Positions 1 to 63,056 of a DNA stretch of 63,056 nt are shown here, one piece after another. Positions within the stretch are counted from its first letter, which is position 1, and every line of letters starts with the position of its first letter. The DNA lies in NCBI GenBank assembly GCA_903889245.1, contig CAISWQ010000074.1:1-63056 (forward strand). Reading direction: 5' to 3'. A program made the translations under genes and the position numbers. This DNA is from an uncultured Lentisphaerota bacterium. GTDB lineage: Bacteria; Verrucomicrobiota; Kiritimatiellia; CAIQIC01. The notes under the pieces are model-generated. The model searched no databases. It worked only from the letters and a program-made list of their open reading frames with translations, and was not told the origin of the DNA.

Positions 1-18
1 CTCCCGCCGTGTGTGGTT

Positions 19-50
19 GGGAGGGCGAGCGTACTCGCGAGCCGCGTTGG
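19..50. repeat. GC-rich word-like repeat at the window edge
   Basis: The stretch reads GGGAGGGCGAGCG, then TACTCGCGAGCCGCG, with complementary GGCGAGCG / CGCGAGCC-type words and a CTCCC / GGGAG pair (positions 1-5 and 19-23). It lies just downstream of the accD stop. It resembles the other oligonucleotide-word elements of this window in style, but only one copy is visible, so assignment to a family is weak. Confidence 0.3.
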
Positions 51-76
51 TTATGAAACCGGGCGAACCGGTGGCG

Positions 77-931
77 TCAGGCGACGGCGGGCGCGGGCTG
101 GAGGAAGTCGAGAACCGTGGCGAGCGTGGGCTTGAGGTCTTTGCGCGCAACGATGGTATCGAGCAGGCCGTGCTTGAGCAGAAACTCCGCGCGCTGGAAG
201 CCTTCCGGAAGTTCCTGCTGCGTGGTTTCCTTGATGACGCGCGGGCCGGCAAAGCCGATCAGCGCGCCGGGCTCCGCCACGATCACATCGCCGAGCGTGG
301 CGTAGCTGGCCATGACGCCGGCGGTGGTCGGGTGGGTCAGTACGGTGATATAGGGCAGTTTGGCCTCGGCGTGGCGGGCGAGCGCGGCGCTGGTCTTGGC
401 CATCTGCATCAGGCTGAACAGGCCCTCGTACATGCGCGCGCCACCGGAAGCGCAGGAGACGATCACGGGCAATTTTTCGGCCGTGCCGCGCTCGATCAGG
501 CGCGTCACCTTCTCGCCGACGACCGCGCCCATGCTGGCGCCGAGGAACTCGAAATCCATCACGCCGAGCGCGGCGGGCCGACCGGCGAGCAGGATGCGAC
601 CGCAGGTGATCGCGTCATCGCAGCCGGTCTTGGCCTGGTTTTCCTTGATCTTGGCGACGTAGGAGGAGGTGCCGGTGAAGCCGAGGGTGTCCACGCTGAC
701 CAAGCCGGCATCCCACTCGACGAAGCTGCCTTCGTCGGCATAGAGGGCGATGCGGGCCATACGCGGGAGCTGGAAATGATGGCCGCACTTGGTGCAGACG
801 TTCAACGCGGCTTCGAGTTCCTGCTTGAACAGCATTTCGTCGCAGCCGGGGCACTTGATCCACAGGCCGTCGGGCATTTCGCGCTTGCGAACCTTGACGG
901 TGGTCAGTTTTTTCTTGCCGAAAAGTGCCAT
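77..931 (-). CDS. accD: acetyl-CoA carboxylase carboxyltransferase subunit beta
   Basis: With AccA this cytoplasmic subunit transfers CO2 from carboxybiotin to acetyl-CoA, giving malonyl-CoA, the first committed step of fatty-acid synthesis. The 284-residue protein has the N-terminal four-cysteine zinc ribbon (C27, C30, C46, C49) followed by the crotonase-like carboxyltransferase fold, including the SCASGGARMYEG and GFAGPRVI stretches typical of AccD. Length is normal for the family. The ATG at 931 starts MALFGKKK, the expected N-terminus. The partner gene accA is about 3 kb away on the opposite strand, so the two subunits are not co-transcribed. Identification is from family motifs and is secure. 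Confidence 0.96.
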   Translation of the reverse strand: MALFGKKKLTTVKVRKREMPDGLWIKCPGCDEMLFKQELEAALNVCTKCGHHFQLPRMARIALYADEGSFVEWDAGLVSVDTLGFTGTSSYVAKIKENQAKTGCDDAITCGRILLAGRPAALGVMDFEFLGASMGAVVGEKVTRLIERGTAEKLPVIVSCASGGARMYEGLFSLMQMAKTSAALARHAEAKLPYITVLTHPTTAGVMASYATLGDVIVAEPGALIGFAGPRVIKETTQQELPEGFQRAEFLLKHGLLDTIVARKDLKPTLATVLDFLQPAPAVA

Positions 932-1030
932 GCTGAAAGTCCCGTTGCGCCCATCCGCCGCCCAAGCAGGCGGCCAAGCGGCGCGAACCTTAGCCGCGCC
1001 ATACCCCGCCTGTCAATCCCGCCCTTCCAC

Positions 1031-1741
1031 TCACCCTCTCGCCACCGTCAGCACGCAGACCTTGGCCGCGCCGGCTTTCTTCAAAACTTTCGCAACCTCG
1101 GCGACGGTCGCGCCAGTGGTCATCACGTCGTCAATCAGCAGCAGCGCCTTGCCGGCGACGGCGGCCGGGCGACGGACGGCAAAGGCGCCGTGGATGTTAG
1201 TGATGCGCTCGTTGGCCGTCAAATGGGTTTGCGTGCCGGTGTCGCGGGTGCGGGCCAGCGCCCGCCGGAGAAAGGGCAGGCCCAGCTCTTTGGCCAGTCC
1301 TTGCGCCAGCAGGACCGACTGGTTATAGCCGCGCTGGCGCAGCTTCGCGCGGTGGAGGGGGACGCAGCAGATGGCGTCGAGCGGGCCGAACTCCGGCGCG
1401 GTCGGCAGGCCGGCGGCCAGCAGCCGGACGAGATCGGGCGCCACATGATGCGCGGCGTGATATTTGAATTCCTGGATCATCCGTTGGACCGGCCCGCGGT
1501 AGCGGACGACGGAGCGGGCGTAATCGAACGCCGGCTGGAGTTCGTCGCACCACTGGCAGGTGAAGGCCTCGTCCACGCGGCCCTCGACCGGGTCGCCGCA
1601 GTGGAGGCAGTAGGGCTGGCGGACGAACGGCAGGGCGGCCTGGCAGTCCCAGCACAGATGGCCGGTGGCGTCGCCGACGCGCCCGCCGCAGCCGGCGCAG
1701 ACGCGCGGATAGAGCAGATCCAGCAGTTCCCGCCAGTTCAT
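1031..1741 (-). CDS. comF: ComF family phosphoribosyltransferase-like protein
   Basis: ComF proteins are cytoplasmic and support DNA uptake in competent bacteria; their exact reaction is unsettled. The 236-residue protein starts MNWRELLDLLYPRVC and has an N-terminal zinc-finger region rich in CxxC pairs (CAGC, CWDC, CLHC, CQWC), then a type I phosphoribosyltransferase domain with the PRPP-binding motif LLIDDVMTTGAT near residue 200. The frame stays open upstream to 1900, but that extension is only translated palindromic repeat. The ATG at 1741 gives the family-typical N-terminus and was chosen for that reason. comEC (49 kb) and a pseudopilin (40 kb) elsewhere in the window would fit a natural-transformation capacity. 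Confidence 0.9.
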   Translation of the reverse strand: MNWRELLDLLYPRVCAGCGGRVGDATGHLCWDCQAALPFVRQPYCLHCGDPVEGRVDEAFTCQWCDELQPAFDYARSVVRYRGPVQRMIQEFKYHAAHHVAPDLVRLLAAGLPTAPEFGPLDAICCVPLHRAKLRQRGYNQSVLLAQGLAKELGLPFLRRALARTRDTGTQTHLTANERITNIHGAFAVRRPAAVAGKALLLIDDVMTTGATVAEVAKVLKKAGAAKVCVLTVARG

Positions 1742-1750
1742 GGTGCGCTG

Positions 1751-1864
1751 TTTTCCAAACCTTGGAAATCCTTCCGTCGCATTTTCCAAGGCTTGGACAG
1801 GCGGCCCTTGGCTTTTCCAATCCTCGGAAAAGTTCAGGAGCCCGGCTGCCCATCCTTGGAAAAG
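1751..1864. repeat. palindrome cluster 1 (four TTCCAAGSCTTGGAA units)
   Basis: Four copies of the window's 15-bp palindrome are centred at 1760, 1791, 1822 and 1854 (steps 31, 31, 32). The first three are nearly intact (TTCCAAACCTTGGAA, TTCCAAGGCTTGGAC, TTCCAATCCTCGGAA); the fourth keeps only a clean right arm. The cluster fills the 206-bp space between the divergent comF and kinase genes, so it sits where both promoters would be expected. Confidence 0.9.
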
Positions 1865-1947
1865 CTGGCGCAGGCTACCGCCGCGGGCGGGCGGCGGCAA
1901 CGAATATTTTGCTTGTTGGCCGCCGCTGGAAACGGCTAAAAGCGGCC

Positions 1948-2763
1948 ATGAACACGCCGCAGTTTGCCGGATTTGACGTGGTGCGGCCGCTGGGTAGCGG
2001 CGGGATGACGCGCCTGCTGCTGGCGCTGGATGCGCATCACCGGCACGTGGTCATCCGCTACCTGACGCAGGATTTCGCCAAGCGCTGGAGCTACCGGCGG
2101 CATTTCTTCGATGGCGCCAAGGTGATGCAGCACTTGAATCATCCGCATGTCTCGCGGCTGATCAAGACCGGCTATGTGGGCAGCATCCCCTATATGGTGC
2201 TCGAATATATTGACGCCAAGAATCTCCGCGATGTGCTGCTGGCCAAGGACCATATCCTGACCGACAACACGCTCTCGCTCATGCGGCAACTGGCGACGCT
2301 GTTGAGCTACATCCACTCCGCCGGCTACCTCCACCTTGATTTCAAGCCGGAAAACCTGCTCGTCCGGGCCGATGGCGTGATCTTCGTCATTGACTTTGAT
2401 CTCGCCCTGCCGATCCAGCGGCCGTGGTGGCGCCGCCGCCTGCGCGAACTGCCCGGCACGCCCGCCTATGTGGCCCCGGAGACGCTGACGACGCACTGCG
2501 TGGATGTCCGCAGCGATATCTACAGCCTCGGCGTGATTTTCTATGAGATGCTGACGTTCCATAAGCCTTTCGAGAACGACAAGCTGGAACTGGCGCGCGT
2601 CGCGCAGCTCAATCCGCACACGCCCCCGACGCCCTTGCGCCAACACAACCCGCACATCGCGCCGGCCCTTGAGAGCCTCGTGCTCAAATGCCTTGCGAAG
2701 CGGCCGGAAGACCGCTACCCTTCGATGTCGCTCGTCATTCGCGACATGGAAAAGATTCTATGA
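1948..2763 (+). CDS. PknB-like protein kinase with degenerate catalytic motifs
   Basis: This 271-residue protein has the bacterial Ser/Thr kinase fold and no membrane segment: glycine loop LGSGGM, catalytic loop HLDFKPENLL, and APE-type motif VAPETLT. Several key positions are altered. The beta-3 VAIK lysine is arginine (VVIR), the alpha-C glutamate is not evident (FFDGAKVM), and DFG is DFD, although the metal-binding Asp remains. It could be an atypical kinase or a pseudokinase acting as a scaffold. The ATG at 1948 gives the canonical kinase start; the open frame upstream runs through palindromic repeats. Its TGA overlaps the next gene's ATG (ATGA), implying translational coupling to the L,D-transpeptidase and a possible role in wall control. 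Confidence 0.85.
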   Translation: MNTPQFAGFDVVRPLGSGGMTRLLLALDAHHRHVVIRYLTQDFAKRWSYRRHFFDGAKVMQHLNHPHVSRLIKTGYVGSIPYMVLEYIDAKNLRDVLLAKDHILTDNTLSLMRQLATLLSYIHSAGYLHLDFKPENLLVRADGVIFVIDFDLALPIQRPWWRRRLRELPGTPAYVAPETLTTHCVDVRSDIYSLGVIFYEMLTFHKPFENDKLELARVAQLNPHTPPTPLRQHNPHIAPALESLVLKCLAKRPEDRYPSMSLVIRDMEKIL

Positions 2764-3881
2764 ACGACGACCCCTATCTTGCTCCGGGGATCAGTACGCG
2801 CAAAATGGGCCTGCTGGCGGCCTTTGTGATCGTGATGGGTCTCTTGTTGGTGGCCGCTTGGTATCTGGCCAGACAGTTGCAGACCGTCAAGCATGACAAG
2901 GCCGAGAAGGAAGCCGCCGCCTTGGCGGAGGCGCGTGCCGCTGTCCGGGCCCAGACTGCCGCGCCAGCGGAGACGGCCCCTGTCCCGGCGGTGACTCCAC
3001 CAGTGGAACCGGTGGTTCCGCCGCCGCCACCCGCCCTGCCACCACCGCCACCGGAACCGCCCAAGCCGGTGGCGCCGCCGCCTGCGCCAGTGCCTGTACC
3101 GGTGCCCGAGCCGCCCAAGCCCCCCGCGCCAGAGCCCGCGCCCGTAGTCGCCCCGCCGCCGTCGGTCCCACCGGCCCATGAGGGGGGCCGGCAACTGGCC
3201 GAGGCCCGCGAATTGTTCAAGGGCGATCGCTGTCTGCAGGCGCGTGAACTCTGCCAGCAGATCATGGAGAAGAACAAGGAGGGTGCGGTCCGCGCCGACG
3301 CGGAGGCGTTGCTCGGCGAGATTCATACGCTGCTCGCCTTCTCCAAGCGCCCGATGCCGGAGAAGACCGATTACACCGTCCAGGCCGGCGACACGCTCGG
3401 CGGCCTCGCCAGGAAGTTCACGACGACCAAGGAAATGATCCGCAAGAGCAACAATTTCTCCGGCGATGTCATCCGTACCGGTGATCGCTTCCGCCTGCTG
3501 GGCGCGAAATGGGCCGTCACGGTCAGCAAGAACCACAACGACCTGGTCGTGACGATGAACGAAAAATTCTTCAAGCGCTATCATGTCGGCACAGGCCAGT
3601 ACAGCATGACGCCGACCGGTACGTTCAGCATCGTCAGCCGCATCGAGCATCCCACGTGGTACCGCGCCGGCGGCGCGCCGATTCCCTTTGGCGACACGAA
3701 CAACGTGCTCGGCACGCACTGGATTTCCCTCGACATTCCCCACTACGGCATTCATGGCACGTGGGAGACCAACACGATCGGCAAGCAATCCAGCCAGGGT
3801 TGCATCCGGCTGCTCAACAGCCAGGTCGAGGAACTCTATGTCCTGCTGCCGGAAGGCACGCCGGTGACGATCGCCGAGTAA
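2760..3881 (+). CDS. LysM-containing L,D-transpeptidase (YkuD family), membrane-anchored
   Basis: Predicted to make or modify peptidoglycan cross-links, or attach proteins to peptidoglycan, in the periplasm. The 373-residue protein has a cytoplasmic head, one transmembrane helix (about residues 18-40, LLAAFVIVMGLLLVAAWYL), a long proline-rich linker (about 70-140), a short helical region, a LysM domain starting YTVQAGDTL, and a C-terminal YkuD domain. The catalytic signature HGTWE and SQGCIRL is present with the cysteine at about residue 348. The ATG at 2760 overlaps the kinase stop. accA follows after only 20 bp, so kinase, transpeptidase and accA are probably one operon. The Pro-rich spacer suits an enzyme that reaches across the periplasm. 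Confidence 0.92.
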   Translation: MNDDPYLAPGISTRKMGLLAAFVIVMGLLLVAAWYLARQLQTVKHDKAEKEAAALAEARAAVRAQTAAPAETAPVPAVTPPVEPVVPPPPPALPPPPPEPPKPVAPPPAPVPVPVPEPPKPPAPEPAPVVAPPPSVPPAHEGGRQLAEARELFKGDRCLQARELCQQIMEKNKEGAVRADAEALLGEIHTLLAFSKRPMPEKTDYTVQAGDTLGGLARKFTTTKEMIRKSNNFSGDVIRTGDRFRLLGAKWAVTVSKNHNDLVVTMNEKFFKRYHVGTGQYSMTPTGTFSIVSRIEHPTWYRAGGAPIPFGDTNNVLGTHWISLDIPHYGIHGTWETNTIGKQSSQGCIRLLNSQVEELYVLLPEGTPVTIAE

Positions 3882-3901
3882 CCCCCAACGGGAGAACACA
3901 C

Positions 3902-4888
3902 GTGGCCCATTACGCCTTGCCCTTTGAGAAACCGGTCGCCGAGTTGGAGCGCAAGCTCGATGAACTGCGCCACCTGACCAACAAGCAGAATGTGGACGTG
4001 GCCCACGAGATCGCGCGTATGGAGCAGAAGATTGCCGAGACGCGCAAGGAGATCTACGCCAAGCTCACCCCGTGGCAGACCGTGCAGGTCGCGCGCCATC
4101 CGCTGCGCCCCTATGCTCTCGACTACATCCGCGACATGGCCACCGACTTTGTCGAACTCCACGGCGACCGCATCCACCGCGACGACCGCGCGATCTTCGG
4201 CGGCCTCGCCAAGCTCGACGGCCAGCGTGTCCTCATCATCGGCACGCAAAAGGGCCGCGACACCAAGAGCAACCTCGAATGCAACTTCGGTTGCGCCTAT
4301 CCCGAAGGCTACCGCAAGGCCCTGCGGCTGATGAAACTCGCCGCCAAGTTCCGCCTGCCCATCGTCACGCTGATTGACACGCCAGGCGCCTATCCCGGCA
4401 TTGAGAGTGAAGAACGCCACATCGCCGAGGCCATCGCGCTCAACTTGCGCGAGATGTTCACCTTCCCCGTCCCGATCGTCGTCACCATCATTGGCGAAGG
4501 TGGCAGCGGCGGCGCGCTGGGCATTGGCATTGGCGACCGCGTGCTGATTCTCCAGAATGCCTATTATTCTGTCATTTCCCCCGAAGGTTGCGCCGCGATC
4601 CTCTGGAAGAACCGCGCCTACGCCGATCGCGCCGCCGCCGCGCTCAAGATCACCGCCAGGGATCTGCTCCAGATGAAGCTCGCCGACGAGATCGTTGCCG
4701 AGCCCCTTGGCGGCGCGCATGCCGACCCCAAGCTCATGGCGCAGACACTCAAGCAGAGCATCCTGGCCAATCTTCGCGACCTCCAAACCTATACCCCCGA
4801 ACACCTGCTCAAGCTGCGCTACGAGAAATTCCGTGTCATGGGTGTGTTCGAGGAACGTCAGAAAGCCGTTGCCAGCGCCGGGCCGTGA
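3902..4888 (+). CDS. accA: acetyl-CoA carboxylase carboxyltransferase subunit alpha
   Basis: Alpha partner of AccD in malonyl-CoA formation. The 328-residue product has the coiled N-terminal helix region (PVAELERKLDEL), then the carboxyltransferase core with LHGDR, DTPGAYPG, GEGGSGGALGIG and SPEGCAAILWK, all AccA hallmarks. Length is normal. No ATG is available in the right place. GTG at 3902 gives the standard N-terminus and follows a GGGAGA ribosome-binding site at 3890-3895. It is the last gene of a short operon with the kinase and L,D-transpeptidase, an unusual setting that might tie envelope synthesis to fatty-acid supply (inference). Confidence 0.95.
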   Translation: MAHYALPFEKPVAELERKLDELRHLTNKQNVDVAHEIARMEQKIAETRKEIYAKLTPWQTVQVARHPLRPYALDYIRDMATDFVELHGDRIHRDDRAIFGGLAKLDGQRVLIIGTQKGRDTKSNLECNFGCAYPEGYRKALRLMKLAAKFRLPIVTLIDTPGAYPGIESEERHIAEAIALNLREMFTFPVPIVVTIIGEGGSGGALGIGIGDRVLILQNAYYSVISPEGCAAILWKNRAYADRAAAALKITARDLLQMKLADEIVAEPLGGAHADPKLMAQTLKQSILANLRDLQTYTPEHLLKLRYEKFRVMGVFEERQKAVASAGP

Positions 4889-5017
4889 GCAGGGCGGGTT
4901 CCTGTTAACGGCTGACGCTTTTGCCATGCAACGGCGGTGGCGGATGTGACATGGAAGTCTTTGACTCCGCTGCGCGGGTTTGTCACACTCCCGCCGCTTT
5001 TCACGAAAGGAACAACC

Positions 5018-6220
5018 ATGAAAATTGTTTTGGCCTATTCAGGCGGCCTCGATACCTCGGTCCTGCTCAAGTGGATCAAGGAAACCTATCAGGCCGAGAT
5101 GATCGCCTTCTGCGCTGACGTTGGCCAGGAGGAGGAACTCAAGGGGCTCGACAAGAAGGCGAAGAAGACCGGCGCCTCCAAAATTTATATTGAGGATTTG
5201 CGCGCCGAGTTTGCCAAGGCTTTCGTCTTCCCGATGCTGCGCGCCGGCGCGATTTATGAATCCGGCTACCTGCTGGGCACCTCGATCGCGCGCCCGCTGA
5301 TCGCCAAGCGCATGGTCGAGATCGCCCAGGCCAACGGCGCCGCGGCCGTCGCCCACGGTGCGACCGGCAAGGGCAATGACCAGGTCCGGTTCGAGCTGAC
5401 CGCCTACGCGCTCCAGCCCGGCATCAAGATCATCGCCCCGTGGCGCGACGCCAATTTCCGGGACCAGTTCAAAGGCCGGCAGGACATGATCGCCTATTGC
5501 GCCGCGCACCAGATTCCCGTTGAGGCGTCCGCGAAGAAGCCCTATTCGATGGACCGGAACCTCCTGCACATCAGTTATGAAGGCGGCATTCTCGAAGACC
5601 CGTGGGCCGAGCCGCCGCGGGACATCTTCAAGCTCACCGCCGATCCGGCCGACGCGCCGAACAAGCCGGAGTACGTCGAGGTCGCCTTTCGTGGCGGCGA
5701 CGCCGTCGCGGTCAACGGCCGGCGGATGAGCCCGCTCGAGGTGATGCTGACGCTCAACAAGCTCGCCGGCAAACACGGGGTGGGGCGGATTGACTTGGTC
5801 GAGAACCGCTTCGTCGGCATGAAGAGCCGCGGCGTCTACGAGACGCCGGCGGGCACGATCCTGCACCGCGCGCGCGAGGCCGTCGAACAGCTCACGATGG
5901 ACCGCGAAGTCTTGCATCTGCGCAATACGCTCGTGCCGCGCTACGCCGAGATGGTCTACTACGGTTTCTGGTTCGCCCCGGAGCGCGAGATGCTGCAGGC
6001 CGCGATGGATACTGCCGCCGCGTGTGTCACCGGCACCGCGCGGCTCAAGCTCCACAAGGGTAACTGCACGGTCGTCGGCCGCAAGGCGGCGCGGTCGCTC
6101 TACAACCCGCACGTCGCCTCGTTCGAGGCCGCGGGCGGTTACGACCAGAGCGACGCCACCGGCTTCATCAAGCTCAACGCCCTGCGCCTGCGTCAGCGCG
6201 CGCTCGTGCAGCGCGGTTAA
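5018..6220 (+). CDS. argG: argininosuccinate synthase
   Basis: Cytoplasmic enzyme of arginine synthesis: citrulline, aspartate and ATP give argininosuccinate. The 400-residue sequence starts [14 protein letters not shown], the N-type ATP pyrophosphatase P-loop, and keeps the [12 protein letters not shown] and [11 protein letters not shown] blocks of the family. ATG at 5018 is preceded by AAAGGA at 5005-5010. Length matches ArgG. No other arginine gene is nearby, so it is probably transcribed alone. A short degenerate pair of palindromes separates it from the convergent srkA gene. Confidence 0.96.
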
Positions 6221-6227
6221 GTCCGCT

Positions 6228-6274
6228 TTCCCAAGGCTGGAAAAAAACGGGGCTTGGTCTTCCCCGCCTTGAAA
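6228..6274. repeat. palindrome cluster 2 (two degenerate units)
   Basis: Two eroded copies, TTTCCCAAGGCTGGAAA and TTCCCCGCCTTGAAA, are centred near 6236 and 6267, 31 bp apart. They lie between the convergent argG and srkA stops and could also pair as weak terminator stems. The conserved pitch argues for common origin with the other clusters despite the mutations. Confidence 0.65.
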
Positions 6275-6285
6275 AGTGTGGATGC

Positions 6286-7281
6286 TCAGGCGCCGAGGGC
6301 GTCGCAGATTTCCTGCCGCTGGCGTTCGAGGTCGCCGATCTCCTGCTGCCAGAAGGTTTCGTCGCCCCAGCCGGGCAGCAGGCGCGCAAAGCCGCCATCG
6401 GCCTTCTGGCGCGCGCACCACGCGGTGAAGTGGATGAAGCGCATCGCGCGCAGGGGCTCGATCAGGCGCAGGTCGAGCGCGTCGGAGGTGCGGAAAGTTT
6501 CGTAGCCCTCAAGGATCAGGTTCAATTCACGGCGCGAGTCGCGGACGTGGCCGGGCAGCAGCATCCAGAGGTCCTGTACGGCAGGGCCGAGCGCCATGTC
6601 GTCGAAGTCAATCAGGTGGAACGGTTCGCCGGGGCGGCAGAGGATATTGGCGCGGTGGCAGTCGCCGTGGATGCGCAGTTTCTCGACGTCGGCGAACAAC
6701 GGCGCAATCAGCCCGATAAGGCCGCGGACTGTGGCCTCGAAACGGTCGCGCAGCGCGGCGCGCGGGAAGTCGAGGCGCAGGATAAAGTCGAGGTGGCGCG
6801 CGGTGGACTGGTGCGGGCCGAGTTCGAGGCGGTCGCGTGGTGGATGGAGCGCGCCAATGGCGTGGACGCGCGCGAGCAGGCGGCCGAGTTCGAGCCACTG
6901 CGCCTCGGTGGGCTCATCGAGCGGCCGGCCGCCGCGCTTGGGAAAGAGCGCGAAGCACAAGCCGTCGTGCGCCTGTAAAGTCGCGCCGTTCAGGCCGGCG
7001 AGCGGCGCGACCACCGGCAGTTCCTGCGCGGCGAGTTCGCGGACGAAAGCGTGCTCGTCCTGCAAGGCTTCGCGGCTCCAGCGGCCGGGACGATAGAACT
7101 TGGCGACGACCCAGCCGCCGTCCTCCATTTCGAGGTCATAGACGCGGTTGATGTAGCTCGTCAGCGGACGGCAGAGGTTGGTGCAGCGCCGGCCGAGCGT
7201 GGCCTCGGTCAGCTCGATGACGCGGTCGGGCGTCAGCTCGGAGAAGTCAGGCAGCGCGGCGGTTTGCTCCACAGATTTCAC
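6286..7281 (-). CDS. srkA: SrkA/YihE-like stress-response kinase
   Basis: Homologue of E. coli SrkA (YihE), a cytoplasmic Ser/Thr kinase of the aminoglycoside-phosphotransferase fold linked to envelope and oxidative stress. The 331-residue length agrees with the family. Conserved blocks are NRVYDLE and VVAKFYRPGRWS (nucleotide binding, Lys in VVAKF), the catalytic HGDCHRANIL and metal-binding LIDFDDM. The start is a GTG at 7281 that lies inside a word-like repeat, so the first residues (MKSVEQ) are repeat-derived. The true start could be a few codons later, but no better site is visible. Downstream it converges on argG. Confidence 0.88.
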   Translation of the reverse strand: MKSVEQTAALPDFSELTPDRVIELTEATLGRRCTNLCRPLTSYINRVYDLEMEDGGWVVAKFYRPGRWSREALQDEHAFVRELAAQELPVVAPLAGLNGATLQAHDGLCFALFPKRGGRPLDEPTEAQWLELGRLLARVHAIGALHPPRDRLELGPHQSTARHLDFILRLDFPRAALRDRFEATVRGLIGLIAPLFADVEKLRIHGDCHRANILCRPGEPFHLIDFDDMALGPAVQDLWMLLPGHVRDSRRELNLILEGYETFRTSDALDLRLIEPLRAMRFIHFTAWCARQKADGGFARLLPGWGDETFWQQEIGDLERQRQEICDALGA

Positions 7282-7340
7282 AGATTACACGGATGAGGGG
7301 AATCGGTTGGCCGGTCTTCCAATCTGTGAAAGCTGTGGAT
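7269..7340. repeat. 9-bp-word inverted element (CACAGATTT type)
   Basis: The left arm consists of imperfect 9-bp tandem words, CACAGATTT, CACAGATTA, CACGGATGA (7270-7296). An inverted partner AATCTGTGAAAGCTGTGG lies at 7321-7338. The arms pair imperfectly as CACAGxTTTCACAGATT. The element spans the srkA start and the space upstream of it, after the cyclophilin stop. It could fold in RNA and affect srkA initiation. I recall similar words from other bacterial genomes but cannot verify that here. Confidence 0.75.
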
Positions 7341-7351
7341 CAACTTCCGCT

Positions 7352-7951
7352 TTATTGCACGGTGACGGAGATGATTTCCACCGGCGTGGTGGGCACGTCA
7401 TCCATGCCGCGGAAATTATCGGTCTGGACGGCCTTGATCTTGTCCACCACGTCCAGGCCCTTGGTCACCTTGCCGAAGACGCAGTAACCAAAGCCCTGCG
7501 GCGAATCGTTGCGGTAATCGAGGAAGGCATTGTCCATGACGTTGATGAAGAACTGGCTTGTGGCGCTGTGAATGTCGGACGTGCGCGCCATGGCGATGGT
7601 GCCGGCTTTGTTCTTCAGGCCGTTGGCGGCCTCGTTGCGGACCGGTGAACGCGTCGGCTTCTGGAGCATGTCGCGGGTGAAGCCGCCGCCCTGGATCATG
7701 AAGCCGTTGATGACGCGATGGAAGATCGTGCCGTTATAGTGGCCATCCTTCGCATACTGAATGAAATTCTTGACGGTTTCGGGCGCCTTCTCCGGGTAAA
7801 GTTCCAGTTGAATCTCGCCCAGGCTGGTTTTCATCGTGATCATGGTTTTGATTTTTCCTCCGCTTTGCTCGTTGCAGGCCGCCAGACCGGCGGCGCACAC
7901 CAGCGCGCCGCCCCACACCGCCAACTGCTGCCACAGGTTTTTCAGGTTCAT
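7352..7951 (-). CDS. cyclophilin-type peptidyl-prolyl isomerase lipoprotein
   Basis: Predicted periplasmic, lipid-anchored cis-trans prolyl isomerase that helps fold exported proteins. The 199-residue protein starts with a lipoprotein signal ending LAAC (Cys about residue 26), then a compact cyclophilin domain: IQLELYPEKAPETVKNF, FHRVINGFMIQGG (catalytic Arg in FHR) and the VFGKVTKGLDVVDKI C-terminus. It is of the short PpiA/PpiB class. The ATG at 7951 gives a clean signal peptide. It is transcribed away from aspS, with a palindrome cluster in the divergent gap. Confidence 0.92.
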   Translation of the reverse strand: MNLKNLWQQLAVWGGALVCAAGLAACNEQSGGKIKTMITMKTSLGEIQLELYPEKAPETVKNFIQYAKDGHYNGTIFHRVINGFMIQGGGFTRDMLQKPTRSPVRNEAANGLKNKAGTIAMARTSDIHSATSQFFINVMDNAFLDYRNDSPQGFGYCVFGKVTKGLDVVDKIKAVQTDNFRGMDDVPTTPVEIISVTVQ

Positions 7952-8071
7952 GGTCGTCTCGCAAATCGGCGGCGAGTGTGCCTGACGCCGTGGCGGGAGT
8001 CAAATCCACGCTTTCACCACCATGTTCGGCGTTGCTTTGGCGGGGACGGGTCACTACAATCCGCCGCCCGT

Positions 8072-8150
8072 TTCCAAGGCTTGGAAGGTGACCGGCAGTT
8101 TTTTTCCAAGGCTTGGAACAAGCGGGCGTTGTTTTTTCCAAGCCTTGGAA
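8072..8150. repeat. palindrome cluster 3 (three near-perfect units)
   Basis: Three units with intact TTCCAAGSCTTGGAA cores are centred at 8079, 8111 and 8143, exactly 32 bp apart. Spacers are 17 bp, T/A-rich at the edges and GC-rich inside. The cluster occupies the divergent gap between the cyclophilin gene and aspS and ends 21 bp before the aspS start codon, so it is probably in or next to the aspS leader. Confidence 0.93.
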
Positions 8151-8171
8151 ACCGAAGACGGGAGCACGACC

Positions 8172-9980
8172 ATGATGCGGACACATTGTTGCGGCGAACT
8201 ACGGAAGAGCCACGTCGGCGCGCGCGTGAAGCTGTGCGGCTGGGCGAATACGGTGCGCGACCACGGCGGCGTCATCTTCATTGACCTGCGCGACCGCTAC
8301 GGCCTGACGCAGGTACTGTTCGATCCCTCCGACAACAAGGCGGCGTGGGACGTGGCGCAGGGCATCCGCGGCGAGAACGTCATCCAGATCGAGGGCCACG
8401 TCACGGCGCGGCCGGCGGACATGGTGAACGCGAAGCTGGCGACGGGCGAGATCGAGATCCGCGCCGACCAGATCAAGCTTTTCAACCGCGCACAGACGCC
8501 GCCGTTCCCGCTCGACGACGAGGATGCGGAGAAGGTCAGCGAGGAACTGCGCCTGACCTATCGCTACCTGGACCTGCGCCGCGCCTCGATGCAGCGCAAC
8601 CTGATCCAGCGGCACAAGATCATCAACGCGGTCCGCAACTACCTCGACGGCGAAAATTTCTTGGAGATCGAGACGCCGATCCTGACGAAGAGCACGCCGG
8701 AGGGCGCGCGCGACTACCTCGTGCCCAGCCGCGTCAATCCGGGCATGTTCTACGCGCTGCCACAGGCGCCGCAGCAGTACAAGCAACTGCTGATGATGTC
8801 GGGCCTGGACCGCTACTTCCAGATCGCACGGTGCTTCCGCGACGAGGACCTGCGCGCCGACCGTCAGCCGGAGTTCACGCAGATTGACGTGGAGATGAGC
8901 TTCCTGACGCAGGAGGACATCTTCAAGCTGATTGATGGGATGCTCGCGCGTATCATGCGCGTCGCCGGCCACGGCGAAATCACCACGCCGATCGCGCGGA
9001 TGAAATACGACGACGCGATGAACCGGTTCGGCAGCGACAAGCCCGACCTGCGGTTCGGCATGGAGATGGTGGACCTCTCCGAGGTGTTCAAGGCGACGGG
9101 GTTCAAGGTGTTCGCCAACGTGCTCGCGGGCGGCGGCGTGGTCAAGGCGCTCAACGCCAAGGGTCTCGCGGGCATCTCGCTCGGCCAGGCCGATGAGTGG
9201 ACGAAGATCGCGAAGGAAGCCGGGCTCGGCGGGCTCGCGCATATCCGCATCCAGGCCGACGGCACGTGGAAGTCGCCCATCACGAAGTTCTTCTCCGATG
9301 CCGAAAAGGCCGCGCTCGTCGAGAAGCTGAAGCTCGAAAACGGCGATTTGATTTTGTTCGCCGCCGATAAACCCGGCGTGGCCAATCCCGCGCTCGGCCG
9401 TCTGCGCCTGCTCGCCGGCGCGGCCGCGGGCGTGATTGACCGGAACAAGTTCACGTTCACCTGGGTCACCGACTTCCCGCTGTTCGAGCGCAACGACGAG
9501 GGGCAGTTGCAGTCCATGCACCATCCGTTCACCTCGCCGCACGTCGAGGACATGGAATTGCTGGAGAGCGATCCGCTCAAGATTCGCGCGCAGGCCTACG
9601 ACATCGTGCTCAACGGCACCGAGCTCGGCGGCGGCAGCATCCGGATTCACAGTCCCGAATACCAGGCGCGCATCTTCCGGGCGCTGGGCATCGAGGAGCG
9701 CGAGATCGAGGACCGCTTCGGCCACCTGATCCGCGCGCTCGGCTATGGCACACCGCCGCACGGTGGCATCGCGCTCGGCGTGGACCGGCTCGTCATGCTG
9801 ATGGTCGGCGAAAACTCGATCCGCGATGTGATCGCGTTCCCGAAGACGCAGAAGGCGATGGACCTGATGATGAACGCGCCGGCGCACGTGGACGCCAAGC
9901 AACTGCGCGACGTTTATCTGCAGGTCTCCATCCCGGAGGCGAAGCCGGCCGAGCCCAAGGCTCCGGCGGCAACGGCTTGA
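8172..9980 (+). CDS. aspS: aspartyl-tRNA synthetase
   Basis: Class II synthetase that charges tRNA-Asp (possibly also tRNA-Asn). The 602-residue protein has an N-terminal OB-fold anticodon domain (LCGWANTVRDHGG), motif 2 FQIARCFRDEDLRADRQPEF, the bacterial GAD insertion domain, and C-terminal motif 3 GIALGVDRLVMLM. Start ATG at 8172 gives MMRTHCC; ATG at 8175 is an equal alternative. The frame is open for another 150 bp upstream, but that is translated palindrome repeat and lacks homology-like content. Length is normal for bacterial AspRS. Confidence 0.96.
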   Translation: MMRTHCCGELRKSHVGARVKLCGWANTVRDHGGVIFIDLRDRYGLTQVLFDPSDNKAAWDVAQGIRGENVIQIEGHVTARPADMVNAKLATGEIEIRADQIKLFNRAQTPPFPLDDEDAEKVSEELRLTYRYLDLRRASMQRNLIQRHKIINAVRNYLDGENFLEIETPILTKSTPEGARDYLVPSRVNPGMFYALPQAPQQYKQLLMMSGLDRYFQIARCFRDEDLRADRQPEFTQIDVEMSFLTQEDIFKLIDGMLARIMRVAGHGEITTPIARMKYDDAMNRFGSDKPDLRFGMEMVDLSEVFKATGFKVFANVLAGGGVVKALNAKGLAGISLGQADEWTKIAKEAGLGGLAHIRIQADGTWKSPITKFFSDAEKAALVEKLKLENGDLILFAADKPGVANPALGRLRLLAGAAAGVIDRNKFTFTWVTDFPLFERNDEGQLQSMHHPFTSPHVEDMELLESDPLKIRAQAYDIVLNGTELGGGSIRIHSPEYQARIFRALGIEEREIEDRFGHLIRALGYGTPPHGGIALGVDRLVMLMVGENSIRDVIAFPKTQKAMDLMMNAPAHVDAKQLRDVYLQVSIPEAKPAEPKAPAATA

Positions 9981-10052
9981 GGCCTGGACTGCCGCGCATG
10001 GTTTCACGCTAAAGCGGAGCCCGTTGCGTTTTGTGCGTGAGGCTGTGGTCTT

Positions 10053-11111
10053 ATGATGAATGTTGAGTCAGTCCTTTCGGCCTTGGTTTTCTGCGCCGCT
10101 GGTACGGGGCTGTTCTTCTATTTCATCAACCGCTTTGTGCTTACGCAGCGCGATTATCCGATCAAAGCGCCGCTGCTGTTGCTGGCTTTCGCGCTGCTCT
10201 ATGGCGGTGGCCTCTGGTGGGGCTGGCGCGTCGGTTTTGCGCCGTCGTTCTGGGGGGCACTCGTCTTGCTGGCGGTCATGATGGTGAGCGAGGGGCGGCG
10301 ATTATCTCTGCGCCGCCGCATGGCCGGCACGCCGCCGGTCTGGCAGGAGAACGTCGCGGAGCATCTACGCAAGCCTTTCACCACGACGACGCTCGCCCTT
10401 CGTCATTATGAAATCCGGTTGCCCGCGTGGCGCGGCCCGCGCCTGCGTATCGCGCACGTCACCGACTTCCACGTCAACGGCATGTTGCCGGACGCGCACT
10501 ACCGCCTCGTCATGGAGCGCGTGCAGCAGGCGGAGCCAGACTTGATTTTCTATACCGGGGATTTTCTGAGCGATGAGACCAGCTATGCCGAACGCCTGCC
10601 CGTGCTGCTCGGCGCTGTGCGCGGCAAGCTGGGTTCGTTCGCGGTTCTGGGCAATCACGACTACTGGTCGGACCCGGCGCGTGTGACGGCGGTGCTCAAG
10701 CAGGCCGGCGTCCAGACCTTGGAAAATGGTTTCCAAGCCCTGGAAGCCGGCGGTGCGCGGTTCATGCTCTGGGGCTGCGAGGACCCGTGGGGGCCGACGC
10801 GTTGGTCGGCGCCGCCCCCGGCCGATGGCCTCGTGCTCGCGTTGAGCCACACCGGCGACAACATCTACCGCCTCGCCCGCGCCGGCGCGCACGCGGTTTT
10901 TTCCGGGCACTATCACGCCGGCCAGTGGCGGCTGCCGGGTGTCGGGCCGCTGCTGGTGCCCTCGCGCTTCGGGCGGCGGTTCGATCACGGCCACTTCGTC
11001 GTGCAGGGCGCGCACCTGTTCGTCAGCGCCGGCATCGGCATCACGCGGATCCCCTTCCGCATCTATTGCCGGCCGGACGTCCTCATCGTGGATATTTTCC
11101 CGGCGAGTTGA
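10053..11111 (+). CDS. membrane-anchored metallophosphoesterase
   Basis: The 352-residue protein has about three N-terminal hydrophobic segments (residues 7-28, 38-60, 65-82) followed by a calcineurin-like phosphoesterase domain. Metal-ligand motifs are in order: TDFHVN, YTGDF, LGNHDYW, SHTGD and GHYHAGQ. This layout matches YkuE-type or TMEM62-type membrane phosphoesterases; in YkuE-like proteins lipid A or UDP-sugar-lipid substrates are known, but the substrate here cannot be told. Two palindrome units (10711-10745) are translated in frame as QTLENGFQALEAGG, between the GNHD motif and the next strand. The domain therefore carries a repeat-derived loop. Confidence 0.88.
   Translation: MMNVESVLSALVFCAAGTGLFFYFINRFVLTQRDYPIKAPLLLLAFALLYGGGLWWGWRVGFAPSFWGALVLLAVMMVSEGRRLSLRRRMAGTPPVWQENVAEHLRKPFTTTTLALRHYEIRLPAWRGPRLRIAHVTDFHVNGMLPDAHYRLVMERVQQAEPDLIFYTGDFLSDETSYAERLPVLLGAVRGKLGSFAVLGNHDYWSDPARVTAVLKQAGVQTLENGFQALEAGGARFMLWGCEDPWGPTRWSAPPPADGLVLALSHTGDNIYRLARAGAHAVFSGHYHAGQWRLPGVGPLLVPSRFGRRFDHGHFVVQGAHLFVSAGIGITRIPFRIYCRPDVLIVDIFPAS
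10711..10745. repeat. palindrome pair inside the phosphoesterase gene
   Basis: Two units, TCCAGACCTTGGAA and TTCCAAGCCCTGGAA, are centred at 10717 and 10738. The 21-bp step is two helical turns instead of the usual three. They are translated in frame as TLENGFQALE. Both keep only one perfect arm, as expected if the copy is being modified under protein-level selection. Confidence 0.75.
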
Positions 11112-11166
11112 ACAAAAGCCAACCAAGGGAACGAAGAACCTTCGTTGTCTTCGTTTCCTTTTGTTC
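11110..11166. terminator. 9-bp-word hairpin between convergent genes, possible bidirectional terminator
   Basis: Left arm 11110-11136 reads as three 9-bp words (GAACAAAAG, CCAACCAAG, GGAACGAAG). Right arm 11140-11166 is its inverted counterpart (CTTCGTTGT, CTTCGTTTC, CTTTTGTTC), with 22 of 27 positions pairing. It fills the 58-bp gap between the phosphoesterase stop (11111) and the convergent ABC ATPase stop (11170). A long stem here could end transcription from both sides, although there is no classical U-tract. Confidence 0.6.
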
Positions 11167-11169
11167 AAA

Positions 11170-11844
11170 TCAGGAACCTATTCGACCATCTACCAAGCGC
11201 AGATGGCGCGAGCAATGGCGCAGCAGCGCCTCGTTGTGCGTCACCAGCAGGATCGTGGTGCCGCGCCGGTTGAGTTCGCGGAGGCAGTCCATCACGCCCT
11301 CGGCCGCGGCGCGGTCGAGGTTGCCCGTGGGCTCATCGGCGGCGAGCAGGCGCGGCGGCAGCGCGATGGCGCGGGCGAGCGCGACTCTCTGCATCTCGCC
11401 ACCGGAGAGCAGCCGCGCCTTGTGTTGCAGCCGGTCGCGCAGCCCGACCATCTCCAGCGCGGCGACGGCGCTGGCCCGCGCCGCGCCGCGCGCGCGTGAC
11501 GCGTAGCGGAAGCGGAAGAGCACGTTCGCGAGCACGCTGCGGTGCGGCAGCAGGCAGAACTTTTGGAAGACCATACCGATCTTTTCTGCGCGCCGCGCGG
11601 CGAGCGCGCGCTCGGAAAGCTGCGCGACGTTCTCGCCCTCGAGCCAGACCTCGCCGCTGGTCGGCGGCTCCAGCAGCGCCGCGATGTGTAGCAGCGTGGA
11701 CTTGCCGGAACCGGAGGGCCCGGTGATGGCGACGAACTCGCCCGCCGCCAGTTCCAGCGCAACATCCTTCAGCGCCTCCACCGCGCCGCCTGGCGCCGCG
11801 AAGCGCTTGCTCACTCCCGCAAGTTGAAGAACGGACGCGTTCAT
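11170..11844 (-). CDS. ABC transporter ATP-binding protein (LolD/MacB type)
   Basis: ATPase of an ABC system of the type that works with FtsX-like permeases (LolCDE or MacB families). The 224-residue sequence has Walker A GPSGSGKST, Q-loop VFQKFCLLPHR, signature LSGGEMQR, Walker B LLAADEPTGNLD and the switch His in LLVTHNEAL. It is the third gene after tolC- and hlyD-like genes on the same strand, so the set looks like a tripartite exporter. No permease gene is in this cluster: the next gene downstream is on the opposite strand. The permease must be elsewhere, or this ATPase serves another partner. Confidence 0.93.
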   Translation of the reverse strand: MNASVLQLAGVSKRFAAPGGAVEALKDVALELAAGEFVAITGPSGSGKSTLLHIAALLEPPTSGEVWLEGENVAQLSERALAARRAEKIGMVFQKFCLLPHRSVLANVLFRFRYASRARGAARASAVAALEMVGLRDRLQHKARLLSGGEMQRVALARAIALPPRLLAADEPTGNLDRAAAEGVMDCLRELNRRGTTILLVTHNEALLRHCSRHLRLVDGRIGS

Positions 11845-11855
11845 GGCAGCGAATT

Positions 11856-11924
11856 AACCGCCAAGACGCCAAGAGTGCCAAGTTCAGCAGGCGCTTGCTT
11901 GGCGTCCTTGGCGTCTTGGCGGTT
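11856..11924. repeat. perfect-arm GCCAAGAC-word inverted repeat
   Basis: Arms of 27 bp at 11856-11882 (AACCGCCAAGACGCCAAGAG...) and 11898-11924 (...GGCGTCTTGGCGGTT) pair at about 25 of 27 positions around a 15-bp loop. The words repeat every 8-9 bp. The element lies between the stop of the HlyD-like gene and the start of the ABC ATPase, on the transcribed strand, so it would form a strong intercistronic hairpin. Read on the minus strand it is open and would encode LNRQDAKDAK followed by LGTLGVLAV, much like a signal peptide. Confidence 0.88.
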
Positions 11925-11929
11925 CAAGA

Positions 11930-13174
11930 TCATTCGTCCACCACGATCTGCTCGCCGGGCTGGAGGCCGGAGAGAACCTCGAACTGCCGGTCGTCGGCCC
12001 AACCGAGCTTGACCGCGCGCGGCTCCGTGGCCGCGGCGCGCCGCACGAGCACGGTGGCCGCTCCGTTCTGCCAGCGCACGGCCGCGCGCGGCAGGAGCAG
12101 CGCCCGCGGGTTTTCGTAGGCGAGGATGTGCGCGGTCACGGAGAGCCCGGAACGCAGCCGCGGGTCCACCGCCTGCAACGCGCTGACCACGTGGAAGTAC
12201 TTTTGCCACGCCGGTTTCTCGGCGACGACCTGCGCGGTCGCACCGACCGACTCGACCGTGCCGGTCAGCGTGAGATCGTGGAAAGCGACCGGCACGACTT
12301 GCGCGGTGGCGCCGGCGCTGATGCGGCCGAGCTCGGCTTCGGGCACGTAGCAATGGACGACGAGGCTGCTCATATCCGGGATGACCATGAACGGCATGTT
12401 CATGAAGACGCTATCGCCGACGCGCACGACGCGGAACTCGTTGCCGATATAGGTCGGCAGATAGCCGAGCACGCCCGCGGCGGGCGCGGTGATCGTGCAG
12501 GCCGCCAGTTCCTGCCGGGCCAAGCTCAATTCGCGCTCGGCAGCGGCGAGCTTGGCGCGCGCCTGTTCGAGGCCGAGCGGCTGGAGATAGTCGCGCGAGA
12601 GCTTGAGCTGCTGCTGGACCTGCTTCGTCTTCGCTACAGCCTGCGCCAGCTTGCCCTCCTGCTGCCGGATTTCCTGCGCGGTGACGAGGTCGTCCTTCAG
12701 CAGCGCGCGGCTGTCATCGAGGAACTGCCGCTCCTCGGCCTCCTTCGCCTGTGCCTCGGCCAACTGGCGGTCGAGCTCGCCGAGCTTCAGCGGCCACTCG
12801 GCATTTTGTTGGCTCTCGAATTCCGATTTCGCGGCGGCATGGGAACCTTCGAGCTTCACGATCTCGCGCTCGATGCGCGTGGGATCGAGGCGCGCGAGTA
12901 CCGCGCCCTGCTGGACGCGCAGGCCCTCCGGCGCCAGCTCGACCAGCGTCGCCTGTCCGCCGAGCCGCGACATGATCATGTGGACGCGCCGCGACTCCAG
13001 CTTGCCGCCGTAGCTGGCCCAGACGCGCAGCGGGCCGTTGGTCGGCGTTACCGTGGCTGGCGCCGGAGCCTCGCGTTGGCCACACCCGGGGAAAAGCGAA
13101 ACCGCCAGGACGCCAAGGAAGAGCGCAACTCTGCCCGGTCCGTTCGTGGCGATCTGGGTGTCTGGGCGGTTCAT
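11930..13174 (-). CDS. HlyD/MacA-family periplasmic adaptor lipoprotein
   Basis: Membrane-fusion protein that links an inner-membrane exporter to TolC. The 414-residue protein has a lipoprotein signal (ALFLGVLAVSLFPGC, Cys near residue 33), a barrel-sandwich half (QQGAVLARLDP), a long alpha-hairpin of heptad-rich sequence (about residues 90-210), and the second lipoyl half plus beta-barrel (ACTITAPAAGVLGYL, then PGEQIVVDE). ATG at 13174 overlaps the stop of the upstream tolC gene by ATGA. The signal peptide is encoded by a word-like repeat (13100-13171). The ABC ATPase follows after 85 bp. Confidence 0.92.
   Translation of the reverse strand: MNRPDTQIATNGPGRVALFLGVLAVSLFPGCGQREAPAPATVTPTNGPLRVWASYGGKLESRRVHMIMSRLGGQATLVELAPEGLRVQQGAVLARLDPTRIEREIVKLEGSHAAAKSEFESQQNAEWPLKLGELDRQLAEAQAKEAEERQFLDDSRALLKDDLVTAQEIRQQEGKLAQAVAKTKQVQQQLKLSRDYLQPLGLEQARAKLAAAERELSLARQELAACTITAPAAGVLGYLPTYIGNEFRVVRVGDSVFMNMPFMVIPDMSSLVVHCYVPEAELGRISAGATAQVVPVAFHDLTLTGTVESVGATAQVVAEKPAWQKYFHVVSALQAVDPRLRSGLSVTAHILAYENPRALLLPRAAVRWQNGAATVLVRRAAATEPRAVKLGWADDRQFEVLSGLQPGEQIVVDE
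13100..13171. repeat. GCCAAGAC-word element forming a signal-peptide coding region
   Basis: A diverged relative of the 11856-11924 element: left arm AACCGCCAGGACGCCAAG (13100-13117), right arm CTGGGTGTCTGGGCGGTT (13154-13171), pairing at 14 of 18 positions. It coincides with the first ~25 codons of the HlyD-like gene: the right arm encodes NRPDTQ and the left arm encodes LGVLAV, the hydrophobic core of the signal peptide. Confidence 0.7.
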
Positions 13175-14685
13175 TTCATTTCCGGTTTCAGTTCCGCGGG
13201 CTGCTCGAGCAGCGTGCCCAGCAGGCGGCGGAGCTTGTAGCCGGCGAGGGCGGCCTCGGTCTGCGCCGCGAGCCACGCGGTCTCCGCCTGCTGGAACTGC
13301 TGCTCGGCATCGGTCACGGCAAAGTTATCGCCCCGGCCCATTTCAAACAAGCGCCGCGCGAGCCGCAGCCGCGCTTCCGCGACGCTGCGGTTGCGCTGGG
13401 CCTGCCCGACCTCGGCGGCGGCGCGCGCCTGCTCCAGCAGTTGCTGCCGTACCTGCCGCTCGATCAGGCGGCGCGCGGTCTCGATATCGGCCAGCGCGGT
13501 GCGCTCATCGAGCTGCGCCTGCCGGTAGGCGATGCGCTCCCGTCCCGTGCCGATTTCGCCATCGGCCTGCAAGCCGATGGACCAGTTGTTCTGGTCGAAG
13601 CTGCTGGCGCTGGAGAGCGTCGCGCCCTCGCCGTAGCGCTCGTAGGTGGCCACCAGTTTCAGGTCGGGCAGCAGCATGTGCCGCGCGATGCGCAGGCCGC
13701 GCTCGACATCGCGGTGGTCCTGCTGCACCTGCGCCAGGTCGAGCCGGTTCGCGAGCGCGGTGGCCACCGCCCGTTCGACGGCTTGCGTTTCCACTGCGAG
13801 CATCGGCGGCGGCGCAAGCTGCAAGGTGAACTGCGGCGCGAGGCCGAGCAGCTCCGTCAAATCCAGCCGCAGCGCGGCGGCGCGCTCGGCGACGGTGCGC
13901 GCGCGTGTCGCGGCGTCGCCGCGCTGCGACTCGACGCGCAGCGCGTCCACCTTCGTCGCGCGGCCCTGCTGGACGCGCGCCTGCGTCAGGCGGGCGAGCT
14001 TATCGAGCCGCGCCAGCGCCGCCTGTTCGACTGCGGTCTGCGCCTCGACGCGGCTGATCTCGGCGTAGGTCTGGATCACCTGCAAGGCGACATCGCTCTT
14101 CTTCAGCTCCAGGCTGCGGAGCGTGGTCTTGATGCGGCTGGAGGCGCGTTCGAGGCCCTCGCGGTTGACGAGTTGGCCGGCGTAGCGCAGCAGCGGCTGG
14201 GAGAGCGTGACGTGGACGCTGTCGCGCGCGGCAAAGTCGCTATCGGGGATGTCCGACTTGGTCAGCGCGCCGCCGATTTCGAGCTGCGTGCCCCATTCGG
14301 TTTTCTTCAGCAGGTCCACGCCGAACTGGCGCGTCTGGATGCCGGCGGTGGCGCTGGCACCGGCGTTGGGGCGGGCGCGGATGGAGAACTCGGTCTCGGC
14401 GTCGGCGCGGCCGAGCAGGGCGGACTCGTGCGTGGCGGCAAGCTTGGCGAGGTCGCGGTTTTGCAGGAGCGCGAGCTGCACCGCGCCCTGCAAGGAGAGC
14501 GCGAGCGGCGCGTTGGTCTCGGCGGCGGCGGGAAAAGTTCCAAGGATGGGAACGAGCAGGGGCAGGATTTTCCAAGCCTTGGAAAAAAGCGGCGCGCACG
14601 TTCCAAGCCTTGGAAAAAACCGGGCAGCTTTTTCCAAGGCTTGGAAAACCGCGCGCCGACCGTGTGCTGAAGCGAGGCGGACCAT
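13171..14685 (-). CDS. TolC-family outer-membrane channel with repeat-derived N-terminus
   Basis: Outer-membrane exit duct for the adjacent adaptor/ATPase system. The 504-residue product has two OEP repeats of long amphipathic helices (e.g. LEQARAAAEVGQAQRNRSV) as in TolC, and ends soon after LEQPAELKPEMK. The mature part begins near residue 56 (ETNAPLALSLQ). Everything before it, about residues 12-55, is translated from four palindrome units. The only hydrophobic core available for export, ILPLLVPILGTFPAAA, is part of that segment. ATG at 14685 is the first start; no ATG or GTG occurs between the repeats and the mature domain. A TATAGT box at 14700-14705 could be a -10 element. The TGA overlaps the adaptor's ATG. 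Confidence 0.9.
   Translation of the reverse strand: MVRLASAHGRRAVFQALEKAARFFPRLGTCAPLFSKAWKILPLLVPILGTFPAAAETNAPLALSLQGAVQLALLQNRDLAKLAATHESALLGRADAETEFSIRARPNAGASATAGIQTRQFGVDLLKKTEWGTQLEIGGALTKSDIPDSDFAARDSVHVTLSQPLLRYAGQLVNREGLERASSRIKTTLRSLELKKSDVALQVIQTYAEISRVEAQTAVEQAALARLDKLARLTQARVQQGRATKVDALRVESQRGDAATRARTVAERAAALRLDLTELLGLAPQFTLQLAPPPMLAVETQAVERAVATALANRLDLAQVQQDHRDVERGLRIARHMLLPDLKLVATYERYGEGATLSSASSFDQNNWSIGLQADGEIGTGRERIAYRQAQLDERTALADIETARRLIERQVRQQLLEQARAAAEVGQAQRNRSVAEARLRLARRLFEMGRGDNFAVTDAEQQFQQAETAWLAAQTEAALAGYKLRRLLGTLLEQPAELKPEMK
14538..14646. repeat. palindrome cluster 4, inside the tolC-like coding sequence
   Basis: Four units centred at 14545, 14577, 14608 and 14639 (steps 32, 31, 31). 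The last three have perfect TTCCAAGSCTTGGAA cores; the first is TTCCAAGGATGGGAA. Because 31 and 32 are not multiples of three, successive units are read in different frames as FQALEK, FPRLGT, FSKAWK and PILGTF. No stop arises in any of them. Confidence 0.92.
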
Positions 14686-14745
14686 GCTGTTGCCGGCAAA
14701 CTATAGCCCGCGCCGGAAGCGGCGAACAAGGGCAAAGCGGGCGCA

Positions 14746-15807
14746 TCAAGGGTCGGGCGGTTTTTCCGAGCCGATTGCCAGGAAGAGCGGGAAGCGGCGC
14801 ACCACGCCCGGCGGGACGCGCACGAGGACATCCAGGCGGGCGGCCTCGCGCACGGTCAGGGCGGTTGGCGTCACGCGGATTTCGCCGCGGTTTGCGGCGG
14901 TGGGCTGCCAGGTGGCGCGAAAGGCGGAGTTGGTGCTGGCGAGGCCTTCGATGTGTGCGCCGGGATAGAGGAGTGTGACTTGAGTGGTCTTGGTGACCGG
15001 TTGCGCTCCCAGCTGCCAGACGGCGAACGCCGGCTCCAGGCGGATGACTTCGGGAATCTGCACGTCCAGTTGCAGGCGCACCTGCGGCTCGCAGGGATCA
15101 TCGGTCTGCACGAGCACATATTTGCTCTGCTGGCCGGTGCGCATGCCGAAGTCGAAGCGCACCGAGACCACGCCGCCATGGTGTGGCGGCGCGTTGGTGC
15201 GGTCGGTCGTACCACGGATGCAGGCGCAGGCGGAAGTGATGGCGCGGATGTTCACCGTGCGTTCGCTGCGGTTCAGGAAAGCGAAGTCGGCGATGAGCCG
15301 GTCATCGGCGGCGGTGGCTTGGAAGGAACGCACCCGCGTGGACCACTGCAACGCGGCCAAGGCGGCGTTGGTCATGGAGAGCACGCGTGCGATTTCCTGC
15401 TGGAGGGCGGGCAGGAGGTCGGTCGTGTAGGCCGGCAATTTGCGCTGAATGGCGCGGGCTTCGGGGCGGGCATTGAACTCCGCCAGCGCACTGATTTCGG
15501 CCGCCGTGAAATGCTTGACGAGGGCATCCAAGGTGGCTTGTTCGATGGTCGCCCGCCGGACTTCCCGGTGCAGGAAAGTTATCAACTCCGCGCGGTGTTC
15601 TGGCGCTCTCTGCAAAGCCAGTTGCCGGGCCGCCTCATCCATGGTTTCCACCCATGGAACCGTGGCCGCATACCGTTTCGCGGCTGCCCGCCGATTTTCC
15701 GGGGAGTCTGGGCAGGAGGCGTCGCTGTGGCGCTGGCAACCACTGGTCAGTCCGAAACCGAGCAGCAGGGTGCAGACGCAGCAACGGATGAGGCGGAGAA
15801 GCTTCAC
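14746..15807 (-). CDS. DUF1573-type lipoprotein with an N-terminal DUF2059-like region
   Basis: The 353-residue protein has a lipoprotein signal ending LTSGC, so it is probably anchored in the outer or inner membrane facing the periplasm. The N-terminal half contains FTAAEISALAEFNARPEAR, which resembles the helical DUF2059 motif. The second half is an Ig-like DUF1573 domain: FLNRSERTVNIRAITSACAC with the usual cysteines, then beta-strand-rich sequence. Function is unknown; DUF1573 domains are common in Bacteroidota and PVC envelope proteins. The start is GTG at 15807, overlapping the TGA of the upstream calcium-repeat gene (GTGA), which indicates translational coupling. Confidence 0.75.
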   Translation of the reverse strand: MKLLRLIRCCVCTLLLGFGLTSGCQRHSDASCPDSPENRRAAAKRYAATVPWVETMDEAARQLALQRAPEHRAELITFLHREVRRATIEQATLDALVKHFTAAEISALAEFNARPEARAIQRKLPAYTTDLLPALQQEIARVLSMTNAALAALQWSTRVRSFQATAADDRLIADFAFLNRSERTVNIRAITSACACIRGTTDRTNAPPHHGGVVSVRFDFGMRTGQQSKYVLVQTDDPCEPQVRLQLDVQIPEVIRLEPAFAVWQLGAQPVTKTTQVTLLYPGAHIEGLASTNSAFRATWQPTAANRGEIRVTPTALTVREAARLDVLVRVPPGVVRRFPLFLAIGSEKPPDP

Positions 15808-16730
15808 TTTTTTTGCACGGGGCGCAGTGTGTGCCCGACCATGGTTTTCGCCAGTTCCGGGTTTCTATTCCGGCGTTCGTCGGCGCAGCCCGCCGGGACA
15901 ATGCCGGTGTGGGCGGCATAATTGGCCGCACCGGATACACTACCGATGCAGCCGGCAGGGAAATGATACGAACCATAAAGGCCGTTGCCCAGATAGTGTG
16001 TGGGACAGCACGCACCGTCGCTGCACCAGGAATAGCCATCGGAACACTGGTATTGCTGGAAGAGTCCACCACCGGAGGCGGCGGAGGCCAGCACGACACC
16101 GGCGCCGACGGCACCTGCCACACCCAAGCCGAGCAGGGCGGCATCACCGCCCGAGAGACCCGGTGCTGGTTTGCTCACGGCGGGAGTCGCAGTGGCAGTG
16201 GCGGCGGGCTTCAGCAGGGATTTGGAGGCCGTGTTCGAGAACCCCATGCGTTTGGGCGGTGGCGAGTTCCTGTCCACCGGCGTGATGTTGAGACGGCCCC
16301 AGCCAGCCTGATACCACTTCAGCGCATCCGGGTTGAAGTTGGCCTGTTGCGGGGTCATGTCGGTAGGGCAGTCCAAGGCGTTATGCGGATCCGAGCCATA
16401 CCAGTCCTCGGCAAAGTCCAGATACTTGTCGCCATCGGAGTCAATCGCGTCGGGCAGGCGCGGCTCCGGCGGCGGCAGGATGGTGGTCGAGGTGATCGGA
16501 GTCGGCGTGATGGGTGTGGGTGTGATGGGCGTGGGTGTGATGGGTGTGGGTGTCACCGGGGTCGGCGTGATGGGGGTCGGCGTGATAGGCGTGGGCGTGA
16601 TCGGGGTGGGCGTCACTGGCGTCGGCGTGACGGGCAGGCTTTGCGCCCAGACAGTTGTGGCCAAATCCAGTAACACGACCACAACTATTCCGCGCGCGAG
16701 CTTGGTCAGCATCACGGAACATGTCTTCAT
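15804..16730 (-). CDS. secreted protein with PTPIT repeats and a TSP3/EF-hand-like segment
   Basis: The 308-residue protein has a signal peptide (GIVVVVLLDLATTVWAQS), then about nine copies of the pentapeptide PTP[IV]T (about residues 33-80), then an acidic calcium-binding-like segment DAIDSDGDKYLDFAEDWYG as in thrombospondin type 3 repeats. A second hydrophobic, Gly/Ala-rich stretch follows (about residues 205-230), and the C-terminus is Cys-rich (CSDGYSWCSDGACCP). It looks like a cell-surface or periplasmic protein on a stiff linker. A possible promoter lies at 16837-16864. SD AGGAG precedes the ATG at 16730. It is coupled to the downstream DUF1573 lipoprotein. I do not recognise a family for the whole protein. 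Confidence 0.75.
   Translation of the reverse strand: MKTCSVMLTKLARGIVVVVLLDLATTVWAQSLPVTPTPVTPTPITPTPITPTPITPTPVTPTPITPTPITPTPITPTPITSTTILPPPEPRLPDAIDSDGDKYLDFAEDWYGSDPHNALDCPTDMTPQQANFNPDALKWYQAGWGRLNITPVDRNSPPPKRMGFSNTASKSLLKPAATATATPAVSKPAPGLSGGDAALLGLGVAGAVGAGVVLASAASGGGLFQQYQCSDGYSWCSDGACCPTHYLGNGLYGSYHFPAGCIGSVSGAANYAAHTGIVPAGCADERRNRNPELAKTMVGHTLRPVQKK
16499..16635 (-). repeat. 15-bp tandem repeat encoding PTP[IV]T
   Basis: About nine imperfect copies of a 15-bp unit (GTGATGGGTGTGGGT on the plus strand) lie wholly within the calcium-repeat gene and stay in frame. Changes between copies are mostly at third positions, giving Ile or Val at one site only. Copy number probably varies between strains. 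Confidence 0.85.
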
Positions 16731-16836
16731 GGCTACTCCTTTCCGTGAGGGAATCATGCCTTGATGTTGGCTAAAGGCCCGGCAACAAGGGAATGATCGC
16801 TCACACAATATTCCTTGCCGCTCTCTTTCCGTGCAT

Positions 16837-16864
16837 AGGCTAGACCTGTGCCCCTGATTGTCAA
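16837..16864 (-). promoter_or_regulatory. candidate sigma-70-type promoter for the PTPIT-repeat gene
   Basis: On the minus strand TTGACA (16864-16859), a 16-bp spacer and TAGCCT (16842-16837) lie about 105 bp upstream of the ATG at 16730. The -35 box is perfect; the -10 box is moderate. Confidence 0.4.
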
Positions 16865-16915
16865 GGAAGCAATATGAGGCGGCAGGACCGCCCGCCTTCG
16901 GACGACTGTGCGTGT

Positions 16916-17866
16916 TTAGTGACGACCAGAGAAGAGCGGGTAATCTTGCGCCAGGGTCAGGCCGACTTGCGCCGACCAGCCGCTGACATCCTGGACGGAC
17001 TGGTCGCTGCCAGAGGCGTACCACGCGGCGGAACAGAAGAGGTCGAGCCACGGCAGCAGGCGGTAGGTGTAACTGACCTCGGCGCGCAAGGGCTGGTCGC
17101 GGCGTTGGAGGACAAGGCCGGTTTCGTCCGTCACGTCGGCAAAGGTGCGGGCGCCGGCCTGCACGGCGGCGGCGAACTGGCCACGCGGCGTCACCCAGAG
17201 GCTGCCGCCCAGCGCCAGTCCGAAGCCTTGATAGTCAAACGCGTCCTCGTTGGAGTCGTTTTTCTCGAGGTAAAGTTCGGCCCAGAGGATGGCGTCGCGC
17301 GTCGGCAGCCAGCGCAGGCCGGGGCGGAACTCGAGGGTCTGATCGGTCTGCTGCACGCCGTTGGTCGTCAGGCGCGTATCGAATTGATCGAACGCCAGGC
17401 GGACTTGCGCCGTGAGCTGCCAGTCGGGCTGGGGCAGGATGTAGCGCAGCGCAGGTGTGGCGGCAAACCAGTTGAAATCGTCCTCCGGTATGGCGGAATC
17501 GCGGGAGAGGCCACCGGCCAGCCGCAGGCCACCCTCGAACGGCGCGCCGGTCTGCCACCATTCGAGGTAGGCCATCAGTTCCTCGCGTGGTTTCAGATCG
17601 GAGCGCAGATATTCGGTGTGCGCGCCGCTGACGCCCGCGCTCACCTCGGTCCCTGCGCCCGCCAGCAGGTGCAGGCTCACCGCGGGCGCGGCGCGCAGAA
17701 AGGCAGAGCTCGCGGTGTTGGTGAGCGCGGTGGGCAGGAGATAGCGGTTGTTCTCGTAACCGGCTTCGAGCGTCAGGCGCGGGGAGAGGAAGAGATCAAC
17801 CGCCGAGCCGCCGGACGGAAACACAAGCAACAGCAGTAGCCCGCACAGCGGGCGACGGAACTTCAT
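16916..17866 (-). CDS. predicted outer-membrane beta-barrel protein
   Basis: The 316-residue protein has a signal peptide (PLCGLLLLLVFPSGGSA) and alternating polar/hydrophobic strands with many aromatic residues at strand ends (e.g. LRYILPQPDWQLTAQVRL), ending in a short C-terminal strand. This is typical of an outer-membrane barrel of 10-14 strands. No specific porin family is recognised. Its ATG overlaps the stop of the upstream Gly-rich protein gene (ATGA), making it the fourth and last gene of the ECF sigma operon. It is therefore probably a structural output of that regulator. Confidence 0.75.
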   Translation of the reverse strand: MKFRRPLCGLLLLLVFPSGGSAVDLFLSPRLTLEAGYENNRYLLPTALTNTASSAFLRAAPAVSLHLLAGAGTEVSAGVSGAHTEYLRSDLKPREELMAYLEWWQTGAPFEGGLRLAGGLSRDSAIPEDDFNWFAATPALRYILPQPDWQLTAQVRLAFDQFDTRLTTNGVQQTDQTLEFRPGLRWLPTRDAILWAELYLEKNDSNEDAFDYQGFGLALGGSLWVTPRGQFAAAVQAGARTFADVTDETGLVLQRRDQPLRAEVSYTYRLLPWLDLFCSAAWYASGSDQSVQDVSGWSAQVGLTLAQDYPLFSGRH

Positions 17867-18720
17867 GGCTTGCCACCCATGTGCTGGTGTCCGCCACCGC
17901 CGCTCATTCCTGCGCCCCCGGAACCGCCCGCTCCGCTGGCACCAGCGCCGCCGCCGCGCCAGCCAATGCCGGCGCCGGTACTGGTGCCATCGCAGTTGGC
18001 GCCGGCCTGCCCGCCGCCGCGCCAGCCGCGCGCGCCCTCGGTGGCCGTGTTGCCACCCCAGAGCGAGCGGCGGATGTTCTCGCCACTCATGCCGCCGCGA
18101 TGTTGCTGGACGCTATAGCGGACGGCGCGCAACACCTCCATGCGCCGCAGATTGCGGTCGAGGCAGTCGTTCATCAGGGCCTGCGTCGTGGGGCGATCCA
18201 CGCCCGCGAGATGCAGGCTCTCGCCGGCCTCGACCACGCTCTTGACGCGCAGGGCGGCCTGGCCGCCGCCGCGCTTGAGCACCGCGCCGAGATCCTCGGC
18301 GGCGACACCGCTCTCGAGCGCGAGGCCCGTGGCGGTGAGCAGTTCGTTGCGCGGCTCATCGGGCACGGCGTCATAGCGCGCGGCTTGCAGCATGCCCCGG
18401 GCTTGCGTCATGACGCGCAGGCGCGCCTGCAAAGCGGTGGCGATGGCCTGCGGTTCGGCCTTCTTGGCCAGTCCTTCGTCGAGGCGCGAGGTCAACGCGG
18501 TGGCGGGTACGCCCTGACGCTGTGCTTCAGCAAGACAGGTGAGCGTCTGGCGCGCCTGCTCGATGGCGAAACCCTGCTGTCGCAGGCGCAGGACATAACC
18601 GCTGCCGGCCGTGCCGGCGCACTCCTGTTGCAGCGCTGTCCACGGATCGGGGGTTTGCGCGCCCACCGCCACGGTCAACAGCCACACCGCCAGCCAACTT
18701 TTTACCAGTTTGGTTTTCAT
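17863..18720 (-). CDS. secreted helical protein with Gly/His-rich tail
   Basis: The 285-residue protein has a signal peptide (SWLAVWLLTVAVGAQ), a mostly helical Ala/Leu/Arg-rich body up to about residue 215, and a low-complexity Gly-rich tail ending GGGGHQHMGGKP. The body contains loosely repeated segments around QGFAIEQARQTL and QGVPATALTSRL. No domain is recognised. The tail could be flexible or metal-binding through its His pair, which is speculation. ATG at 18720 has a strong GAGGAGG ribosome-binding site. It is the third gene of the ECF operon, with its stop overlapping the barrel gene's start. Confidence 0.75.
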   Translation of the reverse strand: MKTKLVKSWLAVWLLTVAVGAQTPDPWTALQQECAGTAGSGYVLRLRQQGFAIEQARQTLTCLAEAQRQGVPATALTSRLDEGLAKKAEPQAIATALQARLRVMTQARGMLQAARYDAVPDEPRNELLTATGLALESGVAAEDLGAVLKRGGGQAALRVKSVVEAGESLHLAGVDRPTTQALMNDCLDRNLRRMEVLRAVRYSVQQHRGGMSGENIRRSLWGGNTATEGARGWRGGGQAGANCDGTSTGAGIGWRGGGAGASGAGGSGGAGMSGGGGHQHMGGKP

Positions 18721-18731
18721 GGTGTGCCTCC

Positions 18732-19235
18732 TCAAAATTCGAGCACCGCATTTTCGCGTCCGAAGCCGTCGGCACGCCGGATGTCGGCGCGCGGATCGGT
18801 CACCCACTGCTTGCCGTTGACCAGGAAACTGTATTCGTGCCGCCCCGAGGGCAACTCCACCTCGGCGGTCCAGTGCCCGGAGGCATCCGGTCCCGCGAGC
18901 TGAATCTGGCCGGTCTGCCACTCCGTGAACGTCCCCACCAGTTCGACGCGCTGCGCCTCCGGCGCGTGAATCTCGAAGTGCACTGCGACGCGTTGACTGT
19001 TCACCTGGGGCGGGCGGGAGATCAGCAGCGTACTGATCAGCAGCATGGCGGCCGCGCCGGCCACCGCCGGCAGGAACCAGCGGCCATGTTCCGGCCAGAG
19101 CCGGCACAGGCTGACGTGCCAGGGCAGATCGGGTTCCGCGGGCAGGGCGTTCATCACCTGCCGCGTGAAAGCCGCGGGCGCTTTCTGGCGCAATTCGCGC
19201 AGTGTCTCCAGGGGATCTGGCTCCATGGTTTTCAT
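18732..19235 (-). CDS. membrane protein with a glycogen-binding (CBM48/AMPK-beta-like) domain
   Basis: The 167-residue protein has an N-terminal cytoplasmic tail of about 50 residues, one transmembrane helix (LPAVAGAAAMLLISTLLI), and a C-terminal Ig-like domain: VHFEIHAPEAQRVELVGTF, then ELPSGRHEYSFLVNGKQW. This is the pattern of isoamylase early-set/CBM48 modules. It is encoded directly after the ECF sigma factor with an ATGA overlap, the usual place of an anti-sigma factor. I infer a membrane anti-sigma-like sensor whose outer domain might bind a glycan. No zinc anti-sigma motif is visible, so the cytoplasmic tail would be a non-standard sigma binder. Confidence 0.75.
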   Translation of the reverse strand: MKTMEPDPLETLRELRQKAPAAFTRQVMNALPAEPDLPWHVSLCRLWPEHGRWFLPAVAGAAAMLLISTLLISRPPQVNSQRVAVHFEIHAPEAQRVELVGTFTEWQTGQIQLAGPDASGHWTAEVELPSGRHEYSFLVNGKQWVTDPRADIRRADGFGRENAVLEF

Positions 19236-19792
19236 GACTTCACTTCTCCCTCCATCTGCAACTGGCGGACCAGCCGCAATAATTCCTCGCGGCCACGGGC
19301 GAGCCGCATCTTTACGGCGCTCAAGCCGAGCTGCAACGTCCGGGCGATCTCTTCCAACGAGAAGCCGTCCATATACTTGAGCACCAACGGCAGGCGCGCC
19401 TGTTCTGGCAAGCGTTGCAAGGCTTGCTCCAGCAGGTCCTGCCGCGGGTCCGGCGTATCCGGCGTGCCATCACTTTCCTGCACGTGCCGCGTTTCGAGCG
19501 CACGGCGGCGCGCCTCGCTGCGGAACCGGTTGCGCGTCTGGTTGGCGCAGATGCCGAGCACCCAGTTCTTGAACGGGTACTCCGGCTTATAGCTGTAGAG
19601 CTTCTGAAAGGCGCGGATGAAAGCCTCCTGCGCCATGTCCGCCGCGTCCTGGTGATTATTGGTCATGCGATAGGCCAGATTGAACACCGCATCCTGATGG
19701 CGGTCCACCAACTCGGCGAACGCCTCGCGATGTCCCGCAAGGCACAAGCTCACCAACTCTGGATCCGTTCGTTCCATGGCAGTCCGCACCAT
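19232..19792 (-). CDS. ECF-type RNA polymerase sigma factor
   Basis: Extracytoplasmic-function sigma factor of 186 residues: region 2 with FAELVDRHQDAVFNLAYRM and DAADMAQEAFIRAFQ, and region 4 with LPLVLKYMDGFSLEEIA followed by the recognition helix SAVKMRLARGREEL. It would direct RNA polymerase to envelope-stress-type promoters and probably to its own operon. ATG at 19792 has GAGG upstream; ATG at 19777 is an alternative. It heads a four-gene coupled operon (sigma, CBM48-like membrane protein, Gly-rich secreted protein, beta-barrel). A perfect inverted repeat (19813-19844) lies just upstream. Confidence 0.93.
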   Translation of the reverse strand: MVRTAMERTDPELVSLCLAGHREAFAELVDRHQDAVFNLAYRMTNNHQDAADMAQEAFIRAFQKLYSYKPEYPFKNWVLGICANQTRNRFRSEARRRALETRHVQESDGTPDTPDPRQDLLEQALQRLPEQARLPLVLKYMDGFSLEEIARTLQLGLSAVKMRLARGREELLRLVRQLQMEGEVKS

Positions 19793-19812
19793 CTATACAC
19801 CTCACCCGTAGG

Positions 19813-19844
19813 AAAAGTCACACACGCGCACGGCTGTGACTTTT
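19813..19844. promoter_or_regulatory. perfect 10-bp inverted repeat between divergent genes
   Basis: AAAAGTCACA (19813-19822) and TGTGACTTTT (19835-19844) form a perfect inverted repeat around 12 bp. It lies 21 bp upstream of the ECF sigma start and 93 bp upstream of the small LRDGSC gene. It may be an operator, or a stem in the sigma leader. The T-run on each side also makes it terminator-like in either direction. Confidence 0.5.
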
Positions 19845-19936
19845 TGGCCGACGCGGTGTAATCCCTCATGAAGCTCGCGGATTTCGGGCGTGTGTCCGGG
19901 GAAGCGAGATGCAAAGCAGGCAACGGGAGCGAGAAC

Positions 19937-20221
19937 ATGAAGATGTGGCACAGAGTGACGATTGTGGGCGTGGCGATGGTGGCGACAGCTATGCTGGCCG
20001 GTACCAGCCTCGCGGCGGGTGGTGGCGGTGGTGGCAAGGGGCCGCAGTATCGTGGTGGCCAGGCCAACGGCAGCGCCACGCGGACGGCGACCTGCACGCA
20101 GACGCGCCAGCAGCTGCGCGACGGTTCCTGCCTGACCGGCACGGCCACCGCGGCGGGCGCGACGACGGCAGGCGCGGGTGACCGCCTGCGTTTGCGCGAT
20201 GGCTCCTGCCTGACGAAGTAA
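19937..20221 (+). CDS. small secreted protein with LRDGSC motifs
   Basis: The 94-residue protein has a signal peptide (VTIVGVAMVATAMLAGTSLA) followed by a Gly-rich start and a Thr/Arg-rich body with two copies of a motif, QLRDGSCLT and RLRDGSCLT, the second at the extreme C-terminus. I know no family for it. The mature protein is only about 68 residues with three cysteines. ATG at 19937 follows GGGAGC. A perfect stem-loop terminator follows. A relic of the same C-terminal motif lies beyond the subtilase gene (21844-21882), so the gene was once duplicated around the protease. Confidence 0.7.
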   Translation: MKMWHRVTIVGVAMVATAMLAGTSLAAGGGGGGKGPQYRGGQANGSATRTATCTQTRQQLRDGSCLTGTATAAGATTAGAGDRLRLRDGSCLTK

Positions 20222-20235
20222 GGCCCCGACGAGAG

Positions 20236-20275
20236 GGATGACACCAAGCTGTGGCTTGGTGTCATCCTGTTCCTT
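20236..20275 (+). terminator. strong stem-loop terminator
   Basis: A perfect 14-bp stem (GGATGACACCAAGC / GCTTGGTGTCATCC) with TGTG loop spans 20236-20267, followed by TGTTCCTT. It begins 15 bp after the LRDGSC gene stop and separates it from the subtilase gene. Confidence 0.8.
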
Positions 20276-20313
20276 GGTGATGGGTATGGTGCGGAAGAGA
20301 AAGGAGTCAAATC

Positions 20314-21807
20314 GTGCAAAAAAGATGGTTAAGTGTCGTACGGATATTCGCCTTTTGTACTGTGTTTGTCGCATTGGTTGGGCAGGCATTGTCCCAAGCT
20401 CCCCAGCTACTGCACTCCAAGCGCCGGGTCGGCACTGTTCTCTATCAAGTCAAGGAGGGCGCAAGTCAGGCGCAACGGACCGCGCTACAGTTGGCGTTGC
20501 GGTCTGCCGGCCTACAGACAGATCGGCAACTGCGGCATGGTGCGGTAAGAGCCTGCGCCCTACAGCGAGGCGGCCTTTCTGAAGAAATGTTGGCTCTGCG
20601 CCTGATGAAGACAGGTGCTGTGGATTGGGCCGAGCCGGATTATGAAGCCGAGGCGGTTGGACTTTCCAGCGACCCCTTGTTTGCCCAGCAATGGTGGCAC
20701 TGGGATGTGCACTCACCGGCTGCTTGGGATACATCCACCGGTCTCACCAACCTCATTGTCGCTGTCTGTGACACCGGTGTGCAGGCCGCGCATCCTGACT
20801 TGGCCGCCAATTTGGTGCTACCGGGTTATAACACCTATTTGAACAACACGTATGTCGAAGACACTGTGGGCCATGGAACCATGGTGGCGGGTATCGTGGG
20901 TGCCCCTGGTGACAACGGCTTGGGATTGGCGGGCATGGCCTGGAAAATTAAGTTACTCCCCATCCGCATCACCTACGCGGATGGAGTAGGCTCTGCCTAT
21001 ATCAGTGATATGGCGGAAGGCTTGAGCTATGCGGCCGATCATGGTGCCAAGGTGATCAACTGTAGCTTCAGCGGGTACAGTTCCAGCACCATTGAGACCG
21101 CTGCAAAATATGCGCGCGGTAAAGGGGCCGTCGTCTGTTTTGCCGCTGGCAACAGCGCCTTGGATCTTTCGGTGGGGTATCTGGATTCAACCAATATCAT
21201 CGTGGTGGGTGCGACCACGGCTGCCGACACCCTCGCTACTTGGTCCAATTATGGATTGCCCATTGATTTGGTTGCCCCGGGCGAGAACATCACAACCACG
21301 TATCTGGGCAGCAGCTACGCCACCGGAAGTGGTACCTCCTTTGCCTCACCCGTGGTCGCCGGTTTGGCGGCCCTGATTTTCTCCGTCAATCCCGGTTTGG
21401 CGCCGGCTGATGTGGAGCGTGTGCTCAAGAGCACCACCCGTGATCTGGGCGTGGCGGGTGATGATAAACTTTATGGCGCGGGCTTGGTGCAGGCGGATGC
21501 CGCGGTGTTGCTGGCGGGTAAGATTGTTGTAACCCCGACTGGCCTTGCAGCCTCCGCCGTGCTGAAAACCGTCACCGTGAAATGGACTGATCGGGCCAAC
21601 AATGAAACCGGTTATTATGTCGAGCGCGCCACGAAGACCAAGACCACCTATGGCCCCTTCACCCGCGTGGCAACGCTGGCCGCCAACAGCAGCAGTTTCA
21701 GCCAGACCGTGGCAAGTGGCTCCTATGCGTATCGCGTTCAGGCTTTCAACAGCACGACGGGTGTGACCTCCGATTATTCAGCGACAGCCACTATTTCGGT
21801 CAAATAA
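20314..21807 (+). CDS. subtilisin-like serine protease (S8) with C-terminal FN3-like domain
   Basis: Secreted endopeptidase of 497 residues. A signal peptide (FAFCTVFVALVGQALSQA) is followed by an inhibitor-like propeptide (about 35-110), then the S8 catalytic domain with the triad in order: Asp in VAVCDTGV, His in GHGTMVAG and Ser in SGTSFASPVVAGLAAL. The oxyanion Asn is in FAAGNS. The last ~95 residues form a fibronectin type III-like domain (VTVKWTDRANNETGYYVER). The start is GTG at 20314 with a clear AAGGAG at 20301-20306. GC content and codon use look somewhat lower than in neighbouring genes, a weak hint of separate ancestry. Terminators flank it on both sides. Confidence 0.93.
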   Translation: MQKRWLSVVRIFAFCTVFVALVGQALSQAPQLLHSKRRVGTVLYQVKEGASQAQRTALQLALRSAGLQTDRQLRHGAVRACALQRGGLSEEMLALRLMKTGAVDWAEPDYEAEAVGLSSDPLFAQQWWHWDVHSPAAWDTSTGLTNLIVAVCDTGVQAAHPDLAANLVLPGYNTYLNNTYVEDTVGHGTMVAGIVGAPGDNGLGLAGMAWKIKLLPIRITYADGVGSAYISDMAEGLSYAADHGAKVINCSFSGYSSSTIETAAKYARGKGAVVCFAAGNSALDLSVGYLDSTNIIVVGATTAADTLATWSNYGLPIDLVAPGENITTTYLGSSYATGSGTSFASPVVAGLAALIFSVNPGLAPADVERVLKSTTRDLGVAGDDKLYGAGLVQADAAVLLAGKIVVTPTGLAASAVLKTVTVKWTDRANNETGYYVERATKTKTTYGPFTRVATLAANSSSFSQTVASGSYAYRVQAFNSTTGVTSDYSATATISVK

Positions 21808-21843
21808 TCGGCATGGCGGAAGTGCAGGCAGGGTCATGAACGA

Positions 21844-21882
21844 TGCCAGCAGTTGCGTGATGGCTCCTGCCAGACGAAGTGA
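21844..21882 (+). pseudogene. relic of the LRDGSC small-protein gene
   Basis: These 39 bp read CQQLRDGSCQTK and a stop, nearly identical to the repeated LRDGSCLT motif of the protein at 19937-20221. No start codon or signal peptide lies upstream. It is a 3' remnant, followed at once by a terminator as in the intact gene. Confidence 0.65.
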
Positions 21883-21897
21883 GCGCATGGTGGGTGC

Positions 21898-21936
21898 AAG
21901 GCGCCGGAGGTCAAACTTTCGGCGCCTTTTTATTTT
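21898..21936 (+). terminator. rho-independent terminator
   Basis: GGCGCCG (21900-21906) pairs with CGGCGCC (21920-21926) and is followed by TTTTTATTTT. It ends the subtilase/relic unit. The T-run runs directly into the first palindrome of the next cluster. Confidence 0.75.
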
Positions 21937-22011
21937 CCAAGCCTTGGAAAAAGCACGCCAAATTTTTCCAACCCTTGGGGGAAAGCGCATTTCAATTTCC
22001 AATCCTTGGAA
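21935..22011. repeat. palindrome cluster 5 (three units)
   Basis: Units centred at 21942, 21973 and 22004 (steps 31, 31). The first is perfect (TTCCAAGCCTTGGAA), the second TTCCAACCCTTGGGG and the third TTCCAATCCTTGGAA. The cluster lies between the subtilase terminator and the convergent sulfur-cluster operon end at 22030. Confidence 0.9.
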
Positions 22012-22029
22012 AACAATCGACCAAGTGTT

Positions 22030-22224
22030 TCAGTTCGGCGCATGGGCTGGGCGGCCGTAGACCTTGGCGTAGGCGCGGCAGAAGGGGCAGGCGCGGGTCT
22101 CGATTTTTTTCACGAGCCAGTAGGCCGCGCCGCGCTGGCGCCGGCGCGCATGGCGGCAGACCGGACAGCGCACGCAGACTTGCGCAAGCTTGTGGTCCAG
22201 CGCCGTGATGGTTGTGGCCGGCAT
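22030..22224 (-). CDS. small zinc-ribbon-like protein at the end of the Hdr/Qmo operon
   Basis: A 64-residue basic protein with two cysteine pairs, CVRCPVC and CPFC, about 32 residues apart, which suggests a treble or ribbon metal site. It starts 2 bp after the stop of the QmoC-like gene, so it is probably co-transcribed. It might be a rubredoxin-like or assembly factor, but the sequence does not show this. No homologue is recognised; the close spacing and clean open frame are the main support. Confidence 0.55.
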   Translation of the reverse strand: MPATTITALDHKLAQVCVRCPVCRHARRRQRGAAYWLVKKIETRACPFCRAYAKVYGRPAHAPN

Positions 22225-22226
22225 GG

Positions 22227-23387
22227 TCAGGTTCCTGCCTTGGGCGCGTTCAGGAAATGGAGGAACAGCGCCAGCGGGCGGTAGAGGGCGTGCGCGATCT
22301 TAGTCAGCGTAAACATGAGCACGAATTCCATTGCCATAACGGAGTGGACGAGCAGGATGACGTCGCTCGCCACGCCTTTCCAGCCGGCGGCGGTGATCAC
22401 GAGCAGCGCGAAGCCGGTCACATCGAGGACGATGAGGAAGAACAGCAGCCAGATGTCGGCGGGCGTCGTGGTCTTGGTGTTCGCCGTCGCGCGGCGCATC
22501 CGTTTCCAGGCATAGACCAGCAGGCCGTAGAGCATGACGAGGCCGCCGGCGATGCCGAGCGGGCGGGCGACGGCGTAGAACTGCATCTTGAGCCCGAACA
22601 CGAAGAAGAAATCCAGCGTCGTCGCGATCAGCAGCATCACGAAGCCGGCGAGGATGGTGCCGTGCGTGAAGCGCGGCTGCACGTACCACGGCTCGCTGGA
22701 GGGCGGGTCGGACTCGCAGTCGCCCTGGCGTTTCATGGTGGCGATCTCGTGCGCCAGTTGCATGGTGGCGCGGCGGTAGTCGGCCACCTTGTAGCGGCGC
22801 AGCGCGGCGAAGCCGCCATGCGCCTTGAGCATCAGGCGCGCGGCGTTGAACAACCCGGCGAACACAACGAGGATCATCAGGCCGCCAACCGCGAGCCCGA
22901 CCAGGTGGATCGTTTCGTAGGGGATCCACGCGAACGCCGCCCAGTGCGAGGGGAACGGCGCCTCGCCGGCAGCATGTTTACCGACGTGAATCGAAAGGTG
23001 GAAGAACGCCAGCAGCGCGCCGAGCAGCAGCGTGAAGAAAACCAGGAAGGCCGGGCTGCGATACATCAGGCCCGCGAGTCCGCTCGGGTCATACTTCGAG
23101 ATCAGGTAGCGGCGCGCCGCGGCCATCGTTTCGCCGGGGTCCGCCTTCTGCGGGCACGAGTCGGAGCACTCGCCGCAGTAATAGCACAGCCACGGCTCGG
23201 GCGAGGCCACCAGGCGGTCGCCGAGCCCGAGCTGGATGTTGCGCAGCACGCGGCGCGGGAAGCTGGCGTCGCCCTCGGAGAGCGGGCAGATGGCCGTGCA
23301 GGTACCGCAGTGGTAGCACTGGTTGAGATCACCGGCTCCCAGCTCCCGTACGCGTTGCGAAATTTGTGGATCAACCTTGGTCGCCAT
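22227..23387 (-). CDS. QmoC-like subunit: HdrC ferredoxin domain fused to membrane cytochrome-b-like domain
   Basis: Electron-transfer subunit linking the membrane quinone pool to cytoplasmic Hdr-type flavoproteins. The 386-residue protein has two [4Fe-4S] motifs in the first 80 residues (CYHCGTCTAICP and CYYCGECSDSCP), then about six transmembrane helices (from FLVFFTLLLGALLAFF), like the HdrE/NarI-type b-cytochrome part of QmoC. It is full length for QmoC. It follows HdrA-like genes in the same operon. In sulfate reducers QmoC serves AprAB, but no apr or dsr genes are in this window. Confidence 0.88.
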   Translation of the reverse strand: MATKVDPQISQRVRELGAGDLNQCYHCGTCTAICPLSEGDASFPRRVLRNIQLGLGDRLVASPEPWLCYYCGECSDSCPQKADPGETMAAARRYLISKYDPSGLAGLMYRSPAFLVFFTLLLGALLAFFHLSIHVGKHAAGEAPFPSHWAAFAWIPYETIHLVGLAVGGLMILVVFAGLFNAARLMLKAHGGFAALRRYKVADYRRATMQLAHEIATMKRQGDCESDPPSSEPWYVQPRFTHGTILAGFVMLLIATTLDFFFVFGLKMQFYAVARPLGIAGGLVMLYGLLVYAWKRMRRATANTKTTTPADIWLLFFLIVLDVTGFALLVITAAGWKGVASDVILLVHSVMAMEFVLMFTLTKIAHALYRPLALFLHFLNAPKAGT

Positions 23388-23405
23388 GCGCGGCTTCTCC
23401 TGCCA

Positions 23406-23669
23406 TCAGGCTTGCTCTCCGGTTTTGTCCACCCATTCGTAGGTGAAGTAGCCATCGACGTCCGGGCGGCCCTTGGCCTCGACCTCGCCGTAGCGGCGCA
23501 GGCCGGCCAGCCAGACCATGATTTCGTGGACGGGATAGCCGAGACTCTCCGCCAGCTCGGGGACCGTCTTGGGCCCTTCGCGCAGGGCCTTGATGATGCG
23601 ATCCCGCATGATCATCTCGTCCTGCGCGAGCTCGAGCATGGACCGCAGTTGGGTGGGGGACGTGCTCAT
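23406..23669 (-). CDS. small winged-helix-like protein within the Hdr operon
   Basis: An 87-residue protein of predicted helix-turn-helix plus wing shape: MIMRDRIIKALREGPKTVPE, LGYPVHEIMVWLAGLRRY and a short beta C-terminus DGYFTYEWV. It may bind DNA or serve as a protein-binding module for the neighbouring HdrA and QmoC subunits. Its start overlaps the end of the HdrA-like gene by 4 bp and it lies 18 bp before the QmoC-like gene. Function is unknown. Confidence 0.7.
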   Translation of the reverse strand: MSTSPTQLRSMLELAQDEMIMRDRIIKALREGPKTVPELAESLGYPVHEIMVWLAGLRRYGEVEAKGRPDVDGYFTYEWVDKTGEQA

Positions 23670-25405
23670 GGGGTGGCCACCTCTTTGAGACTGGCGTCGA
23701 TCATCGCCATGATCTGGTCATCGCGATAGCCCTCGATCTCGATGGCGTCGTGGGGGCAGACCGGCACGCAGGCGCCTTCGCCCTTGCACAGGGACTCGAT
23801 GACCAGCGCGATTTCCTTCTCGCCCGTGTGGATGCGCTTGATCGCGCCATAGGGGCAGGCCTGCAGGCACTTGTCGCACCACGTGCATTTCTCCGGGTTC
23901 ACCTTCGCGATCAGCGGCTCGAGATCCACGAAGCCCTTCTTCAGCAGCCCGCCGGTTTTGGCGACAGCGGCCAGCGCGGAAGCGACGCTCTCCGCCAGCG
24001 CCTTCGGTCCTTGGGCCGCGCCCGCGACGAAGACGCCGTCGATGACCGTCTCGACCGGCCGCAGTTTGATGTGGATTTCCTTGTAAAAGCCGTCGGTGCT
24101 CTCGGGAATTTTCAGGATGCTGTTCAGCCCTTCGTTCTGGCGCGGCTCCATGCCGGTGGCCAGCACCACGAGGTCGGCGCCGATCTCGAGTTCCTCGTTG
24201 CCGGTCAGCGTGTCGGTGACCAGCACGGACAGGCGTCCATCTTTCGTTTCCACTCGGGGCGGCTTCTCCGGCGTCCAGCGCAGAAAGAGCGCGCCATCCG
24301 TGCGGGCCTTTTCGTAGAGCTTTTCCAGCGCGCCGTAGGTGCGCACGTCGCGGTAGAGATGGTACTGATGAATCTTCGCATCGAGCTGGCGCAGGAGTCC
24401 GGCCGTGTGCGTCGTGGCCGAGCAGCAGTAGCGCGAGCAGTAGGCGTTGGGCTCGGGACAGGTCTCGCTCTCCGTCTGGCGGCTGCCGACGCAGTAGATG
24501 AAGGCGACGCTGCGCACCGGCTTGCCCTGATACTCCAGGCGCCCCTTGGTCTCGGACAGCAACTGGCGGAAATCGGCCAGGGAGACCACGCCGGGCAAGC
24601 CCCAGCCGTACTCGCCAGCGCGCGGTTGATAGGGCGCAAAGCCCGTGGCGACGATGATCGCGCCGACGTTGAGCGAGACGGTCTCGCTGCCTTTCAGCCG
24701 GAGCGCCACGGTGAAGTCGCCGATGCTGCCGTCCTTCGAGACGACCTCGGCCCCGGTGTAGAGCATGATGTTGTCGTGCTGCCGTATGCGTTCCGCGAGG
24801 GCGCTGACCACCTGGTCGCCATTCTGTTTTTCGGGGCCTTGCTCACCAGTGACGCGCGCCCAGCCGCCCGGCTGGTTTTCGCGCTCGACGAGGTAGACCG
24901 CGAGCCCCATATCGGCCAGCATGATGGCGGCACGCATGCCGGCCACGCCGGCGCCGATCACCAGCACGCGCGGCTTGGTCTCCACGCGGATGGCATTGAG
25001 CGGATGGGTCAGGGCGCATTTCGCAATGCCCGCTCGCAGGAGGTGGATGCCTTTCTCCGTGGCGCCGATCTTGTCGCTCGTGTGCGCCCACGAACATTGC
25101 TCGCGCAGGTTGACCTGGATGTATTGATAGGGATTGAGGTCGGCCCGCTTCGCCATGCCGCGGAAGGTGAACATGTGCAGCTTGGGCGAGCAGGAGGCGA
25201 CGACGAGTCCATCCAGATGCTGCTCCTTGATTTCGTTGATCATCTCCTGCTGCGAGGCGTCCGAGCAGGCGAACACGTGGGTCTTCGCCACCTCGACGCC
25301 GGGCACGCCTTTGACCGCGTCGGCCACCTTCTCCACGTTGACGTAGTCGGAGATGTTGCCACCGCAGTGGCAGATATAAACACCGATGCGCCGTTTCTGC
25401 GTCAT
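23666..25405 (-). CDS. HdrA/QmoB-like FAD iron-sulfur oxidoreductase
   Basis: Cytoplasmic flavoprotein of the HdrA family (579 residues) that passes electrons between Fe-S partners. It has the N-terminal HdrA motif YICHCGGNIS, a cysteine at VASCSPKLH, the FAD Rossmann motif VLVIGAGVAGMRAA (about residue 150), a conserved SRYCCSATTHTA segment, and two C-terminal [4Fe-4S] clusters (CTWCDKCLQACP and CKGEGACVPVCP). It overlaps the 910-residue flavoprotein upstream by ATGA and the small winged-helix gene downstream, so the complex is co-translated. Assignment to HdrA is firm; the partner is inferred. Confidence 0.9.
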   Translation of the reverse strand: MTQKRRIGVYICHCGGNISDYVNVEKVADAVKGVPGVEVAKTHVFACSDASQQEMINEIKEQHLDGLVVASCSPKLHMFTFRGMAKRADLNPYQYIQVNLREQCSWAHTSDKIGATEKGIHLLRAGIAKCALTHPLNAIRVETKPRVLVIGAGVAGMRAAIMLADMGLAVYLVERENQPGGWARVTGEQGPEKQNGDQVVSALAERIRQHDNIMLYTGAEVVSKDGSIGDFTVALRLKGSETVSLNVGAIIVATGFAPYQPRAGEYGWGLPGVVSLADFRQLLSETKGRLEYQGKPVRSVAFIYCVGSRQTESETCPEPNAYCSRYCCSATTHTAGLLRQLDAKIHQYHLYRDVRTYGALEKLYEKARTDGALFLRWTPEKPPRVETKDGRLSVLVTDTLTGNEELEIGADLVVLATGMEPRQNEGLNSILKIPESTDGFYKEIHIKLRPVETVIDGVFVAGAAQGPKALAESVASALAAVAKTGGLLKKGFVDLEPLIAKVNPEKCTWCDKCLQACPYGAIKRIHTGEKEIALVIESLCKGEGACVPVCPHDAIEIEGYRDDQIMAMIDASLKEVATP

Positions 25406-28134
25406 CGCTGGCTCCTCGTTCGTTCGAGATAGGCGGCCGCCTGCGCCGCCGCCGCGCCGGCGTGCAGCACCGTGTCGGGGATGTCGCGCGCGCCGATGAT
25501 GGCGCCCGCCGCAAACAGCCCATCGACCGTGGTCCGGCCCGGCTCGCCGATGGGATCGACTTCCTTGACGTAGTTCAATTCGTCGGCGCCCAGGTCGCCG
25601 CCCTTATAAAGTTTGAACGCATCGGTGTTCGGCAGGAAGCCCACGGTCAGGACGATCAGGTCGTGCTTGCGCTTCTGCGTCCCGCCGGCGCCTTCCATGT
25701 CCTCGTAGGCCAGCTCCATCTGCCCGCCTTCGAGTTGCTCGATGCGCGCGACCTTGCCCTTCACAAACTGCACGCCCATGCCCCTGGCCTGCTCGTAGAA
25801 TTCGTCGTAGCCCTTGCCGAAGGCGCGCACGTCGATCGTGTAGATGGTGACATCGGCCAGCGGCAGCGCGCCCATCGCGAGCTGGGCCTGCTTGATGGCG
25901 TACATGCAGCCGATCCGGCAGCAGAGCGGATTGCAGAGCGTCTGGTCGCGCGAGCCGTTGCACAGCACGAAGGCGATGCTTTCCGGCTGCTTGCCGTCGG
26001 AGGGGCGCAGCACGCTGTTATAGGGCCGGGTGGGCGCCAGCAGCCGGTCCATCTGCGGGCCATCGATCACATCGGGCAGCGTGGCGTAGTTGAGCGGCTT
26101 CTTCGCGGCGGGATCGAGGATCTCGAACCCCGTCGAGAGGACGACCGCGCCGACCGTGAACTTTTTCGCCACGGCCCGCATGTCGAAGTCGATGCAGAAG
26201 GCTGGGCAGATGTTGACGCACTCCATGCACTGCGCGCACTGGCCGCAGTTCATGCAGCGATGCGCCTCGCGGCGCGCCTCGTCATCGGTCATAACGCCTT
26301 CGTAGCAGGCGAACGACTGCTTGCGTTCGGCCAAAGCCAGCGTCGGCTGCAACACCGGCGAGCGCGTGCGGAAGGACTTGGCTTCCGCCAGCACCGTGTC
26401 TTTATCGGTTTTCTCCAGCAAGGCCTCGAATTCGATGTCGAGCGCTTCTCCCTTGAGAAAACGATCCATGTAGAAGGCAGCGCGCCGGCCGTGGCCGATG
26501 GCGTTGATGATCATCGTCGGGCCGGTCACGCAGTCGCCGCCCGCGAAGACGGCGGGGTCCGCCGTCTGCATTGTCCGCGTATCCGCCTTGAGCAGGCCGT
26601 GCTTGTGCGGTACCTCGCCGGTGAACTTGGACGTGGAAGGATTCAGGCCGATGGCAAGGATCGCGAGGTCGATCGGCAGGATGGTCTCGGAACCCGCGAC
26701 CACTTCCGGGCGGCGGCGGCCGCTCTCGTCCGGCGCGCCGAGCTGCATCTTGAGGCACTCAACCGCTTCCAGTTTTCCGTTCTTGCCGAGGAAACGCTTG
26801 GGCGTGCTAAGCAGCATCAGCTCGACGCCTTCCTCGATCGCGCCCTTGATTTCCCAGTCGTGGGCCGGCATCTCGTCGCGCCCGCGCCGGTACTGGATGA
26901 TCACCCGCTTGGCGCCCATGCGGATGGCGGAGCGGGCCGGGTCCATCGCCGAGTTGCCGCCGCCGATCACCAGCACGGCTTTGCCCCGGATGTCGGGCAT
27001 CGTGCCGATCTTGGTCTCGCGCAGGAACGCCATGCAGCCCATGACGCCCGCGAGGTCTTCGCCTTCCACGCCGAGCTTCTTTTCGTCGGAGGCGCCGGTC
27101 GCGATGAACACCGCCTGAAAACCCTGCGCCTTGAGCTCGGCGACGGAGCCGACGGGCGCCGAGGTCTTGATGGTGACGCCGAGCGCGGTGACGTTCTTGA
27201 TGTCGCGGTCAACGACGTCGTTCGGCAGGCGATAGGCGGGAATCCCCGTGCGCAGCATGCCGCCGGCCTGGGTTTCGGATTCGAAAATGGTGACCTGGTG
27301 GCCGTTGCGCGCCAGGTAGAAAGCAGCGCTCAAGCCGGCGGGACCGGAGCCGACGATGGCCACTCTCGTGTCGCGCTGCTTCTCGACGGGGCCGTATTCG
27401 GGCTCGGGATGGTCCGCGTAATAATGATCGGCGAAGAAGCGCTTGATGCCGCGGATGTGGACCGTCTCCTCCTTGCCGCAGCGCGTGCAGTCCTGCTCGC
27501 ACGGCGCATAGCACGAGCGCGCCAGGCAGCCGACCAGCGGCGCGTTTTCGAGATGGAGGTTGAACGCCTCCTTGTAGCGCCCCGCGCGCACGAGGGAGAT
27601 GTAACCGCTGGCCTTGACGTTGGCTGGGCAGGTGAACGTGCAGGGCGCCTCGCCGCGGCGGTCGATCACCGCCTTCTTCGGCACCGCCTGCGGGAAGGGA
27701 ATGTGCGCCACACGGCGCGTGACCAGGTTGTAGTTGTATTCGTCCGGCACGGTGACCGTGCAGACTTCCTCGCACTTGCCACAGCCCGTGCAGGCGTCGA
27801 AGTCCACGTAGGCCGCCTTCGAGTGCAGGTCGACCGCGAAGGTGCCGTCGGCATTCCGGGCGATGCCATCGACTTCCGTGTAGACCTTGACGTCGATGTT
27901 GGGGTGGTGGGCCGCCGCCGCCATCTTCGGGGTCACGATGCAGCTCGCGCAGTCGAGCGTCGGGAAAACCTTGCTGAGCAGGATCGCCCGGCCGCCGATG
28001 CTGGGCTTCTTCTCGACGAGCAGGACCTTGTAGCCCATGTCGCCGAGCGAGGCGGCGGTCTCCATCCCCGCCACGCCGGCGCCCACGATCATCACGTCGT
28101 AGTCCGGCCCGGCTTGCTTAGGTGACGGGTTCAA
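25402..28134 (-). CDS. fusion of HdrA-type and GltD-type (NAD(P)H) flavoprotein domains
   Basis: This 910-residue protein joins two flavoenzymes. Residues 1 to ~150 are HdrA-like (VMIVGAGVAGMETA; Fe-S motif CTGCGKCEEVC). From ~170 to ~600 it is a glutamate-synthase-small-subunit-like NAD(P)H oxidoreductase, with Cys motifs CTFTCPANVKASGY and CYAPCEQDCTRC, FAD motif VAIVGSGPAGLSAA and NAD(P) motif VLVIGGGNSAMD. A further cluster set CMNCGQCAQCMECVNICP leads into the C-terminal HdrA half. It could take electrons from NAD(P)H into the Hdr module, or bifurcate; that is inference. It overlaps the MvhD-like gene upstream by 17 bp and the second HdrA downstream by 4 bp. Confidence 0.9.
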   Translation of the reverse strand: MNPSPKQAGPDYDVMIVGAGVAGMETAASLGDMGYKVLLVEKKPSIGGRAILLSKVFPTLDCASCIVTPKMAAAAHHPNIDVKVYTEVDGIARNADGTFAVDLHSKAAYVDFDACTGCGKCEEVCTVTVPDEYNYNLVTRRVAHIPFPQAVPKKAVIDRRGEAPCTFTCPANVKASGYISLVRAGRYKEAFNLHLENAPLVGCLARSCYAPCEQDCTRCGKEETVHIRGIKRFFADHYYADHPEPEYGPVEKQRDTRVAIVGSGPAGLSAAFYLARNGHQVTIFESETQAGGMLRTGIPAYRLPNDVVDRDIKNVTALGVTIKTSAPVGSVAELKAQGFQAVFIATGASDEKKLGVEGEDLAGVMGCMAFLRETKIGTMPDIRGKAVLVIGGGNSAMDPARSAIRMGAKRVIIQYRRGRDEMPAHDWEIKGAIEEGVELMLLSTPKRFLGKNGKLEAVECLKMQLGAPDESGRRRPEVVAGSETILPIDLAILAIGLNPSTSKFTGEVPHKHGLLKADTRTMQTADPAVFAGGDCVTGPTMIINAIGHGRRAAFYMDRFLKGEALDIEFEALLEKTDKDTVLAEAKSFRTRSPVLQPTLALAERKQSFACYEGVMTDDEARREAHRCMNCGQCAQCMECVNICPAFCIDFDMRAVAKKFTVGAVVLSTGFEILDPAAKKPLNYATLPDVIDGPQMDRLLAPTRPYNSVLRPSDGKQPESIAFVLCNGSRDQTLCNPLCCRIGCMYAIKQAQLAMGALPLADVTIYTIDVRAFGKGYDEFYEQARGMGVQFVKGKVARIEQLEGGQMELAYEDMEGAGGTQKRKHDLIVLTVGFLPNTDAFKLYKGGDLGADELNYVKEVDPIGEPGRTTVDGLFAAGAIIGARDIPDTVLHAGAAAAQAAAYLERTRSQR

Positions 28135-28534
28135 GCTTCTTGAGCTCCTCTTTGAACTTGCTCATGTGTGAGACGAAGTTGTCGGCGCACACCGAGCACA
28201 GGCCGGACATCTTGAGCCGCTTGGGGCTGATCTGGTGCTCCTTGAGCAGGGCCTGCGCCGCGCGGATCAGCGCGCTGGTGCGGTCGGTGCAGTCCGAGAG
28301 ATAGGCGCAGTCGCCGCCGCAGGCCGCAATGAAGACACCGGCGTAGCCCGCCTCCAGCGCGTGGAGAATCCACGACGGCTTGACGCCGCTGGAGCAAGGC
28401 AGCGGGATCACCTGCACCGCGGTCGAGTAGTGCAGGTGCGCGCTGCCGGCCAGGTCGATGCCCGGGTCGGAAATCGCATTGCTCGAGAAGACCAGGATCT
28501 TGGGATCCGGCTCCTTGTGGCGGGGGAGAGCCAT
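28118..28534 (-). CDS. MvhD-like iron-sulfur subunit
   Basis: A 138-residue protein of the MvhD/FlpD family, which in methanogens and other anaerobes carries a [2Fe-2S] centre and feeds electrons to HdrA. Conserved cysteines are visible in PLPCSSGVK, AACGGDCAYLSDC and SGLCSVCADN. ATG at 28534 starts MALPRHKEPDPKILVF. It lies directly downstream of tusA (2-bp gap) and overlaps the following HdrA fusion gene. This places it as the docking subunit between an electron donor and the flavoprotein. Confidence 0.88.
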   Translation of the reverse strand: MALPRHKEPDPKILVFSSNAISDPGIDLAGSAHLHYSTAVQVIPLPCSSGVKPSWILHALEAGYAGVFIAACGGDCAYLSDCTDRTSALIRAAQALLKEHQISPKRLKMSGLCSVCADNFVSHMSKFKEELKKLEPVT

Positions 28535-28536
28535 GA

Positions 28537-28791
28537 TTACTTGACGCGCCGCAGATAAACCGACCAGAACCCGTCGTCTTCGCGGTCGCCGAGATATTCG
28601 TAGCCCATCTTCTTGCACCAGCGCTGCACGTCGATGATCGTGCCATCGTCCGAGGACTGCACTTCCATCACCGCGCCCACGGGGCACTCGGCGATCGTGC
28701 GCTTGGCCTCCAGCAACGGGCCCGGGCACGCCGTGCCGCGCGCATCCACCAACTTGCCGATCTGCAACGCCTTCAGTTCATCCGCTGTCAT
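28537..28791 (-). CDS. tusA: TusA-family sulfur carrier
   Basis: Small cytoplasmic persulfide carrier (84 residues). The key motif DARGTACPGPLLEAK carries the sulfur-binding Cys in the CPGP box. The fold and size match TusA/SirA. ATG at 28791 has AGGAG at the right distance. It lies between dsrE-like and mvhD-like genes with tight spacing, as in sulfur-trafficking operons where TusA passes sulfur between DsrE, rhodanese and Hdr-type enzymes. Confidence 0.93.
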   Translation of the reverse strand: MTADELKALQIGKLVDARGTACPGPLLEAKRTIAECPVGAVMEVQSSDDGTIIDVQRWCKKMGYEYLGDREDDGFWSVYLRRVK

Positions 28792-28816
28792 AGTTGTATC
28801 TCCTGGTTGCGCCGGC

Positions 28817-29365
28817 TCACATGAACCAGCACTGTTTTGCCTTGCTGAAAATGTCCACGAAGGTCCCGACACCCACGTATTCCATATGCGGGTAGTCGAT
28901 CAACTCCTCGCGCTTGATGCCCATCAGGTCCATCGACATCGTGCAGACATAGATCTTCACGCCGAGGCTCGCCGCGTCCTTCATCAGTTCCTCGAGCGAC
29001 TTCGCGCCGTGTTTCTTCATGACGTACTTGATCATCTGCGGGCCCATGCCGAGCATCTGCATCTTGGAGAGGGGCAGCTGGCCCGCGCCCTTCGGCAGCA
29101 TCATGCCGAACATCTTGCCGAGCATGTCCTTGCTGGCGGTCTTCCGGGGGTCGCGCAGGGCGGCGGTCGCCCAGAACGTGAAGAACATGTCCACCTGCAT
29201 GTCGTAGGCGGCCGCGCCGATGGCGATGATGAACGCTGCGATGGTCTGGTCGAGGTTGCCGCTCATGACGCCCAGCGCCAGGCGGTCCTCGGGCGCCTTG
29301 GCCTCCAGGGCCTCCACGCGTTTCATCAGGTCTTGCAGCAACTGTTCGGTACTGTTCTCGCTCAT
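28817..29365 (-). CDS. DsrE-family sulfur-transfer protein (DsrE2-like)
   Basis: A 182-residue cytoplasmic protein of the DsrE/F superfamily. It has an N-terminal coiled helix (LLQDLMKRVEALEAK), two hydrophobic helices near residues 40-65 (AAFIIAIGAAAYDMQVDMFF) as in DsrE2 proteins, and a conserved cysteine in KIYVCTMSMDLMG, the likely persulfide site. ATG at 29365 follows GGAGGAAC. It is encoded between arsR and tusA, consistent with a relay from rhodanese through DsrE to TusA. Confidence 0.9.
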   Translation of the reverse strand: MSENSTEQLLQDLMKRVEALEAKAPEDRLALGVMSGNLDQTIAAFIIAIGAAAYDMQVDMFFTFWATAALRDPRKTASKDMLGKMFGMMLPKGAGQLPLSKMQMLGMGPQMIKYVMKKHGAKSLEELMKDAASLGVKIYVCTMSMDLMGIKREELIDYPHMEYVGVGTFVDIFSKAKQCWFM

Positions 29366-29400
29366 GTTTGTTCCTCCGGTCGGGCCCTGCTGTTTCCCCG

Positions 29401-29757
29401 TCAAGCTTGGGCGCGGCTGCGCTGGCGCGGCGTGGCCTGGCGAGCCAGGTCGCCGTGTTCCTTCATGCCGTCCATCAGGACCGCGCGGATCACATGGCAG
29501 GCGGCGATCATCCGCGGATCGCGCAGCCGGTAATAGACGGTCTGCTTGTCCTTGCGGGTGACGACCACGTTCTTGTTGCGCAACAACCGCAGGTGCTGGC
29601 TGACCGTGGTGATGGTCGTCTCCACCGCCGCAGCGATGTCCGAGACGCTCTTCTCCCCGCCATGCAGGGCCTCGAGGATGGCCAGCCGCTTGGGATTGGC
29701 CATCGTGCTGCAGAGGTCGGCGTGCAGCTCGTACAGCCGTTGGTTGGTTAGTTGCAT
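29401..29757 (-). CDS. ArsR-family regulator of the sulfur cluster
   Basis: Winged-helix repressor (118 residues from the ATG at 29757): LCSTMANPKRLAILEAL, SVSDIAAAV and the recognition helix TTVSQHLRLLRN. An ATG at 29793 would add 12 residues. No typical CxC metal motif is seen; a Cys occurs at LCSTM and another in MIAACHVI, which might sense thiol or persulfide, as in BigR/SqrR-type ArsR proteins (inference). Two AAGTAC half-sites lie directly upstream of the 29757 start and may be its operator. It heads the dsrE-tusA-hdr operon. Confidence 0.88.
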   Translation of the reverse strand: MQLTNQRLYELHADLCSTMANPKRLAILEALHGGEKSVSDIAAAVETTITTVSQHLRLLRNKNVVVTRKDKQTVYYRLRDPRMIAACHVIRAVLMDGMKEHGDLARQATPRQRSRAQA

Positions 29758-29840
29758 AAGTACGCAAGTACAGAAATTATCGGCCGACTGCAAGCGAAAA
29801 TATTATTCCGGCCGGAGACCGGCTGCGGACTGGGCGCGCT

Positions 29841-31532
29841 TCAGTCGCGGGCGTAAGCTTGGAACGGCGGCTCCGGCGGGGTGGCGCCGATCTGGTCCTT
29901 GTGCCAGGCGCGGAAGGTGTTTGCGCCGCCGGCGAGCGTGGCGGCGCTGAAGCCGTGCTGGCGCAGCAGGCGGTAGGCGAGGTAGCTGCGGAAGCCCACC
30001 TTGCAGTTGACGAACACCGGCTTGTCCCTGGGCAGCTCGCCGAGTCGCGCGCGCAGCTTGCCGAGCGGGATATTCAGCGCCCCGGGGATGTGCCACTGCT
30101 CGAACTCCTTCGGGCCGCGGACATCCACGATGACTCCGCCATCGGTCCGCGCCGGGTAATCCTCCGCGTACCACAGCTGCAGGTCGCCCTGCAGCAGGTT
30201 GCTGGCGACGAAGCCGGCCATGTTCACGGCGTCCTTCGCCGAGCCGAACGGCGGCGCGTAGGAAAGTTCCAGGTGCTGGAGCTCGAAGACCGTCAGGCCC
30301 GCGCGCAGCGCCGTGGCGAAGACGTCGAGCCGCTTGTCCACGCCATCGCTGCCGACGACCTGCGCACCGAGAATTTTTCCGGTCACCGGCGCGAAGAGCA
30401 GCTTAACGTGCATCGGGCCGGTGCCCGGGTAGTAGCTCGCGTGGCCGCTGGGATGGATATAGACCTTCTGGTAGGGTAGGCCCGCGCGCTTGAGCTGCTT
30501 CTCCGTCGCGCCCGTGCCGCCGCCGGTCATCTGGAAAATTTTGACGATGGCCGTGCCCTGCGTCGTCGTGTAGCTCGTCGCGCGCCCGCAGATGTTCTCG
30601 GCGACGATGCGACCCTGCCGGTTCGCCGGGCCGGCGAGCGGCAGCACCCACGAGTCGGGCAGGATCGTGTGCGCGACCTCGATGGCGTCGCCCGCGGCGT
30701 AGATGTCGGGATCGTTCGTACGCAGGTGCGCATCCACCTTGAGGCCGCCGCGCGGACCCAGCTCGATGCCGGCGGCCTTGGCGAGTACGACATCCGGGCG
30801 CACACCCGCGGAAAGCAAAACCAGATCGGCGGTGAGCTGCTCGCCGTTCTGCAGCTCGGCGGTCACGCGCCCACCGGCATCGCGGAACGCCGCAGCCGCG
30901 GTACCCAGGTGCAGCTTCACGCCATGCTCGCCCATGTGCTGCTGGAGGTTCCACGCCATCTCGGGATCGAGCGGCGGCATGATCTGGTCGATCATCTCGA
31001 CGAGGTCCACCGCCAGCCCGCGGTCGCGGAAATTCTCCGCGATCTCGACGCCGATGTAGCCGCCGCCGATGACGATCGCGCTCTTCGCACCGCCATCCAC
31101 GGCGGCCTTGACGGCATCCATGTCGGCGATATTGCGCAGGATGAAAATTTTCGGATGGTCGAGGCCCGGCAGGTTCGGCCGCAGCGGCTGCGCGCCTGGT
31201 GCGAGGACGAGCTTGTCGTAGCTCTCCGCATAGTCGCGGCCGGTCGCCAGCTCGCGGATGCGGACGGTCTTCTGCGCGCGGTCGATCGCGGTGACCTCAT
31301 GGCCGGTCCGGACGTCGAGGTTGAGCGAGGCTTTCAGGCTCTGTGGCGTCTGGAGCAGGAGATCGTCGCGCTCCTTGATCGCGCCGCCGATGTGATAGGG
31401 CAGGCCGCAGTTCGCGAAGCTGACGTGTGCGCTGCGCTCCAACACCACGATCTGCGCATGCTCATCGAGCCGCCGCGCCCGAGCCGCCGCGCTCATCCCC
31501 GCCGCCACACCGCCAATGACAACAATTTTCAT
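29841..31532 (-). CDS. CoA-disulfide reductase/NADH oxidase-like flavoprotein fused to rhodanese
   Basis: A 563-residue fusion known as CoADR-Rhd. The N-terminal part is a pyridine nucleotide-disulfide oxidoreductase (FAD motif VVIGGVAAGMSAA, single active Cys in SFANCGLPYHIGG, NAD motif VIGGGYIGVEIA). The last ~100 residues are a rhodanese domain with catalytic Cys about 510 in VNCKVGFRS. In related enzymes the reaction is NAD(P)H-dependent reduction of CoA disulfide, CoA persulfide or polysulfide. It lies just upstream of the arsR-dsrE-tusA-hdr genes on the same strand, so sulfane sulfur could pass from rhodanese to TusA/DsrE. Its ribosome-binding site is at the end of a hexamer-word array. 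Confidence 0.92.
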   Translation of the reverse strand: MKIVVIGGVAAGMSAAARARRLDEHAQIVVLERSAHVSFANCGLPYHIGGAIKERDDLLLQTPQSLKASLNLDVRTGHEVTAIDRAQKTVRIRELATGRDYAESYDKLVLAPGAQPLRPNLPGLDHPKIFILRNIADMDAVKAAVDGGAKSAIVIGGGYIGVEIAENFRDRGLAVDLVEMIDQIMPPLDPEMAWNLQQHMGEHGVKLHLGTAAAAFRDAGGRVTAELQNGEQLTADLVLLSAGVRPDVVLAKAAGIELGPRGGLKVDAHLRTNDPDIYAAGDAIEVAHTILPDSWVLPLAGPANRQGRIVAENICGRATSYTTTQGTAIVKIFQMTGGGTGATEKQLKRAGLPYQKVYIHPSGHASYYPGTGPMHVKLLFAPVTGKILGAQVVGSDGVDKRLDVFATALRAGLTVFELQHLELSYAPPFGSAKDAVNMAGFVASNLLQGDLQLWYAEDYPARTDGGVIVDVRGPKEFEQWHIPGALNIPLGKLRARLGELPRDKPVFVNCKVGFRSYLAYRLLRQHGFSAATLAGGANTFRAWHKDQIGATPPEPPFQAYARD

Positions 31533-31550
31533 GCTCCGCTCCTGCTCTTC

Positions 31551-31590
31551 ATCCTAATCCTACTCGTAATCTTAATCGTACGCGTAATCC
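31551..31590. repeat. 6-bp-word array (TAATCC/TAATCT/TAATCG)
   Basis: The plus strand reads as hexamers TAATCC, TACTCG, TAATCT, TAATCG, TACGCG, TAATCC. Read on the minus strand it continues into AGGATGAAGAGCAGGAGCGG and ends at the CoADR-rhodanese ATG, so the array grades into its Shine-Dalgarno region. Confidence 0.8.
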
Positions 31591-31593
31591 CTT

Positions 31594-31640
31594 TTCCAAA
31601 CCTAGGAAACCGGAACCACCGTTTTTTCCAAGCCTTGGAA
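31594..31640. repeat. palindrome cluster 6 (two units)
   Basis: Units centred at 31601 (TTCCAAACCTAGGAA) and 31633 (TTCCAAGCCTTGGAA), 32 bp apart, in the gap between the CoADR-rhodanese start and the cupin stop. Confidence 0.88.
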
Positions 31641-31654
31641 AAGCGCCCCGGCAA

Positions 31655-31700
31655 GGACCAAAGGGACGGCAGGGACCTCAAGGCGTGGGTCCCTTGGTCA
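31655..31700. repeat. 9-bp-word hairpin over the cupin gene end
   Basis: Words GGACCAAAG, GGACGGCAG, GGACCTCAA run in 9-bp steps, with an inverted arm GTCCCTTGGTC (31689-31699) that pairs with GACCAAAGGGAC (31656-31667). The inverted arm encodes the last residues of the cupin (TKGPTP), and the stem may act as that gene's terminator. Confidence 0.6.
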
Positions 31701-32193
31701 GGCTGGCGATCAATTTTTTGTGCTTCGGAAACTGGGCGCAGAGCTGGTCACGGTCGGCGATCTCGAAATCGTTGAAGTCGAAGCCCGGTGCGACCGTGCA
31801 GCCGAGCAGCGTGAAGCCGCGCTGCGACGTGATCCGCGCCGCGAACCAGTGCCCGCGCGGGACGAGGATCTGCGGCAACTCGCCGCGCCCGGGATGCAGG
31901 CCGAGCCGGTGCTCGGTCAGCTTGCCGTCGGGCGCGAGGTCCACGACGAGGAACGGCGCGCCGTGGTAGAAGTGCCACATCTCGTCGGAGTGCAGGCGGT
32001 GGAAGGTGGAGAACTCGCGCCCGGCGAGCAGGAAATAGACGCCGGTGGAAAACGCCCGCGGCCCGCGGTAGCGGCTGGGCAGCGCGGCCTGCGCGATTCC
32101 TTCCTTCGCGCGATAGGTCTCGCGGTACCAGCCGCCCTCGGGGTGTGGTTGGAGGCGCAAGTGGCGGATCCAATATTTGGCGTCGTGCTTCAT
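31678..32193 (-). CDS. cupin-fold DUF985 family protein
   Basis: A 171-residue cytoplasmic RmlC-like cupin of the DUF985/Cupin_5 family. Typical blocks are LQPHPEGGWYRETYR, STGVYFLLAG, HRLHSDEMWHFYHG (likely metal ligands) and LLGCTVAPGFDFNDFE. Function of the family is not established; some members are linked to sugar or sulfur metabolism. ATG at 32193 overlaps the TGA of the FmdB gene by one base. The C-terminus (KGPTP) comes from a word-like repeat. Confidence 0.85.
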   Translation of the reverse strand: MKHDAKYWIRHLRLQPHPEGGWYRETYRAKEGIAQAALPSRYRGPRAFSTGVYFLLAGREFSTFHRLHSDEMWHFYHGAPFLVVDLAPDGKLTEHRLGLHPGRGELPQILVPRGHWFAARITSQRGFTLLGCTVAPGFDFNDFEIADRDQLCAQFPKHKKLIASLTKGPTP

Positions 32194-32438
32194 CAGTTGC
32201 TGAACGGGCATGCGCCGGTGGAGCAACTACCGCCGCCGCAGGCCGAGGGGGTGGGACAGGCGCCCGAGGAACACGGCAGCACGCCGGCCGAGGCGACCGA
32301 CGCGCTGAACGTGGAGAACTGCTTCTCCGGCTTCGGCGCGCCGCACTCCGGGCAGTTGCCTGGACTGGCGCTGGAACTGGCGACAAGTTTCTCGAAGGCG
32401 TGGCCGCACTTGCGGCAGCGATATTCATAGATCGGCAT
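32193..32438 (-). CDS. FmdB-family zinc-ribbon protein
   Basis: An 81-residue protein with the FmdB zinc ribbon, starting [16 protein letters not shown] and with the second pair at CPECG. A Cys/Ser/Gly-rich tail contains CSSGACP, CGGGSC and TGACP. FmdB domains are small regulatory or metal-binding modules. Its stop overlaps the cupin start. Its leader is an array of TAATC-type hexamers that supplies AGGAAGAAG as ribosome-binding site. Confidence 0.88.
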
Positions 32439-32440
32439 GT

Positions 32441-32557
32441 TCTTCTTCCTCTTAATCCTAATCTTAATCTTGCTCTTAATCTTAATCGAAATCGAATCCC
32501 GCCCCGTGTCGCGGAAGCCGGAAAGATTACGATTAGGAGTTACGATTACGAGCAGGA
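32441..32557. repeat. 6-bp-word inverted arrays (TTAATC / GATTAC)
   Basis: The left array 32441-32499 has hexamers such as CTTAAT, CCTAAT, CTTAAT and CTTGCT. The right array 32520-32557 reads GATTAC, GATTAG, GAGTTAC, GATTACGAG, its inverse. The two arms can fold into a long imperfect hairpin filling the gap between the FmdB start and the DUF2892 stop. The same words occur at 31551-31590. Confidence 0.82.
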
Positions 32558-32561
32558 ATTT

Positions 32562-32771
32562 TCAGCAACCACAACCCTGTCCGGCCTCTTTGAGGCCGAG
32601 CTTCTTGAGAATTTTCACGGCCGGGCAGAAGCCCGTAAAGGCCGATTGAATCAGGTTCACGCCGACGAAGGCGGTGAACAGGAACCAGCCGGGATGCACC
32701 CACCAGCCGAGCGCCAGGCTCACCAGCACGAAAGTGCCGGCCATTACGCGTACGCCATTTTCCACTGTCAT
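32562..32771 (-). CDS. DUF2892-type small membrane protein
   Basis: A 69-residue protein starting MTVENGVRVMAG, with two hydrophobic helices and the motif GFCPAVKILKKLG, as in the YgaP-like DUF2892 (rhodanese-associated) family. It ends in GQGCGC, which may bind metal or persulfide. It lies at the distal end of the RND operon. Function unknown; the CP motif is sometimes linked to sulfur handling. Confidence 0.85.
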   Translation of the reverse strand: MTVENGVRVMAGTFVLVSLALGWWVHPGWFLFTAFVGVNLIQSAFTGFCPAVKILKKLGLKEAGQGCGC

Positions 32772-32790
32772 GTTTATTTCCCTTCTGGAT

Positions 32791-32961
32791 CTATTTCCCC
32801 GAGGCCAGCATCGCGCCGACGAAGCCGTAGATGGCCATCGAGATGAACGGGTTGGCGGTGATCGGGCAGGCGCCGGTCTTGCAGCCGACGAACTTATACA
32901 GCGCGAAGCCGAGCACGGCGCCGACGACACCGCCGATGAGCATACGGGCGAGCAGGGTCAT
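32791..32961 (-). CDS. DUF6132-like small membrane protein
   Basis: A 56-residue protein with two glycine-rich membrane helices (ARMLIGGVVGAVLGFALY and FISMAIYGFVGAMLA) around VGCKTGACPITANP. The GCxxGxCP signature matches the DUF6132 family as I recall it. The start at 32961 gives the expected size. It sits between the DUF2892 and PII-like genes in the efflux operon. Confidence 0.78.
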   Translation of the reverse strand: MTLLARMLIGGVVGAVLGFALYKFVGCKTGACPITANPFISMAIYGFVGAMLASGK

Positions 32962-32981
32962 GTTGGTTTTCCTTTCAGCGG

Positions 32982-33272
32982 TCATAGTTCCTCTTCCACC
33001 GGCAACACGAAGGCGCGCAGGCCCTCCTCCGGGTACAGGACGGTTTTGAATTTCTGCAGCGCCGCGGTCAGCGCCGCCTTGCGGTCGTCGGCAACGATCG
33101 TGAACAGCAGCGTCGAGCGGTCGGGCCACTCGGCGGTGCCGAGCTTCTTGCCGGTGACGCCTTCGCCGCTGACCTGGGTCAGCTCGGTGTAGGCGTGGAC
33201 GCCGGCAGTCTCGATCAGTTTGATGAGTTCCGCATGGCGTTCACGCGGGCCGATGATGAGCAGCATCTTCAT
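32982..33272 (-). CDS. PII/CutA-like ferredoxin-fold protein next to the RND pump
   Basis: A 96-residue alpha/beta protein: MKMLLIIGPRERHAELIKLI, a loop with TGKKLGT, then STLLFTIVADDRKAALTAAL. The pattern suggests the ferredoxin-like fold of PII-like regulators (compare DUF3240 proteins near CusA pumps). Such proteins may sense metal or nucleotide and control the transporter. Its ATG overlaps the RND permease stop (ATGA), so expression is coupled. Confidence 0.75.
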   Translation of the reverse strand: MKMLLIIGPRERHAELIKLIETAGVHAYTELTQVSGEGVTGKKLGTAEWPDRSTLLFTIVADDRKAALTAALQKFKTVLYPEEGLRAFVLPVEEEL

Positions 33273-36200
33273 GGTTGTTTCTCCTCTGCGGGTATAACGA
33301 CAGGCTCGGCCGCCGGGGTGGGCTTGCCGAAGATCAGCATGTAGACCGCCGGGATCACCAGCAGCGTGAAGGCGGTCGAGACGAACAGGCCGAAGATCAG
33401 CGACCAGGCGAGGCCGCTGAAGATCGGGTCGAGCGTGATCGGCCATGCGCCGAGCATCGCCGCGCCGGCGGTCAGGAAGATCGGGCGGAAGCGGACCGCA
33501 CCGGACTCGATGATTGCCTGCTGCAGTGGCGTGCCGCGCGCGACGGCGTGCTTGATGAAGTCAATCAGGATGATGCCGTTGCGCACGACGATGCCGGCGA
33601 GCGCGATCATGCCGATCATCGCCGTCGCCGTGAAGAAGATGGGGTTCGGGATGCCCATCACGGGCTGGCTGCCGAAGACGTTGAGCAGCCAGAAGCCCGG
33701 CATGATGCCGATCATCGTCAGCGGAATGGAGAGCATGATGATCAGCGGCAGCAGGAAGGACGCGGTCTCGTAGACCAGCAGGATGTAGATGCCGGCGAGC
33801 GCGACGGAGAAGGCGATGCCGAGATCGCGGAAGACATCAATCGTGATCTTCCACTCACCCTCGCCGCTCCAGTCGGCGGTGATGCCGGCGGGCAGCGGGT
33901 TGGCCTTGAAGTGCTTTTGCAGCGCGAGCACGGCGTAGGCCGGGCCGCGGCCGGCCATCTCGGCCTGCACGAAGACCACGCGCTCCTGGTTCTTGTGGAA
34001 AATCGTCTTATCCTCGACGCGTTCCTCGAAGCGGCCAAGTTCGCCGACCTGGACGAGCTGGCCGGTCCGGCCCTTGACCGGGATGGCCTTGAGCCGTTCC
34101 ACATCGGAGCGCGCGGCGCGCGGAAGGCGCAACACCAGCGGCGTTTCGTTCTGCTCCGCCGCCACGTGCAACATGCCGGCGGGCGCGCCGCCGAGCGCGA
34201 GGCCGACCGTCTGGACGATGTCCTCGGTCGCGATACCGTTCAGCCCGGCTTTCTCGCGGTCCACGTGGAAGACGAGCTTGCGCTGGTTGTCCTCGATGGT
34301 CGTATCCACGTCCACGACGCCTTCCTCTTTCTTCAGTTGCGCCTCGACCGTGCGCGCGGCGGCGATCAGGTCGCTGTACTTGTGGTGCGGCTGGCCATAG
34401 ACCTCGGCGACGACGGTGGCGAGCACCGGCGGGCCGGGCGGCATTTCCACCACCTTGAAACTGGCGTGGTGCCGCTGCGCGATCTTCTCGATCTCGGCGC
34501 GCAGGCGCAGCACGATTGCGTGGCTGGCCATCTGCCGCTCCTGGCGCGGCAGCAGGTTGATGCGGACATCGGCGACGTGCGGGCCCTGCCGCAGGTAGTA
34601 GTGGCGGACGAGCCCGTTGAAGTCCATCGGCGAACTCGCGCCGACGGTCGCGGTGAAGTCGGTGACCTCCGGGACCGTGCGCAGGAATTGCTCAAGATCG
34701 CGCACGGCGGCGTCGGTGGTCTCCAGCGCGGTGCCTTCGGGCATATCCACGACGACTTGGAACTCGTTTTTGTTGTCGAACGGCAGCATCTTCAGCGGCA
34801 CGAGGCCGGTGACGATCAAGCCGAGCGAGCCGGCGAACAGCGCCGCCATCACCCAGAGCAGCGCCTGGGCCTTGCGGCGCGAGGCGACGAATGGGCCGAC
34901 GATGCGGTTATAGATGCGGTAGGTCCGCGTGGCGCGCGCGTCGCCCTCGTGCGGGTCGTGGCTCGCGCCGCCTTCCTCTTTCTTGAGCAGCTTGTCGGAA
35001 AGCCACGGCGTGATGGTCAACGAGACGATCATCGAGACCAGCATCGCGATAGGGACATTGACGGCCATCGGCCGCATATAGGGGCCCATCATGCCGGTGA
35101 TGAAGAACATCGGCAGGAAGGCGACGACGATGGCGAGCGTGGCGATGACGATCGGCGGCAGCACCTCGATCATGGCTGCGAGGATCGCCTGGCCGCGCGG
35201 CAGTTTCCGCATGGTCAGGTGGCGGTGGATGTTCTCGACGCCGACGATGGGATCATCCACCAGCAGGCCGAGCGTCAGGATCAGCGCGAACAGCGTCACG
35301 CGGTTGATCGTGTAGCCGAGCAGGAAATTCATCAGCAGCGTCAGCGCGTAGGTGATCGGCACCGCGATGGCGACGATCAGCCCGACCCGCCAGTTCATCA
35401 CCAGCCAGATCAGCGCGATGACCGTAACGATGGCTTCCAGCAACCCCTCGACGAGGCCGTTGACCTTCTCGTTCGCGGTCTCGCCGTAGTTGCGCGTCAG
35501 CTTGACCTCGACGCCGTCGGGGATGACGTTGCCGCGCAATTCCTCCAGGGTATGTTCGACATCGCGCGCGACCCAGACCGCGTTGCTGCCCTTCTTCTTG
35601 GCAATCGCCACAGTGACAGCAGCCTTGCTGACTTCTGACTTCTGACCTCTGACCTCTGGCTTGGCCGCCGGGCCAAAGCTGAAGCGCGTGTAGGTGGCCG
35701 GTTCTTCCGGGCCATCCTCGACGCGCGCGACATCACGGAGATAAACAGGCCGGTCGCCGTGCAGGCCGACGAGCAGGTTGCGCACCTCGTCGGCATGGCG
35801 CAGGAAGTCGCCGGTCTCGACCGCGATGACGGCGTTGTTCTGCTCAAACGCGCCGCTGGCCATCTGCGTGTTGGCCAGCTTCAGCGCGCCGGCGATCTCC
35901 AGCGCGGAGAGCTTGTGCGCGGCGAGCCGCTCGGGATCCAGATAGACATGCACCACCCGGCGTTCGCCGCCGTGGAGCGTCACTTGTGCGCTGTTCGGGA
36001 TGTGCTGCAGCTTGGCCGTCACTTCCTCGGCCACGCGGCGGAGTTGGTGGGTGTCATAGCGGTCGCTGTAGAGCGCCGCGGTGACAATCGGCACATCATC
36101 AATCTCGATGGGCTTGACCACCCAACCGGCGATGCCGGGCGTGGTGCGGTCCATGTTCTGCGAAATCTTGTTGTAGAGCTTGACCAAGCTCTTCTCGCGG

Positions 36201-36526
36201 TCCTCGCCCACGAAGAAGCGCACGGTGACCACCGCCTGGCCGGGGCGGCTCATGGAATAGACGTATTCCACGCCGTCAATCTGGTAGAGCATCCGTTCGA
36301 GACGCGAGGCGACGAGCTTTTCGACTTCCTCGGCGCTGCCGCCGGGGTAGCTGACCATGACATCGGCCAGCGGGACGACGATCTGCGGTTCCTCCTCGCG
36401 CGGCGTGGCGATCAGCGCGATGGCGCCGGCGAGCAGGCTGATGATCAGCAGCAGGATCGCCAGGTTGCCCTTGAGGAAGGCCTCGATCAGGCCGGTAAAA
36501 ATGGAACGTTTCTCTTCCATGGTCAT
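33269..36526 (-). CDS. RND-family efflux permease (HAE-like)
   Basis: Inner-membrane proton-driven pump of 1085 residues, the AcrB size class. It has an N-terminal helix (LAILLLIISLLAGAIALI), two large periplasmic loops, and TM4 with the proton-relay pair in LILTLGLLVDDPIVGVENIH. The DD pair places it with the drug-type (HAE) rather than the metal-type pumps. ATG at 36526 overlaps the adaptor's stop; GTG at 36529 and ATG at 36520 are alternatives. A heptamer-word repeat at 35628-35659 encodes PEVRGQKSEVSK in the first periplasmic domain. Substrate is unknown. Confidence 0.94.
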   Translation of the reverse strand: MTMEEKRSIFTGLIEAFLKGNLAILLLIISLLAGAIALIATPREEEPQIVVPLADVMVSYPGGSAEEVEKLVASRLERMLYQIDGVEYVYSMSRPGQAVVTVRFFVGEDREKSLVKLYNKISQNMDRTTPGIAGWVVKPIEIDDVPIVTAALYSDRYDTHQLRRVAEEVTAKLQHIPNSAQVTLHGGERRVVHVYLDPERLAAHKLSALEIAGALKLANTQMASGAFEQNNAVIAVETGDFLRHADEVRNLLVGLHGDRPVYLRDVARVEDGPEEPATYTRFSFGPAAKPEVRGQKSEVSKAAVTVAIAKKKGSNAVWVARDVEHTLEELRGNVIPDGVEVKLTRNYGETANEKVNGLVEGLLEAIVTVIALIWLVMNWRVGLIVAIAVPITYALTLLMNFLLGYTINRVTLFALILTLGLLVDDPIVGVENIHRHLTMRKLPRGQAILAAMIEVLPPIVIATLAIVVAFLPMFFITGMMGPYMRPMAVNVPIAMLVSMIVSLTITPWLSDKLLKKEEGGASHDPHEGDARATRTYRIYNRIVGPFVASRRKAQALLWVMAALFAGSLGLIVTGLVPLKMLPFDNKNEFQVVVDMPEGTALETTDAAVRDLEQFLRTVPEVTDFTATVGASSPMDFNGLVRHYYLRQGPHVADVRINLLPRQERQMASHAIVLRLRAEIEKIAQRHHASFKVVEMPPGPPVLATVVAEVYGQPHHKYSDLIAAARTVEAQLKKEEGVVDVDTTIEDNQRKLVFHVDREKAGLNGIATEDIVQTVGLALGGAPAGMLHVAAEQNETPLVLRLPRAARSDVERLKAIPVKGRTGQLVQVGELGRFEERVEDKTIFHKNQERVVFVQAEMAGRGPAYAVLALQKHFKANPLPAGITADWSGEGEWKITIDVFRDLGIAFSVALAGIYILLVYETASFLLPLIIMLSIPLTMIGIMPGFWLLNVFGSQPVMGIPNPIFFTATAMIGMIALAGIVVRNGIILIDFIKHAVARGTPLQQAIIESGAVRFRPIFLTAGAAMLGAWPITLDPIFSGLAWSLIFGLFVSTAFTLLVIPAVYMLIFGKPTPAAEPVVIPAEEKQP
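35628..35659. repeat. 7-bp tandem words inside the RND permease gene
   Basis: CTGACTT, CTGACTT, CTGACCT, CTGACCT and CTGG follow one another in frame. On the minus strand they encode EVRGQKSEVS in a periplasmic loop. It is the same heptamer style as the element between yebC and ruvC. Confidence 0.8.
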
Positions 36527-37527
36527 CACTCCTTGGCCGCCGCGAGCACGACCTCGCCATCCTTGAGGCCCGAGAGAATCTCGACGCGCCCTTCATGCGC
36601 CGGGCCGGTCTTCACCAGCCTCCGCAGCACGCGCCCGTTTTCCACCACCTGCACCATCTCCAATTGGCCGAGTTGCAGGAGGGCTGCTGTCGGCAGCAGC
36701 ACGGCGGGCCGCGGCGCTTCCTCGACCGCGAAGCGACCGAACGTGCCCGGCAGGACTTCGCCCTTGGTATCGTCAAGGCGGATCTTCACCTTGCGCGTAC
36801 GGCTCATCGCGTCCACCTCGCTGACGATTTCCGTCACCGTGCCGCGCAGGCTGCGGCTGGGATGCTCCAGCTTCACCTCCACCGTGGCGCCGAGCGGCAG
36901 CTTGCCGACCAGGCGCGCGGGCACCGGCGCCTCCAGCCTCATCCGCTGCGGATCGAACAGCGCCAGCAGCACCTGGCCGGGATTCGCCAGGTCGCCCGCC
37001 TCGATGCGGCGGTCGGTGACGACGCCGGCCATCGGGGCTTTGATGACGGCGTAGCTCAACATGACGCGCACGGCATCGGCCTGCGCCTGCGCCGCGTGGA
37101 ATGCATTCTCGGCGGAGGTCAGCGCCTGCTCCGTGGTCGCCTTCTCGCGGAAGAGCTGCTGGGCGCGCTGATATTCCTTCTCGGCCTGCCGCCGCTGCGC
37201 CTCGGCCGCGGCGAGCTGGTCGCGCAGGTCGCGATCGTCGAGCACGGCCAGTGTCTGGTCCTGCAGGACCAAGCTGCCGGCGGAGACGTTGATTTCCTTC
37301 ACGTAGGCGCTCAAGCGCGAGCTTAAGTGGATGATGCGCTCCGAGCCGACCGTGCCGACGATCTCGACGCGCGGCGCGACCGGTTCGCTCTTCACGGTGA
37401 CCGTGGCAGCGCCGGCGGGCACCGCTGTACCGCGCTCCGCCTGTACCGCGTCCTCCGGCCCGACCTTCTTCGAGCACGCCGTCAACATCGCCACTGACAA
37501 CATCACTGCTGGAATTTTCAGGTTCAT
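36526..37527 (-). CDS. RND periplasmic adaptor lipoprotein
   Basis: Membrane-fusion protein (333 residues) joining the RND pump to TolC. Lipoprotein signal AVMLSVAMLTAC; lipoyl half SAGSLVLQDQTLAVLDD; alpha-hairpin (about residues 95-150); second lipoyl half APMAGVVTDRRIEAGDLAN; then beta-barrel and membrane-proximal domains ending LKDGEVVLAAAKE. It is encoded between the tolC-like and RND genes, with overlap to the latter. The complete tripartite pump (outer channel, adaptor, permease) is therefore one operon under the ArsR regulator. Confidence 0.93.
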   Translation of the reverse strand: MNLKIPAVMLSVAMLTACSKKVGPEDAVQAERGTAVPAGAATVTVKSEPVAPRVEIVGTVGSERIIHLSSRLSAYVKEINVSAGSLVLQDQTLAVLDDRDLRDQLAAAEAQRRQAEKEYQRAQQLFREKATTEQALTSAENAFHAAQAQADAVRVMLSYAVIKAPMAGVVTDRRIEAGDLANPGQVLLALFDPQRMRLEAPVPARLVGKLPLGATVEVKLEHPSRSLRGTVTEIVSEVDAMSRTRKVKIRLDDTKGEVLPGTFGRFAVEEAPRPAVLLPTAALLQLGQLEMVQVVENGRVLRRLVKTGPAHEGRVEILSGLKDGEVVLAAAKE

Positions 37528-37552
37528 GATTTCCTCTTTTGAGTTTCAGGTT

Positions 37553-39022
37553 TCACTTGGCAAGTTCGCCCCGCGCCCGCTTCAGGTTGCTCTGCGCGAC
37601 GAGCAGGTCATAGTAGGCCGCCGTATCGCGCGAGCGCGTCGCGGTCAGGCCGACCTGTGCGGTCAGCAGCTCGGTCACATCGGCCGCGCCCTGGCGGTAG
37701 CGCTCGCGCGTGATGCGCAACGCCTCCTCGGCGCTGGCGACGCTCTGCTGCGTCACGTTGAGCCGCTCCCACGCCTCGCGCGCCTCGAGCTGCGCCTGCT
37801 TGAGGTCGAGCCGCAGGTTGTTCAGCGCTTTCTGCGCCGCCGCCTTGGCCGCTGCCGTGCGCGCCTTTTGTTCCGCCGCCGCGCCCGACTGGCGGAAGCC
37901 GGTGAAGATATCCCACTCTGCGACCGCGCCGACAAAGTAGCTCTGTTGGAAGTCCGCGTTCACCGCGCTGTCCCAATCCGCCGAGCCGAACGCACTGATG
38001 GTCGGCCAGTTCTCGCGCTCGGTCTTGCGCTGCACCTTTTCCTGCGCCTGCGCCGCGAGCCGCGCGGCTTCGAGTTCCGCGCGGCCTTCGACGGCATCGA
38101 GGTTCTTCTCGATCAGCGGCGCCCGCGGCGCGGCCTGCTTGGCGGCCTGCGGCAGCGCGGTCTCGCCGACGACCTCGCGCCCGATGGCGGTGTTCAGCGC
38201 CGCGAGCGCGAGCTGGACGCCGTGCTGGGCGCGGATCAAATCTTCGCGCGCCTCGGCGAGCCGCACCTCGATGTTGAGCACATCAGACTTCGAGGCCGAG
38301 CCGGCGCGCAGCCGCTCGTTCGCGACGCGCGAACTTTCGGTCAGCGTCTCGACGCTTTCCTTGCGGACCTGCACGAAGGCCTGCGCCTGCAACACGCCGT
38401 AGAAGGCGCGCGTCACCTGGTGCGTCAGCTCGTTATCGAGCGCGCGCTTGGCCGCGCCCTCGGCCTGGGCGCCGAGCTTCGCGGCGTCGCGCTGGAAGCC
38501 GCGCTGGCCGGCATCGAGCAGCCGGATTTTCGCGCCGACGCTGTTGCGCCAGTTATCCACGTTGCCCGGATGGTTGAAGTCGTTCTGCATCGAGGCGTCG
38601 CGCTGGTTGAGCTGCATGAAGAACGCCTGCGGCGCGTTGTCGGTGCGCGCGAGGGTGCTGGAGAGCGTGACGGTGGGGAAGTAGGCGGAGGTTGCCTGCT
38701 TGACCGCCTCGCGGGCCGCGAGAATGCGTGCCTCCGCCGCCAGTGCGTCGGGATTCGCCTCCAGCGCGGCGCGGACGCATTCATCGAGCGTCACCGCCTG
38801 CGCGCTGCCGAGCAGCGCCAGCGCCGCCGCGCCGCTCAACAGACGGCCGTGATGGCGCGTGGCCCGCCCTGCGGAACGTGTCGCGATCGTCTTGGCGTAG
38901 GCGGGCGTTCCAAGGATTGGAAACGCCCCGGTGTGTTTTTTCCAGGGCTTGGAAAGGAACAGGCCGAAATTTTCCAAGGCTTGGAAAAAGTTTCCAAGGT
39001 TCGGAAGGGTGCGTGTCTTCAT
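37553..39022 (-). CDS. TolC-family outer-membrane channel of the RND operon, with repeat-derived N-terminal extension
   Basis: Outer-membrane efflux protein of 489 residues; the mature part starts at about VTLDECVRAALEANPDALAA and has two OEP repeats. ATG at 39022 overlaps the arsR stop and has a good AAGGAG (39028-39033), so it is the real start. Between it and the conventional signal core (LLSGAAALALLGSAQA) lie about 50 residues, of which residues 5-39 are translated from four palindrome units (FFQALENF, FLSKPWKK, FPILGT). The repeats thus give a long N-terminal leader ahead of a normal signal peptide. No alternative ATG/GTG start follows the repeats. Confidence 0.92.
   Translation of the reverse strand: MKTRTLPNLGNFFQALENFGLFLSKPWKKHTGAFPILGTPAYAKTIATRSAGRATRHHGRLLSGAAALALLGSAQAVTLDECVRAALEANPDALAAEARILAAREAVKQATSAYFPTVTLSSTLARTDNAPQAFFMQLNQRDASMQNDFNHPGNVDNWRNSVGAKIRLLDAGQRGFQRDAAKLGAQAEGAAKRALDNELTHQVTRAFYGVLQAQAFVQVRKESVETLTESSRVANERLRAGSASKSDVLNIEVRLAEAREDLIRAQHGVQLALAALNTAIGREVVGETALPQAAKQAAPRAPLIEKNLDAVEGRAELEAARLAAQAQEKVQRKTERENWPTISAFGSADWDSAVNADFQQSYFVGAVAEWDIFTGFRQSGAAAEQKARTAAAKAAAQKALNNLRLDLKQAQLEAREAWERLNVTQQSVASAEEALRITRERYRQGAADVTELLTAQVGLTATRSRDTAAYYDLLVAQSNLKRARGELAK
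38908..39006. repeat. palindrome cluster 7, inside the second tolC-like gene
   Basis: Units centred at 38915 (TTCCAAGGATTGGAA), 38947 (TTCCAGGGCTTGGAA), 38979 (TTCCAAGGCTTGGAA) and 38999 (TTCCAAGGTTCGGAA). Steps are 32, 32 and 20 bp; the last is two helical turns. The cluster begins right after the first few codons of the gene and stays open in the coding frame. Confidence 0.92.
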
Positions 39023-39339
39023 GGGTTCTCCTTTTTGCAGCACATGCAGTGCAGGACGCTGACGGCGCGGCGGTCGGCGATGCTGTACCAGACCTCCTTG
39101 CCGCGACGCTCGGCTTGCAGCAGGCCGGCGCGCTTCATGTGGTTGAGGTGCTGGGAGAGCGCGCCCTGGGTGTGGTCGAGGTCGCCCATCAGCTCGTGGA
39201 CGGGTGCGGCGCCGCCGCGTTCGAGGCGGCCGACGATCCGCAGGCGTTCGGGGTGCGCCAGCAGGCGCAAGACGGAGGCCAGCCGCTCCAACTCCGCCGC
39301 GTCCGGCAGCCCCGCGCATCTGGAGGTCTTGGTTTTCAT
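39019..39339 (-). CDS. ArsR-family repressor of the RND efflux operon
   Basis: A 106-residue winged-helix regulator: RLASVLRLLAHPERLRIVGRL, then VHELMGDLDHTQGALSQHLN (recognition helix) and the wing ERRGKEVWYSIADRRA. A C-terminal cysteine cluster LHCMCCKK is probably the ligand or metal-sensing site. ATG at 39339 was chosen because an upstream ATG (39351) lies inside the -10/operator region. The gene overlaps the tolC start (ATGA) and heads the operon arsR, tolC, adaptor, RND, PII-like, DUF6132, DUF2892. A near-perfect palindrome in its promoter indicates autorepression. Confidence 0.9.
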   Translation of the reverse strand: MKTKTSRCAGLPDAAELERLASVLRLLAHPERLRIVGRLERGGAAPVHELMGDLDHTQGALSQHLNHMKRAGLLQAERRGKEVWYSIADRRAVSVLHCMCCKKENP

Positions 39340-39346
39340 GGGCGGC

Positions 39347-39374
39347 AACATATCATGATATGATGATATGTCAA
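39347..39374 (-). promoter_or_regulatory. arsR promoter with operator between -35 and -10
   Basis: On the minus strand TTGACA (39374-39369), a 16-bp spacer and TATGTT (39352-39347). A 24-bp palindrome with 22 of 24 symmetric positions (39348-39371, core ATATCATGATAT) fills the spacer, so a bound repressor would block polymerase directly. The -10 box ends 7 bp before the ATG at 39339, so the mRNA would be leaderless or nearly so. Confidence 0.7.
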
Positions 39375-39470
39375 TGCGTTGGTGAAAATGTTTTTTTGGG
39401 AGGGGAGAGTGTCGAGGGAAGGGGGGGCGGCAACACATAGGGCTATGGGGCCCACAGGTCACATGGTGGG

Positions 39471-39504
39471 GAAAAAGAAAGCCGCCCTCGGTGGGAGGGC
39501 GGCT
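39471..39504 (-). terminator. rho-independent terminator of the coiled-coil lipoprotein gene
   Basis: On the minus strand AGCCGCCCT pairs with AGGGCGGCT around a 7-nt loop, followed by TTTCTTTTTC. It starts 21 bp after the stop at 39526. Confidence 0.85.
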
Positions 39505-39525
39505 GTGCAACGACGGCGGGACCGG

Positions 39526-39867
39526 TTAGCGGCTGCCGGTCTTCTTGGCCGGGGCTTTGCCCTTGGTCGGGGTCGTGGGCTTGGTCGGGGTGGTGGCCGG
39601 GCCCTTGATCAGCGCCGCCTGGCGCTTGATCAGCGTCTCGTAGGCGGTCTTCTGCTGCTGGAATTGCTGGATGACGCTGGCGACCTCGCCATCCTTCTGG
39701 TCGAGCGCGGCGCGCAGCGCCTGGATATCCTGCGAGGCGCGGGCGAGTTTGGAATTGGCGGCGGCCAATTCGTCGAGGGTCTTCTGGTGTTCCTCCTTGG
39801 GCACGCCGCAACCGCACAGGGCTGCCACGGCCAGGGTCACACCCACGGTACGCATGATCGTCTTCAT
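39526..39867 (-). CDS. small coiled-coil lipoprotein
   Basis: A 113-residue protein with a lipoprotein signal ending AALCGC, a long coiled-coil (about residues 27-85, e.g. LDELAAANSKLARASQDI), and a Lys/Thr/Pro tail (TPTKPTTPTKGKAP). It resembles Lpp-like or murein-associated spacer lipoproteins in layout only. ATG at 39867 follows GAGGAAAT. It is a single-gene unit with its own terminator. Confidence 0.75.
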   Translation of the reverse strand: MKTIMRTVGVTLAVAALCGCGVPKEEHQKTLDELAAANSKLARASQDIQALRAALDQKDGEVASVIQQFQQQKTAYETLIKRQAALIKGPATTPTKPTTPTKGKAPAKKTGSR

Positions 39868-39982
39868 AATTTCCTCATCGTTCCATTTTTTGACCGCCAC
39901 CTTGGCGGACAGAAAAAAGCGGCGCGCGGACTCTAGCGAAACCAGTCTGATTTGCAAGAGCGGAGTGCATGGCCGCAGAAGG

Positions 39983-40180
39983 TCAGGCCGCCGGTCGCCG
40001 GCCCTTGATTTTGGCCTTGAGGGCCGCGCGCAGTTGCTTGGCGTCCATCGTGCGCAGTTGCTCGGCGGGCACACCCAGCGCGGCGAGGCGCTTGCGGTGC
40101 GTTTGTTCGCGGCGGCGGCGCTCGGTGCCGCTCTTGCGCGGCCGGCGCAGGTTCTTGTTACGTCGTAGCATGTCGCCCAT
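39983..40180 (-). CDS. small basic protein
   Basis: A 65-residue very basic protein: MLRRNKNLRRPRKSGTERRR followed by REQTHRKRLAALGVPAEQL and a C-terminal KAKIKGRRPAA. The shape resembles the 'small basic protein' annotated in Verrucomicrobia and Planctomycetes, perhaps ribosome- or nucleic-acid-associated; this is from memory. ATG at 40180 has GGAGAG 6 bp upstream; ATG at 40171 is an alternative. Confidence 0.7.
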   Translation of the reverse strand: MGDMLRRNKNLRRPRKSGTERRRREQTHRKRLAALGVPAEQLRTMDAKQLRAALKAKIKGRRPAA

Positions 40181-40303
40181 GATCGTCTCTCCGTTTTCTA
40201 AAGTGGCGGGCGCGGACTGTACATGGCGCGCCGCGGGCAGGCAAATCTTTTATTCCGGCATGCGCGGCTTGACGGTTCCCGCCCCTTGCGTCATTGTCGC
40301 GCC

Positions 40304-41020
40304 ATGCAGCCTCCTGTGTGTGTGTGTCGAACAGTGCGTGGTTGGCGTGTCGGCTTCACGCTGATTGAATTGCTGGTGGTTATTGCCATCATTGCGGTGC
40401 TGGCCTCCTTGCTGGTCCCGGCCACCGGGGCCGTGCTGGAGCGCGCCCGCGAGATGAAGTGCATGTCCAACCAGAAGCAGATTGTGGTGGCCTGTCTGGG
40501 GTATGAGCGGGACGCGGAGCATCTGCCGTATTCCAAGGAATGGGTCCCGCCCAGCTATGACTGGTGGTCGGTGGACCTGCTGACGAACGTCACCAAGTAT
40601 TCGACGCTTATCTATCCTTACATGAGCGATGTGGGCACCTATCTATGTCCAACGTTCTACCGGGTCGTGCGCAGTGCACGGCCGGATGCGCACCGTTCCT
40701 ACTCGATGAACTGCCGCGTTAATCCGCCGGCCGGCAACTCGGGTTGGAACTATGCGGACAATCCTTGGAAATCAGCCAAGGTCAAAGCACCCGCCATCTG
40801 CGGTCTTATCACCGAAGAAAATATCACTGCGCCCACCTATGTTGGTGATGTCAAGATGTCCACGGTGGGTTTGAACGATGGACACTTTGCCTGGGGTGGC
40901 GATTGTCCTGCCACCTATCATCGGGATGACTCGGCGATCCGTGCCTGTTTCGATGGGCATGCCGAGCGCATCATCATGGATGAGGCCAAGGCGTGGCATA
41001 ATCTCTGGTATAACAAATGA
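40304..41020 (+). CDS. type II secretion-like pseudopilin (prepilin-type N-terminal methylation domain)
   Basis: A 238-residue protein with the prepilin peptidase site and hydrophobic helix GFTLIELLVVIAIIAVLASL (cleavage after Gly18; Glu at +5). The C-terminal globular part contains the H-x-DG-like motif FDGHAERIIMDEA. Such proteins are numerous in PVC genomes; most are not true pilins. It might serve DNA uptake or secretion, or be surface-exposed. ATG at 40304 gives a short 17-residue leader. Its TGA overlaps the next gene's ATG. Confidence 0.88.
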   Translation: MQPPVCVCRTVRGWRVGFTLIELLVVIAIIAVLASLLVPATGAVLERAREMKCMSNQKQIVVACLGYERDAEHLPYSKEWVPPSYDWWSVDLLTNVTKYSTLIYPYMSDVGTYLCPTFYRVVRSARPDAHRSYSMNCRVNPPAGNSGWNYADNPWKSAKVKAPAICGLITEENITAPTYVGDVKMSTVGLNDGHFAWGGDCPATYHRDDSAIRACFDGHAERIIMDEAKAWHNLWYNK

Positions 41021-41442
41021 AAACTTCGAAGTCGGTTTGTTGGCTGGCGGGTTTGGTCTGTCTGGCGTTGGTCGCGGGTTGCGGAGGGTCGAAGCAACTC
41101 AAGATGGCTCCGCGCATCTTCAACATTACCGCCACCTCGCCGGTACAGGCGACTGAAGATCGCAAGCAGATCATCCATCTGCTCGATCAACTGGCCGGCA
41201 CGCAGGGTTTGGCGAAGGACAACCCAGCACCGGCGGGCATTCTGGCCGCCTATGCTTCGCCGCCCTCCAAACTAGGACTCTCTATCGCCGTGGTGGATGA
41301 GGGGGAGGGGTTGGTTACGACCGTGGCTGTTTCTCCTGCGGCTTTGGGGCTGGACCTCAACTCCGCCCGGCGTGCACTGATTAATGCGGTGGAGACGGCG
41401 TTGAAGCAGGCGTTTGGCGCACGTTGCCAGCCGGCAACTTGA
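41017..41442 (+). CDS. small lipoprotein coupled to the pseudopilin
   Basis: A 141-residue protein with a lipoprotein signal (WLAGLVCLALVAGC) and a globular region rich in short strands and helices (IIHLLDQLAGTQGL, LGLSIAVVDEGEGLVTTVAV). No family is recognised. It starts within the stop codon of the pseudopilin (ATGA) and is followed by a perfect stem terminator, so the two genes form a bicistron. It may be an accessory of that pilin-like protein. Confidence 0.75.
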   Translation: MKTSKSVCWLAGLVCLALVAGCGGSKQLKMAPRIFNITATSPVQATEDRKQIIHLLDQLAGTQGLAKDNPAPAGILAAYASPPSKLGLSIAVVDEGEGLVTTVAVSPAALGLDLNSARRALINAVETALKQAFGARCQPAT

Positions 41443-41470
41443 TAGACGTGTCAGGCGTTGGATAGAAACA

Positions 41471-41506
41471 AACCACGCCGCCCAGACAGGCGGCGTGGTT
41501 TTACTT
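41471..41506. terminator. bidirectional rho-independent terminator
   Basis: A perfect 12-bp stem AACCACGCCGCC / GGCGGCGTGGTT (41471-41482, 41489-41500) with a 6-nt loop. It has T-rich sequence to the right and, on the other strand, TTTGTTT to the left. It separates the convergent lipoprotein and small membrane-protein genes. Confidence 0.88.
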
Positions 41507-41519
41507 ACCGAAACGAGCT

Positions 41520-41810
41520 TCAGCGCGGCGGTGCCTGCACGGCAATACCGTACTTGGCGACGATGGTTTGCGCGTCCTTGTCGGTTTGCGACAGTTGCAG
41601 CAGGTCCATCATCATCTTTTGGAACCGCATCTGCACTTGGCGGGATTGCTCGACGATCGGCACTTGCTGGTCGCGGATTTGCTGCAGCGCAGTCTGCTGT
41701 TCGCGCATCTGCAGGAAATTCTGACCGAGGATCACGATTACGCTCACCGCCACCAAGGCGATGGGCAGAAAGGGATTGACCGGTTTTTCAACTTGGACTT
41801 GGTCGTTCAT
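41520..41810 (-). CDS. small membrane-anchored coiled-coil protein A
   Basis: A 96-residue protein with one N-terminal transmembrane helix (LPIALVAVSVIVILGQNFL) and a coiled-coil with QLRQ-like heptads (QQTALQQIRDQQVPIVEQSR). No family is recognised. Its start overlaps the stop of the upstream paralogue-like gene (ATGA), so the two form a pair that probably acts as a membrane hetero-oligomer. Confidence 0.7.
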   Translation of the reverse strand: MNDQVQVEKPVNPFLPIALVAVSVIVILGQNFLQMREQQTALQQIRDQQVPIVEQSRQVQMRFQKMMMDLLQLSQTDKDAQTIVAKYGIAVQAPPR

Positions 41811-42127
41811 GGCGTCACCTGTTTCTTGGGAGTGGTGGCCGGGACATTGGTCGGTGTGGTCTGCTGGAATTGGATGTTATAGCCATTCTCGCCGAGCAGT
41901 TTGTGCATGCGCTGGTTGTTGGCGGCCGCGACGACCAGATCCTGCAGGATGCTGTTGCCGAGTTGCTGACCTCGTTGCGAGAGCAAGCCACTGTTGACCT
42001 CGCTCTGCTGGCGCTGCAGGTCAAGTTGCAGTCGCTGCGCCGTTTTACCGGTCTTGATCACGAGCAGTGCCAGCACCAGGCACGCCACGCCCAAGACCAC
42101 CGTCACCAAATACTGCCATGTTTTCAT
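41807..42127 (-). CDS. small membrane-anchored coiled-coil protein B
   Basis: A 106-residue protein with an N-terminal transmembrane helix (YLVTVVLGVACLVLALLVI), a Gln-rich coiled-coil (RLQLDLQRQQSEVNSGLLSQ) and a flexible Pro/Thr/Gln tail. Its layout matches its coupled downstream neighbour. It is transcribed divergently from rsmI. Function unknown. Confidence 0.7.
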   Translation of the reverse strand: MKTWQYLVTVVLGVACLVLALLVIKTGKTAQRLQLDLQRQQSEVNSGLLSQRGQQLGNSILQDLVVAAANNQRMHKLLGENGYNIQFQQTTPTNVPATTPKKQVTP

Positions 42128-42221
42128 AAGGCTCCTTTTTATGCGCGGCGGATATAAACACAACGGCCCCCGCGTGTGAAGAAAAATTATTAAAAAACTG
42201 TTCTGCTTCCCGGTCCGGCGT

Positions 42222-42250
42222 TTGCAATGCCCGGCGCGCTATGCCATAGT
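42222..42250 (+). promoter_or_regulatory. candidate sigma-70 promoter for rsmI
   Basis: TTGCAA (42222-42227), a 17-bp spacer and CATAGT (42245-42250) lie 22 bp upstream of the rsmI ATG. Spacing is ideal; each box has one or two mismatches. Confidence 0.4.
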
Positions 42251-42272
42251 CTGTGCGTAGCGAAGGGTCACC

Positions 42273-43025
42273 ATGCAAGCCGGACTCTATATTGTTGCGA
42301 CACCAATCGGCAACTTGGCCGATATTACCCTGCGTGCGTTGGAGACGCTCAAGGCTGCGGCCGTTATCGTGGCCGAGGACACCCGCTGGACCCGCAAACT
42401 TCTTGAGCACCACGGGATTCACACATCGCTGGTCAGTTGTCACAAGTTCAATGAGGCTGCGCGCGTGGACTTTGTGTTGGGAAAAATACACAACGGAGTT
42501 GCTGTTGCCTTGGTCACCGATGCCGGTACACCGGCGATCTCCGATCCTGGTTCTCGTGTGGTTGCGGCGGTGCGCGCTGCCGGTTTTTATGTTACCGCCT
42601 TGCCCGGTGCCTCGGCTGTGACTACCGCTGTGGCGTTATGCGGCTTTGGCGGCAATGGTTTTCTCTTCGAGGGTTTCCTGACCCGCGGTGGCAACGCGCG
42701 TAAGCAGCGACTCCGTGAACTGGCGCTCGGCGACCGGCCTGTGGTCCTCTATGAGTCACCTTACCGCCTCCTCAAACTGCTCGCCGAGATGGAGGAGGCC
42801 TTGCGTGATCGCTCAATCTACATTGGTCGCGAACTAACCAAACATTTTGAGGAGAATCTGGTGGGCACACCCTCCGAGTTGATCGCCAAATTCAGTGGTC
42901 GCGCCGTCAAGGGCGAAATCGTCATTGTCATCCCGCCGGCAACCCGCGCCGAGCGGCAACGGTGGCCAGAGGCGCCAGAAGTCGTCTCGCTTGGTGGTGA
43001 TGGGGCCGGGTCGGACGCGACCTGA
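42273..43025 (+). CDS. rsmI: 16S rRNA (cytidine-1402-2'-O)-methyltransferase
   Basis: SAM-dependent tetrapyrrole-methylase-fold enzyme that 2'-O-methylates C1402 in the ribosomal P site. The 250-residue sequence has the RsmI hallmarks LYIVATPIGNLADITLRAL, EDTRWTRKLLEHHGI, VTDAGTPAISDPG and YESPYRLLKLL. The C-terminus is shorter than in E. coli RsmI (about 286 residues), lacking part of the terminal domain. ATG at 42273 gives MQAGLYIVATP, the expected start. Confidence 0.95.
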   Translation: MQAGLYIVATPIGNLADITLRALETLKAAAVIVAEDTRWTRKLLEHHGIHTSLVSCHKFNEAARVDFVLGKIHNGVAVALVTDAGTPAISDPGSRVVAAVRAAGFYVTALPGASAVTTAVALCGFGGNGFLFEGFLTRGGNARKQRLRELALGDRPVVLYESPYRLLKLLAEMEEALRDRSIYIGRELTKHFEENLVGTPSELIAKFSGRAVKGEIVIVIPPATRAERQRWPEAPEVVSLGGDGAGSDAT

Positions 43026-43077
43026 ATCAACGCGCTGGCCTAGAATTGAGCCTCGGTTAAGAGAGTACGCCTCATCC

Positions 43078-43124
43078 TTTTAAAGCTGCGCCCTGAGGGG
43101 GGGGGGCTGAGAAGCGCTTTAAAA
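43078..43124. other. inverted repeat with a G10 run upstream of the sensor kinase
   Basis: TTTTAAAGC (43078-43086) and GCTTTAAAA (43116-43124) form a perfect 9-bp inverted repeat. The loop contains ten consecutive G at 43097-43106. The 250-bp gap 43026-43275 otherwise holds no gene I can support. The structure may be an rsmI terminator, a kinase operator, or a phase-variable leader tract. Confidence 0.55.
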
Positions 43125-43275
43125 TCGAGAAAGTGCCCGGCCGATCTTCCGGCCAGAGGCGGTGATTGCGCATTCTGGGCTCTTCCAGTAGGATGCCGAC
43201 GGTCGGAGGCAGAATGAGCGACGGTCACTCATGGCAGTATAGCGAGTATGTGTGGAGAACCGGACGGGGGCCATA

Positions 43276-46200
43276 ATGGCGGTCCGCTTGACATTACGTT
43301 CTATCTTTGTACTGGTGTTGGTCACGCTCGTCTGTCTCGTGGCGGCCACCTATGCCGTAGTCGTCTATGCCATCCGTAAAAGCGACCTTGTCCAAGATGC
43401 GAACATTAAATTATTCACAGCGGCTCATCTGGCTCGCGTACTGGCGGGGGCGGACTATCACGATCGGATTGGGGACAAAACGTCTATCACCAAGGGACAT
43501 TTCGATCAACTGGTGGCACACAATGACGCGCTGTGTTTAAGCATGGGCTTGCAGTATGTGTGGAGTCTGCTGGAGTTCAAGGAGCAGATCGTCTTCACCA
43601 CGGCTACGCATGCGGTGTTGACCAACAGCCAGTCGGAGTGTGCCTCGTTTTTTGAGGTGCATAGTAATCCCGGGGCCTATCGGCATGCTTTCGAGACCAT
43701 GCAACCGGAATTCACTACGTTTCACGACAAATGGGGGCGCGGGCGGATGGCCCTGTTGCCGGCGTGGGATCGGCATCGCCGAAAATATCTATTCGCAGCC
43801 AGCATGCAATTGGATGGGTACGACGCCTTGTTGCGCCGAACCCTGCTGGAATCGGTGCTCATCAGCCTGGGCATAGCGTTGCTGTTCAGCCTTTTGGCGG
43901 CGGGATTGGCCCGCTGGCTGACCCAACCGCTCCAACGCCTGACGCTAGCCTTGGAACGGATGGGGAAAGGTGACCCGCATGGTGAGTTACCGGGTACACG
44001 TGTGCAGGAATTGGCCACGGTGACGGATGCTTTTGAGGGCATGCGCCAAACGCTGCGGCAGAGGATGGAAGACTTGCGGGCCTCGGAGGAACAATTCCGT
44101 GGTCTGGTGGATAACTTGGGAGCGGGCGTGGCCTTGATTAGTCCGCAGATGCGGGTGTTGGCTTTGAACCGGCAAATGCAACAGTGGTGTCCAGGGGCGG
44201 GTATTGGTGCCGCGCCGCTCTGTCAGATGGCGTTCTGGCATCCAGTGCGCGCAACAGTATGCACCGATTGTCCGGTGACCAGAACGTTGGCTGATGGAAC
44301 CCGGCATGAGATGATCAGCGAGGTGATGAAGGCGGGCGCGCGCAGTTTCTATCGAATCAGCGCCTCGCCACTGAAGAACGCCACCGGCCAGATCGTGGCG
44401 GCGATCGAACTCGTAGAGGATATCACCGAACGGCAGCGTGTCACAGAGGCACTGGCGCAGTCCCAGGCCGACCTTCAGGCGATTTTGGAAAGTACGCCGG
44501 ATATTATTTTCTCGCTATCGGTCGCGGATGGCCGGTTGCGGCAGTTCAATGCGGCCTTTGCCCGCGAGGTGGAGCAGGCCTATGGCGTGTCTGCGCAGGT
44601 GGGCTTGTGTGCCGAGGATATTCTGCCGGCCTCCGCCTTGCCGGTCTGGGCGGCGATGGTCCGGCGGGCGCTGGTGCAACAGGTGTACAGCGCCGAATAT
44701 GTGCGCCCCGAAGATCAGCGATGCTTCGAATTAAATTTCAACCTGATCCGCCATCGTGACCAGGTGACGGGCTTGTCTGTATTCATTCGCGAGGTCACTG
44801 CACGTAAGCGTGCCGAGGCGGCGCTGCAAGAGAATGAGGCCCAGTTACAGGCGCTCTTTACCATCCTGCCGACGGGCATCTCCATCGTGGACAAGAACCG
44901 TGGTTTGGTGAAGATGAACCCGGAGTTGCTCCGGATGCTGGGCTTGACGGAGGAGGAAATGCGGCAGGGCGCTTATAGCAAACGCCGCTATGTGCGTGCA
45001 GATGGCAGCCCGATGCCAGAGGAAGAGTTTCCCAGTGTGCAAGCCATCCGGGAGAAGCGCGAAATCCGTAATGTGGAGATTGGGATTGTCAAAGAAGATG
45101 GTTCTATCCTGTGGAGTTTGGTGAGTGCGGTGCCGTTGCCGGAAAACGGAGCGGCACTCGCCACGCGCGACATCACCGGTCATAAGCAAGCGCAGGCTTT
45201 GTTGGCGGCCAGCGAGGCGCGGTATCGCGATCTATTCACGACCATGACCGAGGGCTTGGCGTTGCACCAAGTGATCTATGATGAGGCGGGTCAGGCGGTG
45301 GATTATATCGTGCTGGATGTGAACCCCGCCTTTGAGCGTCTCACTGGTTTTCGGCGCGAAAACATCATTGGGCGGCGGGCCACGGAGGCCTATGTACGGG
45401 CACAGGCACCCTGTCTCGCCGTCTATGCCGGGGTGGCGCAGACCTTGCAGCCTTTCAACTTCGAGGAGTTTTTTGGGCGGCCACCCAGACATTTTCACAT
45501 CACAGTTTACGCGCCACAACCCGGCTACTTTGCAACCTTACTGGAGGATGTGACGGAACGTCGGCGTATGACGGACGCTTTGCGTGAGTCCCAGGCGCAA
45601 TTGACGGCCGTGCTGGAAAGTACACAAGACATGATCTGGGCCGTAGAAGCCAAGGATTTCGCCCTGCTGATGTTCAATTCCGCCTTTGCCGCCTTTACGC
45701 AGCGTCTGTTTGGCGTGAAGCCGCAGCAGGGCATGACGGCGCGCGAGGTGTTGCCTCCTGACCGTCTGGCGGTCTGGGAGAAACTTTTCCAGAAGGCAAT
45801 CACGTCGGGGGCCTACACCTTGGAGTATCATGTGGTCATGGCCGACTTGGATTTGGAGGTGACGTTCAATCCTATCCGGGAACATGGGCGTGTGGTCGCC
45901 ATTGCCATCTTTGGGCGGGATGTCACGGCGCGCAATCTGGTCCAGAACGCGTTGCGCGAATCCCAGGCGCACCTGACAGCGGTGTTGGAGAGCACGGAGG
46001 ATCTGATCTGGTCCATGGACGCTCGCACGCTCGAGGTACTCGCGTTCAACACCGCACTGGCCGATGATGTCTTCTGTACCTATGGCGTCCGGCTGCGACC
46101 GGGCATCAACCTGCGGGAAGTGTTGCCAGCAGACCGCATCCCCGCTTTTGAGGCCTTGATGCAGCGGGCCATCCGCGAGGGACATTTCACAGATGAGTTT

Positions 46201-48066
46201 TTCCGCGCGAATAATCCCAAGTATTTTGAACGCACCTTCAATCCCATTGTCAAGGAGGGGCAGGCGGTCAGCGTTTCCATTTTTGCGCGGGATATCACGG
46301 AGCGCCGGCGGGCGGAACAGGCTTTGCGCGAGAGTGAGGAGAAATTCAGCCGCATGGCGGCGCATCTGGAGAGCGTCCTTTACAGTGTGGACGCAACCAC
46401 ACGTGAATTCCGCTACGTCAGTCCCGCCTTCACGCGCCTGCTGGGATACACACTGGCGGATGTCCAGCAGATGGGTGGCCGCCGCGCTTTCCTGAACGAG
46501 GTGATCCAAGGTGGGCGCTTTGTCTATCAGGACCGGCAATTGGATACGCTCGCCCGGCAATCCTCGGGGGTGGGGGCGCATCTGGAAGGCTGGTGGCGTT
46601 GCAAGGATGGCACCCTGCGTTATATGCAGGATCATTGGATGCCTGTTTATGTGGAAGGCAGGTTGGTCAGTACAGAGGGTATCCTGACCGATATCACCCA
46701 GGCCAAACTGGCCGAGAACAAACTCCGGGAAAGCGAAGGCAACTTCCGGGCCTTTTTTGAGTCCGTCACCGATATGATCATAGTGGCTTCCATGGAAGGT
46801 CACATCCTGTTCACCAACCGCGCCGTCACACACACGCTCGGCTATACACCTGGTGAAATCAGGGAGTTGCACCTGCTGGATCTGCATCCTAAGGACCGGC
46901 GACAGGAAGCAGAGACCATCTTTGCGGCCATGTTTAAGGGTGAACAGGCGAGCTGTCCTTTGCCGGTGGTGAGCAAGTCAGGGCGCCTAATCCCGGTTGA
47001 GACGCGTGTCTGGCAGGGGAACTGGAATGGCGTGGAATGTATCTTCGGTGTCTGCAAAAACCTGACAGTCGAACAGGAGGCACAGCAGCGCTTTGAACGC
47101 CTGTTCCGTAATAACCCGGCCCTCATGGTGTTGTCCAACCTGTCTGACAGGCGTTTCTACGATGTGAATGAGGCTTTTCTAAAGACCCTGGGTTTCCAAC
47201 GGGAGGAGGTACTCGGGAAGACTGCCTCCGAACTGGGGCTCTTCCCAAATCCGGAGCAGCAGACTACTCTGGCGGAGAAGCTGTTGCATGCCGGCTCGAT
47301 TTCCGATTGTGAGTTGCAGGTGCGTCGCAAGGATGGCGTGATTCTGGATGGTCTCTTCTCGGGCGAGATGATCAGCAATCAGGGCCAGCTGTTCTTCCTG
47401 ACCGTAATGATAGACATCACCTCGCGCCGTAAATTGGAAACCCAACTCTTGGAGGTCAGCGAGCGCGAGCAGCGTCGCTTTGGTCATGATCTCCACGATG
47501 GTATTGGCCAGCAACTGGCGGCGCTGCGGTTTTTGAGTACGGCCCTGTTACAAAAAACCATCCAAGCGGCGCCAGTGGAACCGGCCGAGGTTGAGCGACT
47601 CGATACCTTGATGGGCGAGACCCTCAAGCAAGTCCGTCAGGTGGCGCGCGGCCTGCATCCCGTCAGCGCCGATCCCGAAGGCTTGATGCACGGTTTGCGT
47701 GAACTCTGCCGGCAGTGCCAACCCCTGTTTGGCGTGGCGTGCGCCTTTGAGTGTCCAGAACCGGTGACTGTACGGGAGCAGCAGGCGGCGCAAAATCTTT
47801 ATCGCATTGCCCAGGAGGCCCTCCGTAACGCCGCTACGCACGGCGCGCCGCAACAGATCAAGGTGCGTTTGCAGCAGGCCGGGGACGCTGTCTGCCTGGA
47901 GATCGGCGATGACGGCAAGGGCCTGCGGCGCGAAACGAAACAGAAACGTGGGCTGGGGCTCGATATCATGCGCTACCGCGCCCATGCCATTGGGGCCACC
48001 TTGGACATTCAAAGCAAACCCGGTGCGGGTGTCATCATCCGGTGCGTCTGGCCGGTGGGGCGATAA
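43276..48066 (+). CDS. membrane sensor histidine kinase with HAMP and nine PAS domains
   Basis: A 1596-residue NarX/DegS-class kinase. Two transmembrane helices (about residues 5-28 and 195-215) bracket a periplasmic sensor; then HAMP (SLLAAGLARWLTQPLQRL...), nine consecutive PAS domains (about residues 270-1390), a HisKA_3 dimerisation helix with phospho-His in RRFGHDLHDGIGQQ (about H1407), and a HATPase domain (N box RIAQEALRNAATHG, G box DDGKGL, KRGLGLDIM). PAS domains 2, 5 and 6 share QSQADLQAILESTPD-like starts and look recently duplicated. ATG at 43276 is taken; a GTG at 43252 would add 8 residues. It is followed by its NarL-type regulator after 13 bp. Confidence 0.92.
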   Translation: MAVRLTLRSIFVLVLVTLVCLVAATYAVVVYAIRKSDLVQDANIKLFTAAHLARVLAGADYHDRIGDKTSITKGHFDQLVAHNDALCLSMGLQYVWSLLEFKEQIVFTTATHAVLTNSQSECASFFEVHSNPGAYRHAFETMQPEFTTFHDKWGRGRMALLPAWDRHRRKYLFAASMQLDGYDALLRRTLLESVLISLGIALLFSLLAAGLARWLTQPLQRLTLALERMGKGDPHGELPGTRVQELATVTDAFEGMRQTLRQRMEDLRASEEQFRGLVDNLGAGVALISPQMRVLALNRQMQQWCPGAGIGAAPLCQMAFWHPVRATVCTDCPVTRTLADGTRHEMISEVMKAGARSFYRISASPLKNATGQIVAAIELVEDITERQRVTEALAQSQADLQAILESTPDIIFSLSVADGRLRQFNAAFAREVEQAYGVSAQVGLCAEDILPASALPVWAAMVRRALVQQVYSAEYVRPEDQRCFELNFNLIRHRDQVTGLSVFIREVTARKRAEAALQENEAQLQALFTILPTGISIVDKNRGLVKMNPELLRMLGLTEEEMRQGAYSKRRYVRADGSPMPEEEFPSVQAIREKREIRNVEIGIVKEDGSILWSLVSAVPLPENGAALATRDITGHKQAQALLAASEARYRDLFTTMTEGLALHQVIYDEAGQAVDYIVLDVNPAFERLTGFRRENIIGRRATEAYVRAQAPCLAVYAGVAQTLQPFNFEEFFGRPPRHFHITVYAPQPGYFATLLEDVTERRRMTDALRESQAQLTAVLESTQDMIWAVEAKDFALLMFNSAFAAFTQRLFGVKPQQGMTAREVLPPDRLAVWEKLFQKAITSGAYTLEYHVVMADLDLEVTFNPIREHGRVVAIAIFGRDVTARNLVQNALRESQAHLTAVLESTEDLIWSMDARTLEVLAFNTALADDVFCTYGVRLRPGINLREVLPADRIPAFEALMQRAIREGHFTDEFFRANNPKYFERTFNPIVKEGQAVSVSIFARDITERRRAEQALRESEEKFSRMAAHLESVLYSVDATTREFRYVSPAFTRLLGYTLADVQQMGGRRAFLNEVIQGGRFVYQDRQLDTLARQSSGVGAHLEGWWRCKDGTLRYMQDHWMPVYVEGRLVSTEGILTDITQAKLAENKLRESEGNFRAFFESVTDMIIVASMEGHILFTNRAVTHTLGYTPGEIRELHLLDLHPKDRRQEAETIFAAMFKGEQASCPLPVVSKSGRLIPVETRVWQGNWNGVECIFGVCKNLTVEQEAQQRFERLFRNNPALMVLSNLSDRRFYDVNEAFLKTLGFQREEVLGKTASELGLFPNPEQQTTLAEKLLHAGSISDCELQVRRKDGVILDGLFSGEMISNQGQLFFLTVMIDITSRRKLETQLLEVSEREQRRFGHDLHDGIGQQLAALRFLSTALLQKTIQAAPVEPAEVERLDTLMGETLKQVRQVARGLHPVSADPEGLMHGLRELCRQCQPLFGVACAFECPEPVTVREQQAAQNLYRIAQEALRNAATHGAPQQIKVRLQQAGDAVCLEIGDDGKGLRRETKQKRGLGLDIMRYRAHAIGATLDIQSKPGAGVIIRCVWPVGR

Positions 48067-48079
48067 AACAGAGGTGTGT

Positions 48080-48763
48080 ATGACGAAAAACAACCAGCCA
48101 CCGCCTTCCGCTACAGCCAAGCGGATTCTGCTCGTGGATGATCATCCCATGCTGCGGCAGGGCATTCAGCAATATCTGCAACAGGAGCAGGATTTGGTCA
48201 TTTGTGGGCAAGCCGGCAGCGCGGCCGAGGCGCTCACCATGTTGGCGCAACTCAAACCCGATCTGCTCATCGTGGATATTGGCTTGCCGGGGCGCGATGG
48301 CTTGGAACTCATCAAGGACATCCGCGCCCTTGACGCGGCGTGTGCCATCCTGGTTTTCTCCATGTTCGACGAGGAGTTGTATGCCGAGCGCGTCCTGCGT
48401 GCCGGCGCCCAAGGCTATCTCATGAAGCACGAGTCCCCGCTCAAACTCGTACAGGCGATCCACCGCGTGTTGCATGGCGAAATGGTGACCGGTCCCGGCG
48501 TCATCCAGCGTGCCCTGCGGCGTACGGCCGAGGGGCGTGATGAGAAACCCGCCTCGCCCATCAGCCTGCTTACGGATCGTGAACTGGAAATCTTCCGGCT
48601 GATTGGCGCGGGCCATCCGCGTGAGGACATTGCGCGGCGGCTGAACTTGAGCGTCAAAACCTTCGAGGCCCATCGCGCCAATATCCGCCAGAAACTGCAA
48701 CTGCGGAGCGCCGCCGAACTCTTGATTCACGCCACCCAGTTCCTGCACGAGTGCAACCATTGA
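48080..48763 (+). CDS. NarL/LuxR-family response regulator
   Basis: Cognate regulator of the upstream kinase (227 residues). Receiver domain with acidic pair D20-D21, phospho-acceptor D66 in LLIVDIGLPGRDG, Thr/Ser in ILVFSMFDE, and Lys in GYLMKHES; LuxR-type HTH with LTDRELEIFRLIGAGHPRED and LSVKTFEAHRANIRQKLQL. ATG at 48080 lies 13 bp after the kinase stop. Targets are unknown; no other regulated gene can be tied to it here. Confidence 0.95.
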   Translation: MTKNNQPPPSATAKRILLVDDHPMLRQGIQQYLQQEQDLVICGQAGSAAEALTMLAQLKPDLLIVDIGLPGRDGLELIKDIRALDAACAILVFSMFDEELYAERVLRAGAQGYLMKHESPLKLVQAIHRVLHGEMVTGPGVIQRALRRTAEGRDEKPASPISLLTDRELEIFRLIGAGHPREDIARRLNLSVKTFEAHRANIRQKLQLRSAAELLIHATQFLHECNH

Positions 48764-48817
48764 TGGTCAGGGGTCGTGGTGGTTCAGGTGACGCACGGCG
48801 GCCTGTCGGATGCGGCG

Positions 48818-48894
48818 GTCCAGGGCTTGGAAACTGGCTGGCTGTGTTTCCCCAGGGTTGGAGATTTTTGGTGGATTTTTTCCAAGGTTGGGAA
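48818..48894. repeat. palindrome cluster 8 (three diverged units)
   Basis: Units centred at about 48825 (GTCCAGGGCTTGGAA), 48857 (CCCAGGGTTGGAG) and 48887 (TTCCAAGGTTGGGAA), steps 32 and 30. They lie between the response regulator stop and the convergent tRNA-Val gene. Confidence 0.8.
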
Positions 48895-48905
48895 TCGTGA
48901 TGGAC

Positions 48906-48982
48906 TGGTGGGCGATACAGGACTTGAACCTGTGACCTCTTCCATGTCAAGGAAGCGCTCTAGCCAACTGAGCTAATCGCCC
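48906..48982 (-). tRNA. tRNA-Val (anticodon GAC)
   Basis: On the minus strand the 77-nt sequence begins GGGCGATTAGCTCAG and ends ATCGCCCACCA. The acceptor stem GGGCGAT pairs with ATCGCCC, the anticodon stem CTTCC/GGAAG encloses TTGACAT with anticodon GAC, and the T arm has GGTTCAAGTCC. CCA is encoded. It decodes GUC (and GUU by wobble). Confidence 0.96.
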
Positions 48983-49044
48983 TTGCAGTCGCGGACGCGA
49001 CGCGGCAGACTCTTGCCACACGGACGGCAGAAAGTCAATTGCCC

Positions 49045-51489
49045 ATGTCTCCAGCGACCGATACGCGGATGCTGCCCGCCGATGATGCCGGCGCCTCGCC
49101 ACCATTGGTCGCGGCTCCGCGGCGACCCATCTGCGGTCTGGTTATCGCAGGTTGTGCGGGCGTCGCCGCGGGGCTGGCTGTGCCGGTGGAAGCCCTGTTG
49201 CTGCTCGCCGCCGGCGGTGTGTGCGTACTCGCCGCGTTGCTCTGCCGTGCGCGCGCGGCCGCGGATATGTTGCTGGTGGCCGGTGCGGTCTGCGCGGGGT
49301 GGGCGCATGCAGGGCTGGCGGTACACAGCCCTTCGGGCCGCGAGGTCGCCGCCGTCCTCGTTCGACCGGCGGAATATGTCCGGGTCATCGGCGAGGTGCG
49401 CGCCGCCCCCGCGGTGCGGCGTGATGAACGCAGTGGCGAAAACCTTTGGACTTTTCCTGTGCGGCTCGAAGGTTTACAGCGGGTGCGGTTCTGGCAGCGC
49501 GTTACGGGCGAGGTCGAGGTGCAACTGCGCTTGCCGCCCGCACAGCCGTCACCGCGCTTCGGCGAGCGCTGGCAGTGGCAGGGCTTGCTCGGCCCGCAAC
49601 TGCGCTGGCGCGCCGGCGCGCAGTCGCCAGCCGGATATCGTTTGCTCGCGGATGGCATGGGTGCGGAACGGCTGGCGCTGGCCACAGTCTCTGTCCGTGC
49701 CGCCTGCCTGGCTGCGCGGGAGTTCTTCGCCACCCTGCTTAGTCGCGGTCTGGAACAACATCCCGGAGAGGCCGGGCTTCTGCGCGCGATGTTGCTGGGC
49801 ACGCGTGAGGACATGGACGAGGCTCTCTTTCAGGATTTCTCCGTCACGGGAACGCTGCATATTGTCGCAGTGTCAGGCACGCATGTCGCCATGCTGTCCC
49901 TGTTTCTGCTCGCCCTCTTGCGGGGGGCGGGCGTAACGCAGCCGTTCTGGTTCTATTGGCTCGCGCCGCTGCTAACGCTCTATGTCATGATGACCGGACT
50001 GGCGCCGAGCGCCATACGTGCCGGCCTGATGGCCGTGATGTTCTGGCTCGCGCCACTGCTCCAACGCAAACCCGACGGCCTGACGGCGCTGGCTTGGTCA
50101 GCGCTCTTAATCCTGGCTTGGGAGCCTGCGCAGTGGCGCGATATCGGCTTCCAATTATCCTTTGCCGCGGTACTCGGCCTGGTGTTGATTTATCCGCCGT
50201 TGGCCCGCCACACACACGGTTGGTTGCGTGGCGATGCCTGGCGCTTGCAACTGGAGCCATGGTGGCAGCGCTGGCCGCGCTGGCTGGTGCGCTCCGTCGC
50301 GTTGCTGGCCTTGACCTCCGTCTCCGTCTGTCTGGTCACCGATCCACTGACGGCGCGGTATTTCAACCTGCTCTCGCCGGTGGCGTTGCTGGCCAATATT
50401 GCTGTGGTGCCGGCGGCCGGCCTGATGATGGCCTTGGGCTTGCTTGCCATGTTGGGCGGTGCCCTCTGGGCTCCGTTGGCCGACCTGTGCAACCACCTCA
50501 ACCTGCCAGTGATTACCTTGATCATGCGTTGCACCGAGTGGAGCGCGGCCCTGCCAGGCGGTCATTTCTACCTCCGCTCGCCGGCGTGGGGCTGGATTGC
50601 GGTCTACTATGTGGGCTTGGGCCTGTTGCTCGTGGGCACACGGCGGGTACGGGTCGCCGTGACTGTGACCGGCTTGTTGATCGGTGGCGTGCTGCTTTGG
50701 CGGGCGGCCCATGACCAGACCCTGGCCGTGCATATCTGGCGGCTCGGGGGCGCGACGGTGACTTTGGTGGATGCGCCGTGCGGCGACAAGGTGCTGGTGA
50801 ACACCGGACCACGTCATGTCCAACGAGATCTGCTGCGGCGTTTGCGGGCCGAGGGGGTGGGGGCTCTGCGCGCGCTGGCGCTAACACGCGGTAACCGCGA
50901 ACAGGCGGGCGGCGCTGGCGACCTTTTACAGCATATGCAGGTGCGCGAACTCTGGCGACCAACCGGTGGCCTGCCGGCCGACGTGGAGGCCCTGGCGCTT
51001 CATGGGCAACTCCAGGTGCGTGCGCTGGAGGCAGGTTTCTATGCCGCGCTGGCGGGCCAGGCGGAATGGGAGGCCTTTCATCCCGCTGTGGGCACAAAAG
51101 CCAGGCGCAGTGCGGCGCGCGCTCCTGTTTTCCGGTTGTCACGCTCGCCAGTGGCAGTGCTGTTCCTCTCCGGGGCCGGGGGTGGCGCCCTCGCGCAATT
51201 GCAGGCGGGCCGGGAATGGCCGTCGGCCACGGTGGCGGTGGCCGACCAGGCTGAGGCGCTGGAGGCGGTCTGGTTGCGCCAGCTCGGAGTACGCGAGGTG
51301 ATAACGCCTGCCACGTTCCTACGCGAAGCACAAGACCGTCAGGGGCTGGCCGCGCGGCAGGGCTTGCAGCTGTGGTGCCTGGAGGAGGGCGACACGTTGC
51401 ACATCGTCTGGCCGGTGGCGACGAATCCTGCGGCGCGGGTCAGGATCAGTCAAGACCCTTGGCGGAGAGCTGCTCCGACAGCTTTCTGA
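49045..51489 (+). CDS. comEC: ComEC/Rec2 family DNA-uptake channel with degenerate C-terminal hydrolase domain
   Basis: Inner-membrane channel for single-stranded DNA in transformation. The 814-residue protein has an N-terminal DUF4131/OB region (about residues 1-200), the competence core with about ten membrane helices (GTLHIVAVSGTHVAMLSLFL, the ComEC hallmark), and a C-terminal metallo-beta-lactamase-like domain (LVDAPCGDKVLVNTG). In typical ComEC this last domain has an HxHxDH metal site; here the corresponding stretch is ALTRGNREQAGG, without the histidines. The enzymatic function is therefore likely lost. ATG at 49045 is preferred over a TTG at 49039. The last 44 bp overlap the convergent TPR gene. 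Confidence 0.9.
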   Translation: MSPATDTRMLPADDAGASPPLVAAPRRPICGLVIAGCAGVAAGLAVPVEALLLLAAGGVCVLAALLCRARAAADMLLVAGAVCAGWAHAGLAVHSPSGREVAAVLVRPAEYVRVIGEVRAAPAVRRDERSGENLWTFPVRLEGLQRVRFWQRVTGEVEVQLRLPPAQPSPRFGERWQWQGLLGPQLRWRAGAQSPAGYRLLADGMGAERLALATVSVRAACLAAREFFATLLSRGLEQHPGEAGLLRAMLLGTREDMDEALFQDFSVTGTLHIVAVSGTHVAMLSLFLLALLRGAGVTQPFWFYWLAPLLTLYVMMTGLAPSAIRAGLMAVMFWLAPLLQRKPDGLTALAWSALLILAWEPAQWRDIGFQLSFAAVLGLVLIYPPLARHTHGWLRGDAWRLQLEPWWQRWPRWLVRSVALLALTSVSVCLVTDPLTARYFNLLSPVALLANIAVVPAAGLMMALGLLAMLGGALWAPLADLCNHLNLPVITLIMRCTEWSAALPGGHFYLRSPAWGWIAVYYVGLGLLLVGTRRVRVAVTVTGLLIGGVLLWRAAHDQTLAVHIWRLGGATVTLVDAPCGDKVLVNTGPRHVQRDLLRRLRAEGVGALRALALTRGNREQAGGAGDLLQHMQVRELWRPTGGLPADVEALALHGQLQVRALEAGFYAALAGQAEWEAFHPAVGTKARRSAARAPVFRLSRSPVAVLFLSGAGGGALAQLQAGREWPSATVAVADQAEALEAVWLRQLGVREVITPATFLREAQDRQGLAARQGLQLWCLEEGDTLHIVWPVATNPAARVRISQDPWRRAAPTAF

Positions 51490-52558
51490 AGCGCGGATCA
51501 TTACGCAACAAATCGAAATCAGGCCGCGCCATCCACGCCAGAGCCTTGCGCGAATCCACCAGCGTGACCGCATGCTCCAGCGTACTCAAGGCTTGGTCGC
51601 GTTTACCCTCCACATGCGAGAGGGCTTGTGCCAGCCGGAACTGGATCACGGCCGACTGTGGCGTGGCGTCCCCGAGCGCGTCGAGGACCAGTGCCGCTTT
51701 CTCCCATTGGCCGAGACTCAAGAGCAGCATGGCATAGCTTTGTCGCGCGGAAAGATCGCCGGGCGTCATGCGCGTGTAGATGCTCAAGTAATCTGCCGCG
51801 CGCACCCCGTCACCCTGTCGCTGGCGGATCATCGCCAGGTTGTAGTAGGCGAGCGCATAATTGGAGTCCATCTTGATGGCTTCCAGCAGGCAGGCTTCGG
51901 CTTGCGGCAGGTTGGTCATGCCGATGTAGGCGATGCCGAGGTTGTTGATGATGCCGAAGGTCGGCGGTTCCTCCTGTAACGCCTGCACGAACGACTGGGC
52001 TGCCGCCGGGTAGTTTTTCTGGGCCAGATAGATCAGTCCCTGCAGCCGGGACACACCCTTCAACCCCGGGAAAATCTTGCGCGCATCGCCATACTCCTTC
52101 AGGGCGCCATCAAAGTGACTGTTCTGCGCCGCCTTCTCGGCCTCCAGAACGTGATAGACCGCCTGCTTCATCCAGTCCACGGTCAGGTCGGCCGGCTGCT
52201 CCGGCACGGGCACCGGCTTGATGTACTTGAGCGGATCAATCAGGTAGAGCGGCAGCGGCTCTTCAAACGTCGTCATGGCAGGCCGTGCGGTTTCGATGCC
52301 CGGATCGGCTCGGCCGCGGTTGTAGAGCGCTTTCTTGGTATGCGCGAGCCAGTAATAGACCGCGCCCGCCACACTCAACAACACGATGGCGGTCATGACA
52401 ATCAAGGCCGTGGTCTGCCGGCGCTGGCGTGACAGCATTTCCTGCACGAACAGATCACGTGGCGAAGGCGCACCTGTCGCCGTGGTATCCATCCGCCGCC
52501 CTGCGCCTCCGCCTCCGTAAATGTTGCCGGACCGTTGTTCGTTCACGACGGCGAACAT
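51446..52558 (-). CDS. membrane-anchored TPR protein
   Basis: A 370-residue protein with a cytoplasmic N-terminus, one transmembrane helix (TALIVMTAIVLLSVAGAVYYW, about residues 49-69), and about six tetratricopeptide repeats from residue 130 (e.g. FGIINNLGIAYIGMTNLPQA, YALAYYNLAMIRQRQGDGV). It should act as a periplasmic or membrane scaffold. It converges on comEC with 44 bp overlap. Start at 52558 is assumed; ATG at 52492 (MDTTATG) is an alternative. Confidence 0.82.
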   Translation of the reverse strand: MFAVVNEQRSGNIYGGGGAGRRMDTTATGAPSPRDLFVQEMLSRQRRQTTALIVMTAIVLLSVAGAVYYWLAHTKKALYNRGRADPGIETARPAMTTFEEPLPLYLIDPLKYIKPVPVPEQPADLTVDWMKQAVYHVLEAEKAAQNSHFDGALKEYGDARKIFPGLKGVSRLQGLIYLAQKNYPAAAQSFVQALQEEPPTFGIINNLGIAYIGMTNLPQAEACLLEAIKMDSNYALAYYNLAMIRQRQGDGVRAADYLSIYTRMTPGDLSARQSYAMLLLSLGQWEKAALVLDALGDATPQSAVIQFRLAQALSHVEGKRDQALSTLEHAVTLVDSRKALAWMARPDFDLLRNDPRFRKLSEQLSAKGLD

Positions 52559-52594
52559 AGCAGGAACGAAAATTTAGTCAACGTTTCGAGCCAG

Positions 52595-52705
52595 TTTCCC
52601 AGGGTGGGAAGAGGCGTGGGTTGAATTTTCCAAGCCTTGGAAGAACCAGGGCTGAACTTTTCCAAGGCTTGGAAAAGCGCGCCGAATATTTTCCCGGGTT
52701 TGGAA
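52595..52705. repeat. palindrome cluster 9 (four units)
   Basis: Units centred at 52603 (TTCCCAGGGTGGGAA), 52635 (TTCCAAGCCTTGGAA), 52667 (TTCCAAGGCTTGGAA) and 52698 (TTCCCGGGTTTGGAA), steps 32, 32, 31. They fill most of the 246-bp gap between the divergent TPR and EF-G-like genes; no gene is present in the gap. Confidence 0.92.
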
Positions 52706-52804
52706 AAACGCGCCTTGCGGCGGGCGGGGGTTTCATGTAAAAAGCGCCGCCCTGCCGGCCACCGGCGGGCCATGAACATGAACCAGACACCGGAGAGACG
52801 CTAA

Positions 52805-54835
52805 ATGAAGGACATTCCGATCACGGATGTACGCAATTTCGTGCTGCTCGGTCACACGGGCAGCGGCAAGACGCAGTTGCTCGACGCGATTCTGTTCAAG
52901 CTGGGGGTCAACGACCGGCTCGGCGTGACGGCCGAGGGGTCGAGCATGGCCGACTACACGGACGAGGAGAAAGACAAGAAGATTTCGCTCTGGGCCAAGC
53001 CGTTTGCCGCGACCTATAAAGGCGCGGGCAAGCCGGTGCGCCTGATCATGCTGGACACGCCGGGCTACGCCGATTTCTTCGGGCAGGTGGTGGGCGCGAG
53101 CGCCATCGCCGACGCGGCGCTGATCGCCGTGGATGCGCACTCCGGTGTTCAGGTGGGCACGACGCGCGTGTGGCGGCGCTGCGAGCAGCTCGGCATGCCG
53201 TGCGGCATCGTCATCACCGGCATTGACCGCGAAAACACCGATTTCTCCAAGGCGCTGGAGTCCATCCAGGCGCTCTGGGGTGCCAAGTGCGTGCCGGTGG
53301 TGCTGCCGGCGGCGGACGGCAAGAGCGTGTGCGATGTGCTCGCGGGCAACGCGCCGGCGGATCTGGCCGATGCGGCGGAGAAATCGAAGACCGCGCTGAT
53401 CGAGGCGGCGGCGGAGACGAGCGACGCGCTGATGGAAAAATATCTCGGCGGCGAGACGCTCTCGGCGGAAGAGCTTTCGGCCGGTATGCGCGCGGCGATG
53501 TTGCAACGCAAGCTGATCCCGGTCTTCGTCACGGTCTCCAAGGCGGACGTGGGCGTGAAGGAACTGCTCGACGGCGTCGTGCGGTTCTTCCCCTCGCCGG
53601 CGGAGCGCACCTGGAAGGACAACAAGGACAACGCCATCGAGAGCAGGGCCGACGCGCCCTTCTGCGCGCAGGTCTGGCGGACGGTCAACGATCCCTTCAT
53701 CGGCCACCTCGTGTTCCTGCGCGTGTTCGGCGGGACGCTGAAGTCCGACAGTGAAGTGTATAACTCGACCAAGCAGGTCAAGGAGCGCATCGGCGCGCTG
53801 CAGACGTTCAACGGTCGCAAGGTGGAGGCGCTGGCTGAGGCCTCGGCCGGCGACATCATCGCGCTCGCCAAGCTCAAGGGCACGGGCCTGAATGACACAC
53901 TGTGCGCGGCGCACCAGACGCTGGAGTTCGCGCCGATCAAGTTCCCGAACCCGGTCATGTCCTACGCGGTCGCCGCCAAGAACCAGGGCGACGAGGACAA
54001 AGTCGGCACGGGCCTGCACCGTATCGCCGAGGAAGACCCGACGATCAAGCTCGTGCGCAACGTGGAGACGCACGAGCAGATTCTCTCCGGCATGGGCGAC
54101 ATCCAGCTCGACGTGGCGCTCAAGCGGCTCAAGGCCCGCAGCAACGTCGAGGTCGCGTTGAGCACGCCGAAGGTGCCGTACAAGGAAACGATCACGGCGC
54201 GCGGCGAAGGCCACTATAAGCACAAGAAGCAGTCGGGCGGCCGCGGCCAGTATGCCGAGGTCTATCTGCGCGTCGAGCCGCTCAAGGCGGGCGAGACGGA
54301 ATGGTTTGTGGATGACATCGTCGGCGGCGCGATCCCCAGCAACTTCATCCCCGCGGTCAAGAAGGGCCTCGACGAGGCGCTGCTGACCGGCGTGCTCGCG
54401 CATTGCCCGGTGGTCAACACGTGCGTCGCCGTCTATGATGGCACCTATCACGACGTGGACTCCTCGGAAATCGCCTTCAAGATCGCCTCGCGCCGCGCGT
54501 TCAGCGACGGCATGATGAAGGCCAAGCCGGTGCTGCTCGAGCCGATCATGAAGATCACCGTGATGTTCCCCGACCAGTTCATGGGCGACATCACCGGCGA
54601 CCTGAACCACAAGCGCGGCCGCATCCTCGGCATGGGCGCGGAGGATGGCATGCAGGTGATTACCGCCGAGGCGCCGCAGGCGGAGCTGTTCAAGTACTCG
54701 TCGGAGCTGCGCAGCATCACCGGCGGCCGCGGCTCGTTCGAGATGGAATTTCTCCGGTACGACATCGTGCCGAGCAATATCGCGCAGAAGGTCATCGCCG
54801 AAGCGCAGAAACACAAGAAACAGGAAGAAGACTAA
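52805..54835 (+). CDS. elongation factor G-like GTPase (EF-G2 type)
   Basis: A 676-residue EF-G paralogue. G1 is GHTGSGKT (EF-G has GHVDHGKT), as in EF-G-like proteins; G3 is DTPGYADF. The G4 position reads ITGIDRENTDF, so the NKxD motif that gives guanine specificity is missing. Domains III-V follow (GMGDIQLDVALKRL, VPYKETITARGEGHYKHKKQ, FPDQFMGDITGDLNHKRGRI). ATG at 52805 has GGAGAG at 52791-52796. Function is uncertain: ribosome recycling or a non-canonical role. yebC and ruvC follow on the same strand. Confidence 0.88.
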   Translation: MKDIPITDVRNFVLLGHTGSGKTQLLDAILFKLGVNDRLGVTAEGSSMADYTDEEKDKKISLWAKPFAATYKGAGKPVRLIMLDTPGYADFFGQVVGASAIADAALIAVDAHSGVQVGTTRVWRRCEQLGMPCGIVITGIDRENTDFSKALESIQALWGAKCVPVVLPAADGKSVCDVLAGNAPADLADAAEKSKTALIEAAAETSDALMEKYLGGETLSAEELSAGMRAAMLQRKLIPVFVTVSKADVGVKELLDGVVRFFPSPAERTWKDNKDNAIESRADAPFCAQVWRTVNDPFIGHLVFLRVFGGTLKSDSEVYNSTKQVKERIGALQTFNGRKVEALAEASAGDIIALAKLKGTGLNDTLCAAHQTLEFAPIKFPNPVMSYAVAAKNQGDEDKVGTGLHRIAEEDPTIKLVRNVETHEQILSGMGDIQLDVALKRLKARSNVEVALSTPKVPYKETITARGEGHYKHKKQSGGRGQYAEVYLRVEPLKAGETEWFVDDIVGGAIPSNFIPAVKKGLDEALLTGVLAHCPVVNTCVAVYDGTYHDVDSSEIAFKIASRRAFSDGMMKAKPVLLEPIMKITVMFPDQFMGDITGDLNHKRGRILGMGAEDGMQVITAEAPQAELFKYSSELRSITGGRGSFEMEFLRYDIVPSNIAQKVIAEAQKHKKQEED

Positions 54836-54889
54836 CCCAGCAGTCAGTGATCAGATGGTCCTGATGGCTTTCAACAGAGAAGGTGGAGC

Positions 54890-55639
54890 ATGAGCGGACA
54901 TAGTGCATGGGCAAATATCAAACACAAGAAGCAGGCCAACGACGCCAAGCGTGGCAAAATCTTCAGCAAGATCGCCAAGGAAATGATGATTTCCGTCCGC
55001 GCCAACGGCAAGGACCCGGTGACGAACCTGACGCTGCGCACGCTGCTGCAAAAGGCGCGCGCCGCCAACATGCCGTCGGATAACATCGAGCGCGCGATCA
55101 AGCGCGGCGCCGGCGAGGTCGAGGGCGAGACCTTCGAGGAAGTCATGTACGAGGGGTACGCCCCCGGCGGCGTCGGCCTGATCGTGCAGGTGCTGACCTC
55201 GAACCGCAACCGCGCCGCGGCCGAGGTGCGCCATACGTTCACCCGCTTCGGCGGCAACCTGGGCCAGCAGAACAGCGTCATGCGCTCCTTCCAGCGCAAG
55301 GGCGTCATCCTCGTCGAGGACGGCGTGGTGACGGAAGAGAAGTTGATGGAAGTCGCGCTCGAGGCCGGCGCCAGCGATCTGACGCACGACGAGGCGGCCA
55401 AGCAGTTTGAAGTCACGACCGATCCGGCGGCGTTTGGGCCGGTCGTGGACGCGCTCGCCAAGGCCAACATCGCCACGGTCAGCGCCGAAATCTCGCTCGT
55501 CGCCGACCTGCTCGTGCCGGTGACCGAGGCCAGCCCGGCCAAGAAGCTGGTCGAGTTCATCGAAGCGCTGGAAGACATTGACGACGTGCAGAACGTTTAC
55601 AGCAGCGCCGATATTGATCCCAAACTGCTCGAAGGGTAG
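54890..55639 (+). CDS. yebC: YebC/PmpR family DNA-binding or translation factor
   Basis: A 249-residue protein starting MSGHSAWANIKHKKQANDAK, the invariant YebC N-terminus. Three-domain layout with NMPSDNIERAIKRG and EVMYEGYAPGGVGLIVQVLT. YebC proteins were seen as transcription regulators; recent work links them to translation of proline-rich stretches. It lies upstream of ruvC, a common bacterial arrangement, separated by a heptamer-word element. The upstream EF-G-like gene is 54 bp away. Confidence 0.95.
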   Translation: MSGHSAWANIKHKKQANDAKRGKIFSKIAKEMMISVRANGKDPVTNLTLRTLLQKARAANMPSDNIERAIKRGAGEVEGETFEEVMYEGYAPGGVGLIVQVLTSNRNRAAAEVRHTFTRFGGNLGQQNSVMRSFQRKGVILVEDGVVTEEKLMEVALEAGASDLTHDEAAKQFEVTTDPAAFGPVVDALAKANIATVSAEISLVADLLVPVTEASPAKKLVEFIEALEDIDDVQNVYSSADIDPKLLEG

Positions 55640-55707
55640 TGGTTGGTTGTCAGTGGTCGGTTGTGGGCGGTGGCCCCTCAACTGACAACCTACAACTGAC
55701 TACTGAC
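55637..55707. repeat. 7-bp-word inverted arrays between yebC and ruvC
   Basis: The left side reads GTAGTG, GTTGGTT, GTCAGTG, GTCGGTT, GTGGGCG. The right side reads AACTGAC, AACCTAC, AACTGAC, TACTGAC. The two sides are inverted with respect to each other and can pair imperfectly. The element starts in the yebC stop codon and ends 4 bp before the ruvC ATG, so it fills the whole intercistronic space and replaces a normal ribosome-binding site. Confidence 0.82.
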
Positions 55708-55711
55708 GAAC

Positions 55712-56209
55712 ATGCACATCCTCGGCTTGGACGTCAGCCTCCGTTGCACCGGTTATGGCGTGATCGCACGCCGCGGCAGCAGCTTGGTCGCCGTCGAGTC
55801 TGGCCTCGTCCGCAACGCGCCGAAGCTGGCGCACTCCACCTGCCTGCATACCCTGCAACGCGATCTGGCCGCTGTGCTGGAACGCAGCCGGCCGGAGGCG
55901 GCCGCGATCGAGGGCGGCTTCTTCTTCAAGAACGCCAAGACGGCCATGATCCTCGGCGAGGCGCGCGGCGTGGTCATCGCCGCCTGCGCGGCCGCCGGCG
56001 TGCCGGTGTTCGAGTACGCACCGCGTCTGGTGAAGCAGAGCCTGACCGGCTTCGGTGCGGCGGAAAAACCGCAGGTGGCGAAGATGGTCATGACCATCCT
56101 CGGTTTGCGCGAGGCGCCGCCGGAGGACGCCGCCGACGCGCTGGCCCTCGCCATCTGCCACGCCCAGCATCTCACCGGCATCGCCGAGCTACGGCCGGAG
56201 CCGATCTGA
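55712..56209 (+). CDS. ruvC: Holliday-junction endonuclease RuvC
   Basis: Dimeric resolvase of 165 residues that cuts recombination junctions with RuvAB. Catalytic acids are D7 (LGLDVSLRCTGYG), E67 (AIEGGFF), D139 and D142 (PEDAADALALAICH). Length is typical. The ATG at 55712 starts MHILGLDVS. The usual ruvA/ruvB partners are not in the window. No recognisable Shine-Dalgarno lies in the preceding repeat, so translation may depend on coupling to yebC. Confidence 0.95.
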   Translation: MHILGLDVSLRCTGYGVIARRGSSLVAVESGLVRNAPKLAHSTCLHTLQRDLAAVLERSRPEAAAIEGGFFFKNAKTAMILGEARGVVIAACAAAGVPVFEYAPRLVKQSLTGFGAAEKPQVAKMVMTILGLREAPPEDAADALALAICHAQHLTGIAELRPEPI

Positions 56210-56280
56210 TCGGGGCCGGGTTGCAGGCTCCTAACACAATCCTCATTTGCGCCACGTTCAATTCCCGTTAGAATCCGGCC

Positions 56281-56931
56281 ATGAAAAAGCTGTTATCGCT
56301 GCTGCTGCTTTCGCTCCTGACCACGCTCGTGGCGGGTTGCGCCTCGACCGGTCTGCTCAAGGCCTATTCCGGCCCGGAGCAGCCCGCCGCGCAGATTGCC
56401 ACCGTCATCCTGCCCGCCAGTGTTGAGGTGGAAAGCATCAACGGCACGCAGCAGCCGAACGTCACCCGCGCCCTGCTCAAGCCCGTCTACAGCATCACGC
56501 TCCTGCCCGGCGCGCAGGATTGGCGGGTGCGCTACTACGCGCCGCTGGCCGATGGTTACGAGGAGCGCCAGCGCGAGGTGACAGAATCGCCGTGGACGTC
56601 AATCCAGTTCACGGCCGAGGCCAGCCAGACCTATCACCTGCATGTGGAGACACCGCGCGCGATACCCGGCCAGCACGGCGCGCAGGACAAGGTGAGGTTC
56701 ACCGTGGTGGCGGAGAAGCCAGCAGAGCCGGCCCGGCCAGCCCCGCGCGCGGTCCCGACCAAGCCAGCCGAGCCGGCCCCGGCCGTCGTGGTGCCGTCAC
56801 CGGCGAAAGCCGCCGCGCCCCAGACCTTGGAGTTCGCCGCCTTCGAGCAACTCAAGAGCTGGTGGAACGTCGCCGGTCCCCGCGAACGCCAAGCTTTCCG
56901 CGACTGGCTCATGACCCAGTCCGGCAAATGA
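56281..56931 (+). CDS. lipoprotein of unknown function with PAEPA-type linker
   Basis: A 216-residue protein with a lipoprotein signal (LLSLLLLSLLTTLVAGC), a beta-rich domain (ATVILPASVEVESINGTQ, YSITLLPGAQDWRVRYYAP) probably of Ig type, a Pro/Ala-rich linker (KPAEPARPAPRAVPTKPAEP), and a short C-terminal helix ending RQAFRDWLMTQSGK. No family is recognised. It precedes the exopolysaccharide genes by 100 bp on the same strand and could be part of that unit. Confidence 0.65.
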   Translation: MKKLLSLLLLSLLTTLVAGCASTGLLKAYSGPEQPAAQIATVILPASVEVESINGTQQPNVTRALLKPVYSITLLPGAQDWRVRYYAPLADGYEERQREVTESPWTSIQFTAEASQTYHLHVETPRAIPGQHGAQDKVRFTVVAEKPAEPARPAPRAVPTKPAEPAPAVVVPSPAKAAAPQTLEFAAFEQLKSWWNVAGPRERQAFRDWLMTQSGK

Positions 56932-57030
56932 TTTCATGGTGAAGGCGTGGAATGGCCATGCTTGGTTGGGACTTTTGACTTGCAGTTGCCTAATTGAGCC
57001 ACTAAAAACGCGCAACGTTTGGGGACAACT

Positions 57031-60000
57031 ATGGGGCACTCCGAAGTTCGGCGGAAGGGCAAGAGGTTGATGGTGGGCGCGGTTGTAGTGTGCGTCTGCG
57101 CGTCGGGTTGGTCGTTGGCGCAGACGACCAGCCCGGCCGCCTTGTCCAAAGCAAAGGTCGCGAAGCCTGCGCCAACGCTGCCTGCCAAGAAAGCTGCGGT
57201 CGCTCCAGCGGCGGTGGCACCGCGCAAGTATTTCCTGCTGACCCTGACCAATGCGCCGCCAACGCCTGTGGCAGATGGCCGTCAGGATCAGGCGGACTTG
57301 CTGGCCGCACACGAGGATCTGCTGGCGGGTCGGCGTGAGGCCGCCATCGCCAAACTGGAAAAGTTACTGAAACGTTCGCCCGGGTTGCTCAAGGCTTGGG
57401 AGACGCTCGGCTGGGCCTATTGGCAGGCCGGCCGGGAGAAGGAAGCCGAAGAACTCTGGCAGCGCTGGCTGGAATTGGACCCCCATCTGGCCACGCCCTA
57501 TAATCTGTTGGCGCAGGCTGCGATGGCACACAAGGATTTACCCCGGGCGTTGGCCCTCTATCAACAAAGTCTGCGACTGGATCCCAACCAGTTTGAGACG
57601 TCCTATGGGTTGGCTCGTCTCTACCGCTGGACAGGTGATCAGGAGCGCGCGATTGACTTGCTACGCGATCTGCTCACGCGTGATCCCGGCCGTACCGATG
57701 TGAAGGTGGAACTGGGCCGCGCACTGTTGGAAAACGACCGCTTTGAGGAAGCAGCGCCGATTTGGGACGAGATGTTGAAGTTGAGTCCCACCAATCAGGT
57801 TTTCATGTTGCGACAGGCCCTGTCCTTGTTGCACACCGGCAAGGTCAAGGAGAGCCAGGAACTGATGGATAAAATTCTGGCCCAGGAGCCCAACAACCTG
57901 ATGGTCTATGACATGCAAGCCGACTTGGCCCTGGCCGGCGAGCATCCTGAGGAGGCGGTACCGTTCCTGCGCAAGATCATCCAGCTTACGCAGGACCCCA
58001 AGCAGCGCGCCCAGACCCGGACACGCTTGATCCGGTTGTTGATCAAACTGAACCGCAAGGACGCTTTACGCTATTCCGTGGATGAGCCCATGGCCTTGGT
58101 GCGCGACATGGTGCAGGAAAATCCGCGCAATATTGATGCACAGTTGATGCTCGGTGAACTGATGATGATGGAGTCCAAGCCGGATGCTGCCGTGGAGCAG
58201 TTCCAATTGGTGTTGCAGCAATTCAATCCTGACAACCAACGCGCCCGTCGAGGGCTTTTTGAGGCCTATCTGGTGCAGCGGCGTTTCAACGAGGCGTTGG
58301 AGCAATATAAGATCATGGAGTCCTTCAACCCGCGTAATCCCTATCTCCATCTCTATCGCGCCCGCCTTGAGGAAAGCCGCGGCAACTATGCCGCCGTGAA
58401 CCGTGCGGTGAAGGCGTTGGAACAATCCGCCAGTCAGGGTGCCGTCGCCGTGCTGCTTTATCATGGCCTGACCACCAGCGAGTGGCAGGATACCATCTCC
58501 GTGCGTCGCTTCCGCGAGCACATGGAGGCGCTCAAACAGGCCGGCTTCCGTTTTATCACGCCGGATGAAATCCCCGCCTACTTCGACCGCTGGAGCAAGG
58601 CCAGCGATCTCTCCCGTGATGCCGTGCCGGAAAAAGTCGTCTGCGTGACGTTCGATGACGCGCGGCGGGACGCCATGCGTCTGGCCACCGGTGTGGCCCA
58701 GCAACTCAAGCTCCGGTTCGCCATGCATGTGCCGGTGGGCAACGTCGAACGCGGCGATGCCTTCATCTGCTCATGGGACCTGCTGCGGCAATATCAACAG
58801 ACCGGTTGCTGGGTCATGGGCAGTCATCTCTACAGCTCGCATGACATGGGACTGGTGGCCGGTGATGCGCAGAAGGGTTGTCCTCTGTTTAACCGCCTGT
58901 GGCTGGAACAGGAAAAACGTTTGGAGACCGACGCCGAGTTTACCGCGCGCCTAGCCCATGAGTACCGGCATAGCCGCGAGGTGCTGGAGCAGCAACTGGG
59001 TCGCAAGACCCCGTTCATGGCCTATCCCGTGGGTAATATCGGCCAGGAGACCGCTGGCAATGTGACCAATGCGATTGCCCTCAATCTGCAGGCGGCCGCC
59101 ACCAACTATGTGGAATGCTTCATCCAGACCGCCTATGGCTTCGCCGTCAATGGCGACGATCCCTTGCTCTACCAGCGTTATGAGGTGGAGCGCGAGGTCA
59201 CTGGCGAGGAGTTGGTGCAGCGCATCATGGAGAACAATCCCTATTTCATGGGCTTGGTCTACCGTACCAAGGTCGCCGCTCTTGAAGGCCGGGTCTATCG
59301 CGCCAAGTCGCTGCTGGAACAACTCCAGCAGACAGGCTACCCCGAACCACTGTTCAAGCGGGTGGAAAACTATGTGCAGTCGCGGTTGGCAGGCGAGTTT
59401 CTGGCCGAGGGCAAGGTGGGTGGGGTGCGCAAGGGCCCCTTCCATCTGGAGCTTTCCCATCCCTATCTCGGCGTGCGCGGGGAGGTCTTTCGCAACAATT
59501 TGGATGAACAGGACTGGCGGGTGCTGGGTCTTGGTGGTCTGCGTGTCACCCCCAACTTGGTGTTGGAGGGCCGGGCTGGTCTAGGCCAGTTGCGGCAACC
59601 GATGAGCGCCACCAACAGCGCGGCGCCGGATGTCAAGCTGAACGAAAAAGTGGCGGGTCTCTATCCGGCCTTCACCTTCCCCAATGGTTGGCTGCTTAAT
59701 GGCGAGATAGCCTTGCGTAATCTTTCCGGCGATGTGCCGACCAACTTCAACGGTGCCGCCCGGTCTTTCGATCAGACCTTCCTGCAATATGCGGTGGAAG
59801 GACAGGGCAAAGTGCTGGCCCCGCTGGACCTGAATTTGCGTTTTGAGCACGATGTGATGCCGTCCGCCCGGCAGGCGGCGCAGGAGAACACCTACAACCT
59901 GGTGTCCGGCAACGCCGCTTTTGACCTGACCGACTGGTGGCAGTTGCAGGGCGGTGGCCAGCACTATTGGTTCACCGATGGCAACAAGCGCGACCACGCC

Positions 60001-60450
60001 ACGTTTATTACCGACTGGATGCTGTGGGAGCCCGCCGGTGTTCATGCGGGCCTCGGTTATGCCTACGCCAATGCCGCCGATGCCAGCCAGGATTACTGGA
60101 CGCCCTACAAGCTCAACCGCTATTTTGCCGAGGCTGGGTTTCGCGGCAATTACCTGCGCATTTATTACAACTTGGCTGTGCAATATGGTGTGGGCAAGCA
60201 GAGTATCCGCCCCGAGACCCAGGCGGCCTACGAGGCGCTGGTGCAGCGCGCACAGCGCGAACGCTGGCCCCAGAGCGCCAAGGACCAGCTTGTGGCGCCC
60301 GAGGCCAACTGGCAGCCGGCCCTGCAGGTCAAAGCCAGCAGCCGCATGAAACTGGGCGGGCATTGGGACCTGAACGCAGAGTGTGCCTATAACCGCGTGT
60401 TGGATTACAACGAATTCACCCTGCTGGGTGGCATCAAATACCATTTCTAA
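57031..60450 (+). CDS. three-part exopolysaccharide protein: TPR, polysaccharide deacetylase, outer-membrane barrel
   Basis: A 1139-residue secreted protein. After a signal peptide (VGAVVVCVCASGWSLAQ) come about ten TPRs (residues ~85-465; e.g. LLKAWETLGWAYWQAGREKE). A PgaB/IcaB-type deacetylase follows (~470-700): VAVLLYHGL, metal and catalytic acids in VTFDDARRD (D542, D543), metal His pair H599/H604 in SHLYSSHDM with PgaB spacing, and FMAYPVGN. From ~790 to the end there are beta strands of an outer-membrane barrel, closing with LGGIKYHF (terminal aromatic). In PNAG systems TPR-porin (PgaA) and deacetylase (PgaB) are separate. It is followed after 5 bp by an AlgI-like gene. ATG 57031 is preferred to TTG 57019. 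Confidence 0.88.
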   Translation: MGHSEVRRKGKRLMVGAVVVCVCASGWSLAQTTSPAALSKAKVAKPAPTLPAKKAAVAPAAVAPRKYFLLTLTNAPPTPVADGRQDQADLLAAHEDLLAGRREAAIAKLEKLLKRSPGLLKAWETLGWAYWQAGREKEAEELWQRWLELDPHLATPYNLLAQAAMAHKDLPRALALYQQSLRLDPNQFETSYGLARLYRWTGDQERAIDLLRDLLTRDPGRTDVKVELGRALLENDRFEEAAPIWDEMLKLSPTNQVFMLRQALSLLHTGKVKESQELMDKILAQEPNNLMVYDMQADLALAGEHPEEAVPFLRKIIQLTQDPKQRAQTRTRLIRLLIKLNRKDALRYSVDEPMALVRDMVQENPRNIDAQLMLGELMMMESKPDAAVEQFQLVLQQFNPDNQRARRGLFEAYLVQRRFNEALEQYKIMESFNPRNPYLHLYRARLEESRGNYAAVNRAVKALEQSASQGAVAVLLYHGLTTSEWQDTISVRRFREHMEALKQAGFRFITPDEIPAYFDRWSKASDLSRDAVPEKVVCVTFDDARRDAMRLATGVAQQLKLRFAMHVPVGNVERGDAFICSWDLLRQYQQTGCWVMGSHLYSSHDMGLVAGDAQKGCPLFNRLWLEQEKRLETDAEFTARLAHEYRHSREVLEQQLGRKTPFMAYPVGNIGQETAGNVTNAIALNLQAAATNYVECFIQTAYGFAVNGDDPLLYQRYEVEREVTGEELVQRIMENNPYFMGLVYRTKVAALEGRVYRAKSLLEQLQQTGYPEPLFKRVENYVQSRLAGEFLAEGKVGGVRKGPFHLELSHPYLGVRGEVFRNNLDEQDWRVLGLGGLRVTPNLVLEGRAGLGQLRQPMSATNSAAPDVKLNEKVAGLYPAFTFPNGWLLNGEIALRNLSGDVPTNFNGAARSFDQTFLQYAVEGQGKVLAPLDLNLRFEHDVMPSARQAAQENTYNLVSGNAAFDLTDWWQLQGGGQHYWFTDGNKRDHATFITDWMLWEPAGVHAGLGYAYANAADASQDYWTPYKLNRYFAEAGFRGNYLRIYYNLAVQYGVGKQSIRPETQAAYEALVQRAQRERWPQSAKDQLVAPEANWQPALQVKASSRMKLGGHWDLNAECAYNRVLDYNEFTLLGGIKYHF

Positions 60451-60455
60451 ACATC

Positions 60456-61883
60456 ATGCTCTTCCCCACCTTAGGCTTTGCCATCTTCTTCCTGTTGGTT
60501 TTCTGCGGTCACTGGTTGCTGCTCCCGCGACTGGGGTTGTGGAAATTCTTTATCCTGGGCATCAGTTGGTTCTTTTATGCCTATTGGGACTGGCGTTTCC
60601 TGGGCCTGTTGGTCCTCTACACGGTCGTCAACCACCGTCTGGCGCTGGCCTCGTTCCGCAGCGGGACGCCGCCGCAAAAACGCTGGGTGGTCCTGGCCAT
60701 CATCTTCAACCTCGGACTGCTCGGCTTCTTCAAGTACTACGGCTTTTTCACCATGTCCATGTATGCGCTTTGCGCGAAGCTGGGCCTGCCGTGCTCGTTG
60801 CCGCTGCTGGACATCGTCCTGCCCATCGGCATCTCGTTCTTCACCTTCCAGGCGATGAGTTACACGATTGATGTGCATCGCCGCGTCATCGAGCCGGCGC
60901 ACAACCTGATTGACTTCGCCATCTACAAGGCCTTTTTTCCGCAGCTCGTCGCCGGCCCGATCATCCGCGCGCACCACTATCTGCCGCAGTTCTATCGCAT
61001 CACCAGCGTCAACCATGTGGATATTGGCCGTGCCGCGGTGCTGATTCTCGGCGGCCTGTTCAAGAAGATTGTCATCGCGAACTTTTTGGCCGAGCGGCTG
61101 GCCGATCCCGTCTTCGCCAATCCCGCGGCCTTCCATGGCCCCGATGTTCTGCTGGGCGTCTACGGCTATGCGCTGCAGATCTACTGCGATTTCTCCGCCT
61201 ATTCCGACATCGCCATCGGCGTCGCCCTGCTGCTCGGCTTCGACTTCCCGGAGAATTTCAACGCGCCCTACTTCGCCACCTCGCTGCAGGATTTCTGGCG
61301 CCGCTGGCACATCTCGCTCTCCACGTGGTTGCGCGACTACCTCTATATCCCGCTCGGCGGCTCCCGCTTCTCGGCGGCGCGCACCTACGCCAACCTCTTC
61401 ATCACCTTCCTGCTCGGCGGTCTCTGGCACGGCGCCTCGTGGGCCTTCGTCGCCTGGGGCGCGCTGCATGGCGGCTACCTCGCGCTGGAACGCATCGTGA
61501 TTGCCATCGGCAAACATTTCAACCTGCCCAAGTCGCCGATCCCCGGCGTGGTCACCCGCTTCTTCCAGCGCGTACTCATCATCCACTTCGTCTGCCTGAC
61601 CTGGTTTTTCTTCCGCGCGCAGGGCTTCGACGACGCCGCCTTGCTCATCCAGAATATTTTTTCGGGGTGGGGTGCGTGCCAGTTGTTCACCCCCGTCATC
61701 GCCTTGGCGCTGGTCGTGGGCTTCTGCACCCAGTTTATGGACGGCGTGCGTATGACGCCGGTCTGGAACGCCTATAACCGCCTGCCGGTGGTCTGGCAGG
61801 GACTGGCCGCCGCCGTCGTGCTGACCATCATCCTGGCGCTCGGCCCTGAAGGCGTCGCGCCGTTCATCTATTTCCAATTCTGA
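60456..61883 (+). CDS. MBOAT O-acyltransferase (AlgI-like)
   Basis: Inner-membrane acetyl-transfer protein of 475 residues, the AlgI/DltB class. Many hydrophobic helices surround the conserved block LQDFWRRWHISLSTWLRDYL and the catalytic His in GGLWHGASWAFVAWG (H325). In alginate and related polymers AlgI moves acetyl groups across the membrane to a periplasmic transferase. ATG at 60456 follows the fusion gene by 5 bp; the next gene starts 2 bp after its stop. This places O-acetylation in the same operon as the deacetylase-exporter. Confidence 0.94.
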   Translation: MLFPTLGFAIFFLLVFCGHWLLLPRLGLWKFFILGISWFFYAYWDWRFLGLLVLYTVVNHRLALASFRSGTPPQKRWVVLAIIFNLGLLGFFKYYGFFTMSMYALCAKLGLPCSLPLLDIVLPIGISFFTFQAMSYTIDVHRRVIEPAHNLIDFAIYKAFFPQLVAGPIIRAHHYLPQFYRITSVNHVDIGRAAVLILGGLFKKIVIANFLAERLADPVFANPAAFHGPDVLLGVYGYALQIYCDFSAYSDIAIGVALLLGFDFPENFNAPYFATSLQDFWRRWHISLSTWLRDYLYIPLGGSRFSAARTYANLFITFLLGGLWHGASWAFVAWGALHGGYLALERIVIAIGKHFNLPKSPIPGVVTRFFQRVLIIHFVCLTWFFFRAQGFDDAALLIQNIFSGWGACQLFTPVIALALVVGFCTQFMDGVRMTPVWNAYNRLPVVWQGLAAAVVLTIILALGPEGVAPFIYFQF

Positions 61884-61885
61884 CC

Positions 61886-62161
61886 ATGAAAGATCTATCC
61901 AACATCGGGGCGGAACGCCACGCGGCAGGTTGCGGCCAATCCATCAAGCGCACGGCCGTGGCCCTCTTCTGTTTCTACCTTTTCGCCGGTTTGTTCAACG
62001 GCGTCGCGTTGCAGAAGGACATCGAGCTGATGCCCTACGGTGCCAAGCGCGACCTGTGCCTTGCGCTCATCCGGCCTGTCGCCTGGTTGAGCGAGCAGAC
62101 CCATGCCGCTGATCTGCGCGCGGGTCTGGAACGCCTGATCCATAAGGAGCCCAAGAAATGA
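61886..62161 (+). CDS. small membrane protein, probably partner of the SGNH hydrolase
   Basis: A 91-residue protein with one transmembrane helix (AVALFCFYLFAGLFNGVAL) and a short periplasmic part LMPYGAKRDLCLALIRPVAWL. The PYGxxRDL segment resembles the N-terminal leader of DUF459/AlgJ-like SGNH proteins, so this may be a separate membrane anchor for the next gene product (inference). It starts 2 bp after the AlgI-like gene and overlaps the SGNH gene by ATGA. Confidence 0.72.
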   Translation: MKDLSNIGAERHAAGCGQSIKRTAVALFCFYLFAGLFNGVALQKDIELMPYGAKRDLCLALIRPVAWLSEQTHAADLRAGLERLIHKEPKK

Positions 62162-62829
62162 AAAGCCTCAAACTCGTCCTCGCCGGTCTTGCCCTCGCCA
62201 CCCTGCCGCTCGCCGCCAAGGATAGCGTTCTGCTGCTCGGCGACTCCATGATGAAGGCCATCGCGCCCACCCTGGAGCAGAAATTCACCGCTGCCGGTTG
62301 CGACGTGAAAACCTCCGCCGCCATCGGCACCGGCCTCGCGCGTCTGGACCTTTATGACTGGGTGGCGAAGGCCGCCGAGTTGGGCAAGGCCGATGTCGCC
62401 GTTGTGATGATGGGTGCCAACGACAACCAGCCGATGCGCACGGCCGGCGGTATTGTCAAGCACGGCACGCCGGAATGGCAGAAGGAATACACCACCCGCG
62501 TCGCCGGTTTCCTCAGCGCGCTCCAGAAGAACGGCGTCAAGTCGGTCGTCTGGGTCGAGCTCCCCGCGATGCGTGATGACAAGCTCAACGCCGACGTGCA
62601 GGGCATCAATGCCGCCGCCAAGGCTGGCGTCAGCCAGAGCGGGCAAACGTGGTACGAAACGCGGACCCTGTTCAGTAAATCCGGGGATGGTGCCTACACC
62701 GCCTACATCATCCAGGCCAGCGGCATGCCGTTGCATATCCGCGCCGAGGATGGCGTGCACGTCAATCGCAAGGGCGCCGACTGGCTGGCCGGGAAACTCG
62801 TACCCGCTGTCAAGGCCGCGCTCAAGTAA
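62158..62829 (+). CDS. periplasmic SGNH/DUF459 hydrolase-type acetyltransferase or esterase
   Basis: A 223-residue protein with a signal peptide (LKLVLAGLALATLPLAA). SGNH family blocks are LLLGDSMM (Ser30), MGANDNQ, and catalytic Asp198/His201 in EDGVHVNRKG. AlgJ/AlgX and DUF459 proteins act as O-acetyltransferases or esterases on polysaccharides together with AlgI. It is the last gene of the operon. The signal peptide replaces the membrane anchor seen in many homologues, perhaps provided by the preceding small protein. Confidence 0.9.
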   Translation: MKSLKLVLAGLALATLPLAAKDSVLLLGDSMMKAIAPTLEQKFTAAGCDVKTSAAIGTGLARLDLYDWVAKAAELGKADVAVVMMGANDNQPMRTAGGIVKHGTPEWQKEYTTRVAGFLSALQKNGVKSVVWVELPAMRDDKLNADVQGINAAAKAGVSQSGQTWYETRTLFSKSGDGAYTAYIIQASGMPLHIRAEDGVHVNRKGADWLAGKLVPAVKAALK

Positions 62830-62846
62830 GCCGCCGGCCGTTCCGT

Positions 62847-62920
62847 TGCCAAGCCTTGGAAAAACCGCCCTGGAATTTTCCAGGGCTTGGATGTTTTTTC
62901 GTGAGATTTTCCAATCCCCC
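62847..62920. repeat. palindrome cluster 10 (three units)
   Basis: Units centred at 62854 (TGCCAAGCCTTGGAA), 62885 (TTCCAGGGCTTGGAT) and 62916 (left arm TTCCAAT only), steps 31 and 31. They follow the SGNH stop by 18 bp. Confidence 0.88.
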
Positions 62921-63056
62921 TCTGTGCCTATGAAAGTGAGACACTTTGTTGACAGGAATATAGAGGGCGGGAAAAGGCTAGCGGATGCAGACGGAAACAG
63001 GAATGACAGAGGCGGCAGTGCGTAGTGAGCGGAGCGAACGGAGCAGCGCCGCCGGC
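62921..63056. other. terminal non-coding stretch
   Basis: No gene is supported in these 136 bp. A TTGACA hexamer occurs at 62950-62955 without a convincing -10 box. The end contains GAGCGGAGCGAACGGAGC (63027-63044), a word-like repeat of the same style as others in the window. Confidence 0.4.

Follow-up and report, generated by a model that had tools for sequence, protein, structure and literature searches.

Several known bacterial systems resemble, each in part, the palindromic repeat described here. The binding regions of Lrp/AsnC proteins hold clusters of imperfect short palindromes, in some cases with a 30-31 bp periodicity, and their DNA is wrapped round dimers or an octamer (PMC2995911, PMC8707732). 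The FL11 site shares with our unit a short palindromic form and a centre of 3 bp. Other likenesses concern repeats inside proteins, i.e. the RPE of Rickettsia and their counterparts in Wolbachia, which are palindromes translated in frame within conserved proteins, and YPAL/RU-2 of Yersinia, where the repeat supplies part of a predicted signal peptide (both PMC2229807). However, RPE are insertions of 105-146 bp, whereas the 15-bp units reported here arose mostly in place, and YPAL/RU-2 is a mobile element highlighted at one locus, whereas ours are recurrent, phased units. Uptake sequences of Pasteurellaceae and Neisseriaceae are very numerous and partly coding, with a bias to gene ends in Pasteurellaceae (PMC2346458), and cyanobacterial HIP1 is a short, highly iterated palindrome confined to one clade (PMC4390886), again resembling our units.

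REP/BIME sequences are likewise palindromes dispersed by the hundred, mostly extragenic and often near the 3′ ends of genes; the units here differ in having no GTAG-hairpin, in being helically phased and in being conserved inside coding sequence. Unlike the units here, HIP1 is 8 bp long, has a link to methyltransferases and is not known to occur in phased arrays. Our search of openly available journal papers returned no paper with the unit sequence and nothing relevant on palindromes in Kiritimatiellae.

The tolC leader of an RND operon

The unit is a 15-bp palindrome, TTCCAANNNTTGGAA, whose 3-bp centre is free. In the window (the whole stretch of 63,056 nt analysed), four copies lie within the 115 nt past the start of tolC in an RND operon, spaced by 32, 32 and 20 bp, i.e. 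offset from the first by 0, 32, 64 and 84 bp or about 3, 6 and 8 helical turns. The features of the locus are as follows:

33269..36520, minus strand: AcrB-type RND pump of the tolC operon (PF00873, 9.4e-177)
36526..37527, minus strand: RND membrane-fusion protein (HlyD-type) of the tolC operon (PF16576, 4.3e-22)
37553..39022, minus strand: tolC, encoding an outer membrane efflux protein of 489 aa, leader with the array counted in (gene call; PF02321, 1.4e-58; orthologues)
38795..39022, minus strand: tolC leader of 76 residues, MKTRT plus four units plus the conventional signal core LLSGAAALALLGSAQA (38795-38842)
38908..38922, no strand: palindrome unit TTCCAAGGATTGGAA, perfect match to TTCCAANNNTTGGAA, encoding FPILGT in the leader
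38940..38954, no strand: palindrome unit TTCCAGGGCTTGGAA, one mismatch, encoding SKPWK in the leader; spacing 32 bp
38972..38986, no strand: palindrome unit TTCCAAGGCTTGGAA, no mismatches, encoding FQALE in the leader; spacing 32 bp
38992..39006, no strand: palindrome unit TTCCAAGGTTCGGAA, one mismatch, encoding LPNLGN in the leader; spacing 20 bp (two helical turns)
39019..39339, minus strand: arsR-family regulator, its stop overlapping the tolC start as ATGA (PF01022, 5.7e-8)
39028..39036, minus strand: Shine-Dalgarno sequence of tolC, AAAAAGGAG, 5′ of the array (sequence; kept in orthologues)

The tolC ATG (39022-39020, minus strand) overlaps the arsR TGA, and the frame is open across all units into LLSGAAALALLGSAQA and then the OEP domain. 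The resulting leader is MKTRTLPNLGNFFQALENFGLFLSKPWKKHTGAFPILGTPAYAKTIATRSAGRATRHHGRLLSGAAALALLGSAQA, with cleavage predicted before VTLDE. Between the array and the signal core there is no alternative ATG or GTG start, and the one TTG, within the core, has no Shine-Dalgarno sequence. Overlapping start, strong Shine-Dalgarno sequence, four units and subsequent signal core all lie where an earlier note on this DNA had placed them; the long, array-bearing leader that it described is also there, at 76 rather than about 70 residues. Immediately 5′ of arsR, at 39350-39369, lies ATATCATGATATGATGATAT, a likely ArsR operator, and a sequence resembling it, ATATCATGATAT, precedes tolC in locus L020.

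The overlap or near-overlap of arsR and tolC is kept in three congeners. The comparison of orthologous operons that the earlier note had proposed shows the array site to be common to two of them (G001 and G002) in eroded form, with degenerate units in an open frame, and missing in the third (G003), which has a plain 25-residue signal. The array has probably been in the genus for long, as units occupy this position of tolC in two of the three congeners; this speaks against the 'independent' events of that note. Its 'insertion' fares better at tolC than elsewhere: leader lengths among the congeners are 76 (this genome), 36, 53 and 25 (G003), so that sequence was gained or lost here. The tolC tree, which lacks resolution within the genus, is compatible with loss of the array in G003 as well as with repeated gain.

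Abundance, phasing and distribution of the arrays

The window contains 32 units at two mismatches or fewer, compared with 0.65 in first-order shuffles, and the genome 1339 perfect units, compared with none for a reversed control pattern; this abundance is not due to chance. Within the window, Rfam families were represented by tRNA alone, with no match for the palindrome units. Besides the two tolC leaders, units were found at the following positions, none with an assigned strand:

1753..1861: array of four units, divergent intergenic
8072..8150: array of three units, divergent intergenic, before the gene starting at 8172
10710..10745: two units 21 bp apart in the interior of a coding sequence (VQTLENGFQALEA)
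21935..22011: array of three units, convergent intergenic
31594..31640: array of two units, tandem intergenic
48818..48894: array in which two units can be recognised, 62 bp from each other, next to a tRNA gene
52596..52705: array of four units, divergent intergenic
62847..62892: array of two units, 3′ of a gene

Array statistics were taken from a sample of 1.26 Mb (1.262 Mb) that includes the window and makes up 24 % of the genome, with genes (941 in the enlarged sample) called by a purpose-written codon-usage gene caller. This sample holds 236 arrays of 1-6, mostly 2-6, units each (227 with at least two), i.e. about 900-1000 arrays per genome by extrapolation. Adjacent units (pairs up to 130 bp apart) are spaced by 31 or 32 bp, or three helical turns, in 374 of 411 cases, which places them on one face of the helix; the rarer spacings include 20/21, 52/53, 62-64, 84 and 94 bp. 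Over all unit pairs the best helical period is 10.46 bp (R=0.894), whereas the spacings other than multiples of 31.4, taken alone, show only marginal phasing (p about 0.04). The distance between arrays has a mean of 5.28 kb and a CV of 0.59, compared with 0.886±0.056 for arrays placed in randomly drawn gaps (minimum 0.718 in 500 draws) and 0.853±0.050 for arrays placed in gaps weighted by length. Given this period and the low CV, the arrays are helically phased within themselves and quasi-regular along the chromosome.

Most arrays (198/236) are intergenic, whichever way the neighbouring genes point, and 38 (16 %) have their centre in coding sequence; for the first 863 kb alone the coding fraction was 30/164 (18 %), compared with 88 % under uniform placement. 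Arrays occupy 53 % of convergent gaps of at least 100 bp and 38 % each of tandem and divergent ones, and in tandem gaps they lie at a median of 29 nt from the upstream stop versus 70 nt from the downstream start. The idea that coding arrays fill regions poor in gaps was set aside as weakly supported (nearest gap at 1010 versus 763 nt, p=0.04; within 2.5 kb, gaps were as numerous in both cases).

Among relatives, the number of units per genome varies patchily between 0 and 1339 within the window's class (Kiritimatiellae by record titles). Of 241 genomes drawn from the phylum, 25 have neighbouring perfect units at 31/32 bp, and all 25 belong to this class; the sampled genomes of other classes yielded no phased pairs. 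A three-unit pattern run against about 85,000 species genomes matched, among the matches listed, genomes titled Kiritimatiellae, Kiritimatiellaeota, Lentisphaerae, Verrucomicrobia, Spartobacteria, Pontiellaceae or simply bacteria; the class name used here rests on these titles. One MAG titled Spartobacteria (INTA.AUR.068; L069, L073, L075 and others) is rich in arrays of the typical form and may therefore be misclassified in its title. In other genera (G006, G009, G013 and G041) the arms are identical and the centre triplet differs, being mostly TNA or TGT/ACA, and the G041 arrays among the matches listed alternate between 31 and 32 bp (mean 31.5 bp).

For the units themselves, we found neither GTAG or GGAG beside an imperfect hairpin nor a RAYT gene with flanking REPs. 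A genuine GTAG-REP family nevertheless coexists with the palindrome arrays in this genome (G000): a Y1-type transposase (L306 1209-1900, on contig C113) has GTAG repeats GTAGGCCGCGTGACCTCACGCGGC on both sides, as is the case with RAYT genes, and of the 38 GTAG repeats in the 1.26-Mb sample, 22 have a palindrome array no more than 200 bp away. On contig C65, at about 28.6-46 kb (L030-L031), GTAG-hairpin pairs of REP/BIME type occur in the coding leaders of a secreted-enzyme gene cluster, where they give RRVGDPAY...CRPRDLTRR, immediately followed by palindrome units encoding the hydrophobic core.

Arrays in coding sequence and export leaders

A unit is open in all six frames, reading FQALE, SKPWK or FPSLGK, and can therefore sit in coding DNA. 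Of the 38 coding arrays, 17 have their centre within 180 nt of a called gene start, a zone that makes up 15.2 % of coding sequence (p=1.5e-5; the test leans on called starts, and four Tat leaders and the C65 gene cluster are not independent), and four in the last 180 nt. The earlier note had proposed a count over the first 60 codons of exported-protein genes, naming a lack of enrichment as the outcome that would speak against its reading of a preferred target or of tolerance of extra sequence in cleaved leaders. Enrichment is what we see, and since the 17 fall largely in export leaders (those of OEP genes and secreted enzymes, and four of Tat type whose signal ends with FPSLGK...FQ.LEK), it bears out the suggestion that cleaved leaders tolerate units. 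A unit was also present in the first 60 codons of 18/300 signal-peptide-like genes versus 4/305 others, a comparison with a bias, as a unit is mildly hydrophobic and has no stop in any frame; we therefore rely on the start-proximal test instead.

Units encode parts of signals, e.g. MKNNAIPILGTFALLLFQSLESSAAPA, in some leaders the hydrophobic core itself (FPILGT, FFQALE), and they make up signal h-regions in conserved genes, such as MFSNPWKKGLLMFPILGTF and MISKPWKSGWRIFPILGTF. Four-unit arrays in leaders before the hydrophobic core were also found in two further lineages (L075, L079). A second tolC gene in the window is built in a similar way:

13171..14685, minus strand: second OEP/TolC gene of the window (PF02321, 1.2e-30)
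14521..14685, minus strand: its leader, with four units at 14538, 14570, 14601 and 14632

Here, units give the n-region SKAWK and the h-region VPILGT, and the leader is conserved: G003 has MSLPQPFRSLRKVFQGWENRRSVLSKAWKIPLLLVPILGHLLAGAQT and G001 MTLARPFQSFRAVFQGLEISLLIVPMLGNFATAQT, while G004 retains two units in eroded form. Among the 11 OEP genes of the sample, four have 3-4 units inside the leader and a fifth has two units ending at the ATG. The earlier note had offered a preferred target in TolC genes as one of two options, and 4/11 versus 18/300 signal-peptide genes (p=0.0045) points that way; without the two genes of the window, which had given rise to the idea, 2/9 remain (p=0.11), so a preference for TolC genes is suggestive but unproven. 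A third tolC gene (L290, contig C56, about 194270) carries a perfect 28-nt inverted repeat, CATCCCGGACTTTTAAAAGTCCGGGATG, in its coding leader 5′ of the array, and the window also encodes an exported protein with a long TPTPITPTPV repeat (15804-16730, minus strand).

To study the origin of the coding arrays, we set nine interior arrays against their orthologues from two congeners and an array-poor relative. In the congeners, interior units hold register and the 32-bp spacing. Relatives without units have proteins of equal length with few exceptions, e.g. a PNP-like protein reading VYCPRLGNRLERIFQALELP here and VYCPKLGQRLGRIFEALHLP in G004. Since all nine align nearly gap-free with orthologues, some of which have no units, interior arrays arose in place, mostly by codon substitution. 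Thus, the 'insertion' of the earlier note does not describe these genes, in which units replace codons, and it also sits poorly with spacers that vary and with the intergenic position of most arrays.

In one pair of congeners the units are conserved as DNA. At codons for identical residues, third positions in G001 were identical in 50/53 cases within units and 445/757 in flanks (94 % versus 59 %, p=1.7e-8), in a small comparison of 11 genes. The array-poor genomes gave no significant difference (42/56 versus 811/1176 in G003 and 13/25 versus 355/580 in G004). The units are therefore under constraint at the DNA level in the G000/G001 pair, and none is seen in comparisons with genomes holding few units.

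Alternative explanations and proposed role

The best rival explanation is a self-recognition or DNA-uptake sequence, with arrays marking the cell's own DNA for natural transformation, spreading via biased recombination and accumulating in those coding stretches whose peptide is tolerated. Uptake sequences occur in hundreds to thousands of copies per genome, some of them within reading frames, and those of Pasteurellaceae favour gene termini (PMC2346458), as the coding arrays do here. Even spacing, in-place origin and synonymous conservation are all compatible with it; the strong intergenic bias (198/236), on the other hand, is not what it would lead one to expect, and we consider it unlikely. 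We know of no uptake sequences that form phased multi-unit palindromic arrays. Quite unlikely, in our estimate, is a mobile palindromic element of MITE, RPE or REP type inserted in frame, with leaders as the most tolerant sites. Its appeal lies in dispersed palindromes that are open in all frames, as in the Rickettsia RPEs, in a MITE-derived partial signal peptide recorded in Yersinia (PMC2229807) and in the varying tolC leader lengths. However, neither an empty site nor a constant length, ends and internal sequence were found for the arrays: unit number varies (1-6), ends are not constant, arrays are evenly spaced, and spacers mostly differ between arrays, although they are somewhat more alike than column-shuffled controls. 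One of the two Y1 transposases in the genome, moreover, accompanies the different, GTAG-type repeat. For interior arrays, the in-register, almost gap-free alignment with orthologues that have no units led us to reject insertion of a mobile element.

A transcription-factor operator for exported-protein or efflux genes would explain arrays at the 5′ end of several OEP genes, and palindromes with a 3-nt centre clustered at about three turns resemble many Lrp/AsnC targets (PMC8707732, PMC2995911). Occupancy of and position in gaps, however, show no promoter bias, which argues against promoter operators: convergent gaps are occupied most often, arrays in tandem gaps lie closer to the upstream stop, and some arrays are in mid-gene, so that this reading is very unlikely. 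Convergent gaps and the short distance to the upstream stop would suit an element acting in the transcript, i.e. gene-end hairpins that terminate or stabilize mRNA, as proposed for REP. Yet the units do not take the form of an intrinsic terminator (a GC-rich hairpin plus a T run), their 3′ flanks being A-rich runs; RNA hairpins have no need of 31.5-bp helical phasing; and many arrays are within genes or between divergent ones. We regard it as the least probable of these readings. Gap occupancy and flanking composition thus disfavour operator and terminator alike.

Regarding the binder, the arrays have the form of an Lrp/AsnC target (15-bp palindrome, 3-bp centre, 31/32-bp spacing, period of 10.46), from which they differ in their extrapolated number per genome and the absence of promoter preference. 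The Lrp/AsnC domain PF01037 is present in 54 of 56 genomes, array-bearing or array-free, and among the relatives compared its helix-turn-helix does not sort with array presence. Neither presence/absence nor recognition helix of the class-wide Lrp/AsnC protein thus separates array-bearing from array-free genomes, and we claim only that the system works like Lrp/AsnC.

On balance, we think it somewhat probable that the tolC palindromes represent a single array among many of a DNA site that is clade-specific and genome-wide and is bound by a putative oligomeric protein, which would organize the chromosome and whose sites are tolerated in leaders. What we see looks like one DNA-binding site written over the protein code, rather than a jumping element favouring one gene, and independent insertion into TolC accounts for just a part of it. 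A dimeric protein may bind each palindrome and the dimers associate along one DNA face of the array, so that about 45-170 bp of DNA would be bent or wrapped as a chromosomal landmark. Even spacing and lack of promoter bias favour nucleoid organization as a more likely role than gene regulation. Export leaders would be the most tolerant coding place, as they need just charge, a hydrophobic stretch and a cleavage site. Because there is no gap between arsR and tolC, the tolC array lies behind the start codon and is translated; it may be a copy tolerated in the one stretch that is not conserved in an operon without gaps, and we predict that the long leader is exported and that the array leaves with the signal peptide on cleavage. 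Several observations count against this proposal: no binder emerged from the comparison of Lrp/AsnC proteins, the rarer spacings are only marginally phased, even spacing and synonymous conservation would also fit uptake sequences or another genome-wide drive, and the differing leader length shows that an insertion or deletion did occur at tolC. It is tempting to speculate further, although we hold this to be doubtful, that the clade packages its chromosome by an oligomeric protein wrapping phased arrays about every 5 kb, a sequence demand strong enough to change, one codon at a time, both signal peptides and the interiors of enzymes.

Repeats inside proteins, even within a signal peptide, are on record (PMC2229807), so the kind itself is known; the phased, evenly spaced, in-place form of this repeat appears to be new. 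As constraint is present between G000 and G001 and gone in the comparison with the array-poor G003, the responsible factor might be sought by comparing gene content. If the proposal is true, a phased array used as a defined bait would offer a handle on a DNA-binding protein of an almost uncultured class. If one DNA site is demanded this regularly, these genomes would also be a natural experiment in how signal peptides and enzymes absorb an imposed sequence.
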